Below, one piece after another: positions 1-35,679 of a stretch of DNA of 35,679 nt. Below the pieces are notes generated by a model, which worked only from the letters and a program-made list of their open reading frames with translations, did no database searches and had not been told where the DNA came from. Position 1 is the stretch's first letter. Every line of letters begins with the position of its first letter. Location: IMG/VR virus record IMGVR_UViG_3300017991_000243, positions 1 to 35,679 of that record; one strand, given 5' to 3'. The translations under genes and the position numbers were made by a program. Source of the DNA: a virus.

Positions 1-37
1 CTCACCATTTGAGACCGCCAGGAAGGACCCGCCCCCT

Positions 38-427
38 CTATCGGGCGGTTGGTCGCCAGCGCACGACGAATGGTTGACCGACGTGCGGCGTGATCGTCGC
101 GACGACCAGATAGGTCACGCCGGCGGTGGGCCATGGCGGGTTGATCGATCCGTCGACGACGATCCGCAGGTTGTAGCCACTCGCGTCGGCGGTCCACATG
201 TCGTCGGTCTGGAGCGCATCGAAGACGGCCTCGCCGACCGCGACGGTCACGGCCTCGTGGCCCGTGACGGCGGTCCGATTCTGGTCCGCGTCGAGCGCAT
301 GGATCGTGTACGCGATCGACGCGATATCGGCTTGTTGGATGAGGACGCCGTCTTGTTCGACTCGCGCCAACAGCGTGGCACCGCCGTCGAGGAACGTCGT
401 CCCGAGAAAGTCGATCGCATTAGCCAT
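38..427 (-). CDS. Hypothetical phage protein downstream of the tail spike (128 aa)
   Basis: I do not recognise this protein. The start at 427 is chosen because GAGGAGG lies five bases upstream; the frame is open further up to 523 but without a ribosome site. The sequence begins MANAIDFLG and reads as a compact beta-rich fold with no signal peptide, membrane segment or cysteine motif. It is the last gene of the minus-strand series, 138 bp after the tail-spike gene, so a small virion or tail-fibre accessory role is plausible from position alone. A GC-rich inverted repeat (CCGCCC and GGGCGG, about 29 to 50) overlaps its stop and could act as a terminator. Confidence 0.7.
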   Translation of the reverse strand: MANAIDFLGTTFLDGGATLLARVEQDGVLIQQADIASIAYTIHALDADQNRTAVTGHEAVTVAVGEAVFDALQTDDMWTADASGYNLRIVVDGSINPPWPTAGVTYLVVATITPHVGQPFVVRWRPTAR

Positions 428-565
428 GGACGCCTCCTCGTCGCGCTCCGGCGACATAGACCAGGCCGGCGGTAGCTCGCCCGCGTTCGATCCGACGGGC
501 GGTCTGGATCGATTCCCCGGCAACGCGTCGTCTCTGCCGCACCATCGGCATCAAGCATCGTGGGT

Positions 566-2584
566 TCATCGTGCGTCGTCCCTCCCGATATTCTGCCGCC
601 AGGTTCGCGTGCCGCCGCCGATCGTCGCCGTGACGATCGCGATGGCCGCCTCCCCCTTGGTGAGTTGGTTCGTCGCTTCATCGAGCGTGTAGACGCCGGT
701 CGACGCGATCTGAGTCATGGCCGTTGCCGCGATCAAGTCCGAGCCGTCGGCCCGCTTGATGACTTGCAGCGTCGGCGACGTGATCCCCGACGTGACGGCC
801 ACGCCGTTCTTGAACCACTGCGCCGTGTACTCGTCCCGACTGTTGTTCGTGTCGACCGTCACCATCAAGTCGGCATGGTAGACGTCCTCTGAATCGGCTA
901 GTTTGACCCCGGTCGTCCCCGTATGCCCCTTAATCTCGGTCGTGTCAGACAGCACGTCCTCGACGTTGCCATCGATCGCAGCGACCGCGATATCGATGGC
1001 TGCCAGGTCGGCCGTATCGTCGAGCGTCTCCTCGGCCACCTGCTCGACGCTTCGAGCGAACGCCCCAACAGTCCAGCCGAGCCCGTCGATCCCCTGTAAC
1101 TGCGTGCCGACACCGCCGGGCCACGTGGCCCCTGGCTGGAGCAAGAGATGGTGAGCCTGAATTACCGAGAGATCGTCAAGAATCTCACCGGCCGGCTGCC
1201 CCATGCCGATCGCCGGGGAATCTTGGGCCAAGGCGAGATTCCCATTCGTCGCGTCGACGAAGGACGGATCGCCCCATTCTGAATTCGTCTCGCCGCTCGC
1301 CGCTTGATACGACGCAAAATCGGTGTAGTCGGTCCCACCCCACTTCCACGTCACGCTGGAACCGTAATAGAGGTTGTAGTCCGCGTCGACGTTCGCCGTC
1401 GTTTCGGCCCAGAAGTTCGCGAGGGACGCCGTTCCGGTCACCACGATATTATTCCGAAAGATAATCCGTTGGGCCGTGCCCTGGAACTTGATATTGCTAT
1501 CGAAGCTGATCGGATCATAGAACGTATTGTTGGTCGCGACGATCTCGCCCACCACGTCCTTGGAGTAGAGCATCGTCTCGCTCGTATTGCCGCCCGGCAG
1601 GAAGACGTTCCCATGCACCTCGCCGCCGGCGGCGCCGTAACGGAAGCCGACCGTCTGATAGACGGCGCCGTAGATGACATTGTGGCGCAGTCGCATCGTT
1701 GCGGAAGTTCCAGTGACGTAGAGACACTGCTGGGCATTCGGCGAGGCGCAATAGGACTGTTCGACAAGGATCGACCCGTTAGCGACCCGCACGGCGATGG
1801 CGGCGGTCGTCGGCTGCTCCAACCGGCAGCGTCTCGCGATGTTCCCGACGGCAGCGGCCCCCGTGACGTAGACGGCGCCCTTGCTGGCGTCGACCGTATC
1901 GTGTAGGTAGCACTCTTCGAGCAGGGTCCCCTGCGCGGGACCGGCGATCTTAACGCTCGCGTCGTGATGAAAACGCGACTCGCACCCCAAGACACTCAAG
2001 CCAGCGGCCGTCGTCGAAATCCCCTCCGACGTGCAGCCCTCGGCCTTCAGGCGGTTGAGCGTGACGCCGTCGCCGGTGACGGCAATGCCGGTCGCCCTCG
2101 CGCCTCCTTCGTAGAGATAGCCGTTCGTCGTGATGTCGGACGAGTCGGACGCCTGGACGTAGAGGTCGGCCCCGTCGTGATAAAAGGTTCCCGGCGTGCT
2201 CTCGACCGCCGCGACACTCGCCGCCTCGACCAGCATCACCTTGTTGTCTCGCCCGTCAAGCCCGTCGAGCAATCCGTCATCTTCGAGAACCACGATCGGA
2301 TCGGCCATGGTGATCTTGTACGTGTTGCCGCTATGCAGCGAGAACGAACCGTTCACCAGCGCGTCGGCCCCGCTGATCGTCGCGAGCCCCCGCTCGACGG
2401 CATCCCAAGTCACGCCATCCTCGGTCAAGATACACGCCTCGCGGAACGTTCCTTGCAGATAGACCGTATCGCCCGAAGCGAGCCCGATTGCCTGAACCCC
2501 GGCCACCGTCTTCTTGGCCGTTGCCCAGGACAGGCCGTCGCCCGTGTCGTCGGGGCGGGTGGAATCGACGTAGTAGAGCGTCAT
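566..2584 (-). CDS. Tail spike / receptor-binding protein with a right-handed parallel beta-helix (672 aa)
   Basis: The N-terminus (MTLYYVDSTRPDDTGDGLSW) is typical of secreted or virion proteins that begin a pectate-lyase-like beta-helix. Residues about 30 to 450 consist of short repeating strands with stacked Asn and Gly (NNTF, NNIVV, HNVIYG, HGNVFL), the signature of parallel beta-helix coils. After residue about 480 the sequence changes: a helical stretch (VEQVAEETLDDTADLAAIDIAVAAIDG), then a beta-rich C-terminal domain of about 120 residues, perhaps for trimerisation. The role is probably binding or cleaving host surface polysaccharide at the phage tail. No catalytic residues can be assigned. 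The ATG lies 4 bp after the stop of the previous gene, so the two are co-transcribed. Confidence 0.75.
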   Translation of the reverse strand: MTLYYVDSTRPDDTGDGLSWATAKKTVAGVQAIGLASGDTVYLQGTFREACILTEDGVTWDAVERGLATISGADALVNGSFSLHSGNTYKITMADPIVVLEDDGLLDGLDGRDNKVMLVEAASVAAVESTPGTFYHDGADLYVQASDSSDITTNGYLYEGGARATGIAVTGDGVTLNRLKAEGCTSEGISTTAAGLSVLGCESRFHHDASVKIAGPAQGTLLEECYLHDTVDASKGAVYVTGAAAVGNIARRCRLEQPTTAAIAVRVANGSILVEQSYCASPNAQQCLYVTGTSATMRLRHNVIYGAVYQTVGFRYGAAGGEVHGNVFLPGGNTSETMLYSKDVVGEIVATNNTFYDPISFDSNIKFQGTAQRIIFRNNIVVTGTASLANFWAETTANVDADYNLYYGSSVTWKWGGTDYTDFASYQAASGETNSEWGDPSFVDATNGNLALAQDSPAIGMGQPAGEILDDLSVIQAHHLLLQPGATWPGGVGTQLQGIDGLGWTVGAFARSVEQVAEETLDDTADLAAIDIAVAAIDGNVEDVLSDTTEIKGHTGTTGVKLADSEDVYHADLMVTVDTNNSRDEYTAQWFKNGVAVTSGITSPTLQVIKRADGSDLIAATAMTQIASTGVYTLDEATNQLTKGEAAIAIVTATIGGGTRTWRQNIGRDDAR

Positions 2585-2587
2585 CGG

Positions 2588-2938
2588 TTACTCCGCGAAT
2601 TCTTGTTGGAGGCTGTTCGCCATCGCGGCGGCCCAGTCGGCATCGGACGTGTCCGCCACCTCGGGATGGCGGCTCTGGTAGATTTCGTTGGCCCGTGCCT
2701 TGATCGCGCGGCGTATCCAGCCGGGGATTGCCGCCAACTCCTCGGCGCTCGGCGGCTCGGCGATCGGTGCCGGCTCCTCGTCGGTCGGCTCGGGGACCGG
2801 GGGCCAGATCGACGGCACGCCGACCGTGACTATGAATCGATCCCCTTGATACGTCACGTCGGCGGTAACCGATCCGCCGTGGCCGGCGCGGATCGCGCGC
2901 CATGACGGTTTTGGCGTCCAGTCGTGCAGGGTATTCAT
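2588..2938 (-). CDS. Hypothetical phage protein (116 aa)
   Basis: Unrecognised. The N-terminal half is beta-rich, followed by a Pro/Glu-rich linker at about residues 48 to 66. The C-terminal half is helical and ends with a pattern (IRRAIKARANEIYQSRHPE, then DADWAAAMANSL) that loosely recalls the short DUF2934-type helix motif; the likeness is weak. A GGAGG lies upstream of the ATG at 2938. The gene sits between the holin-like gene and the tail spike with gaps of 4 bp on each side, so it belongs to the same late transcript. It could be a spike chaperone or an adapter between spike and baseplate; nothing in the sequence decides this. Confidence 0.65.
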   Translation of the reverse strand: MNTLHDWTPKPSWRAIRAGHGGSVTADVTYQGDRFIVTVGVPSIWPPVPEPTDEEPAPIAEPPSAEELAAIPGWIRRAIKARANEIYQSRHPEVADTSDADWAAAMANSLQQEFAE

Positions 2939-2942
2939 CGAG

Positions 2943-3182
2943 TCATCGTCCTCCGTTTCTCAGTCGGTCGACCTCTTCCTTGAGGTCGTCGATCGCGGCG
3001 GCGTGGCGCTCGCACGGACGGGAATCCTGGAAGGCGATCACCTTGTCTAGTTTCTTGCAGATATCAGAGACCTTGGCGGTCAGCGTCACGACGGCCGTGT
3101 TCAGCCGCAGGACACCGACGACCATCGGCACGATATAAACCCCCATCGTCGCCGCCAAGGCGATCCATTCGTTCGTCGTCAT
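2943..3182 (-). CDS. Small single-pass membrane protein with coiled coil, holin-like (79 aa)
   Basis: The protein has one hydrophobic N-terminal segment (about residues 5 to 27, WIALAATMGVYIVPMVVGVL). A heptad-rich segment (TLTAKVSDICKKLDKVIAF) and a charged C-terminal helix (DDLKEEVDRLRNGGR) follow. This layout matches the XhlA/hemolysin-type holin-associated proteins of many phages: a short membrane anchor with a cytoplasmic coiled coil. The start overlaps the stop of the upstream protease gene by four bases (ATGA), so the two are translationally coupled. A lysis role is inferred from architecture and from the neighbouring membrane protease; no endolysin is visible nearby. Confidence 0.6.
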   Translation of the reverse strand: MTTNEWIALAATMGVYIVPMVVGVLRLNTAVVTLTAKVSDICKKLDKVIAFQDSRPCERHAAAIDDLKEEVDRLRNGGR

Positions 3183-4585
3183 GCGTCCTCCCCAAGCTCC
3201 TCGGCCGCCTCGGTGATCGCCTGGACGTCCCGCTGGGCGTCTTCGCTGGCTCTCGCTATCTCTCTCTTCGCCCTCGCTTCCTCTTCGGCGGCCAGAGCCT
3301 TTGCCTCCCGCACTTTCGATGCCGCCGCACGGGCCGCCACGCTATGCGGCATGGGGGCGTTTGCGCCCGGCGTCGGTGCCGGTGAAGGTGCCGGTGCCAC
3401 GGCGTCGGCGACATGCTGCCCGGCCGCCTGGGCGGTCGCCACGTCCTGCCGCACCCCCGCGACGGTCACCGTCCCCTCTTGTTTTCTCCTCCACAGCAAG
3501 ATAATCAGGACGATCGCCGCGACGATCCAGCCGATATAGCGAGCGACCAGGTCGACCGGGTCGACGCGGTTCGCGCGATCCTCGGCCGCGTCGATCCGTT
3601 CTTGCAGGGTGTCGAGTTCGGCCTGGCGAGCCGCTTCCGCCTCGGCCACTTCGTGTTGGCGTGCTTGGCGCTGAAGTTCATTGGCCGCTGCTTCCGACTC
3701 GGCCCGGGCCGCCTCGATCTCCATCTGGGCGGCGGCCAACGCGGCGTCCGATTCGGCCCGCATCGCCTGCATCGTCGCCGAGATGACCGACGTGTCGGGC
3801 GCGGGGAGCGTCTCGGCCGGGATTCCGCCGGGTGCCCTCGGGGCCGTGTTCGGACCGCTGCCCGAGCGGGGCTGTAGCCAGGGCAAGAGCCCGCCGCCCG
3901 AGCGGCAGTTGGGCCCGCAGTCGGCGACCAGCGCGTATTCGACGTCCAAAACATCCTTGGCGATCGGGCCGAGCGTCTTGGCCGTCGTGCTCGCCAGGTT
4001 GGCGTAGGTCCGGTTCGTCCCGATGCTCGTTGAATGCAAACAGCCGATCAGCTTCCCATCAATCGTGAAGACCGGCCCGCCACTGTCGCCGCTGATCGAG
4101 TAGGGCGTCAGTTCGATCCGACCATTGCTGGTGATCGAGGCGACCGTCCCCTTGTGCCAGTAGAGTTTGCCCGGCGTCCGGCCGTAGCCCGCCTTCCAAA
4201 CGATCGTTCCCTTGCCGACGTCGCCGGCCAGCGGGACACCGCGAATACTCGCCTCAATAGGCCGCTCGATCCGCAGATAGGACGCATCGAACTGTTTCGA
4301 TCGCCCAACCACTTCGTAGCGATACTCGCCCCCGCCGAAGAAGTCGACCTTGCCGGTCGACGAGTCGCGGGTGACGTGGTCGGCCGTGAGGACCAACCCG
4401 GCTCCGAGGTAACAACCGCTTCCGGCCGAACGGTCCTTCGCGACGACGCGACAGAGGTTCGGTTGGACACGCTTCAACTCACGCGGCAGTTCGGCCCGCG
4501 CGATCACCGCCGCGACGAGGACGAGCGCCAGCGTGGCGACGCCCGCGACGAGTAGTCGCCCGAGGGTTCGGATAGGTGGTCTCAT
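3179..4585 (-). CDS. Membrane-anchored trypsin-like serine protease with long coiled coil (468 aa)
   Basis: Residues 1 to 31 form a signal peptide or anchor. Residues 35 to 225 are a chymotrypsin-fold protease with an apparent triad: His70 in TADH, Asp100 in FDAS and Ser168 in GDSGGP. A helical Ala/Glu-rich coiled coil covers about 268 to 340, a transmembrane helix about 350 to 366 (GWIVAAIVLIILLW, then RRK), and a second Ala/Glu/Lys-rich coiled coil the C-terminus. The protease would therefore face the periplasm, with its tail in the cytoplasm. The ATG at 4585 overlaps the previous stop (ATGA), which favours it over the longer open frame to 4834. It is coupled to the downstream holin-like gene. 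Possible jobs are host envelope processing, lysis or exclusion of other phages; the substrate is unknown. Confidence 0.8.
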   Translation of the reverse strand: MRPPIRTLGRLLVAGVATLALVLVAAVIARAELPRELKRVQPNLCRVVAKDRSAGSGCYLGAGLVLTADHVTRDSSTGKVDFFGGGEYRYEVVGRSKQFDASYLRIERPIEASIRGVPLAGDVGKGTIVWKAGYGRTPGKLYWHKGTVASITSNGRIELTPYSISGDSGGPVFTIDGKLIGCLHSTSIGTNRTYANLASTTAKTLGPIAKDVLDVEYALVADCGPNCRSGGGLLPWLQPRSGSGPNTAPRAPGGIPAETLPAPDTSVISATMQAMRAESDAALAAAQMEIEAARAESEAAANELQRQARQHEVAEAEAARQAELDTLQERIDAAEDRANRVDPVDLVARYIGWIVAAIVLIILLWRRKQEGTVTVAGVRQDVATAQAAGQHVADAVAPAPSPAPTPGANAPMPHSVAARAAASKVREAKALAAEEEARAKREIARASEDAQRDVQAITEAAEELGEDA

Positions 4586-4788
4586 ACCGAGAGTTCTCCC
4601 GTTTGCTTGAGGGTCAACCGGCAGTCGAGGGGCAAGACCCCGTGTCCGACCGCCGTCGTGATATCGATCGCGAGCCCGACCCGTCGGGCGTCGCGGACCG
4701 CCCCCCGGAGCATCTCGGCCAGGACTGCCACGTTCTGGAGTTGCGCCTTCTGGGCCGGGGAAAAGCACTCGTCGGTCACGGTTCGCAT
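4582..4788 (-). CDS. Small hypothetical protein (68 aa)
   Basis: The ATG at 4788 lies inside the 3' end of the upstream helix-turn-helix gene and the stop overlaps the protease ATG (ATGA). Both overlaps are typical of a translationally coupled phage operon and are the main support for the gene. The protein begins MRTVTDECFSPAQKAQLQNV, is mostly helical with one Cys, and has no recognised domain. Nothing suggests a membrane segment. The function is unknown; its place just before the protease could mean an accessory role there, but that is a guess. Confidence 0.55.
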   Translation of the reverse strand: MRTVTDECFSPAQKAQLQNVAVLAEMLRGAVRDARRVGLAIDITTAVGHGVLPLDCRLTLKQTGELSV

Positions 4789-5204
4789 GGTTCGGCTTCC
4801 TCCCGATAGACCGTCTCCGGATGGGCCGGGCCATCGCGGGGCGGCTCGCCGGCGGCCTGCTTTTCCCTCCGGAGCGCCTCGTAGCGTCGGCGCCGCTCGC
4901 CGCGTAGGTCGACGGCCAACGGATCGGTCTCGGCCGGCGCGTCGGGCAACTCGCTGGCCGGTCGGACCTTGCCCGACCGCAGCAGCCGGCGGACGGCGCA
5001 GACGCGGCACGGGAGCCGGACCAGGCCGCCGCAGCCCTCGCACCGATCGCTGGCGGCCGGCTCGGCCCGACGGTCGCCCCGAGCGACCCGAGCGACCGTC
5101 CATCGGCTCACCTTGACGTGACGCGCAACGGCGCGTTTGGGCATGCCGTCGTCGAGCAATTTCCGCACCAGGCGTATCGTGCGAGCGGGCACCCTACGTG
5201 GCAT
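4776..5204 (-). CDS. Helix-turn-helix plus zinc-ribbon DNA-binding protein (142 aa)
   Basis: The N-terminus (residues about 8 to 45) is a resolvase/Hin-like helix-turn-helix: LVRKLLDDGMPKRAVARHVK followed by VSRWTVARVARGD. A short zinc-knuckle comes next, CEGCGG and CRVC at about 54 to 70, then an Arg/Glu-rich helix. No recombinase catalytic domain is present, so this is a small regulator or DNA-binding adapter rather than an enzyme. The ATG at 5204 is used; the preceding codon is TTG and could also start. It overlaps the stop of the 53-aa gene upstream and contains the start of the 68-aa gene at its end, so all belong to one operon. Confidence 0.7.
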   Translation of the reverse strand: MPRRVPARTIRLVRKLLDDGMPKRAVARHVKVSRWTVARVARGDRRAEPAASDRCEGCGGLVRLPCRVCAVRRLLRSGKVRPASELPDAPAETDPLAVDLRGERRRRYEALRREKQAAGEPPRDGPAHPETVYREEAEPCEP

Positions 5205-5365
5205 CAAGAGACCGTGGGCTCGGGGCGTGGCGTCGCGGGCCCGGCGTCGGCGTCCCGCGCAAAGATCGGCTCGTTCGGCCCCGGCTCGCGAGCAAGGGCC
5301 GAGTCGCGATCGTTCGGCGGTGGGTCGCCCCGATCGGCGCGTGAGTAGGCGAGCGGTTCAGGCAT
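5204..5365 (-). CDS. Small acidic, Pro-rich hypothetical protein (53 aa)
   Basis: The start at 5365 has GGGGAGA at the right distance, while the more distal ATG at 5416 has none. The stop TGA overlaps the start of the helix-turn-helix gene (TGATG). The sequence (MPEPLAYSRADRGDPPPNDR and on) is rich in Pro, Asp and Arg and looks disordered. No motif is recognised. The overlap and ribosome site are the only evidence, so the gene is likely but its function is unknown. Confidence 0.5.
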   Translation of the reverse strand: MPEPLAYSRADRGDPPPNDRDSALAREPGPNEPIFARDADAGPATPRPEPTVS

Positions 5366-5437
5366 GGCGCATTCTCCCCGGAAGCGCGAACATCGAAGTT
5401 CATTCCAAAGCGCCAAGTATACCCGGCCCGACGGCCG

Positions 5438-5509
5438 TTACCGCGCCACGGCGGGAAGGAGACAGCCGTCGGTCTCGATCGACTCAATGAGTTCGTCACT
5501 ATCACTCAT
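5438..5509 (-). CDS. Possible 23-aa peptide
   Basis: A 23-codon frame (MSDSDELIESIETDGCLLPAVAR) starts inside the last codons of the upstream zinc-ribbon gene and ends at TAA 5438. The overlap fits the coupled style of this operon, and the sequence is acidic and not obviously random. It is too short to confirm from sequence. Confidence 0.3.
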   Translation of the reverse strand: MSDSDELIESIETDGCLLPAVAR

Positions 5510-5948
5510 GTTTCGTTCCCCGTGGTTGGTTTTCCTGGTTGTCCGGGTACCGCCCAACGCGACCGAACCGGACCGCGCGTGGCCGCCTGCCCCGTCGGCC
5601 ACCTCGTGTCCGCGACGATTGGGCGATCGCCTGGCACGCCGGGACCGGCTTCGGACCCGAGTGCCAGGTCATCAGACCCTTGGCGTCGTCGAGCCAGGTC
5701 CAGAGCCCCTCCAGCCCCGCGATCTCCCAATGCCCGTTCCTCGCGTCGACCAGCGTCGCCACGGGAAGTTTCATCACGCGCGCCTCCCGGAAGACGCGGT
5801 TGCTGACCGTCGGCAGCAGCTTCGTGTGCCCATGCCAGCACAACATCCAGGGGCTGCCGTATCCCCGGTAGAGAATCTCCCCGCAGACCGGACAATGCGC
5901 CCTCTGCACCTCGGGGTCGATCCGTCTCGCTTTCGTCGCTGTCACCAT
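5502..5948 (-). CDS. Zinc-ribbon hypothetical protein (148 aa)
   Basis: The start has a strong GGAGG site seven bases upstream. Near the N-terminus CPVC at about residue 19, followed by a Cys and His further on (LCWHGH, about 37 to 42), suggests a zinc-binding knuckle. The middle part (KLPVATLVDARNGHWEIAGLEG) looks like a small mixed fold, and the C-terminus after about residue 110 is Arg/Gly-rich and probably disordered or nucleic-acid binding. No family is recognised. It lies in the series between the sigma factor and the lysis-type genes. Confidence 0.65.
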   Translation of the reverse strand: MVTATKARRIDPEVQRAHCPVCGEILYRGYGSPWMLCWHGHTKLLPTVSNRVFREARVMKLPVATLVDARNGHWEIAGLEGLWTWLDDAKGLMTWHSGPKPVPACQAIAQSSRTRGGRRGRRPRAVRFGRVGRYPDNQENQPRGTKHE

Positions 5949-5950
5949 GG

Positions 5951-6013
5951 CTAACCTCCAAACACCTGATTCTTGATAAGCTGCCGCATCTTGGCGATGC
6001 CCTCATCGCTCAA
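5951..6013 (-). CDS. Possible 20-aa peptide with TTG start
   Basis: A short frame (MSDEGIAKMRQLIKNQVFGG) begins at a TTG preceded by AAGGGGG and ends in the ribosome-binding site of the next gene. It fills the whole gap between two real genes and would be an amphipathic helix. Its stop sits beside the next GGAGG, so it could be a coupling leader. Support is thin. Confidence 0.3.
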   Translation of the reverse strand: MSDEGIAKMRQLIKNQVFGG

Positions 6014-6020
6014 TGCCCCC

Positions 6021-6209
6021 TTAACTCCGAAATACCTCGTCCTTGACCTGCTCGGCGGTCAGGCCCGAAAAGTCGCGGTCGCAGGTCGGGCACCGCGTCA
6101 CGCAATACAGCCTCTCGGCCGCCCCGGTCACGCGACACGTCACCCGCTCGCCGAGCAAGTCAAGCACCAGCTTCCGCCCGCACGGGCATCGACTCACGAT
6201 CCGTTCCAT
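6021..6209 (-). CDS. Small zinc-ribbon protein (62 aa)
   Basis: Two Cys pairs, CPC at residues 8 to 10 and CPTC at 40 to 43, flank a short beta hairpin with an extra Cys at about 25 and 36. This forms a classic small zinc ribbon of about 60 residues. A purine-rich site (GAGGGGAAG) precedes the ATG at 6209, which lies directly after the sigma factor stop. Such ribbons in phages often bind nucleic acid or RNA polymerase. The tight position behind a sigma factor makes a transcription role an attractive guess, but there is no direct evidence. Confidence 0.65.
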   Translation of the reverse strand: MERIVSRCPCGRKLVLDLLGERVTCRVTGAAERLYCVTRCPTCDRDFSGLTAEQVKDEVFRS

Positions 6210-6210
6210 G

Positions 6211-7149
6211 TCACTTCCCCTCGAGCTGCTGCCGCATCTCGGCGAGACACGCCGAGTGAATTTGCGAGACCCGCGATTCGCTCAGATCGAGCCCCGCCCC
6301 AATCTCCTTCATCGTGACGTCCAACCAGTAGTATTCGATCACGATCAGACGATCTCTCTTCGAGAGCCCGCGCGTCAATTCGCGGAGCGTCTCCATTTCG
6401 TCGAGCGGCGCGCGATCGTGTCGGACCGGGTCGGCCGCCGGCTCGTCGCCCCAAGGCCCGGCGTCCTCTTCGTCGCCGAAGCCGAGCCGGACCTGGTGGC
6501 GGTGACGCCAATCGGTCGCCGGCCGACCCCGTGCCTCGTCGCCATACACGGCGATCAACTCCCGCTCGATCTCCTCGGTCGACGGCCGGCGGCCCAGCCG
6601 GTGCGCGAGCTGCTCGACCAGCGCGTCCCGCCGGGTGATCCGACCGCGATGCACGCGTCGGACCGTGTCCTGCCTCCTCGCCTCGTCCGCCATCGCGCCG
6701 CATATCCGGTGCGTCGCGTAGGTCGAGAACTCGACTCCGGCGCCCGGATCGAACGTGGCGATCGCCCAGAGCAGGGCCATATGGGCGGCCGACCAGAACG
6801 CATCGAAATCGGCTCCCGGCGGCAACGTTCGGACATAACGGTGCCAGTGGTACTGCGCCAACGGGCGATAGCGAATCACCAACCGATTCCGCGCTTCCGA
6901 ATCGTCCCCCTCGGTCGCCCCGTGATAGGCACGCCACTCGGGGTCCTCGATCGTCGACGGGTCGACCCGCGACCCGCCGCGCGGCGGACGCGACCATTTC
7001 CGTGTCCTCGCGATCCGTGCCAGCCGCCGGCCGAGCCGGCCCGGCGACATCCCCAATTGCCGCGCGGCGGCCGCCTTGACCGCGCGGTGCTTGAGCATCG
7101 CCAGCACGACCAGGTCGTCCGACGGCTCCCGACCGTCCCCTGTCACCAT
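6211..7149 (-). CDS. Sigma-70 family factor of the FliA/WhiG type with extra N-terminal HTH (312 aa)
   Basis: Region 2 is clear at residues 86 to 165: RNRLVIRYRPLA, then LLWAIATFDPGAGVEFSTYA and RICGAMADEARRQD, the pattern used for -10 recognition in FliA, WhiG and SigF. A region 3 helix lies at about 176 to 203 (QLAHRLGRRPSTEEIEREL). Region 4 lies at about 250 to 308, with the -35 helix-turn-helix (TMKEIGAGLDLSESRVSQI). Residues 1 to 45 add a Fis-like helix-turn-helix (AVKAAAARQLGMSPGRL) that is not part of standard sigma factors. The factor should redirect host RNA polymerase to phage promoters. It lies 25 bp after csrA. The length is complete and no key region is missing. Confidence 0.9.
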   Translation of the reverse strand: MVTGDGREPSDDLVVLAMLKHRAVKAAAARQLGMSPGRLGRRLARIARTRKWSRPPRGGSRVDPSTIEDPEWRAYHGATEGDDSEARNRLVIRYRPLAQYHWHRYVRTLPPGADFDAFWSAAHMALLWAIATFDPGAGVEFSTYATHRICGAMADEARRQDTVRRVHRGRITRRDALVEQLAHRLGRRPSTEEIERELIAVYGDEARGRPATDWRHRHQVRLGFGDEEDAGPWGDEPAADPVRHDRAPLDEMETLRELTRGLSKRDRLIVIEYYWLDVTMKEIGAGLDLSESRVSQIHSACLAEMRQQLEGK

Positions 7150-7174
7150 CGTTCCCCCCCCTTCCCCGGTTAGG

Positions 7175-7366
7175 CTACGGTCGACACGTCGCCGGCAGGT
7201 CCCCCTGAAGCTCCTCGCGGAGTATCTTGATATTGCATCCGGCCTCGATCGCCAGCCGGACCTGCTTCCCGTCGATCCGGGCCAGCAGCACGGTCGCGAT
7301 CACCCGACCCGTCTCCCGGTCCAACATGACGATCTTCTCCTCCACTTTTCGCGTCAACGTCAACAT
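7175..7366 (-). CDS. csrA: CsrA/RsmA-type carbon storage regulator, phage-borne (63 aa)
   Basis: The sequence MLTLTRKVEEKIVML, then VLLARIDGKQVRLAIEA and ILREEL, matches the CsrA fold over its full usual length of about 60 residues. Leu4, Thr5 and Arg6 in strand 1 and the Arg of the REEL motif, which contact the GGA motif of target RNA, are kept. It should act as a homodimer that binds 5' leaders and changes translation or stability. The start at 7366 is fixed by GAGGAG upstream and by homology; the open frame to 7507 is leader. Its leader (7367 to about 7455) is related to the parB leader (repeats below) and holds several GGA motifs, so autoregulation or co-regulation is possible. Confidence 0.9.
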   Translation of the reverse strand: MLTLTRKVEEKIVMLDRETGRVIATVLLARIDGKQVRLAIEAGCNIKILREELQGDLPATCRP

Positions 7367-7379
7367 CCCTGTCTCTCCT

Positions 7380-7452
7380 CTAGCGTTTCCACGCCACGGC
7401 GAGCAAAACGCTTCACTCGCCATGGTCGCGTCGGTTCCCTTGTTCTTCGAGG
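7380..7452 (-). repeat. Leader repeat copy 2, in front of csrA
   Basis: This segment aligns with 9056 to 9125. Both begin, on the plus strand, with TAGCGTTTCCACGCCA, then GCAA, ACG and TTCACTCGCCATGG, and both continue to GGTTCCCTTGTT. In each case it ends directly at the ribosome-binding site of the gene that follows (csrA here, the parB-like gene there). It could be a shared regulatory leader or simply a member of the dispersed repeat family found elsewhere in the window. Confidence 0.7.
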
Positions 7453-7503
7453 ACCAAGGCGATCCTCTTCTCTCCGCGTCTCCGCGCGATCCCCTCACTC
7501 CGA

Positions 7504-9042
7504 TCACTTCGGCCGCTTGATCGTCGCCAACTCACCCGGCAATCGATCGAAGACGGCCCGTTCGCTGGAGAGCCGTTCGATCAGGTCCGCCTTCGCGGCG
7601 GACGCCTTGATTTCGAGCTCGTACTCCTCGGCGATCGCCGTCAACCGGGCCTTGTCGTGCATCGCCCAATAGGCGTCGGTCAACGGCCCGGCCTGCTCGT
7701 CGCCCCACCACGGCTCGATCGTCCGGTGATCGAGTTCCAGGAACTCCGCGATCGTCAGGACGTCATGTTCCAACGCCAACCCCGGCTCGTCGTCATTCCA
7801 AAAGATCCCCCGCAGGACGGCAATTTCCATCTCTTCGGTCATCGCCGGCGACTGCTCCGCCGTGACGATCCCGGCGACGTCAATCCCGAACCCCGGGCGT
7901 TTCTTCGCTCGCTTCCCCAGCTTCCGCCACGCAACGTCAAGCGTCCGTTCGCGGTCCAACGAATCGCCGAGCGTCACCGCCGCCCACAAGAGCAGTGCCC
8001 GCCGTTCGTCCTCGCCGCAGTGGTCGGTGTTCTCGATCGTCGCGGCGATCAGGTACCGCAACCAATTCACGTACCACGCCCACAGCTTGCCCCGAAACGC
8101 GGCCGCCCGCTCCTTCTCGATCCGCCTCGCCTCGGCCGCCGAAACCTTCTTCTTTTCTTTTGGCTTCGTCGGCGTCTTCCCTTTTTTCGATTCGCCGTTC
8201 TTGCCGAGTTGCTTGACGTGCTCGGCTTGCAACTTCTCCCAGAGTGTCACGTTCGCGGCGAACTTCTGCCCTTCGTGGTCCTCGACCACATCGAGCTTCG
8301 CCAATTGGTCGTCGTTCGGCTTGAATCGCGTGACGTGTCGGCCGAGCTCGCGGTTGTAACACTGCCCGCCGCCGATCGCTTTGCAGCTATCGCGGATCGC
8401 CCAGCCGACATCCTCGGCGAACGTCTTGACCGTCCCCAGCGTGTCCCCCGCCTTCTTTCTCAGGTCGAGTTCCTTTGCGATCTGTTTCAGGGCCGTCGGC
8501 GAGTCCTTGTATTTCGCGATCACCCGGGCATGGGTCGGCGGTATTTCTCCCGAAATGATCCGCTTGTGCCAAGCGGCCGGCAGCTCCAACAAGCGCAGCC
8601 GGTTGCTCACGTGTCCTTGCGAGCAGCCGAGCCGGCCGGCCAGTTCGGTCGGCCCGGCCGCGTCCCCTTCGTCAATCATGGTCCGCATCGAGCGGGCCTC
8701 GTCGATCGGATTCAGCGCCTTCCGTTGCGACTGCGAATCGAAGATCATCAACCGGACGGTCGCATCGTCCGCCTCGTGGACCTCGGCCCGGATCGCCGGC
8801 CAGCCGGCCACCTTCGCCGCCCGCAGCCGCCGCTCGCCCTCGATCAGTTCGTACCGCTTCCCCTTGCGTCGAACCACGATCGGCTGGATTTGCCCGGCCG
8901 CCGTCATCGACTCGGCCAAGCCGTCGATCTCCTCCTTCGGGAACTCGGTCCTCGGCTGGAACGGGCTCGGGTCGATCACCCCGAGCCCAATCGCCTCAAG
9001 CGCAACGGCCGTCACCGTCGTCTTCCTGCCCTTCACCATCAC
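7504..9042 (-). CDS. ParB/Spo0J-like partition or nuclease-domain protein (512 aa)
   Basis: Residues 21 to 105 form the ParB N-terminal domain: PSPFQPR, QPIVVRR and the GERRLRAA box (69 to 76), which in ParB binds CTP. Residues about 131 to 150 are the central helix-turn-helix (TELAGRLGCSQGHVSNRL). A long Lys-rich linker follows (about 285 to 310), and the remaining 200 residues are not familiar. The protein is larger than chromosomal ParB (about 300 aa). No ParA partner is present in the window, so partition of a plasmid-like prophage, or a ParB-type role in phage DNA transactions or regulation, are both possible. The start at 9042 has AGGAGGA just upstream. Confidence 0.8.
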   Translation of the reverse strand: MMVKGRKTTVTAVALEAIGLGVIDPSPFQPRTEFPKEEIDGLAESMTAAGQIQPIVVRRKGKRYELIEGERRLRAAKVAGWPAIRAEVHEADDATVRLMIFDSQSQRKALNPIDEARSMRTMIDEGDAAGPTELAGRLGCSQGHVSNRLRLLELPAAWHKRIISGEIPPTHARVIAKYKDSPTALKQIAKELDLRKKAGDTLGTVKTFAEDVGWAIRDSCKAIGGGQCYNRELGRHVTRFKPNDDQLAKLDVVEDHEGQKFAANVTLWEKLQAEHVKQLGKNGESKKGKTPTKPKEKKKVSAAEARRIEKERAAAFRGKLWAWYVNWLRYLIAATIENTDHCGEDERRALLLWAAVTLGDSLDRERTLDVAWRKLGKRAKKRPGFGIDVAGIVTAEQSPAMTEEMEIAVLRGIFWNDDEPGLALEHDVLTIAEFLELDHRTIEPWWGDEQAGPLTDAYWAMHDKARLTAIAEEYELEIKASAAKADLIERLSSERAVFDRLPGELATIKRPK

Positions 9043-9055
9043 TTCCTCCTGTTGG

Positions 9056-9125
9056 TTAGCGTTTCCACGCCATGGCTAGCAATACGGTTCACTCGCCATG
9101 GCTATCCTGGTTCCCTTGTTGCTCC
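9056..9125 (-). repeat. Leader repeat copy 1, in front of the parB-like gene
   Basis: This is the partner of the csrA leader repeat. The segment also contains the last codons of the Tad2-like gene, whose C-terminus (QGN, HGE) is echoed, as an untranslated or alternative frame, in the csrA copy. GCCATGGC occurs twice within it, so the transcript could fold into a hairpin in front of the parB ribosome site. Confidence 0.65.
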
Positions 9126-9427
9126 GGGGTTGGCCCCTCGGACACCCGCCAATCAAAGGCGAGCAGATCACCCGGCAGTGGTCGCCAGCCGACCTCCAGG
9201 TAGCCGCCGGGCAGCAGCATGCAGAAATGCGGACAGCTCACGAACTCAGTCACGCCGATCCGGCCCAAGGGGCCCTCCACGTGGTCTATGGTTCGCCCTT
9301 CGCGAAGGAACACGAGCCGCCGGCGGCTCCAGCACTCGCGTTCGACGCACAGCCCTTCTTGCATCTTCTCCTTGGCCCAACCGAAATCATGCAGCCGGCT
9401 GTCCGGCTTGCCCAGGTTCTCACTCAT
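9089..9427 (-). CDS. Tad2-like (DUF2829) putative anti-Thoeris protein (112 aa)
   Basis: The layout matches the DUF2829/Tad2 family. It begins with FGWAKEKMQEGLCVERECW (compare the family's F-x-A-x-K-x-G-x-x-V-x-R-x-x-W), then a hydrophobic strand. The C-terminal block is PHFCMLLPGG and WRPLPGDLLAFDW (Trp81, motif 87 to 93), where the family has a W-x-x-x-x-x-D-x-L-x-x-D-W signature. Known Tad2 proteins form tetramers that sequester the cyclic ADP-ribose-type signal made by Thoeris TIR proteins, so this gene would protect the phage from TIR-based abortive defence. AAGGAG lies upstream of the ATG at 9427. The match is from memory of the family, so it is likely but not proven. A housekeeping DUF2829 role remains possible. 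Confidence 0.65.
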   Translation of the reverse strand: MSENLGKPDSRLHDFGWAKEKMQEGLCVERECWSRRRLVFLREGRTIDHVEGPLGRIGVTEFVSCPHFCMLLPGGYLEVGWRPLPGDLLAFDWRVSEGPTPEQQGNQDSHGE

Positions 9428-9485
9428 GTCTTCGCTCCTTTCGTGGTCTCTTCCTCATAGCTCACGGCTCATCGCTCAACCCCCG

Positions 9486-11114
9486 TCACTCCCGTTGCCG
9501 GACCCGGCCGTTCTTGCACCATGCGACGCCGCACCGGCCGGCCAGTGCGGCCGCCTTCGCGTTGAAGAACCCCGGCGGATCGCGGAGCTTGCCTGTTCGG
9601 TGCATCGCGATGACGTCGCCGAGTACTTCGCGGAGCTTTTCCTCCTCCAGCCCGTGGTAGACGACCAGGTCGGCCGCCTTGCCGGCGATCGCTTCGCTGA
9701 GCGGTTTGCCGTTGGGGCTCGGCCCGGCCCTCGCGACCGTCGCGAGGATCTCTTGTCTCAGCCTGAGCTTTTGAGCCGCCGGCGTGGTCCGCTGGCCGAC
9801 CTGGTCGAGCGCCTCGGTCAAGGCCGGGACCAGCGGCGCCGACACCAGCGGCGAGGGACCGGCGACGGGGCCCGGCTGCACGGCCCGCGATCCGCATCCC
9901 TCGTCCGCCGGCTCGGCGGGGCCCCCCGGTCCCGCGATCGCCGCCTGACTCTCGGCCCCCCGCCCCTCTTCAAGAACTACCCTTGAGGTGTCCACTTTGG
10001 TAGCTTTGGTTCTTTGAAGGCTTTGGTACTTTGGTAAATTAGATTCTTGTTCTTGGTCCAAAGCGCGCGCGGCCGCGCCCACGCACGCGAGAGTAGGTGT
10101 GTCTTGCGGTCCGAGTGCCGCGTAGACCCGCCGAAACGACCTCGATCCGGCCAGCGGATGACCGACCGGCGGGCGGTTTTGCGCAAAATCACCCGTGACC
10201 TCTTCGACCGGCGGGCGGTTTTGTGCAAAACCACCCGTGACCTCTTCGACTGGCGGGCGGTTTTGTGCAAAACCACCCGTGACCTCTTCGACTGGCGGGC
10301 GGTTTTGTGCAAAACCACCCGTGACCTCTTCGACTGGCGGGCGGTCTTGCGCAAGACCGCCCGCGATGTGATTGGAAACGTCGCCGAGGGGAAGGCGTTG
10401 CTGTCGTTCGTCGTCCGGCTTGCGATCTTGGGGACACGGCAACCCAAGATCGAATCGGTAGTCGCCGTGATGCTCGATGATGTCGATCAGCGAGGTGCCC
10501 CTGAGGCGAGCCATTGTGGTGCGAGCGGTCTTGGGGTCGATCCGGCAAGCGGCGGTGATTGCCGCCGACGTGACGCGATAGATTCCGGGCGTCGCCCCGG
10601 CGCGTCGCCACAAGAGGAGCCAGACGATCTTGTCGTTCGGGCTCAGGTCGCGATTGTGCCACACCGTTCGGACCTCGATCGAGAGGCCGAGCGTATCGTC
10701 CGATCCGCCCGGCGCAACGGGACGCGGGGCCGCCCCGTCGATGTGCTCCGGCAGGCCGCACTGGAGTGCCAGGCGTTGCTGTCGGCCATCGTCGGGTTCG
10801 CGTCCTTGGCGGCACGGCCGCCAGAGGGCCACCTGGTAGTCGTCGCGCGGCGATGACACGGAATCGTCGTCGCCATCCAGTCTGCTCAGCAGTCCGGCGA
10901 GACAGAGCCGAGCCATCGCCGCGTGGACGGTCCTCTGGTCGATCCCGCACGCACCGTCAATGGTCGCCGCCTTGACGCGATGGGTCCCTGGCGCTCGGTG
11001 ACCTCGCCACCAAAGGAAGAACCAGACGACCTTGTCATTGGGGCGCAGGTCTTTGCGACCCAAGACGATTCGCTCCTCCATGGAGAAGCCGTCGGTCAAC
11101 TCGATATCCAGCAT
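9486..11114 (-). CDS. Replication initiator-like protein with two winged-helix domains and an internal origin (542 aa)
   Basis: Two related DNA-binding domains lie in tandem: residues about 24 to 100 (NDKVVWFFLWW, then AATIDGACGIDQRTVHAAMARL) and about 158 to 225 (NDKIVWLLLWRR, then SAAITAACRIDPKTARTTMARL). They look like an internal duplication of a winged-helix replication-protein domain. Residues 253 to 317 are five 14-residue repeats (GGFAQNRPPVEEVT) encoded by 42-bp DNA iterons. A low-complexity linker follows, then a helical C-terminal domain (about 420 to 542). The start at 11114 has AAGGAT upstream; the frame is open to 11198. Domain order and the iterons inside the gene resemble lambda O. 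The protein would bind the iterons and load a host helicase. No helicase motifs are seen. Confidence 0.7.
   Translation of the reverse strand: MLDIELTDGFSMEERIVLGRKDLRPNDKVVWFFLWWRGHRAPGTHRVKAATIDGACGIDQRTVHAAMARLCLAGLLSRLDGDDDSVSSPRDDYQVALWRPCRQGREPDDGRQQRLALQCGLPEHIDGAAPRPVAPGGSDDTLGLSIEVRTVWHNRDLSPNDKIVWLLLWRRAGATPGIYRVTSAAITAACRIDPKTARTTMARLRGTSLIDIIEHHGDYRFDLGLPCPQDRKPDDERQQRLPLGDVSNHIAGGLAQDRPPVEEVTGGFAQNRPPVEEVTGGFAQNRPPVEEVTGGFAQNRPPVEEVTGDFAQNRPPVGHPLAGSRSFRRVYAALGPQDTPTLACVGAAARALDQEQESNLPKYQSLQRTKATKVDTSRVVLEEGRGAESQAAIAGPGGPAEPADEGCGSRAVQPGPVAGPSPLVSAPLVPALTEALDQVGQRTTPAAQKLRLRQEILATVARAGPSPNGKPLSEAIAGKAADLVVYHGLEEEKLREVLGDVIAMHRTGKLRDPPGFFNAKAAALAGRCGVAWCKNGRVRQRE
9985..10062. 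other. AT-rich tract beside the iterons, candidate DNA unwinding element
   Basis: GC content falls to about 39 percent over 9991 to 10060, counted by eye, against well over 60 percent around it. The tract contains four CTTTGGT-type repeats (near 9994, 10004, 10021 and 10029). It lies about 105 bp from the nearest iteron and inside the initiator gene, as the AT-rich half of the lambda origin does in gene O. Confidence 0.55.
10168..10371. repeat. Five 42-bp iterons with dyad symmetry, candidate replication origin
   Basis: Copies start at 10168, 10210, 10252, 10294 and 10336, each exactly 42 bp apart. The core of each is an inverted repeat, GGCGGTTTTG then CAAAACCACC in the middle copies. The fifth copy is a perfect 28-bp palindrome (10337 to 10364; half site GCGGGCGGTCTTGC). 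The unit is a multiple of three and encodes a 14-residue repeat in the initiator. Exact spacing, dyads and position inside the initiator gene are what iterons look like. A purely protein-level repeat is the alternative. Confidence 0.7.
10423..10452. repeat. Perfect 10-bp inverted repeat next to the iterons
   Basis: CGATCTTGGG and CCCAAGATCG are separated by 10 bp, about 50 bp beyond the last iteron and still inside the initiator gene. It may be an extra initiator or repressor site or a transcript hairpin that limits initiator synthesis. Confidence 0.45.
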
Positions 11115-11226
11115 GGTACCATCCTTGGCCCGTCTCGTCCGTCTCGGACGTGACGGTAGCGTCTTCAGCGTCCTGTCTTCACGGTTCCGAAAGCGCAATA
11201 CACGCCACGGACCAACAGAACGCGTT

Positions 11227-11340
11227 CTAGGGTCGTCGGTCCTTCCATTGCTCGATCGCCTCGGCCGTCAGCCATCCGACCAGGCCGGCGGCCCAAGCCC
11301 AAAACGTCCAGTTCCACCATCCGCCTGCCTCGACTTCCAT
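11227..11340 (-). CDS. Small Trp-rich membrane peptide (37 aa)
   Basis: A perfect AAGGAG lies eight bases before the ATG at 11340. The product (MEVEAGGWWNWTFWAWAAGL, then VGWLTAEAIEQWKDRRP) has seven Trp in 37 residues. It forms one hydrophobic helix with an acidic start and a basic end, suggesting a single-pass inner-membrane peptide. It sits between a 125-aa unknown gene and the initiator. A membrane-targeted regulator, toxin-like or exclusion peptide are all possible. A 12-bp palindrome (AGAACGCGTTCT, 11217 to 11228) overlaps its stop. Confidence 0.6.
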   Translation of the reverse strand: MEVEAGGWWNWTFWAWAAGLVGWLTAEAIEQWKDRRP

Positions 11341-11371
11341 GGCGTGCTCCTTGGGTCTCCGTTCCTTCCGG

Positions 11372-11749
11372 CTAGTTCTTACTGAGCAACGCGGCGACTT
11401 CCCGGTCGGCCGCGTCGGCCAAATTGCGCATCGCGCCCCGGAACGGGCCGTCGAGCACCTCGTCGATCACGGCGACGGCCGCCGAACAGGCGATCACGCC
11501 GGCCGACGTGGACGGCGTCCCGGAACGGTTCGCTAGTTCGAGGTAGCGTGCGTAGCTTGCTCGCTTGGCCGCGAGGTGGATCGCCAGATCGGGCGCGACG
11601 CGTCGCGATCTCCTCTTGGGGCGTTTGCTTGCACGGCATCTGTTGGCACGGCATCGTCGAGAGAATCGCATGGGATTCCGTTCCTCTCTGCGTGCCGGAT
11701 CGGCGGTACGCTCCTCGGCCCCCGCCGATCCGGCACTCGGTTCCGTCAT
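11372..11749 (-). CDS. Hypothetical basic protein (125 aa)
   Basis: The ATG at 11749 overlaps the stop of the upstream gene (ATGA). An alternative start at 11671 removes a poorly ordered N-terminus. The middle is strongly basic (RRCRANRCRASKRPKRRSRR), followed by a helical domain (DLAIHLAAKRASYARYLEL and VIDEVLDGPFRGAMRNLADA). No family is recognised. The Arg-rich part suggests nucleic-acid binding. It belongs to the small-gene run between integrase and initiator. Confidence 0.55.
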   Translation of the reverse strand: MTEPSAGSAGAEERTADPARREERNPMRFSRRCRANRCRASKRPKRRSRRVAPDLAIHLAAKRASYARYLELANRSGTPSTSAGVIACSAAVAVIDEVLDGPFRGAMRNLADAADREVAALLSKN

Positions 11750-12120
11750 CGCGACGGGGTGCTCTTCGCGTCGCGACGACCCACACCACGCCCCCGGCGG
11801 TCGCCGGAGGCCGACGAACGACGAGGAGCGAGGGCGCCGGTCGCCCTCGCTTCTCGTTGTTCGTCCCAGACATCGAGCGTGGCCGCGATGGCCAGGGGGA
11901 CGTCGGGCGTGCCGTCGCCGATCCGGCCGGCCAGCACGCCGAGCAGCTCGGCCGGCGAGAAGGAATCGTTGCGGACGGTCGCCCGGAGCGGCTCCAGGAC
12001 CTCCTCGGCGTCGAGCCCCAAGATCGCGACCGCGTCCTCGCGAATATGCCGCAACGCCTCGATCCGCTCGCGCGACAGAAACGTCACGCCGCTCGATCCT
12101 TGTTGCTTCGTACTCTCCAT
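11746..12120 (-). CDS. Hypothetical protein (124 aa)
   Basis: The start at 12120 is chosen because GGAGGA lies five bases upstream; the frame is open to 12186. The protein begins MESTKQQGSSGVTFLSRERI and has a helical domain to about residue 85 (EALRHIREDAVAILGLD, then SPAELLGVLAGRIGDG). It ends in a disordered Arg/Ser-rich tail. No known motif. Operon position and the stop/start overlap with the next gene support it as real. Confidence 0.6.
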   Translation of the reverse strand: MESTKQQGSSGVTFLSRERIEALRHIREDAVAILGLDAEEVLEPLRATVRNDSFSPAELLGVLAGRIGDGTPDVPLAIAATLDVWDEQREARATGALAPRRSSASGDRRGRGVGRRDAKSTPSR

Positions 12121-12182
12121 CGTTTCCTCCATGGCGCGACCGGCGGCGGGAGCCGGTCGCACGGTCCTTGGGCTTGCGTCGT

Positions 12183-12467
12183 TCACGCTATTCGGTCATT
12201 GAGTGTCACGGCCCGCCCACCCAGGCCGGCCGCGCGGGGCAACGTCACGCGGCCGGCCTCCTCTTGCTTGGCGTGTCCATGCTCGGGGTTCCTTCGCAAG
12301 TACCCGCGCGCCTCGGCGATCACTCGCGGATCGACGACCGGCCGCAACGGCGGCGCGCCGTCGTCCAACCAGCACTTCCGGGCGCACCACTGATCGGCCC
12401 ATGGGTAGAGCAGGTTTCGGTGCGTCAAGAACCGCCGGCCGCAACGGCGGCACGTAGTGCGTCGCAT
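12183..12467 (-). CDS. Zinc-finger hypothetical protein (94 aa)
   Basis: GGAGG precedes the ATG at 12467. The N-terminus holds a CxxC pair (CRRC at 6 to 9) and a second pair after a loop (WCARKC, about 27 to 32), forming a four-Cys zinc site. The next part (DPRVIAEARGYLRRNPEHGH) is helical, and the tail is Gly/Arg-rich. The upstream open frame is only the translated repeat cluster and is not part of the gene. The first gene after the integrase, it may be a DNA-binding excision or control factor, but nothing shows this. Confidence 0.6.
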   Translation of the reverse strand: MRRTTCRRCGRRFLTHRNLLYPWADQWCARKCWLDDGAPPLRPVVDPRVIAEARGYLRRNPEHGHAKQEEAGRVTLPRAAGLGGRAVTLNDRIA

Positions 12468-12489
12468 TGTCGTTCCCTCCGTCGCGTCG

Positions 12490-12737
12490 ACCCAGTTCCC
12501 GCCGTGGCGCGGCAGCGCTAACCCCCAGAAGCGCACTTCGCGGAGTTGACCCTGCTGGCCGACTCCGCCCCCGCCATGGCGCGGCAACGCCAACCCCCAC
12601 AAGCGCACTGGGCAAAGTCCGCCCTTTCCCTCGACGTCGCCCTTGCGATGGCGCGGCAACGCTAACCCCCAGAAGCGCACTTCGCGGAGTTGACCCTGCT
12701 GGCCGACTCCGCCCCCGCCATGGCGCGGCAGCGCTAA
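12490..12737. repeat. Repeat cluster between integrase and the next gene
   Basis: Four copies of the dispersed element (plus strand GCCATGGCGCGGCAACGCTAA-like) lie at about 12500, 12577, 12646 and 12718. A 70-bp segment at 12517 to 12586 is repeated without a mismatch at 12661 to 12730. The cluster starts directly at the integrase stop codon. It holds no plausible gene although one frame stays open through it. Confidence 0.8.
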
Positions 12738-13850
12738 TCAAAACAGGAGGAGTTGGCGGTCGGTGGGGAGGGTGGTGTTGGGTTGGGGGAGTGTTTCGAG
12801 GACGGCGGTGGCGACGCTCCCGGCGACGTAGTTTTTCCGCGTCACTTCGGAGCCGACGTGCCCGAGTTGGTTGGTGGCGACCATCGGGTTGACTCGCGCC
12901 AGTTCGGTCGCCAGTCGTCGGCGGAACGAGTGGAACCCGAGTTGTTTCTGTCGTGCCGGCGGGATCTCGGTCTGTGCGAGGATATCGCGCCGAACCTTTT
13001 GCAGGTCGGACAGGGTATAGACCATCTTCTTGGCGCGCAACGGCCAGGGGAAGATTCGTCGGTCGGCCGTCCGGACCCCGAGCAGGGCGTCCCGGGCCGC
13101 CTGGTTGACCCGGATCCGCTTCGCGTTGTTGCCCTTGACGATCTCCGCCGGGATATGGAGGACGTCGTCTTGGAGCATCGACCATTCCAGCAGGATGGTC
13201 GTCTCGATCCGCGTCCCGACATTCGCCAAGAAGAGCGACAACGCGCGCCAGAATCGCCAGGGCGTCAGTCCCGGGATGCGGGGCCGTCGCGCGTGTCGCG
13301 CGGCGGCGAGGAACTGTTCGAGCTCCTCGAGCGTGATCCCCTCGATCGGCTCCTCCTCGCGCTTCGGCGGACGCTCGAGGTAGGGCGGGTCGATCAGCAG
13401 CCCCTTGCCCTGGCGGTTGGTGCGCGTCTTCGGTCCGGCCAGGTCGAGGAGCCGTTGCAGGTGCGTGCAATGTTTCCGGACCGTGTTCGGCGAGACGTTC
13501 CGTGCCGGGTCGCGTCCCGGCAGCCGCGACACCTTGCGGACGAACTCGGCGCAGACATACTCGTCGATCGCCTCCAGCGGCGGATTGCCGGTGAACCGCT
13601 CCCAGTAGCGGAGCGATTGGGCGTAGGCGTCGAGGTTCCTCGGTCGCGCGTTGCGCGCCGCCAGAATGACCGGCCGGACATACCGATCGTAGAACTCGCG
13701 TAGCGTCATCGCCGGCGACAAGCGATGCTCGTCGCCCGGCGCGCTTTCCGGTGGCGGATCGGGCCACTCCACCTCGGGCGACCAGATCCGCAAGGTCGGG
13801 GCGCACGCCGAGCCGGGCGCCGAGCCGGGCGCATCGTCGGAGAAGGACAT
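12738..13850 (-). CDS. int: Tyrosine recombinase / phage integrase (370 aa)
   Basis: The catalytic domain shows the full residue set. The first Arg lies in VGTRIETTILLEW, and the beta-hairpin Lys in IPAEIVKGNNAKRIRV. HSFRRRLATEL gives His-x-x-Arg, LGH gives the second His, and RKNYVAG gives the nucleophilic Tyr near the C-terminus. The N-terminal part (about residues 45 to 150) is a SAM-like core-binding domain. The protein should catalyse site-specific integration and excision of the element. AGGAG lies upstream of the ATG. A TATAGT -10-like hexamer lies at 13958 to 13963, and a perfect 28-bp inverted repeat covers the expected -35 region. There is no truncation or frameshift. Confidence 0.9.
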   Translation of the reverse strand: MSFSDDAPGSAPGSACAPTLRIWSPEVEWPDPPPESAPGDEHRLSPAMTLREFYDRYVRPVILAARNARPRNLDAYAQSLRYWERFTGNPPLEAIDEYVCAEFVRKVSRLPGRDPARNVSPNTVRKHCTHLQRLLDLAGPKTRTNRQGKGLLIDPPYLERPPKREEEPIEGITLEELEQFLAAARHARRPRIPGLTPWRFWRALSLFLANVGTRIETTILLEWSMLQDDVLHIPAEIVKGNNAKRIRVNQAARDALLGVRTADRRIFPWPLRAKKMVYTLSDLQKVRRDILAQTEIPPARQKQLGFHSFRRRLATELARVNPMVATNQLGHVGSEVTRKNYVAGSVATAVLETLPQPNTTLPTDRQLLLF

Positions 13851-13980
13851 AACGAGACTCCTGGACGGATCGCGCGGGACGCCCGGGACAGGTCGGCGTC
13901 ACCTCCGTGCCGGCGATCGGCGTCGTCGTGGTGGTCGTGCAGTCCGTTGATGCGAGAACTATAGCACGGCGGGTACCCAC

Positions 13981-14008
13981 GCGGGGTGACAACCGCATGT
14001 CACCCCGC
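13981..14008. promoter_or_regulatory. Perfect 11-6-11 inverted repeat upstream of integrase: candidate recombination core or operator
   Basis: GCGGGGTGACA and TGTCACCCCGC are separated by six bases (ACCGCA). The geometry, two 11-bp arms around a 6-bp centre, equals that of dif and similar tyrosine recombinase core sites, and it lies 130 bp from the integrase start. It also covers the place where the -35 box of the integrase promoter should be, so an operator for a dimeric repressor is the main alternative. Confidence 0.5.
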
Positions 14009-14579
14009 CGAAAATAGCCCGCCGAATTACCGGGTTCGGTTAGGGTCAAAACGCCTCGTCCGGTTTTTCGGCCATCGAGACGGCGGGTCGCCACATCGCC
14101 GGGTCGATCGGCGAAGGCGCGTGTCGGACGGTGGGCGGCGATCCGTGGCACGGTACGTACCTCAAGCGCGGGCCGACGGCCGAGGTCTTTTGGTAGTGCA
14201 GGCTGGTGCAGGGCAAGCAACACCAACCGCGAGATACTACCAAAGACCGTCGGCCGGGGCCGTAGCGCCGGAAAATGACTCTGGTTAGGCCGGCATAGCT
14301 AGTTTCCAGTAGCCGGCTTCGTTCCCTGGGCCGCGGCCGCCAGAGCCTGAAAGAATCCGCTTGCAGGAGACGCCCTTCCGGGTCGCCGGGGCGGATATGG
14401 TCAGACAATCAGCAGAGTGAGCTTTCGGAAACGGTTATGCTAAAACAAAAACAAACGTTATGCCCGTGAATCTAACGGATCGCCCGAATCTGTCAAGCCC
14501 GGTCTGCTTTTTTCTTGTTTGGCAACCTGCTACGATGAGCGAATCAGCATCTACCACGAACACCCCGGGGGCAAGAACC
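14009..14579. other. Mostly non-coding interval in front of the effector gene
   Basis: No confident gene lies here. A minus-strand frame ending at 14046 has GC-rich codon use over its last 55 codons and a CCLPC motif. It could be a small gene starting at a TTG near 14246, but it has no ribosome site. The interval also holds the nested inverted repeat at 14171 to 14255. From about 14420 it becomes AT-rich, with a run of A and T around 14442 to 14520 that probably contains the promoter of the following plus-strand gene. Confidence 0.5.
14171..14255. repeat. Nested inverted repeat of 85 bp
   Basis: The right arm (14236 to 14255, ACTACCAAAGACCGTCGGCC) pairs with 14171 to 14197, apart from about seven extra bases in the left arm. 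Within the 38-bp spacer TGGTG and CACCA pair again. The result is a long cruciform or RNA hairpin between the integrase and the effector gene. Confidence 0.6.
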
Positions 14580-15434
14580 ATGAATCCCGACCGCATTTAT
14601 CAAGAGCACCGCGACGACGCGATGGCCAAACAATTTGAGGCCGCCGAGTATTCAACGTTTGTCGCCATGCCGTTTCGCGAGCAATTCAGCTACCGGTCGC
14701 GTGACGTGAAAAAAGAAATCATTGAGGCCGCAGCCAAGTACGCCACCGAGCATGGCGACTTATCGAAGCCGTTCGCGACTCCCAAGCGGATCGACGAGAA
14801 GGAGCTTCAGGCGGGCGTGATTACCGAGGAGATCATTGTACAGATCCTAGAGTCCCATCTTTTCGTCGGTGACTTGACGTTTGAGAACCCCGGCGTCCTC
14901 CTGGAAACGGGAATCGCTCTCGGCCTGAAACCGAATGGACGGATCATCCTCATGGTGCAGGGAGAACGCGATCTGCACTTCGATATCCGCAACAACAATA
15001 TCATCGACTACAACGCGAAGGACAGCACAAAGGCGGAGGAGGAGATCGGCAAGGCATTCATTGCGGCCGCGAGGCACTGGGAGTCGGACGCTGAGAAGGC
15101 GATTTCCCAGAGGATCGAGAATTTGACGCCCGAAGCCCTTACATGCCTTTTGTATTATGACACGATCCAAGGGGAGTCGGAGAAGAATTCGCTACATTCG
15201 CAGCAGATGCCCGACGAACTTGTCAATATGTGGGGAGACGTGACCGCTGCTCGATGTGCTTATGGGCTGGCTATTCGAGAGTTGATCGAGAACCGATTGA
15301 TGTACACACAGTTCAGACCGCAGCCGACGGTCGCTACTCCCAACCGAAGCAAGTACGGCAACCATGCCACCGCACTCGGGTGGGCAGTTATCAAACATCT
15401 GCGATCACAGCCGAATAGCCCCGTCGAAGAGTGA
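14580..15434 (+). CDS. Nucleoside-deoxyribosyltransferase/TIR-like effector with C-terminal winged-helix-like domain (284 aa)
   Basis: Residues 22 to 165 show the pattern of the nucleoside 2-deoxyribosyltransferase-like (TIR-related) fold seen in many defence effectors. FVAMPF is at 27 to 32, and a helix ending in a variable Arg/Asp region (KRIDEKELQAGVITEEIIVQI) follows. VGDLTFENPGVLLETGIALG is at 96 to 115, with Glu109 in the position of the catalytic or sugar-contacting Glu. Residues about 182 to 275 look like a winged helix (ARCAYGLAIRELIENRL). The protein may cleave NAD or a nucleotide, or bind a nucleotide signal. The ATG at 14580 has GGGGGCAAG upstream; an ATG at 14535 has none. Base composition is clearly lower in GC than the phage genes around it, suggesting recent acquisition. 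Confidence 0.7.
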   Translation: MNPDRIYQEHRDDAMAKQFEAAEYSTFVAMPFREQFSYRSRDVKKEIIEAAAKYATEHGDLSKPFATPKRIDEKELQAGVITEEIIVQILESHLFVGDLTFENPGVLLETGIALGLKPNGRIILMVQGERDLHFDIRNNNIIDYNAKDSTKAEEEIGKAFIAAARHWESDAEKAISQRIENLTPEALTCLLYYDTIQGESEKNSLHSQQMPDELVNMWGDVTAARCAYGLAIRELIENRLMYTQFRPQPTVATPNRSKYGNHATALGWAVIKHLRSQPNSPVEE

Positions 15435-15640
15435 CGGGCGTGGACGGCAAGAGCCGTTTCGGGGGGATTTTCCAAGAGACGATTCCCGGCGGCAAGTCGC
15501 AGGATGTTACGTTCACCCTCCATTTTCGCGACACGGCGACGGCCGCCCGTATCGAGATCGAGCGGGTCAAGATCGGAAAATCCGAATGGCAATCCGAGGA
15601 CGGCACCACGGAGGCTATCCGCGTGCGTTCCAACGACTGA
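15431..15640 (+). CDS. Small beta-rich protein coupled to the effector gene (69 aa)
   Basis: A GTG start overlaps the stop of the effector gene (GTGA), the usual sign of coupled translation. The frame (SRFGGIFQETIPGGKSQDVT, then FTLHFRDTATAARIEIERVK) has coding-like third positions and reads as a small beta sandwich of about 60 residues. No family is recognised. It may be a partner, inhibitor or sensor for the effector. Alternatively it is the tail of a longer protein split by a frameshift. Confidence 0.5.
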   Translation: MTGVDGKSRFGGIFQETIPGGKSQDVTFTLHFRDTATAARIEIERVKIGKSEWQSEDGTTEAIRVRSND

Positions 15641-15853
15641 GCATGGCAAGCCGCCGGTGTGGTACCATGCACCAGGTGCCGCACCACATCACCCGAGAGG
15701 TCTGGCGATAAATCCGCGTGAGTAGACGACCACCTAACCCGAGAGAGGGGCTGCCGAGAACCGTAGGATTGATATTGTGGCGGGAAGCGGTTGTCGATAG
15801 TATTCGCCCGTTCGGGCCGAACACTTGCTTTTCGATCTTCCGTCAAGCAAAAT

Positions 15854-15888
15854 GGAGCCCGGCACGGGTGATATCCGTGCCGGACTCC
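15854..15888 (-). terminator. Strong intrinsic terminator-like hairpin
   Basis: GGAGTCCGGCACGG and CCGTGCCGGGCTCC (minus strand) pair over 14 bp with one G-T wobble around a 7-base loop, then ATTTTGC. It lies 23 bp after the stop of the 49-aa gene and would end its transcript. Read from the other strand it could also stop transcripts from the effector pair. Confidence 0.7.
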
Positions 15889-15910
15889 GGTGCTTGAAGT
15901 AGTCCTTCGA

Positions 15911-16060
15911 CTACTTCCGGACCCACATGGGCCATGCCTTCTTGCCGTAAGCGTGAGCATCCAGCCGTTTGCCGGACTTGTCGGTCCGGTATCGGCGGAA
16001 AATCAGCCTATAGCCAGCGCGTGGCTTCTGATGGGTCCTCTTAGGTTTGCGGTTCTTCAT
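15911..16060 (-). CDS. Conserved-looking small basic protein (49 aa)
   Basis: This gene is short but well supported. A GGAGG site lies nine bases before the ATG, the TAG stop is followed by a strong terminator hairpin, and codon use is sensible. The product (MKNRKPKRTHQKPRAGYRLI, then FRRYRTDKSGKRLDAHAYGK, ending AWPMWVRK) is very basic with aromatic residues. The YRT-x-x-SGK-x-LDAHAYG-x-KAW part has the look of a conserved beta-hairpin motif. I cannot name a family. It may bind nucleic acid. It stands alone on the minus strand between two plus-strand genes. A diverged copy of its leader and first codons seems present at about 16515 to 16565. Confidence 0.65.
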   Translation of the reverse strand: MKNRKPKRTHQKPRAGYRLIFRRYRTDKSGKRLDAHAYGKKAWPMWVRK

Positions 16061-16239
16061 AAGAAAAACCTCCAAATCGAGGAATGATTACACCGCTTCA
16101 CGGCCATCCCTACCGAAGGTAGGTCTCCTTGATGGCCTTGGGCGGTCGGTGTAGTAACCGCCCCACCGACCCGTCTCGATGCGACTACAGAATCGCACTG
16201 AGTCGGAGGCGGGGCCATTATCGTGCAAAGAGCGAAGAA

Positions 16240-16467
16240 ATGGAAGTGGAACTGCGGCCCGCTTTTGTCTGGGATTGCCCCAATTGTGGGCGCGAGGTCT
16301 TCTGCCGTGGTCTTGTCCCGGAAATGAGCGACGAGGCAAGGCAGGAGCTGAGGGCGGAGTACGAGGTTGGGGCGTTCGAGGAAGGCGATTTTGTGATGAT
16401 GCCCGAGGAAGTCAAGTGTCCCGACTGTGGAATCGTCTGCAGCTCGCTGCATTTTCACGATGCCTAG
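16240..16467 (+). CDS. Zinc-ribbon protein (75 aa)
   Basis: Two CxxC pairs, CPNC at 13 to 16 and CPDC at about 59 to 62, separated by an acidic helical insert, make a rubredoxin-like zinc ribbon. The ATG at 16240 is the likely start because the upstream part of the frame runs through structured leader DNA with no coding character. No clear ribosome site is seen. The role is unknown. It is divergent to the 49-aa gene and followed by the promoter at 16479. Confidence 0.6.
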   Translation: MEVELRPAFVWDCPNCGREVFCRGLVPEMSDEARQELRAEYEVGAFEEGDFVMMPEEVKCPDCGIVCSSLHFHDA

Positions 16468-16478
16468 CCGCCAAGGTG

Positions 16479-16508
16479 TTGACAGGCCAGCGTGAACAAT
16501 GGTAGCAT
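16479..16508 (+). promoter_or_regulatory. Sigma-70-type promoter
   Basis: TTGACA at 16479 to 16484 and TAGCAT at 16503 to 16508 are separated by 18 bp. The -35 is a perfect consensus and the -10 matches four of six positions. No gene starts downstream on the plus strand; a terminator-like hairpin follows 90 bp later. Confidence 0.6.
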
Positions 16509-16513
16509 CTCAC

Positions 16514-16640
16514 GTTAGGTTTGCGTTCTTCGTTCCCTCTGGATCGAAGGGGTTACATCGTTCCGCGACGTGAGCCGCGGAGGTGTAAGATTACAGGCGA
16601 GAGGGTCCGTATCTCCTGCGGGCCCTCTCGCGTTTCTTGA
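16514..16640 (+). ncRNA. Candidate small RNA between promoter and terminator (about 125 nt)
   Basis: Transcription from the promoter above should start near 16514 and end after the hairpin at 16597 to 16631. No frame with a start and ribosome site lies inside. CCCT and AGGG (near 16537 and 16549) and part of a CTCACGT/ACGTGAG pair give local folding. The transcript would converge on the end of the TIR gene. Support is by pattern only. Confidence 0.4.
16597..16631 (+). terminator. Intrinsic terminator-like hairpin
   Basis: GCGAGAGGGTCC and GGGCCCTCTCGC pair over 12 bp with one G-T wobble around an 11-base loop, followed by GTTTCTTG. It ends the candidate small RNA. On the minus strand it may also terminate the TIR transcript, whose stop codon lies about 110 bp away. 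Confidence 0.65.
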
Positions 16641-16740
16641 TCAGACCACGGAGAACTCCGATTGTCTCACGAGCGTTCGCCCAGCTGGGGCCTGCCGAAC
16701 TCTCCTGAAGGGTCGATGGCCCAATAGAGAAAAGCGACCG

Positions 16741-17637
16741 TTACGACTTCGGGGTGTGCTTCGCCAAGGCGTCCGCGACGCGATAGCCTTTGACCGTCAC
16801 GCGAAAAAGGCTGTTACCAGAGCCCACAGGTTCCAAGAGGCCGCCTTGGACGAGATCGTCAATCGCCTCCCAATATTTAAGACCGACACGCTCTTCCGTC
16901 TGGCCCGTTACGACCTGACGATCCGTGCCAATAGTGACGGTGCGACCGAATGCCGTCGAGTTTCTGCTAACCGGGGATTCGCGCGTCGCTGCCTCCGTAA
17001 GTATTTCGCGAGCTTCCGGGGAAAGCGTCATACCGGCGAGCGGATCCTCCGCCGACCCGAGTATGATGGAGGGGGCCACGTCGCGGAGATTGAAACTCCC
17101 CTTGAACACGTTAGCAGCTTGCGTTTGCTGGCAGTTGCCAAGGACCTTGTTCAGTTCCTTCTCGATTTCGATCCAAGCGCTCTCAAAGTTGCCTTCGAGA
17201 AGTGTTTCGTCGTGCGGCGTTGCCAGCGCCCTGTTCAGCGACAAGATCAACGCGAGGGTGTCGTCTTTCGTGGCCAGCGTGGCCTGCCAATGGCCCAGGG
17301 GACCGTCCTGGATCATGCCCATGCCGATGCCGACGAGGTACGGGCAAACATGCACGTCTTCCCTCTTGGTGGCGACGGCGCCCGTTTCATAGTAGATCCA
17401 CGGCGAGTGGACATTCTCGCTTGTCACGAAAATAACGCAAGAGGTCGCGTCCGCGAGGACTTCCTGCAGTTCGTCGAACCACATTTTTCCCTTGTAGATG
17501 TCCTTGCTCGAGATCCACGGCCTCAGCCCGGGCAACACCTTCGGCAGCCAGTCGCGAAAAGCGGACGCGGCCGCCTTGCTCTGCGACCCCGACCAACTCA
17601 GTAGCACATCCGTTGTATGTGATTCGCCCTCTGCCAT
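16741..17637 (-). CDS. TIR-domain protein with C-terminal winged-helix-like domain (298 aa)
   Basis: Residues 8 to 135 form a TIR domain: DVLLSWSGSQSKAAASAFRD, then PWISSKDIYKGKMWFDELQ, CVIFVTSENVHSPWIYYETG and the later strands. The W-x-x-x-E motif (Trp80 to Glu84), which supplies the catalytic Glu of NAD-cleaving TIRs, is intact. Residues about 205 to 293 look like a winged helix (LKYWEAIDDLVQGGLLEPVG, then LFRVTVKGYRVADAL). The protein probably hydrolyses or cyclises NAD when triggered, as in Thoeris and other TIR defences. No ThsA-like partner lies nearby. A purine-rich site (GGGGGGGA) precedes the ATG. The structured triple repeat starts 12 bp upstream of the ATG. Confidence 0.85.
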   Translation of the reverse strand: MAEGESHTTDVLLSWSGSQSKAAASAFRDWLPKVLPGLRPWISSKDIYKGKMWFDELQEVLADATSCVIFVTSENVHSPWIYYETGAVATKREDVHVCPYLVGIGMGMIQDGPLGHWQATLATKDDTLALILSLNRALATPHDETLLEGNFESAWIEIEKELNKVLGNCQQTQAANVFKGSFNLRDVAPSIILGSAEDPLAGMTLSPEAREILTEAATRESPVSRNSTAFGRTVTIGTDRQVVTGQTEERVGLKYWEAIDDLVQGGLLEPVGSGNSLFRVTVKGYRVADALAKHTPKS

Positions 17638-17648
17638 ACATCCCCCCC

Positions 17649-18190
17649 GCCCCTCGATCCTTACGAAAAAGCGGCGGTAGGGGAGGTGTGTATCAGGCCT
17701 GCATAACCGTGGGCCGCGCGCCCGAGGGCGTTCCGTTAAAGAAGCGACCGCTTAGTTTGACCTCTTCGAGCCTCGCGACCCGAAGCACCTCCCGGACCGC
17801 CGGGAGCCTCGATGTTTTTCCTTCGCCCTTGCCCCTCGATCCCTCTTGAAAAAAGCGGCGGTAGGGGAGGTGTGTAACAGGCCTGATCGAAATGGGCCGC
17901 GCGCCCGAGGGCGTCCTGTTAGAGATGCGACCGCTTAAGTGGACCTCCTCGCGCGTCGCCACGCGAAGCACCTCCCGGACCGCCGGGAGCTCCGATGGTT
18001 TTCCTTCGCCCTCGCCCCTCGATCCTTCTTTCAACAATCCGGCGGTAGGGGAGGTGTGTCTCAGGCCTGATTCAAAGTGGGCCGCGCGCCCGAGGGCGTC
18101 CTTTTGAAGATGCGACCGCTTAAGTGGACCTCTTCGCGCGTCGCCACGCGAAGCACCTCCCGGACCGCCGGGAGTTCGCGTTGCTCGCTT
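17649..18190. repeat. Three tandem 184-bp structured repeats upstream of the TIR gene
   Basis: A shared block (CGGCGGTAGGGGAGGTGTGT) occurs at 17672, 17856 and 18040, exactly 184 bp apart. Each unit also has GGGCCGCGCGCCCGAGGGCG and a perfect 7-bp hairpin CTCCCGG-ACCG-CCGGGAG (near 17790, 17973 and 18157). A second hairpin (CTTCGCG and CGCGAAG) is intact in copy 3 and weakened by one mismatch in copies 1 and 2. Short stretches around the GC-rich block differ between copies. In copy 3 they pair with each other (TTCAAAG with CTTTTGAA), and a shorter pairing exists in copy 1 (TAAC with GTTA). The unit length is not a multiple of three and reading frames break between copies, so this is non-coding. 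Confidence 0.8.
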
Positions 18191-18194
18191 TCCG

Positions 18195-18321
18195 ACCCCG
18201 GACACGCGGATATCCTATCCGCTGTTCACCTGCCCCCTCGAAGGCGGTAAAATCTGCCCTAAGCCGAATAGAATCGGCAACAAAAGTAGCGGCGCAGGGA
18301 TTCGAACCCCGGACACGCGGA
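18195..18321. repeat. 16-bp direct repeats of tRNA sequence, 111 bp apart
   Basis: ACCCCGGACACGCGGA occurs at 18195 to 18210 and 18306 to 18321. Both are pieces of the same tRNA region (end of anticodon stem, variable loop, start of T stem, minus strand). The first copy also keeps the 5' anticodon-stem strand (CAGCGGA). This looks like remnants of recombination at a tRNA attachment site. Confidence 0.65.
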
Positions 18322-18327
18322 ATTATG
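18287..18327 (-). pseudogene. 3' half of a tRNA gene (probably CAU anticodon), attachment-site remnant
   Basis: On the minus strand CATAA, then TCCGC, GTGTC, the T arm CGGGG-TTCGAAT-CCCTG and the acceptor strand CGCCGCT plus A follow in the right order for a tRNA 3' half. The 5' half (acceptor AGCGGCG, D arm) is missing upstream. One extra T lies between anticodon loop and stem. Temperate elements that integrate into tRNA genes carry such a 3' segment, so this is a natural attP or attL/R candidate, although it is 4.4 kb from the integrase gene. Confidence 0.7.
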
Positions 18328-18623
18328 ATAGGGTCTTGACCCCTGGTGGATTATTCGGGAAGTGATGGCGGTGCCCGATCGTTATCGCCGCCGCGCTGCT
18401 GATCCTGTTGGGACTCTGGTGGGCGTTCAGCTGAAAGCTGAATAACGGGATATCCCGATACTTTTCGGGCGACGCGAAAAGAGCGAAAAGAGCGAAAAGA
18501 GCGAAAAGAGCGAAAAACGCCTAGACGTGTGGAAAAAGTGGCTCGAAATTATTTTCCGAAATCGGCCGAATTGGCCATCCGATCGCACATTTCCCAGCGG
18601 CCGAGGAGACGACGGACGAGGGA
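18328..18623. other. Non-coding boundary with 9-bp tandem repeats after the tail operon
   Basis: No gene is supported. A frame near 18390 to 18425 would encode a hydrophobic helix (PIVIAAALLILLGLWWAFS) but has a stop directly upstream and no start, so it looks like the end of a lost gene. A palindrome CGGGATATCCCG lies at 18446 to 18457. Five copies of a 9-bp unit (CGAAAAGAG) lie at 18475 to 18515 and give a T-rich run on the minus strand, where the tail operon transcript would end. Confidence 0.55.
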
Positions 18624-18866
18624 TTAGCGACGAAATGACCACCAGCGATTGAGCCGACGTCGGCGCCGATCGCAGCCGCACTCAGTGACCCCGAGCCATC
18701 GGAGAAGACGGGGTATCCGCACCATCGCGAAGAAGACCGCCAAGAGATCGCCGAGCCCACGGGGCCCCGGGCAATTCCGGCGCATGGCACCGGTAACCGA
18801 TTGCGTGTGTCCGCAACGGGAACATTGCCAGCCGTCGCCATGGGGTAAGAAGGTGCAGTCGATCAT
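18624..18866 (-). CDS. Small Cys-rich zinc-ribbon-like protein at the end of the tail operon (80 aa)
   Basis: The ATG overlaps the stop of the previous gene (ATGA). A CxxC pair with Gly and His (CSRCGH, about 15 to 20) comes first. RNCPGPRGLGDLLAVFF and a hydrophobic helix follow, then a second Cys cluster, ECGCDRRRRRLNRWW. The spacing suggests a small metal-binding protein split by a helix. I associate this pattern with small proteins near tail genes of planctomycete-type prophages, but cannot name a family. Probably a late protein of unknown function. Confidence 0.65.
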   Translation of the reverse strand: MIDCTFLPHGDGWQCSRCGHTQSVTGAMRRNCPGPRGLGDLLAVFFAMVRIPRLLRWLGVTECGCDRRRRRLNRWWSFRR

Positions 18867-19330
18867 GAGACGTAGATATCCACTCCAAGGCCGCTTGCCA
18901 CGAAGCAGCCTGAGTTGTTTGTGCCTATGCCCAGCGATTGAGTGAATAACTCACATTCTGCCGGCTCACTAACCGTCCGATTGCGAGTGAAATAGAGCGT
19001 GCCGCTCGACAGATAGAGCCATGCCTCGTAGAGAATCATTGTGGAGTAGTAGGTGGCTCGTAGTACAATGCTCGACGCGCCACATGCCGAGTTCGCTGGA
19101 AACGTGTAGGTCCACTCGCAGTACCCGGAGCCACTATCAACCGGCTCCCCCATGTCGTAGGGCCCTGTGTCCGACAGGCCGGAAACGCAGTCGTTGCATC
19201 CGTTGTTTGTCATGACTGGCAAATACAGGAGGACCGTCTGGCTGGAGCCGCAACAGCAATCCTCGTGCATCGCAATCTTACCGGTCTCGCCGAAAAGAAT
19301 CTTATTGTCGCGGAACTGGATATTTCCCAC
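18863..19330 (-). CDS. Cys-rich late protein (155 aa)
   Basis: The GTG at 19330, ten bases after the stop of the 815-aa tail gene, is the best placed start; an ATG at 19273 is possible. The N-terminal segment NIQFRDNKILFGETGKIAMH leads into EDCCCG, and about ten more Cys follow in a Ser/Thr/Gly-rich beta region with an EWTYTF strand. The Cys content suggests disulphides or metal sites in a virion or surface protein. No family is recognised. Placed between the large tail protein and the zinc-ribbon protein, it is likely part of the tail tip or fibre. Confidence 0.65.
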   Translation of the reverse strand: MGNIQFRDNKILFGETGKIAMHEDCCCGSSQTVLLYLPVMTNNGCNDCVSGLSDTGPYDMGEPVDSGSGYCEWTYTFPANSACGASSIVLRATYYSTMILYEAWLYLSSGTLYFTRNRTVSEPAECELFTQSLGIGTNNSGCFVASGLGVDIYVS

Positions 19331-19340
19331 GTCTCGCCGC

Positions 19341-21788
19341 CTAGCTGCTGCAATCGTCGCCCGTGTGGATGTCGGTCCACGAAGCATCCTCGGAGTCCTT
19401 CGCCACGACCGTCAAGGTGGTGTTTTTGCGTTGAAGCTTGAGGTTGGTCGTGTCGACTTGGAAGTTGGTCATGGTCGACGTAATGGTCGTGTATTCCACC
19501 ACCGTCGATGGCAAGCTCTCGGTTCCCTTATTGATAACCAGAGCACTAGTCGTTTTCGTCTCCAGCTTCCGTGTTGCCGCCGTGTAGGTCGCGCTGGTGA
19601 TCGGCTCGATTGTCTCCCACGGAATCGGCAGGAAGCCCCACCACGCGCTCCCCACCTTGAAGGCAATCAGCTGCGTATCGTCGTCAGCTGAAAGATTTTG
19701 GAAGTTCACGACCGAGGCGACTGTCGGGGTGGCGGCGTCGGCCGGCGCGATCGGCGTGACGTTATCGACCGGGAATGTGGCGTCGTTGTAGGCCACGCCG
19801 GAGGCATTGTTAACGCGACACGTGATCGTCGTCGCGACCGGCGACTGTTCACACTCTTGGGCAATGTAGTTGCCGGTCTCCGGATCGTGGTACGCCTTCC
19901 CCTTCGCGCCGCTCTCGGCGAGAGGGTAGATGCCCTGTGGATCAAGAATCGTTGTCGTGGAACCCGGGTCGCTGCCATCGTAATGGGAGTTGATCGTGGC
20001 CGACGCCTGCCCGGCCGTCGTCTCGCCCATGTCCTCGGTCAGCGTGAAGGCGATCACGCGAGCGACGTGCCGACAACTAACCAGCGCCCATCCGTCCGGC
20101 GACCTTCGGATTCGACCAAAGGCGTTGTCGGCGCCGCAGAGTTTTTCGGGATTGTAGACGGTCGACGGCGCGGGGTTGGGGCTCGGGCCGTTTGCGCCAA
20201 CGACATTGTCTACCGTTGCCGTCGTGCCGCCGGTCAGGGCGCCGTTGAGTAATACCGTGCATTCGGTCGCCTCAAAGACGTCCGTGAGAATCCAATTGTT
20301 CGTGTCGTCTTCGTCGAACTCAATGATACCAACAGCGTTATCACACCCCGCAAGCTTCTTAGGGTTACTGACTGTCGCAACACTCGGCGTTTGCCCGTTG
20401 AGCCCGACGACACCATCGACAGTCGCCGTGGTGTCAGTGGCGGACAGCGCACCGTTGAGCGACACGCGACACCGGGTGGCCGCTTGCTCGCAGTAGTAGA
20501 GGATGTAGTCATCCTGAATGGAGTCGTAAAACACACGACCGAATGCACCGCTTAAAGCACGCGAAAAACAGCCGTCGGGGTCCCTGGCAATGTTGTATAT
20601 GTCTGGGGCATTACCGCTATACCACTCATAGAACTCGACGGCGACTTGCCGTGGAACGGTCGCCCCCATGTCCTCGGTCAGGATCACGTGGCCGCCGCGT
20701 GCAAGGTGCGGCGCGATTCCGACCACCCAGGCGCCCGAGTTCGTGCGCGAGCGACTCCACTGGAAGTAGACCGTGGTATCCTGGATCGTGCGGACCACCG
20801 TGGAATTGTTGTAGACCGTCACGATTTCGCCGCTCGAATCGACCGGCGACAGGCCATTGAGAGGCTCGACGTTGTTTACCGAGAAGCTCGCAAATCGCCC
20901 GCTACTGGAAGCAACACCCTTGCACCAGGTCGCAATCTCCTCCATATCGAGGATTTCGTACTTGCCGCTCGTCGCGTCGTCGAGCATCGCGATCCAACAA
21001 TAGCTTCCGCGATCGCCCGAGGGATCTCGCGCACGGCCGCGACGATACCCGGTCGGGTCGATCACAGTCAACTCGTTGGCCGGTGTCGTGTCGACAGTGT
21101 ACGTGTCGTTCCCGTTGTCCGTGAGCGGATGCGCGGTGGCGGTCGTCGGGCTGCCGTCCGAGGACGGGGTTAACGCCGTTTTGAGTTCGACGCGACGGAT
21201 GGGGCTGTCGTTGAGGGCGCACGGCGGGGCGAGCCGGACGGTCGCTTCCTGGAGACCGGACCCCCCGGCTCGCCAGAGGATCTGGGCCGAGCCGGTCGCC
21301 GAGGCGTTGAGGTGGCTGGAGTGGCTTGGGTCGACCTCCGCGCGCGTGTAGTCTTCTTGTCCGGCTTGGACGTCGAGTTGGACGCGAGCGATCCCCGCGA
21401 CGACCGCGCGGGCCAGGATGCCGTCGGCCGCCTGGGCCGCCGTGATCGGCTCGACGAGGACGGCGAATTTACCCGCCTGGGAGGCGGTCGGCGTGATTCC
21501 GAGGAAACTCGCCTTGCCGTACCGGTATTCGTCGGCGTGGGTCGCCGGATCGTAGAGGACGTCGCCGAGGCCGACGATCGAGCCGACCGCCAGGTCGACG
21601 CCCAGCGTGCTGCTGATTCGCACGACCAGCGCCGAGGCATCGCCGGCGATCGCCGGCGACACGGACAGGTCGTGCTCGTGCATCTTCCGGCCGAGCGTGT
21701 TGTCGATCGACGCGTTGAACGAGCGGGCCGCCGGGACGAACCGGTCGCCCTGTTGGAGTTTCTTGAGTGGGTCGCGTAGTTCCGCCAT
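19341..21788 (-). CDS. Large tail-tip/fibre protein built from repeated modules (815 aa)
   Basis: The N-terminal 190 residues resemble a phage fibre or capsid-stabilising domain with ordered beta strands. The rest is built from two alternating modules. Module A (VDNVVGANG, then TVYNPEKLCGADNAFGRI) appears at least three to four times between about residues 285 and 690. Module B (LTEDMG, then ILDPQG, GAKGKAYHD and YIAQECEQ) appears at least twice. Cys residues are kept at matching places. This looks like serial duplication in a host-contact protein. The gene follows the distal tail gene by 12 bp. An exact role (fibre, baseplate hub or decoration) cannot be fixed. Confidence 0.7.
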   Translation of the reverse strand: MAELRDPLKKLQQGDRFVPAARSFNASIDNTLGRKMHEHDLSVSPAIAGDASALVVRISSTLGVDLAVGSIVGLGDVLYDPATHADEYRYGKASFLGITPTASQAGKFAVLVEPITAAQAADGILARAVVAGIARVQLDVQAGQEDYTRAEVDPSHSSHLNASATGSAQILWRAGGSGLQEATVRLAPPCALNDSPIRRVELKTALTPSSDGSPTTATAHPLTDNGNDTYTVDTTPANELTVIDPTGYRRGRARDPSGDRGSYCWIAMLDDATSGKYEILDMEEIATWCKGVASSSGRFASFSVNNVEPLNGLSPVDSSGEIVTVYNNSTVVRTIQDTTVYFQWSRSRTNSGAWVVGIAPHLARGGHVILTEDMGATVPRQVAVEFYEWYSGNAPDIYNIARDPDGCFSRALSGAFGRVFYDSIQDDYILYYCEQAATRCRVSLNGALSATDTTATVDGVVGLNGQTPSVATVSNPKKLAGCDNAVGIIEFDEDDTNNWILTDVFEATECTVLLNGALTGGTTATVDNVVGANGPSPNPAPSTVYNPEKLCGADNAFGRIRRSPDGWALVSCRHVARVIAFTLTEDMGETTAGQASATINSHYDGSDPGSTTTILDPQGIYPLAESGAKGKAYHDPETGNYIAQECEQSPVATTITCRVNNASGVAYNDATFPVDNVTPIAPADAATPTVASVVNFQNLSADDDTQLIAFKVGSAWWGFLPIPWETIEPITSATYTAATRKLETKTTSALVINKGTESLPSTVVEYTTITSTMTNFQVDTTNLKLQRKNTTLTVVAKDSEDASWTDIHTGDDCSS

Positions 21789-21800
21789 CGTGTCCTCGGG

Positions 21801-22598
21801 CTAGATGCCCAGCAAGGAAAAGTCGCCCAGCTTGTACACTTGCTCGACGTGGACGCCGATCGGTTTGGCGACGATGCCCGACGCGCCGGCCGCGTCCCGG
21901 TATTCGCACCACAGGTAGTCCCAGCCCCGTTTGCTGATGCCCGTGATGTCGCCGATGGTTTGGTTCGTGACGTTCTCCGAGACCGCCCAGCGGAACGTGA
22001 CGACCCAATCCGCCGGACTGCGCTGCTGGCCCGAGACGCCGGTCAAGAGGACCTCGCCGACCGACCAGCCGTCAAACGTCGCGTTCGCCATCGTCCCGAC
22101 CAGCCGCATGACGGTACGCTGGTACGAGGCGGTGACCGTCGCCGCGCCGAGGCAGACGGTCCGCGTGAAACTGGCCTTCGGGACCGTGATATCGGTACCG
22201 GACGCCTTGCCGTCGCTGACGTTGATCGCCTGCTTGTGGTTATTGGCGGTCATCCCGGCCGGCGCGTACCGATTCACGGTCGCCAGGCTCTGCGTGATGT
22301 GTTGCGTGCCGCCGGTCACGTCGAAGGTGAACGACGAGCCGCCGACCTCCAGGTCGGCGCGGCGTTCGTAGGCGACCGTGACGATAATAAACCGAGATCC
22401 CACGACGTCGACCGCGTAGGTCGACGGCACGAGGTTGTTGTTGTAGAGGACGGGCGTGACCGTCTTGACCGCTTGCTCGGCGAGGAGCTCGTCGAACGGA
22501 TCGCTCGCCAGCGCGGTCACGTTGTAGGCGAACTCGACGCCGGGCGACGAGCCGGTCCGCAGCGGACGCTTCCAGCGTTCGACAACTTGGATCGCCAT
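21801..22598 (-). CDS. Distal tail / tail-tip structural protein (265 aa)
   Basis: The position directly after the tape measure gene and the beta-rich sequence (AIQVVERWKRPLRTGSSPGV at the start; DWVVTFRWAVSENV and GWDYLWCEYRD near the end) suit a distal tail or baseplate-type protein. The C-terminus (KPIGVHVEQVYKLGDFSLL) is a pattern I associate with phage tail proteins of this kind. The start lies 4 bp after the tape measure stop. No enzymatic motif is present. Confidence 0.65.
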   Translation of the reverse strand: MAIQVVERWKRPLRTGSSPGVEFAYNVTALASDPFDELLAEQAVKTVTPVLYNNNLVPSTYAVDVVGSRFIIVTVAYERRADLEVGGSSFTFDVTGGTQHITQSLATVNRYAPAGMTANNHKQAINVSDGKASGTDITVPKASFTRTVCLGAATVTASYQRTVMRLVGTMANATFDGWSVGEVLLTGVSGQQRSPADWVVTFRWAVSENVTNQTIGDITGISKRGWDYLWCEYRDAAGASGIVAKPIGVHVEQVYKLGDFSLLGI

Positions 22599-22601
22599 GT
22601 C

Positions 22602-24575
22602 TTATTCCTCGAGGCGTCCCCACTGGCTAGGTTGCCATTTGTCGCGTGGGTCGGGCGTTTCGCCAGGCGACTTCTCCTGCTTCTTGACCGCGTCGGCGGT
22701 CTCCTTCGTATTCGTCGCGATTTCCCGCAACACGCCACCACTGCCGCCGAGTCCCCACAGGGCGGTGCCACCGAATGTGCCGGCCGTGCTCGCGCCCGAG
22801 CCGCCCGGTCCACCGGGGCCGGCGAACTCCAGGCCGGCACGCTCGAACGGCGATCCGGAGCCGGAGAGCTTTTTCGATCGTTCGTCGCGGGCCTTCGCCG
22901 CCTCGCGTCGGGCGTCGGTCAACTCCTTGTTGGCCGCGTCGAGCCGCTTCTGCCGCGCGCGCTCCTTCCGTGTCGCGTCGGCGTCGAGCTCCTTGATCGC
23001 GTCGGATCGGGCCGCGCCGATCGACGCGAGCCGATCGTTCTTATTCGCGTTAATGCCGGAGAGCGTGGTGGCCAAGGCGGCGTCGCGCTCCTTCTTGTCG
23101 GCGGCGAAGTTGCGTCGGTCGACCTTCAGCGATGCCTCGACCGCCTCGTCCGACAGCCCGTTGATCTTGCCCAGGATGCGCGTGAGCCCCTCGGTGATCG
23201 ACAGCTGCGCGCCCTTCCACTTGTCGGTCGCCGTGTTGCTGAACTTCGCCCAGGCGGCCGACATGCTCGAGGTGATCTCCACCCAGATGGCCTGCAATCC
23301 GTACCAGGTCTCGATGATCGGCTCGGCGAAACCACCCTGGCCCGTGTTGCCGAGGAGGCCCTTGACGAACGTGTCCCACGCCTTGCCCAACGCGCCGGTC
23401 CCCTCGTACCACGCGACCTTCAGCGCGGCCCACATGATTCGGCCGGCCAGGGCCAGGTCGCCCGCCATCAGGGCGTCGGCGATCCCTTGGAAGGTCTCCA
23501 CCGCGAACGTCTTCAGCTCGGTGAACCGTTGGCCGAGCCAGCCGAGTACTTGCTGGCCCGTGTCGGTCAAATACAAAAAGCCGGCGCCGATGCCCAACAG
23601 CGCGGCGACGACCAGGCCGGCCGGCGAGAGGATCGCGCCGAGCACGGCGGCGATAAGCCCCAAAAGCGTGGAGAGACCGGCCAGGGCCATTCCGGCCATC
23701 GTGGCGGCGATCCCGAGCGTGAACAGGACGCCGCCGGCGACGACGACGCCGGCCGCTACCGCCGCGATCGTGACGACCAGGTCCTTGTTGTCGCGGACCC
23801 AGGCGGCCGCCGCGACGATCCATCGCGTGACCACGTCGAGGCTGTCGGTCAGGGCGCCGGCCAACGAGGAGCCGACCGTGAAGACGGCGCCGCCGGCGGC
23901 CCGCTTGGCGCGGTTCCAGGCGTCGGCCAGGGCGGCCGCGTCGTCGGCTTGATCTTGCGTGATCGCCAGGCCGAGCCCCTCGGCCTCTTTTCGCATCGCG
24001 GCCATGCCGGCGGCGCCGCCCTCGATCAGGGGCAGCAACTCTTGACCGGCTCGGCCGAAGAGTTGCATGCTGAGCGCCGCGCGGCGGCCGGGGTCCTCGA
24101 CGCGACTGAGGGCCTCGACGATCGTGGTGAATTGGTCTTCGGGCGACAGGCCCTTCAGTTGATCGAGCGTGACGCCCAGATCGTCCAGTGTGTCGACGGC
24201 CGCCTTCGAGCCCCGTTCGGCGTTGAGCAGTTGCCGCTGCATCCCCTTCAGACCCTTCTCGACGGTCTCCAGGCTGGATCCCGATTGCTCGGCCGCGAAA
24301 CCGATCTCCGAGAGGAACTTGGTCGAGGCACCGGTGCGGGCGGCCATCTTGTGCAGGTCGTCGCCGGCCGCCATGAACTTGCCGACGGCCCCCAGCAAGG
24401 GCGTCAGGATCACGCCGCCGGCCGCCATGACCTTGGCGCCGCTGGCGGTGAGCGACGCGCCCCACGCCTTGAACCGACGCGAGGCCATCGCCAGGCCGCG
24501 ACGCATCTTGCTGTCGTCGGTGAACAGCTCGACAAAGGCTCGGCCGGCTCGGACGGCGGTTTGGGATGCGGACAT
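22602..24575 (-). CDS. Tail tape measure protein (657 aa)
   Basis: A long helical protein with the tape measure layout. The N-terminus (RAGRAFVELFTDDSKMRRGL and RFKAWGASLTASGAKVMAAG) is followed by a section, LHKMAARTGASTKFLSEIGF to SPEDQFTTIVEALSRV, that matches the TP901-type core. A central block of hydrophobic segments (about 255 to 345) and Lys/Arg-rich coiled coils follow. It sets tail length and is injected with DNA. At 657 residues it implies a tail of roughly 100 nm, using the usual one residue per 1.5 angstrom rule. It follows the chaperone pair by 9 bp, the standard order. Confidence 0.9.
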   Translation of the reverse strand: MSASQTAVRAGRAFVELFTDDSKMRRGLAMASRRFKAWGASLTASGAKVMAAGGVILTPLLGAVGKFMAAGDDLHKMAARTGASTKFLSEIGFAAEQSGSSLETVEKGLKGMQRQLLNAERGSKAAVDTLDDLGVTLDQLKGLSPEDQFTTIVEALSRVEDPGRRAALSMQLFGRAGQELLPLIEGGAAGMAAMRKEAEGLGLAITQDQADDAAALADAWNRAKRAAGGAVFTVGSSLAGALTDSLDVVTRWIVAAAAWVRDNKDLVVTIAAVAAGVVVAGGVLFTLGIAATMAGMALAGLSTLLGLIAAVLGAILSPAGLVVAALLGIGAGFLYLTDTGQQVLGWLGQRFTELKTFAVETFQGIADALMAGDLALAGRIMWAALKVAWYEGTGALGKAWDTFVKGLLGNTGQGGFAEPIIETWYGLQAIWVEITSSMSAAWAKFSNTATDKWKGAQLSITEGLTRILGKINGLSDEAVEASLKVDRRNFAADKKERDAALATTLSGINANKNDRLASIGAARSDAIKELDADATRKERARQKRLDAANKELTDARREAAKARDERSKKLSGSGSPFERAGLEFAGPGGPGGSGASTAGTFGGTALWGLGGSGGVLREIATNTKETADAVKKQEKSPGETPDPRDKWQPSQWGRLEE

Positions 24576-24584
24576 GGGATCACC

Positions 24585-24812
24585 TCAACAAAACGCGCCA
24601 TACAGGGCGTCGAAGCCGGTCTGCTGGTCGACCTCGACGATCGCCTCGCCGCCCGACCCGTCGGCGTCATTTCTCAGGAAATAGTCGGCCGTCACGCATT
24701 GCGACGGCTCGGTGCAGTTCGTGTTGTGCATCATGGCCATCAGCGAGGCCGTTTGCCGCCAGGCGAATTCGTCGACCGCGCCGGAACGCCACGCCAACTC
24801 GCGGAGCGTCAC
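24585..24812 (-). CDS. Tail assembly chaperone partner, -1 frame (lambda T-like, 75 aa if separate)
   Basis: This reading frame overlaps the upstream chaperone gene and stays open to about 25064. It lies in the -1 frame relative to it, the relation seen in lambda G/GT. Conserved-looking sequence begins at GVTLRELAWRSGAVDEFAWR and TASLMAMMHNTN, typical of the T domain. A separate start is possible at a GTG that overlaps the upstream stop (GTGA). If made by frameshift, the slip site should lie before 24812; CGGGGGA at 24925 to 24931 is one weak candidate. The product would bind the tape measure during tail assembly. Confidence 0.6.
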   Translation of the reverse strand: MTLRELAWRSGAVDEFAWRQTASLMAMMHNTNCTEPSQCVTADYFLRNDADGSGGEAIVEVDQQTGFDALYGAFC

Positions 24813-25411
24813 GCCTCGGAAGTCGGATACACCCGCAATGGCGGCTCGCTGGTGGACGAGTCGCCACCAGCGGTCTGGGTCTCCTTCAGGGCTTCGTCGA
24901 TCGCTTGGGTCACCGCGTGGCGACTCCCCCGCGCGATCGCTTCGCTCACCCGCGGACTGTTCAGTTGCGTGACCACCTCGTCGGCCGCCTGGTCCGTCGC
25001 CGCCCGGGTCTTGTTGAGCGTCGCCCGAAGGACCCGGGCCTTCGGGCCTCGGTAAAAATCGCACAGCGCTTCGGCGATCGCGTCCTGGGCCGCCGCGAGG
25101 ACGGCCCCGGTGAACCCGGCCGCGAACTGCTCGGGCTGAAATCCCTTCTCGCGGATCTGCGCCTCGCAGATCATGAAGAGGATCTGCCCGGTCCGCTCGA
25201 AATCGTCAAATAGCGTCGCCAAGGTGCGGTTGTCTTTGTCGAGGACATCGAGCAGGTCGACGCCGAGCTCCTTTTTCAGTCGTTGCAGGAGCCACAAATC
25301 GAACTCCACGAGCCACCGGTTGTCGTAACGATCGGTGAAGGTGCGTGGCTGGTCGGGTGCCGGCGCCTCGGGGGCAATGGCCACGTCGACGTGTTCCGTG
25401 TCGTGAGTCAT
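24809..25411 (-). CDS. Tail assembly chaperone (lambda G-like, 200 aa)
   Basis: Placed between the major tail protein and the tape measure gene, as in siphophages. The first part (FTDRYDNRWLVEFDLWLLQR, then ELGVDLLDVL) and a helical middle domain (FERTGQILFMICEAQIREKG) resemble G-type chaperones. The C-terminus after about residue 160 is a Ser/Thr/Glu-rich tail, as expected for a product that is sometimes extended by frameshifting. The protein should coat the tape measure before tail tube polymerisation. It is not found in virions in related phages. Confidence 0.7.
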   Translation of the reverse strand: MTHDTEHVDVAIAPEAPAPDQPRTFTDRYDNRWLVEFDLWLLQRLKKELGVDLLDVLDKDNRTLATLFDDFERTGQILFMICEAQIREKGFQPEQFAAGFTGAVLAAAQDAIAEALCDFYRGPKARVLRATLNKTRAATDQAADEVVTQLNSPRVSEAIARGSRHAVTQAIDEALKETQTAGGDSSTSEPPLRVYPTSEA

Positions 25412-25462
25412 GATCTCTTTCCGGGGTTACGGATTGGGGGCAAGACGAACGGCACGCCGCTA

Positions 25463-25963
25463 TCAGGTCGCCGTGACCTCGACGTGCTCGGGCGGTACCG
25501 AGGCGGTGCCGTCACTGGCCAACGGCGACGGCTTCAGCGAGATGGCCGTCTTCATCTTGTCGGGCGCGTTTTGCGGCGTGGCGAATTTCAACACCGTAAA
25601 ATCGGCCCAGAGGCCTTCGGTCCCGGTGGTCGCCTTGTCGCCGTCGAGGATCGCCAAGGCGATCGAGGTGCGGCCGAGAAACGCATCCCGAAACGCTTGC
25701 CAGATCGTGCTGCTCGGGTCGAAGGTCAACTCGATCTCGATCGACGCCGAGGTCAGGCCGGCGAGGAATTGCTCCCAGCCGTTCCCGGCACGGGTCGTCG
25801 CTTCCGCTTCTCCCACGGCCAGGTCGAGAACGACGTCCTTGACCTGGTCGATCTCCGTCAGCGTCGCTGGCGCAACGCCCTGGTGGACCTGCCCGGAGAG
25901 CGAGCCCCACGTCGCGCGGACGGCCGTATCGTAGTAGAGCTTTCCCTTGATTCCGATTTTCAT
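25463..25963 (-). CDS. Major tail tube protein (166 aa)
   Basis: The short beta-rich sequence begins MKIGIKGKLYYDTAVRATWG and contains VKDVVLDLAVGEAEATTRAG and ASIEIELTFDPSSTIWQAFR. This is the layout of tube proteins that form the hexameric rings of siphovirus tails. It comes right before the chaperone pair, where the tube gene is expected. AGAGGA lies before the ATG. Length (166 aa) is normal for compact tube proteins. The functional assignment rests on this pattern and position. Confidence 0.75.
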   Translation of the reverse strand: MKIGIKGKLYYDTAVRATWGSLSGQVHQGVAPATLTEIDQVKDVVLDLAVGEAEATTRAGNGWEQFLAGLTSASIEIELTFDPSSTIWQAFRDAFLGRTSIALAILDGDKATTGTEGLWADFTVLKFATPQNAPDKMKTAISLKPSPLASDGTASVPPEHVEVTAT

Positions 25964-25989
25964 AATGGATTCCTCTTCTCCTCAGTTGG

Positions 25990-26409
25990 TCATAGACGGG
26001 CCCACATATCGGGCACGCCGGGCAGTTCGGCCTGGAAGGCCGGCTCGGCGAACGGATGGGCGTCGATATCGATCGTCTTGCGCCGGCCGGCGACAAGCAT
26101 TTCCGACGGGCCGCCCCCTTCGAGCGCGGCCGGCGCGTCGCCGACCTTGCCCGAGAGCAACATCGGGCCGATCACGACCGAGCCCGTTAGCGCCTCGTAG
26201 GCGAAGCGGATGAATTGCTTCAGCGTGCCGGCATGCGAACTGGGCGGCTTACCCTCGGCGGCCGGCCGCTTTCGCTTGCGGATCAACTGCCGCATGCGAC
26301 GCATCGTGAACGCGCCGAACCGCATCAGGACACGACGCTCCTTGCGGGCCACCTCGCGTTGGATGCCACGCGCGTCGAAGGTCAGTTTGCGAACCATGCC
26401 GCCGATCAT
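25990..26409 (-). CDS. HK97 gp10-like head-tail/tail completion protein (139 aa)
   Basis: A basic protein with RKLTFDARGIQREVARKERR at the start, then FTMRRMRQLIRKRKRPA and a later hydrophobic-beta half (GSVVIGPMLLSGK, then PSEMLVAGRRKTIDIDAHPF). The spacing of the basic helix and the ALEGGGPSE loop resembles HK97 gp10-family proteins. The start is taken at the ATG that overlaps the stop of the gene upstream (TGATG); a GTG at 26415 and an ATG at 26397 are alternatives. It comes after the second completion gene and before the tube, which is the usual place. Confidence 0.65.
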   Translation of the reverse strand: MIGGMVRKLTFDARGIQREVARKERRVLMRFGAFTMRRMRQLIRKRKRPAAEGKPPSSHAGTLKQFIRFAYEALTGSVVIGPMLLSGKVGDAPAALEGGGPSEMLVAGRRKTIDIDAHPFAEPAFQAELPGVPDMWARL

Positions 26410-26846
26410 CAGCACACCACGTATTCGAGACGAATCACCTTGGCGAAAATACTCCGTTCGAGCTGCTCGCGTTCGTAGGCGGCCTGTTCCTTCGCGCCCA
26501 TCCAGACCGCGTCGGGCAGGTCGGTCAGGTCGCGGAATCGGAAGTAGTGCTCGATCTGCTCGACGAGTTCCATGAGCAGTTCCAGCCGTGTCGTGTCGGA
26601 CTCCTTGGCTTGCTGCTGGATCGCGATACAGATCTGGTGTCGCTCGCTCACCTCGGAGCGACTTTCCAGCTCGGACTCCTTGCCGCCGACGAAGACGCTA
26701 ACGGTCAGCGCCGACAGATCGCGCTGATCCTTCAGCGGCAAGAAACGGAACGTAGGAGTGAACGACGCGACAAACGCGTCGGCGTCGACGCCCTCGGCGA
26801 GTTCGGCCGCGACGGCCCGGGCGAGCGTGGTCGGCGTGCTGGCCAT
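26409..26846 (-). CDS. Tail terminator/completion-type protein (145 aa)
   Basis: Residues 6 to 60 (ARAVAAELAEGVDADAFVAS, then DLSALTVSVFVGGKESELES) and a helical second half (LELLMELVEQIEHYFRFRDL) have the size and order of head-tail or tail terminator proteins found between connector and tube genes. GAGGA precedes the ATG. A 206-bp non-coding region with palindromic sites lies upstream. No motif identifies the exact family. Confidence 0.6.
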   Translation of the reverse strand: MASTPTTLARAVAAELAEGVDADAFVASFTPTFRFLPLKDQRDLSALTVSVFVGGKESELESRSEVSERHQICIAIQQQAKESDTTRLELLMELVEQIEHYFRFRDLTDLPDAVWMGAKEQAAYEREQLERSIFAKVIRLEYVVC

Positions 26847-26890
26847 GGTGGATCCTCGATCTTGCTCTTGGTCCGTTGGGTCGCCGTGGT

Positions 26891-27006
26891 GTCACGCCCG
26901 GCGTGACGTCTCCCCGTTGTCCGATCAGCTGCCTGGAGGTCACGCTGGAGCGTTGTTTCCTTGTCGTCCGATCGGCTGCCTAGGGTGTCACGCCCGGCGT
27001 GACGTC
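26891..27006. promoter_or_regulatory. Two palindromic sites and two linked repeats in a late intergenic region
   Basis: GTCACGCC-C-GGCGTGAC, an 8-1-8 palindrome, lies at 26891 to 26907 and again at 26987 to 27003, both followed by GTC. Between them GTCCGATC-A/G-GCTGCCT occurs twice (26919 and 26966). The one-base centre argues for a protein-binding site rather than an RNA hairpin. A dispersed repeat follows at 27028. It may control the genes from 26846 downward. Confidence 0.5.
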
Positions 27007-27052
27007 TTTCAAGTAGCGTGCCACCACGATGGCGTGGCAACGCTAACCAAAA

Positions 27053-27505
27053 TCATTTGGTGCCGGCGAGGCGGAGTGTCATCTTCGCGGCGGTGGCGTC
27101 GGCGGTGCCTTTCTTGCGGCAGACGAGTCGGACGAACCGCTTGGCCACGGCGACGTTGACCCGCAGTACTCGGCCCTTGTCGCCGCCGGTCGAACCGATC
27201 TGCTGGAAGACGCCCTGCAGCACGGTCGCGTCGCTAAACCCGTCGTCGTCGGCCGTCTCCAGGTGGTACGCGGCCGACTGGTGCGGTGGCAACTGATCGG
27301 CGTCGAGTCCATCGGCGATCGCCTCGATCTCTCGCTTGCGGGGCGGCGTCTTGGTCTCGTCGCCGAACAGGGCGACCAGGTCCAACGGTTCGGTCCGCGC
27401 GATCCCATCGCCGCCGGGCAGAGCCCGCTCGACCTTGGTGATCGCCTTGGGCCGCTTGGCCGCCTTCCTCTTGGCGGTTTCTTGGGGTGTGGTGTCTTCG
27501 CTCAT
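27053..27505 (-). CDS. Capsid cement-like protein, paralogue 2 (150 aa)
   Basis: The C-terminal 85 residues align by eye with the gene at 28037 to 28447: SAAYHLETADDDGFSDATVL here and TIKYSVETDDDSAFGSATVV there, then a G-rich loop, then KRFVRLVCRKKGTADATAAK against ERYVRISAVNSGTGDASDK. The family pattern resembles Bbp16-type capsid cement proteins that sit on the outer capsid surface. The N-terminus here differs and is Lys/Ala-rich. Both paralogues are followed directly at the stop codon by the same dispersed repeat, so the pair may come from duplication of a whole segment. Confidence 0.65.
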   Translation of the reverse strand: MSEDTTPQETAKRKAAKRPKAITKVERALPGGDGIARTEPLDLVALFGDETKTPPRKREIEAIADGLDADQLPPHQSAAYHLETADDDGFSDATVLQGVFQQIGSTGGDKGRVLRVNVAVAKRFVRLVCRKKGTADATAAKMTLRLAGTK

Positions 27506-27511
27506 GATTTA

Positions 27512-27889
27512 TCAGGTCTCCGAAATAAGTCGTGTGTGAATGCGCCAGGCCGTGCGGTTCGGGTCGACCGGCACGAAGCAGGCCTCGCCGTCGGCCGGCA
27601 TGACTTGGTAGGTTTCGACGGTCCCGTCGTCGCGGGTCTGTTCGATCGTGTCGCCCTCGGCCGGCTCGACCGATCGGCCGCCGAAGACGTAGTCGGCGGC
27701 CTGGGCGATCCAGTCGAACTCGGTCGCGTCGACGATCGTATCGTCGGCCCTCTCGCGACCGCGTCGCGGACGGGTCTTCGCGGCCGTGAGTTGGGCGGCC
27801 TCGTCGCCACGCCGCACCACGACGAATCGGCCGGCGGCCTCCAGGACCGGGGCCATCGTCATGGCAACGGCGTCGTTGAAATCGAACAT
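27512..27889 (-). CDS. Head-tail connector/completion protein (125 aa)
   Basis: The start (MFDFNDAVAMTMAPVLEAAG) and a beta-rich second half (AADYVFGGRSVEPAEGDTIE, then VETYQVMPADGEACFVPVDP) match small head-tail joining proteins found after the capsid genes of lambda-like siphophages; a Thr/Arg hinge separates the halves. It lies between the two cement paralogues, 6 bp before the second. CAGGGA precedes the ATG. The exact family is not determined. Confidence 0.6.
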   Translation of the reverse strand: MFDFNDAVAMTMAPVLEAAGRFVVVRRGDEAAQLTAAKTRPRRGRERADDTIVDATEFDWIAQAADYVFGGRSVEPAEGDTIEQTRDDGTVETYQVMPADGEACFVPVDPNRTAWRIHTRLISET

Positions 27890-27911
27890 GGTGGTCCCTG
27901 AGTGGGTCCGG

Positions 27912-28041
27912 GTGTCGCATCCATCGCCGGATCGGTCGGATCCGGCGATGGCGTGGCAACGCTAATCAACACATGGTTCTGTGTTCCGCATCCATCGCCA
28001 GACTGGTCGAATCCGGCGATGGCGTGGCAACGCTAATCAAA
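27912..28041. repeat. Two tandem copies of a hairpin repeat between late genes
   Basis: Copies at 27912 to 27970 and 27981 to 28041 share GCATCCATCGCC, GGTCG, ATCCGGCGATGGCGTGG and CAACGCTAATCAA. The first forms a perfect 12-bp hairpin (CATCGCCGGATC-GGTCG-GATCCGGCGATG, 27922 to 27950). They include two members of the dispersed repeat family. They start right at the stop of the first cement gene and may attenuate or stabilise the late transcript. Confidence 0.75.
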
Positions 28042-28447
28042 ACACGGGGCTGAAGGTGACGCTCTTGTCGGAGGCGTCACCCGTGCCGCTGTTGACGGCC
28101 GAAATCCGAACGTAGCGTTCGCTGTCGGTCGGCAGGCGGAACCGTTTGGTCGCCGCGCCGGCGCCGGCCCCGCCCGCTCCGGTCTGGACGAGGACGTCGG
28201 TCATGACGACGGTCGCCGACCCGAAGGCCGAATCGTCGTCGGTCTCGACCGAGTACTTGATGGTTTTGGTGTCGGGCAGATCGGCCGTGGCCAACGCCGG
28301 CGCCGAGATCTCGAATTCGATCTCGGCGAGCCGAGCACCGTTCTGGCTCAGGGCGCCAAGATCGATCCCGTCGGTCTTGATCGTGGCCGCTCCGTTGGGC
28401 AAGGCCTTGGTCTTGACCAGCGTCGCGTCTTTGCGTGCGTAGGACAT
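28037..28447 (-). CDS. Capsid cement/decoration-like protein, paralogue 1 (136 aa)
   Basis: It directly follows the major capsid gene, the usual place of decoration proteins. The N-terminus (MSYARKDATLVKTKALPNGA, then DLGALSQNGARLAEIEFEIS) and the pattern YSVETDDDSAFG to RFRLPTDSERYVRISAVNSG are those of Bbp16-like cement proteins, with alternating strands and a Gly-rich loop (GAGGAGAGAA). The ATG at 28447 is preferred over a GTG at 28457 to 28459 that sits within the ribosome site. The likely role is stabilising the expanded capsid. Confidence 0.7.
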   Translation of the reverse strand: MSYARKDATLVKTKALPNGAATIKTDGIDLGALSQNGARLAEIEFEISAPALATADLPDTKTIKYSVETDDDSAFGSATVVMTDVLVQTGAGGAGAGAATKRFRLPTDSERYVRISAVNSGTGDASDKSVTFSPVF

Positions 28448-28513
28448 GATGAAAAGCACTCCGTGGTAGATTGGTGATTGCTTGGTGGATCCTCGGTCGG
28501 ACGCGGTCGTGGG

Positions 28514-29428
28514 TCAGAGCGTGAGCGCCTCGGTATCGACGATCGCGTCGGTAACTTGGATCGGGACGTTTTCCACTTCGGTCGGCGTCGGCGCCGGGGC
28601 GCCGGTCGCGTTGGTGGCCGTCCGGCTCGAGCGGAGTTGTTCGAGCGAGCGGCGACTCATCAACAGCATGTCCGGCTTGATGCCGGCCGGGAACTTCGAG
28701 AACATCGAATAGATGAGGTCGTCAGTCAGGCCCTTGCCGCTGTCGGCCGTCAGCTTTTTGATCCGCCCGATGCTGTTGATGTTGGCGACCTGCAGGCCGA
28801 CGTGCGTCAGGATCTCCTGGCAGTAGGCCGTGTAGGGATTGCCGCTGCCGTCGGTGACGCGTTCCTCGGTGACGTCGCTCGGATCGAGCGTTGCGCCGTC
28901 GCCGCCCCAGACCCACTGGACGTGGGTCGGGCCGAACTTTACGGCCCAGACGCTCGATCCGGTGTTGGCGGTCGTTCCGCCGGCGTCGACGACCATGTTG
29001 GTCGCGTCGTAGGCCGCGATCAGCCCGGGGAAACCGTTCGCGTCGTTGGCCGTGCCGTAGTAGAACTGCGACGCGCAGTGCTGGAACGTCGCCTCCATTT
29101 GGCCGCCGGCCTCCAACGCAAGGACCGCCTCCGGCCCGTCCTCGCTTCCCTGGCAGACCGCCTTGTCGGCTTCCCACCGTGCGTTGAAGATGAAGCACTC
29201 GATGAGTCGGTTTTCGTAGGCCGACTTGTCGATCGTAACGCCTTCATTCGCCTTGCGAAACGCGACGGCCGGCAGGCCGGTCCGCACGAGCGTCTTGTAC
29301 TGGGTTCCCTTGATCGTCCGGGCGTGCGCGAGTCGCACCTCGGGACAAGCAAGCGTGGTCTCGTCAATCAGGCCGACCGTACCGTCGGCCGCGTTCATCT
29401 TGGCGATGTCGATGAGGGTGATGGGCAT
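28514..29428 (-). CDS. Major capsid protein (304 aa)
   Basis: AGGAGG precedes the ATG, consistent with high expression. The order protease/scaffold, this gene, cement gene identifies the capsid. The sequence has an N-terminal arm, a long mixed region (GTQYKTLVRTGLPAVAFRKA, then KSAYENRLIECFIFNARWEA), and a C-terminal part with SIGRIKKLTADSGKG and GIKPDMLLMSRRSLEQLRSS, typical of HK97-fold capsid proteins in which a helix precedes the A domain. The last residues (PIQVTDAIVDTEAL) read like the capsid C-terminal strand. No insertion or truncation is apparent. Confidence 0.85.
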   Translation of the reverse strand: MPITLIDIAKMNAADGTVGLIDETTLACPEVRLAHARTIKGTQYKTLVRTGLPAVAFRKANEGVTIDKSAYENRLIECFIFNARWEADKAVCQGSEDGPEAVLALEAGGQMEATFQHCASQFYYGTANDANGFPGLIAAYDATNMVVDAGGTTANTGSSVWAVKFGPTHVQWVWGGDGATLDPSDVTEERVTDGSGNPYTAYCQEILTHVGLQVANINSIGRIKKLTADSGKGLTDDLIYSMFSKFPAGIKPDMLLMSRRSLEQLRSSRTATNATGAPAPTPTEVENVPIQVTDAIVDTEALTL

Positions 29429-29498
29429 CGTGTGCCTCCTCTGCGTGTGTTAGGGTTGTCGCCGCCGTGGCAGTGGTGATTGGACTCGGGGCCGCGCG

Positions 29499-29975
29499 TC
29501 AGTCGGTGGCGCCCGGCATCTTGATGCTGTCGGCCAGTCGGCCGAGATTGTCGCCGACCTTGGAGGCGAATTGCGACGTGGTCGAGCTGTCGCCGTCCTG
29601 ACCGGAGCCGCCGAAACTGGCCGGCGTGTCGTCGCCCCGATCGAACGCGGCGAGCTTCTTCTCGAGGGCCGCGTGCTTGTCGGTCCACTCGGCGACCTGC
29701 TTCTCGAGGGCCTCCTTCTCGGCGCCCAACGCATCGCACTTGGCGCCGAGCTTCGTGACCTCCTCGGCCGCCGTCTTCAGGCCGGCGCCCAGCGTCTCGA
29801 CCTGTTCGGTCAGCTTCGCGTTGTCGGCGGCGATGGCGTCGAAGTGAAGCTTTTGGGCCTCGTCGAACGACTTTTCTTCCGTAAACCACGCGACGCCGTT
29901 CTCGGTGCCGAAGGCGTCGGTGAACTTTTTGAGCTCGGCGCGGGTGTCGGGTGTCTTCTTCTTATCAACGGGCAT
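29499..29975 (-). CDS. Nested scaffold protein, in-frame start inside the protease gene (158 aa)
   Basis: At codon 213 of the protease gene an ATG (29975) is preceded by GAGGAGGGCGCC, a stronger ribosome site than most genes in the window. The product (MPVDKKKTPDTRAELKKFTD onward) would be a separate helical scaffold with a long coiled coil (EQVETLGAGLKTAAEEVTKL to KHAALEKKLAAF) and a Gly/Ser-rich tail. This copies the lambda C/Nu3 arrangement, where the scaffold is made from an internal start in the same frame. Confidence 0.75.
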   Translation of the reverse strand: MPVDKKKTPDTRAELKKFTDAFGTENGVAWFTEEKSFDEAQKLHFDAIAADNAKLTEQVETLGAGLKTAAEEVTKLGAKCDALGAEKEALEKQVAEWTDKHAALEKKLAAFDRGDDTPASFGGSGQDGDSSTTSQFASKVGDNLGRLADSIKMPGATD

Positions 29976-30611
29976 GGCGCCCTCCTCTGACAGTGTGTGC
30001 GTGACAAACTCGACGGCGACCGTTTCGCCGTCGCGTGAAAAGCGTGTTTCGGTGTTGCGATCGTAGCCGTAGGGGCAGATGGCGACGCCGCGCAACGACC
30101 ACTCGCGGAAGATGTAGCAGGGGCCATCGACCGTTTGGCCGTTGACCTCGGCACTGGCGTCCTGTTCGAGGAACTCCCAGCGGATCGGGCCGCTGAAGAA
30201 GATCGAGGCCTCGTAGGGCACGCCCTGCTTGACCTTGTGAACGATCTCGGCGACACGGTCGGAATCGGCGTCGCCGAACGGAACCAGGGCACCGGTGGCC
30301 ACGAGGTTGCCCGTCGAGACGTCGAACCGATCGAGATAGCCGAGCACGTCGAAATCGTTGTGCAAGTAATCGATCGGCAGCGTCTCCTTGTGGAGTTGCA
30401 TGCCCTCGAAATCGTGGACACACCGACCATAGTAGTGATGGTCGACGATGCCGCCGCTACGGGCGACCACCCCGACGGGAATCTTTGAGTTGTCCTCTTT
30501 GCCATCGCCGTCGGCAAACTTCATCGGCCCGCCGCTGATACGCATCGCGTCGGCCGGCACGTCGTGCGGGCCGTCGGTGAGGGTGCGGGGGTCGATCGTG
30601 TCATGCGGCAT
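29499..30611 (-). CDS. Prohead protease fused in frame to scaffold (370 aa)
   Basis: Residues about 20 to 190 are an HK97/U35-type prohead protease: His84 in YLHNDFDVLGY and Ser136 in PYEASIFFSG occupy the expected catalytic positions. Residues 213 to 370 are the scaffold domain, also made alone from the nested start. The protease matures the capsid and digests the scaffold. The gene overlaps the portal stop by about ten bases and is followed 70 bp later by the capsid gene. Length is normal for a protease-scaffold fusion. Confidence 0.85.
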   Translation of the reverse strand: MPHDTIDPRTLTDGPHDVPADAMRISGGPMKFADGDGKEDNSKIPVGVVARSGGIVDHHYYGRCVHDFEGMQLHKETLPIDYLHNDFDVLGYLDRFDVSTGNLVATGALVPFGDADSDRVAEIVHKVKQGVPYEASIFFSGPIRWEFLEQDASAEVNGQTVDGPCYIFREWSLRGVAICPYGYDRNTETRFSRDGETVAVEFVTHTLSEEGAMPVDKKKTPDTRAELKKFTDAFGTENGVAWFTEEKSFDEAQKLHFDAIAADNAKLTEQVETLGAGLKTAAEEVTKLGAKCDALGAEKEALEKQVAEWTDKHAALEKKLAAFDRGDDTPASFGGSGQDGDSSTTSQFASKVGDNLGRLADSIKMPGATD

Positions 30612-32001
30612 TGGTGGCCTCCTCGGCTTCGGCGGTCGCGGCCCGCCGCTTAGCGATCCGTAGGTCTTCCGCTTCGAGCTCGTCTTGGATATCGAACCAG
30701 TCGACGCCCTTGCGTTGTTTCGTGATCCGTTGGCGGCTGGTCAGCCCCTCGGCGATCGCCTCGCGGTCGGCCTTGATCTCTTTCAGCGGGTCGACCCAGG
30801 GAACGCCGGCGGCGATCCAATCCCAGGACAGATTCGCGAGCGTCATCTTGCGGGGTAACTCGAGGTAACCGTCGAGCACGAAGAGCCCGAGCCGCCAGGC
30901 CGTGATCTCGTCGAGCAGCTCGCGGACGGCGTCGCGTTTGACGTCGGCCGACAGGTCGTACTGGATCCACGCCTGGCGTTGCCCGCTGTAATTGGTGAAT
31001 GATTCGTCGAAGAACGAATAGGGGATGTCGAGCGCCTTCAACGCGGCCGCGATCATCGCGGACGTGAATTCCTGGAACTGCGTCGAGGGCGTGGCCGACT
31101 CGATCAGGCCGGCTTCGTCGTCATGTTCGAGTTCCAACACGAACGGAGCCTTGCCCGGCGAGAACTCGAATTCGCCGGTCGGGGAACCGTCCGCGTCGGT
31201 CGTTTCCTCGGCCAACGATTCCTCGCCGTTGGCGCGCTTCACTACCAGGCCGAGCATCTGCGATATCTTGGCTTTCGCCAAGGCAAACTCCCAGGCCTCC
31301 ATGCAGTGGCGAAACGGATTGAGCGCCGGGGCCAATACGCTGATACCCCGGGTCGCGTCGAATCGGTTGCCGTAGTCGGCATGTTGCACGATGTACCGCG
31401 ACGGAATGGCCCGCTCGAACTCGAAGCCGGTGCCCCGGACGCGACGGTGGACGCAGTACCGCTTGGCCTCGCCGTGACGATCGACCACGACGCCGTGGTC
31501 GAGTTCGTGTTTCCTCGGCACGTTGAATGTCGAGGAGCCGCCGACCGGGTTGCGGACCCGATCCCCCTCGATATGGACCAGGCGGCCGTCGCGAAGCTTT
31601 TGGTGGAAGATGTCGCCGTCGAGCGTGCGGCGGGCCTCCGACATGCGGATCGACCGAGCCAATGAGTGACGTCCGGCCCGATCGCAATTCTTGGGCTTGG
31701 CGTACCATTTCATCAGTTCTTCGATACGCCGATCAAGCTTCTTGTCGCCCGTCTTCGACTGGAACGAAAACGTCGAGACGTAGTCGAGATGCTTTCGGAC
31801 GGCCCACGCGCCGATGGCAAAGTTGCGGGGCAGGTCGCGGGCCGAAGCGATCAGTTGCCGCCGCTTGTGGGCCGGGAGTTCGCGATCCTCGCTACGCAGC
31901 ACGGGCGAGACCGACGTGCGCCGAGGGGAGTCCTCGGTCGCGTCGTAGGCGAAGCAGCCGGCCACCGCCGTATTGGTGAAGGTGTGGCGAGTCACGGTCA
32001 A
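30601..32001 (-). CDS. Portal protein, lambda family (466 aa)
   Basis: The sequence follows the lambda B/portal pattern: a basic N-terminal part (SEDRELPAHKRRQLIASARD), NFAIGAWAVRKHLDYVSTFS, RRTLDGDIFHQKLRDGRLVH and later AWIQYDLSADVKRDAVRELL, then a C-terminal helix rich in Ala and Arg. It forms the dodecameric channel through which DNA enters the head. The ATG overlaps the gpW-like stop (ATGA). The stop lies inside the start region of the protease gene. Length is in the usual range of 430 to 530 residues. Confidence 0.9.
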   Translation of the reverse strand: MTVTRHTFTNTAVAGCFAYDATEDSPRRTSVSPVLRSEDRELPAHKRRQLIASARDLPRNFAIGAWAVRKHLDYVSTFSFQSKTGDKKLDRRIEELMKWYAKPKNCDRAGRHSLARSIRMSEARRTLDGDIFHQKLRDGRLVHIEGDRVRNPVGGSSTFNVPRKHELDHGVVVDRHGEAKRYCVHRRVRGTGFEFERAIPSRYIVQHADYGNRFDATRGISVLAPALNPFRHCMEAWEFALAKAKISQMLGLVVKRANGEESLAEETTDADGSPTGEFEFSPGKAPFVLELEHDDEAGLIESATPSTQFQEFTSAMIAAALKALDIPYSFFDESFTNYSGQRQAWIQYDLSADVKRDAVRELLDEITAWRLGLFVLDGYLELPRKMTLANLSWDWIAAGVPWVDPLKEIKADREAIAEGLTSRQRITKQRKGVDWFDIQDELEAEDLRIAKRRAATAEAEEATNAA

Positions 32002-32210
32002 AAGCTACTCGACAAGTTCATCGTGGAGACGACCGGCTTGGTGCCGGCCTCCTTGGCCGCCTCGGCCTTCCAGTACTTCAGTTCGTCGAGCGCTTGGGCT
32101 CGATCGATGTCAACACCGATGCCGTCGACGGTGATCTTTTTGACCCCCGGGTTCTTGCGCAGCGCCGTCTTGATGTTGGTGACCATTTCGGCGGCGGTCG
32201 GTGTCGACAT
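31998..32210 (-). CDS. gpW-like head-tail connector (70 aa)
   Basis: A 70-residue protein with the helix, hairpin, helix plan of gpW: TAAEMVTNIKTALRKNPG, then KKITVDGIGVDID and RAQALDELKYWKAEAAKEAG. In lambda the W gene also lies between terminase and portal. gpW closes the filled head and lets the tail-joining protein bind. No clear Shine-Dalgarno is seen; the start is taken from the N-terminal pattern. The stop overlaps the portal ATG. Confidence 0.75.
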   Translation of the reverse strand: MSTPTAAEMVTNIKTALRKNPGVKKITVDGIGVDIDRAQALDELKYWKAEAAKEAGTKPVVSTMNLSSSF

Positions 32211-32309
32211 GGAGCGTCTCGCGGAGGGAGCGTGGGCGGCAAACGGTCTACTGTAGCCGCGAGCCGGGTCGGTCGGTGGTCCATTTCGCGAGAAATATTC
32301 ACGATGGGA

Positions 32310-32648
32310 TTATTCTTTTTGGCGCTGCCGCTTCTTGGTGGGCCGCTTCTTGGTGGGCCGCTTCTTTGCCGGGCGTTTCTTCTTCGGCCGATTCTCGAAG
32401 GTCCGGTCGTCGCGGACCTGCCCGCACTTCTTGCAGACGCAACGCCGCCAGACGACATGGGTGGCCAGCCGACCCTCCGGATCGACGCCGGCGGGGTATT
32501 CGCGTTCACGTCGGTTGAAGTAGGGACCCCGCTCCGTGCTGCCGCACCGTCGGCATCGTGACGGCTCGACCGCGACCGTGTCGGCCTGGTGGTTCTTGGC
32601 GCCGCGTGGTCGACCGGGTTTGGGTTCGGCGGTGGACTTCTTAGGCAT
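32310..32648 (-). CDS. AT-hook and zinc-ribbon DNA-binding protein (112 aa)
   Basis: Near the N-terminus KPGRPRGAKN is a canonical AT-hook (GRP core). A four-Cys zinc ribbon (CRRC and CKKC, about residues 32 to 76, with conserved aromatic strands between) follows. The C-terminus is a repeated KKRP tail (PAKKRPTKKRPTKKRQRQ). GAGAGGAGA precedes the ATG. Position between large terminase and gpW suggests a role in DNA packaging or in condensing DNA; a missing small terminase makes a packaging function tempting but unproven. Confidence 0.6.
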   Translation of the reverse strand: MPKKSTAEPKPGRPRGAKNHQADTVAVEPSRCRRCGSTERGPYFNRREREYPAGVDPEGRLATHVVWRRCVCKKCGQVRDDRTFENRPKKKRPAKKRPTKKRPTKKRQRQKE

Positions 32649-32660
32649 TATGTCTCCTCT

Positions 32661-34826
32661 CTATGTGGCGTAACGAATCTTGGGCCGACGCCGGCCCTTG
32701 GGTTTGGTGTGTTCGCCGGCGAGCAGGGCGCCGCAATGGCTGGCCGCGACGTGGCACCCGACCCGGCCGTCGAGCCAATGGTTGTCGGGGCGATTCGACG
32801 GCAACGCCCACTCGCGGACCTTGTGGCCGTTCGCTTCCACGTCGGTCGGCACCTCGGCTGTCGCGTGCTCCGAGTAGAGCTTGTGGACGCTCGCCTTGGA
32901 GCCGAAGAGCGACGCATTGCCCGGCTCGGGCATCGGTGTGGCCAGTCGCGCTTGATCGAACGTCTTCCAGTAGTTCACGTCGATCATGACGGTCGGCATG
33001 CCGGTCGTCGGCGCTTTCGGGACGCGTCGCCAATGGGGGCCGGACCGCACGCCCTTTTCCTTGCGGTAGGCGGAAAACGGCTTGTTCTTCGCTCCCAGGG
33101 GAAGGCCCATTGAGGGCATGAGGCGTTTTGCCTTGAGGTATTGCGGCCGCTGGCGGATCGCCTCGGCGACGACTTCGGGATGCCACTTGGCATCGACCAG
33201 GCAGAGATCGATGGGCATCGCCGTACCGGACTCCTCGACCGACCAGGTCGCCTCGAGGAGCTCGTCGAAGACCGCGAGCAAACCGGCAAGCAGCGCGGCC
33301 TCTTCGCCTCGGCCGCGAAACTTCCGGCCGAGCGTCCGCTTCGCCGCGCGCATCGTGAAATAGGATCGCTGCTGGTCGGGCCAGGTGCCGTAGTCGACAA
33401 CGGCGGTCGTGAACGCCGGCGTGGCCGACGCGACATGCCAGTAGAGGAGCTCCTTGTGGCAGTCGATGAAGCCGACGAGCCATTCGGCGTCAACCGGGAC
33501 GAGACCGCGACGGCGACCGTTGAGCTTCGCGGCGATCTCGTCGGGCGTCAGTCGATCGGCCTGCGCGTCGTCTTCTTGCGGATCGTTTTGGCACTCCGCA
33601 AGAAACGCCGCTTCGTCGTCGATCTTGCGGTTCATCGCGTGCTGGATGCCGCTGATCTCGTCGGCCTCGTACCGCTCGGGCCAGGCGACCTCGGCGCCGG
33701 CGTCCATCGCCTCGCGGTTCTCGCGGTAGTAGTCCGTGGCCTCCGACCCGTTGCCGCCGGCGGCGAACGACTCCTCGCGAATCTCGGCGTACTTTTCCCA
33801 CAGCTTCTCGTCGGCAGGAAAGGCGTTGACCATCTTGCAGCGCGTGCCACGCCACCGAGGATGGAGCTTGCGATTGAGGATCCGGTCGGCCATGTCCCCC
33901 TTGGCGATGACCGTGCAGGGCATCACGCCGGCGATCTTCTTACCGGGGCCGGCCAGCCCGAGGATGGCGCCCGCCAACACTCGCTCGCGACGCGTGCATT
34001 GTGACGCGGAGTCGGCCGACTGATCGGTCTGGGGGTCGTCGATGATGACCAGCGACGGACGGACCGACGGGCCATCGGCCGGCTTGTATTTCATGCCGCG
34101 GATTCGACCGGTGATGCCGGCGACCTTGACGATCACGCCCGAGGCGGCGCTGCCGGCGATCGTCGGCAGGATGATGAGGTCCTGGGTCCAGCGGATCCGC
34201 GTCCGCTCGCCCTCGTGCAACTGGCCCTTGCACCGATTCGCAATCCCTTCGAGCGTGCCGATCGGCACGCAGACCTCGGGGAAGTCGGCCGCGAGGAGCT
34301 CGTTGTCCTCGAGTTCGCCCTTGATCGTTTCGAGCAACTCGACGGCCGCCGTCTTGCTGGCGCCGATCAACACAATGAAGGGGCGGTGTCCGTAGACGGC
34401 GGCCCAGATCGCGGCCCGTTCGCAGAGCGTGGTCTTGCCGGATCCACGCGGCATCGCAAACGCCTTCAGGCCGCCGCGTAGCACGGCATCCTCCAGCGCG
34501 GCGATCACCTCGAGGTGATCGTCCGACCACGACAACGCGAACTCGTTGGGAAAGTACGCCTTGAGGAAGAACCCCAGGTCGGTTCGGCCCCGCTCCTTTC
34601 GTGCGAGATCGGCGACCTCCGGCAGGGATCCGATGTCGCGACCCTCGGCCGAGATCTCGGCCGACCGGCGACGCATAGCCTCTTTGTGCGCGGCGTACCG
34701 AGGATCGTCGTGCCGTGGCCGCTTCGTCGGCTGCTTCTTGTTGGGTACCGCGCGCGACTGCTTGGCCGGCTTCTTCTTCGGATTCTTTTGGGCCGCCTTC
34801 TTCTTGGCGGGCTTCTTCTTCGGCAC
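32661..34826 (-). CDS. Large terminase subunit, GpA type (721 aa)
   Basis: Counting from the TTG at 34841 (726 aa), Walker A is MPRGSGKTT at 130 to 138 and Walker B LVIIDDP at 264 to 270. The nuclease domain shows three acidic sites: FIDCH, CLVDAKWH and HWLDGRVG. The N-terminus is extremely Lys-rich (KKKPAKKKAAQKNPKKK), like a histone-like tail. The enzyme cuts concatemers and pumps DNA into the prohead. The GTG at 34826 has GGAG seven bases upstream and is preferred to the TTG at 34841. Both are close to the methyltransferase stop. Confidence 0.9.
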   Translation of the reverse strand: MPKKKPAKKKAAQKNPKKKPAKQSRAVPNKKQPTKRPRHDDPRYAAHKEAMRRRSAEISAEGRDIGSLPEVADLARKERGRTDLGFFLKAYFPNEFALSWSDDHLEVIAALEDAVLRGGLKAFAMPRGSGKTTLCERAAIWAAVYGHRPFIVLIGASKTAAVELLETIKGELEDNELLAADFPEVCVPIGTLEGIANRCKGQLHEGERTRIRWTQDLIILPTIAGSAASGVIVKVAGITGRIRGMKYKPADGPSVRPSLVIIDDPQTDQSADSASQCTRRERVLAGAILGLAGPGKKIAGVMPCTVIAKGDMADRILNRKLHPRWRGTRCKMVNAFPADEKLWEKYAEIREESFAAGGNGSEATDYYRENREAMDAGAEVAWPERYEADEISGIQHAMNRKIDDEAAFLAECQNDPQEDDAQADRLTPDEIAAKLNGRRRGLVPVDAEWLVGFIDCHKELLYWHVASATPAFTTAVVDYGTWPDQQRSYFTMRAAKRTLGRKFRGRGEEAALLAGLLAVFDELLEATWSVEESGTAMPIDLCLVDAKWHPEVVAEAIRQRPQYLKAKRLMPSMGLPLGAKNKPFSAYRKEKGVRSGPHWRRVPKAPTTGMPTVMIDVNYWKTFDQARLATPMPEPGNASLFGSKASVHKLYSEHATAEVPTDVEANGHKVREWALPSNRPDNHWLDGRVGCHVAASHCGALLAGEHTKPKGRRRPKIRYAT

Positions 34827-34837
34827 GGAGTACTCCG

Positions 34838-35614
34838 TCAAGTCGCGCGGCCGACGCGGCGCGGTCGCATGCCCTGGTGACGTGCTCGATCAAGCGTCAT
34901 CGCGATGCAAGCCGGGTCGAGATCCAGCCCGACGCAGTTGCGCCCCTCGTGCTCGGCCGCGAACAGTGTGGTGCCGCTGCCGAGAAACGGATCGTAGACC
35001 GAGTCGCCGGCGTCGCCGTGATTGTGGATAGCGCGAGCCATGCACTCGACCGGCTTTTGTGTCGCGTGATCCGTGCGTGTATTGGCACCATTCGAGCGAC
35101 GATTGAGGTTATCGATAGGCCAGACGGTACGTTGCCGGCGATCGCCAGACCAGCGAGCCGTCTTGCCGTGACGAACGGCGTAGAAACACGGCTCGTGTTG
35201 CCAGTGGTAATGACCGCGACTGAAGACCGGTGACGACTTCGACCAGATGACCTGGGCACGTATGCCGAACCGGCACGCCTCCAGGGAGTCGGCCACCGTG
35301 GCCGCATGCAATCCAGAGTGCCATACGTAGGCGATGTCGCCGGGGAAGAGCTGCCAGGCCGCCAACCAGTCGGCGCGATCGTCGTGCATGACGGTGTGCT
35401 TGCGGTCGCCCTGGCCGGGACGCACCTCGGCCCGCCACGCCGGATCGTAACGCACGCCATACGGCGGATCGGTCACCATCAGCAACGGCACCCGATCGCC
35501 TAGCAGCCGACCGACGTCCTCGGCCGAAGTCGCGTCGCCACACAATACGCGATGGGTTCCGGCTCTTCCCGTAATCTCGAATAGATCTCCCAACTCAACG
35601 CGCTGATCTGCCAT
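34838..35614 (-). CDS. DNA methyltransferase, beta class (N4-cytosine or N6-adenine) (258 aa)
   Basis: The catalytic motif TDPPYG lies at 48 to 53, before the AdoMet-binding motif DPFLGSGTT (about 208 to 216). This order defines beta-class amino-methyltransferases. A short target-recognition part lies between them, and VGLDLDP closes the AdoMet pocket. There is no partner endonuclease, so it is an orphan enzyme, probably protecting phage DNA from host restriction or regulating expression. AGGAGCGGAG precedes the ATG. It is the first gene of the late transcript within the window. Confidence 0.9.
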   Translation of the reverse strand: MADQRVELGDLFEITGRAGTHRVLCGDATSAEDVGRLLGDRVPLLMVTDPPYGVRYDPAWRAEVRPGQGDRKHTVMHDDRADWLAAWQLFPGDIAYVWHSGLHAATVADSLEACRFGIRAQVIWSKSSPVFSRGHYHWQHEPCFYAVRHGKTARWSGDRRQRTVWPIDNLNRRSNGANTRTDHATQKPVECMARAIHNHGDAGDSVYDPFLGSGTTLFAAEHEGRNCVGLDLDPACIAMTLDRARHQGMRPRRVGRAT

Positions 35615-35679
35615 GATACTCCGCTCCTGTTGCTAGTCATGTCGTTGGTCAAGAAACAAAGTGTGCTCAACTAGGTGAC

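Follow-up and report, generated by a model that had tools for sequence, protein, structure and literature searches.

The window analyzed here, the whole 35,679-bp stretch of an IMG/VR virus record (IMGVR_UViG_3300017991_000243), is a complete record of a temperate siphophage genome rather than a piece of bacterial chromosome. The genome is read on the minus strand, along which the tape measure gene is followed by tail-region genes, the region of a repeat array, a TIR-domain gene and an integrase. Its main phage features are:

34838-35614, methyltransferase
32661-34841, terminase
30601-32001, portal
29499-30611, head protease/scaffold
28514-29428, GP7-type major capsid
22602-24575, tape measure
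18285-18327, minus strand, attP core, corresponding to the 3' half (anticodon loop through acceptor end) of a tRNA-Met(CAT) gene
12738-13850, minus strand, tyrosine integrase
9486-11198, replication-initiator-like gene
9089-9427, minus strand, Tad2-like protein (Pfam PF11195, over cut-off)
7504-9042, ParB-like protein
6211-7149, minus strand, sigma-70-like factor

The 3' half of a tRNA gene is a common kind of attP core, and a blastn search with the flank matched rhizobial plasmids at their tRNA-Met gene. The site is attP and not a prophage end, because phage genes lie on both sides of it. An earlier note on this DNA had proposed planctomycete genomes as the place to search; the setting found is a temperate phage genome with its attachment site. 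A second, degenerate copy of part of the tRNA-Met core points to a past integration at this tRNA gene, or to an exchange there. Three other sets of repeats were seen in the window. Five 42-bp iterons at 10163-10372, each with the dyad CGGGCGGTTTTGTGCAAAACCACCCG (perfect at 10338-10364), lie inside the initiator-like gene and are the likely replication origin, a lambda-O-like candidate. About three 72-bp repeats at 12474-12757 overlap both a gene at 12183-12680 and the integrase gene at its 3' end, and may be a coding repeat or integrase arm sites. Finally, a perfect 9-bp repeat, GCGAAAAGA, is present 4.8 times at 18474-18516, between the tail genes and attP.

The array sits between attP and the TIR gene, ~110 bp from the attP core, in a cargo zone of low GC content (0.58 over 14-19 kb versus ~0.65 elsewhere). 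Lowered GC is typical of accessory cargo. In the order of transcription on the minus strand, this zone contains:

18192-18210, minus strand, 19-bp partial and degenerate copy of the tRNA-Met core, adjoining unit 3 and 111 bp from the attP core, start to start
18014-18174, minus strand, structured RNA unit 3, 5'-most in transcription, with no U-run after stem P1
17831-17989, minus strand, structured RNA unit 2, in which P1 is followed by GCUUUUUUC
17857-17989, minus strand, conserved core of unit 2, with the 5' hairpin, P1, P2, P3, P4, P6 and the candidate pseudoknot P5
17649-17806, minus strand, structured RNA unit 1, TIR-proximal, in which P1 is followed by GCUUUUUC and the 3' block supplies the TIR ribosome site
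17638-17662, minus strand, TIR ribosome-site region, AAGGAUCGAGGGGCGGGGGGGAUGU, which shares homology with the 3' block conserved in every repeat
16741-17637, minus strand, TIR-domain gene, 298 aa
14460-15434, plus strand, second cargo gene, convergent with the TIR gene, with weak matches to a nucleoside-deoxyribosyltransferase/TIR-effector-like domain

The TIR protein matches Pfam TIR_2 over the cut-off and PADLOC TIR-TM over residues 11-175. Its sequence carries both the TIR domain and the catalytic glutamate by which a TIR-domain defense gene is recognized; this residue, E84 in the motif WIYYETGA, is invariant in 28 aligned sequences. AlphaFold models the TIR domain confidently and the C-terminal ~120 aa with low confidence, and no recognized RNA-binding domain was found in that C-terminal region. 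The fold is matched by plant TIRs, SpbK, AbTir and the TIR domains of SPARTA. Relatives of the gene occur as cargo on phages (mEp390, P2_AC1) and plasmids, and no close relatives of either the TIR protein or the integrase were found in IMG/VR. The phage that carries this TIR cargo gene also encodes the Tad2-like domain listed above, of the anti-Thoeris sponge family (PF11195).

The array consists of three ~184-bp units that are 83-90% identical. Tandem Repeats Finder placed it at 17644-18174 (period 183, 2.9 copies, score 785), and a blastn search of the whole window with unit 2 returned the three units only, at 100, 90 and 83% identity. A 47-bp anchor block recurs at exactly 184 and 184 bp, while the spacing of other blocks varies between 182 and 185 bp because of 1-3-nt indels; the spacers between units are 24 nt. 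Three tandem units with an anchor exactly 184 bp apart, as the earlier note had described, were thus recovered by Tandem Repeats Finder, by direct repeats and by blastn alike; homology between units covers 17640-18177, slightly less than the extent claimed there (17638-18190). The note had also argued against a protein repeat from a length that is not a multiple of three. This argument holds: a protein-coding repeat is ruled out by that period together with the lack, in the open reading frame running through the units (17693-18205, minus strand), of the codon-position GC (GC3) pattern of real genes. Other known types of element were considered and dropped: there are no short repeats as in CRISPR, a hammerhead core motif was not seen by eye, and a retron would call for a reverse transcriptase, of which there is none among the window proteins scanned with Pfam. 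The evidence supports a non-coding, RNA-structured array directly upstream of the TIR gene and on the same strand.

When each unit was folded alone and in register, the same minus-strand architecture was obtained three times, with its hairpins kept in all units, as had been claimed from inspection of the copies. The fold z-scores of the three units were -3.0, -3.1 and -4.6 on the minus strand, compared with -2.1, -2.5 and -3.2 for the plus strand. Window blocks that were offset from the repeat register reached z-scores of only -0.4 to -1.3. The closing stem P1 pairs GGCGGU-CC-GGGAGGUG with CACCUCCC-CU-ACCGCC, as 6 + 8 bp flanking a 2x2 internal loop, and encloses ~100 nt. Within it lie P2 (CUUCGCGUG-GCGA-CGCGCGAAG, 9 bp with a GCGA tetraloop), P3 (AGGUC/GGCCU), P4 (GGUCGC/GCGGCC) and P6 (CGCC-CUCG-GGCG). 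A candidate pseudoknot, P5, would pair the P4 loop (UUCAAA) with a strand 3' of P4 (UUUGAA), and is convincing as a prediction in unit 3 only. It is the minus-strand equivalent of the pairing between variable arms, TTCAAAG with CTTTTGAA, that the earlier note had read in copy 3 and partly in copy 1. That pairing stands in copy 3 (6-7 bp); copies 1 and 2 allow a shifted 4-bp version only, and 65% of cells pair overall. In the predicted structure it is the weakest part.

All 38 nested pairs of the minus-strand fold hold in every copy, with none broken. Three pairs of P2 vary and all remain paired, two of them through double changes: in unit 1 a C-G pair is replaced by G-U and a G-C pair by C-G, and in unit 2 a U-A pair becomes U-G. 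With unit 3 as the source of the fold, the probability that all nine P2 pairs survive the four substitutions of unit 1 is 0.0075. When the 18 core substitutions of unit 1 were placed at random, none of 50,000 trials left every pair unbroken, and for the 8 core substitutions of unit 2 the probability of this outcome was 0.007 (0.7%). Variable columns make up 5/76 of the stem positions versus 27/85 of the unpaired ones (p=5e-5), and column shuffles matched the observed covariation in 21/500 cases, all these figures being for a structure derived from the same sequences as those tested and an alignment of three rows, all of them paralogues from one locus. The changes that arose since duplication avoid the stems or are compensated within them, which argues that selection acted after duplication. 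For this reason we consider it very improbable that the array is a decayed or selfish tandem duplication without function whose structure merely reflects a structured ancestor, even if a singleton locus in a low-GC cargo zone, with a remnant of the tRNA core nearby, is the kind of setting that such an account would suggest.

In five pairs of the minus-strand fold, one copy or more has G-U; the plus-strand equivalents are A-C mismatches, and the fold is therefore strand-specific. The P2 loop is a GNRA tetraloop on the minus strand only. The best plus-strand consensus fold had three broken pairs and lacked the compensated P2 changes, and was rejected on these two grounds. The assignment of the predicted fold to the minus strand, which is the sense strand of the TIR gene, is well supported. 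The array thus has one of the marks of a riboswitch or leader, a conserved RNA structure that precedes a gene on its sense strand, with compensatory changes on the minus strand. Of the two alternatives left by the earlier note, an RNA-based or a DNA-structured array, the first is retained and the second is disfavored, because several of the pairs are G-U, which only a minus-strand RNA can form. A protein-binding or recombination array acting as DNA beside attP, such as integrase arm sites, a partition site or an origin, would fit the distance of ~110 bp from the attP core, the ParB-like protein of the phage and the inverted repeats within the units. Duplex DNA sites, however, need neither one-strand G-U pairs nor compensatory changes, and the likely origin is the iteron array in the initiator gene. 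We regard such a DNA-level role as improbable.

Relatives of the RNA were sought in several ways. Rfam gave no gathering-level match anywhere in the window, and none over the array even at E<=5. Four different blocks of the array, used as exact motifs, were absent from IMG/VR; in GTDB contigs, exact searches with one array motif and with the tRNA-Met core returned none; and blastn of the array against phage and plasmid records matched only the tRNA-Met half. We built a covariance model on the three units and ran it against the window together with 89 other loci. These comprise the TIR relatives from phages and plasmids, 80 loci that a TIR alignment retrieved from IMG/VR, and a structural relative. 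Nearly all of these loci have related TIR genes, and only the three units of the window scored; the noise of the model is represented by one other locus (L030, E 0.18) and by the plus strand of unit 3 (E 0.25). The structural relative (55% capsid identity) has no repeat array in the 21 kb covered by the search. Upstream of 60 TIR relatives, the sequence shows no unusual degree of structure (median fold z -0.3). One of these genes, on a phage (L072), has a strong upstream signal (z -8.8), which was ruled out as the same RNA: it is a single perfect 32-bp inverted repeat with a 1-nt gap (3861-3925 of that locus), and is terminator-like.

Co-occurrence of the copies with TIR genes elsewhere had been proposed as a check, and its outcome does not support the association as a general rule: the RNA is found at 0/89 other loci, including the 80 viral loci with related TIR genes. 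The functional link with the TIR gene therefore rests on one locus. Recurrence upstream of related genes in other genomes, another mark of a leader, was not seen across the 89 loci or by exact motifs in IMG/VR and GTDB contigs. At the sensitivity available to these sequence searches, the RNA is a lineage-specific orphan. Among the titles and abstracts returned by a full-text search of open papers, none describes a TIR system with such an array.

The junction between the array and the TIR gene bears on what the RNA may do. No gene separates the two, and the conserved 3' block of the repeat, GGAUCGAGGGGC, ends 11 nt before the TIR ATG, so that the array does end beside the ribosome site of the gene, as first reported. 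The ribosome-site region AAGGAUCGAGGGGCGGGGGGGAUGU is predicted to be able to pair with the 3' strand of P1. A conserved 7-bp hairpin at the 5' end of each unit, CUCCCGG-CGGU-CCGGGAG, overlaps the 5' strand of P1 and is predicted to form at its expense; the CUCCC just 5' of P1, and outside it, is invariant, as expected if this competing hairpin matters. In unit 1, the P1 3' strand freed in this way would pair with the ribosome site of the TIR gene, AGGGGCGGGGGGG; the predicted energy of unit 1 plus this site is -85.0 kcal/mol when the site is paired and -77.2 kcal/mol when P1 forms. Unit 2 is predicted to be near balance (-77.2 kcal/mol with P1 versus -76.7 kcal/mol for the alternative), and in unit 3 P1 would be favored by >11 kcal/mol. 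A U-run follows P1 in 2/3 copies, units 1 and 2. The competing hairpin, the ribosome-site pairing and the U-runs, as predicted here, are the elements expected of an attenuator.

We tentatively favor, on this basis, a triple-tandem structured leader RNA that is co-transcribed with the downstream TIR gene and holds down its expression. Each unit would adopt one of two mutually exclusive folds. In fold A, the long closing stem P1 would surround a multi-branched domain made of P2 with its GCGA loop, P3, P4, P6 and possibly the pseudoknot. In fold B, the 5' hairpin would take the 5' strand of P1 and leave the 3' strand, CCUCCCCUACCGCC, free; in unit 1 this strand would pair with the G-rich ribosome site of the TIR gene, and fold A in unit 1 would therefore expose that site. 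In units 1 and 2, P1 and its U-run could also end transcription. We infer that a signal shifting the balance between folds, be it a small molecule, a protein, or a phage or host factor, would set TIR output, and that three copies would tighten the switch. Judging from the geometry of the att site, integration would rebuild a tRNA-Met gene on the minus strand with the array and the TIR gene ~110 bp downstream and co-oriented, so that the module could be driven by tRNA read-through, in the lysogen only.

Several observations count against this leader. An RNA homologue was found nowhere outside this locus, the covariation comes from three paralogues, and related TIR genes do without the RNA, both at the 89 other loci and in the 60 upstream regions. 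Unit 3 lacks a U-run, a terminator with a multi-branched loop of ~100 nt would be unusual, and a simple terminator scan called none. No convincing promoter was found directly upstream of the array, out-of-register blocks score poorly as noted above, and the pairing of a G-rich with a C-rich strand around the ribosome site is something that DNA of high GC content could produce trivially. A bolder reading is that a new class of ~130-nt pseudoknotted tandem RNA directly controls the TIR enzyme, acting either as an RNA antitoxin or as a riboswitch that responds to a TIR-related nucleotide, and is served by the host tRNA-Met promoter only after integration; this seems to us unlikely.

The units might instead be three paralogous small RNA genes of the phage that lie beside the TIR gene by accident. 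Each is self-contained and well folded, two end in a U-run, the structure is kept in all three copies including the two that are far from the TIR gene, and there is no association with TIR genes elsewhere. On the other hand, a scan limited to the sigma-70 type found no promoter-like sequence on the sense strand within the units, spacers of 24 nt can hardly accommodate a promoter for each unit, all units are on the TIR strand, and unit 1 merges into the TIR ribosome site; we rate independent small RNAs as unlikely too. The sigma-70-like factor of the phage, if functional, could recognize promoters that a scan of this kind would miss.

The closest working analogues of the leader that we favor are both riboswitches. 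The triple-tandem c-di-GMP riboswitch Bc3-5 of Bacillus thuringiensis has three similar complete structured RNAs in the leader of one gene (PMC4759541), and so has the array; Bc3-5 belongs to a known aptamer class with a known ligand, whereas the array has no Rfam match, precedes a phage TIR gene and is a candidate for expression control. The HMP-PP (thiS) riboswitch is a terminator-embedded, unusually small aptamer (PMC6478431). It shares with the array a conserved domain within a stem that is followed by a U-run, and a mutually exclusive alternative fold, but it controls another class of gene and is far from the ~100 nt enclosed by P1 of the array. A ligand and homologues would be needed before the array could be counted among the riboswitches.

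An RNA antitoxin is the other way in which such an RNA could restrain the TIR gene. Here the units would be released as ~130-160-nt RNAs that bind and neutralize the TIR protein, as happens in type III (ToxIN) systems or in AbiF/RCd22, and P1 with its U-run would limit read-through into the toxin gene. Type III toxin-antitoxin systems (ToxIN, CptIN, TenpIN) have tandem structured RNA repeats ahead of a toxin gene and in its orientation. The array shows this layout with respect to a potentially toxic prophage gene, and the candidate pseudoknot in unit 3 and the U-runs after P1 in units 1 and 2 would fit as well. There is also a prophage precedent: in phi027 of Clostridioides difficile, a ~130-nt leader RNA with a terminator, RCd22, both attenuates and neutralizes the toxin AbiF (PMC12373285). 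Like the array, RCd22 is a structured RNA that immediately precedes, in the same orientation, a defense-type gene of a prophage. It differs in being one RNA with two ~35-nt motifs, in serving an Abi_2 protein, AbiF, and in that its neutralizing action was shown (PMC12373285); the array is a candidate for such an action. Type III toxins, however, are endoribonucleases with repeats of ~34-40 nt, and the present gene encodes an NADase-type TIR domain behind repeats of 184 nt. With TIR_2 and TIR-fold matches in place of a ToxN/CptN/TenpN-fold endoribonuclease, type III membership fails on the toxin fold. The related TIR genes of dozens of phages lack such an RNA, so that the TIR fold does not generally need one, and the C-terminal region of the protein has no recognized RNA-binding domain. 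We consider an antitoxin, the main rival of the leader, possible but on balance unlikely. Among the roles proposed in the earlier note (trigger, antidote or expression control), expression control and antidote are the two leading readings, within the limits of a link to the TIR gene that is seen at one locus only.

Stand-alone TIR genes, in the same size class, are also carried as accessory cargo by mEp390 and P2_AC1 and, as SpbK, by ICEBs1. Over the domain, the P2_AC1 protein shares 35% identity with the TIR protein described here, and SpbK is a fold match. The C-terminal regions differ, and the covariance search found no structured array at the mEp390 and P2_AC1 loci.

To our knowledge, how stand-alone phage TIR genes are kept from killing their own host is a largely open question. 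The RNA described here was previously undescribed and matches no Rfam family; its structure is well supported, and we infer its function. It is most likely, as we read the predicted folds and with no relatives found as proof, a switch that keeps a potentially toxic TIR gene under control. If this is true, the question of how phage TIR genes are restrained would have a direct and testable answer in a structured RNA, whether leader or antidote, and TIR enzymes would join the short list of defense genes, with ToxIN and AbiF, that are controlled by an adjacent RNA.
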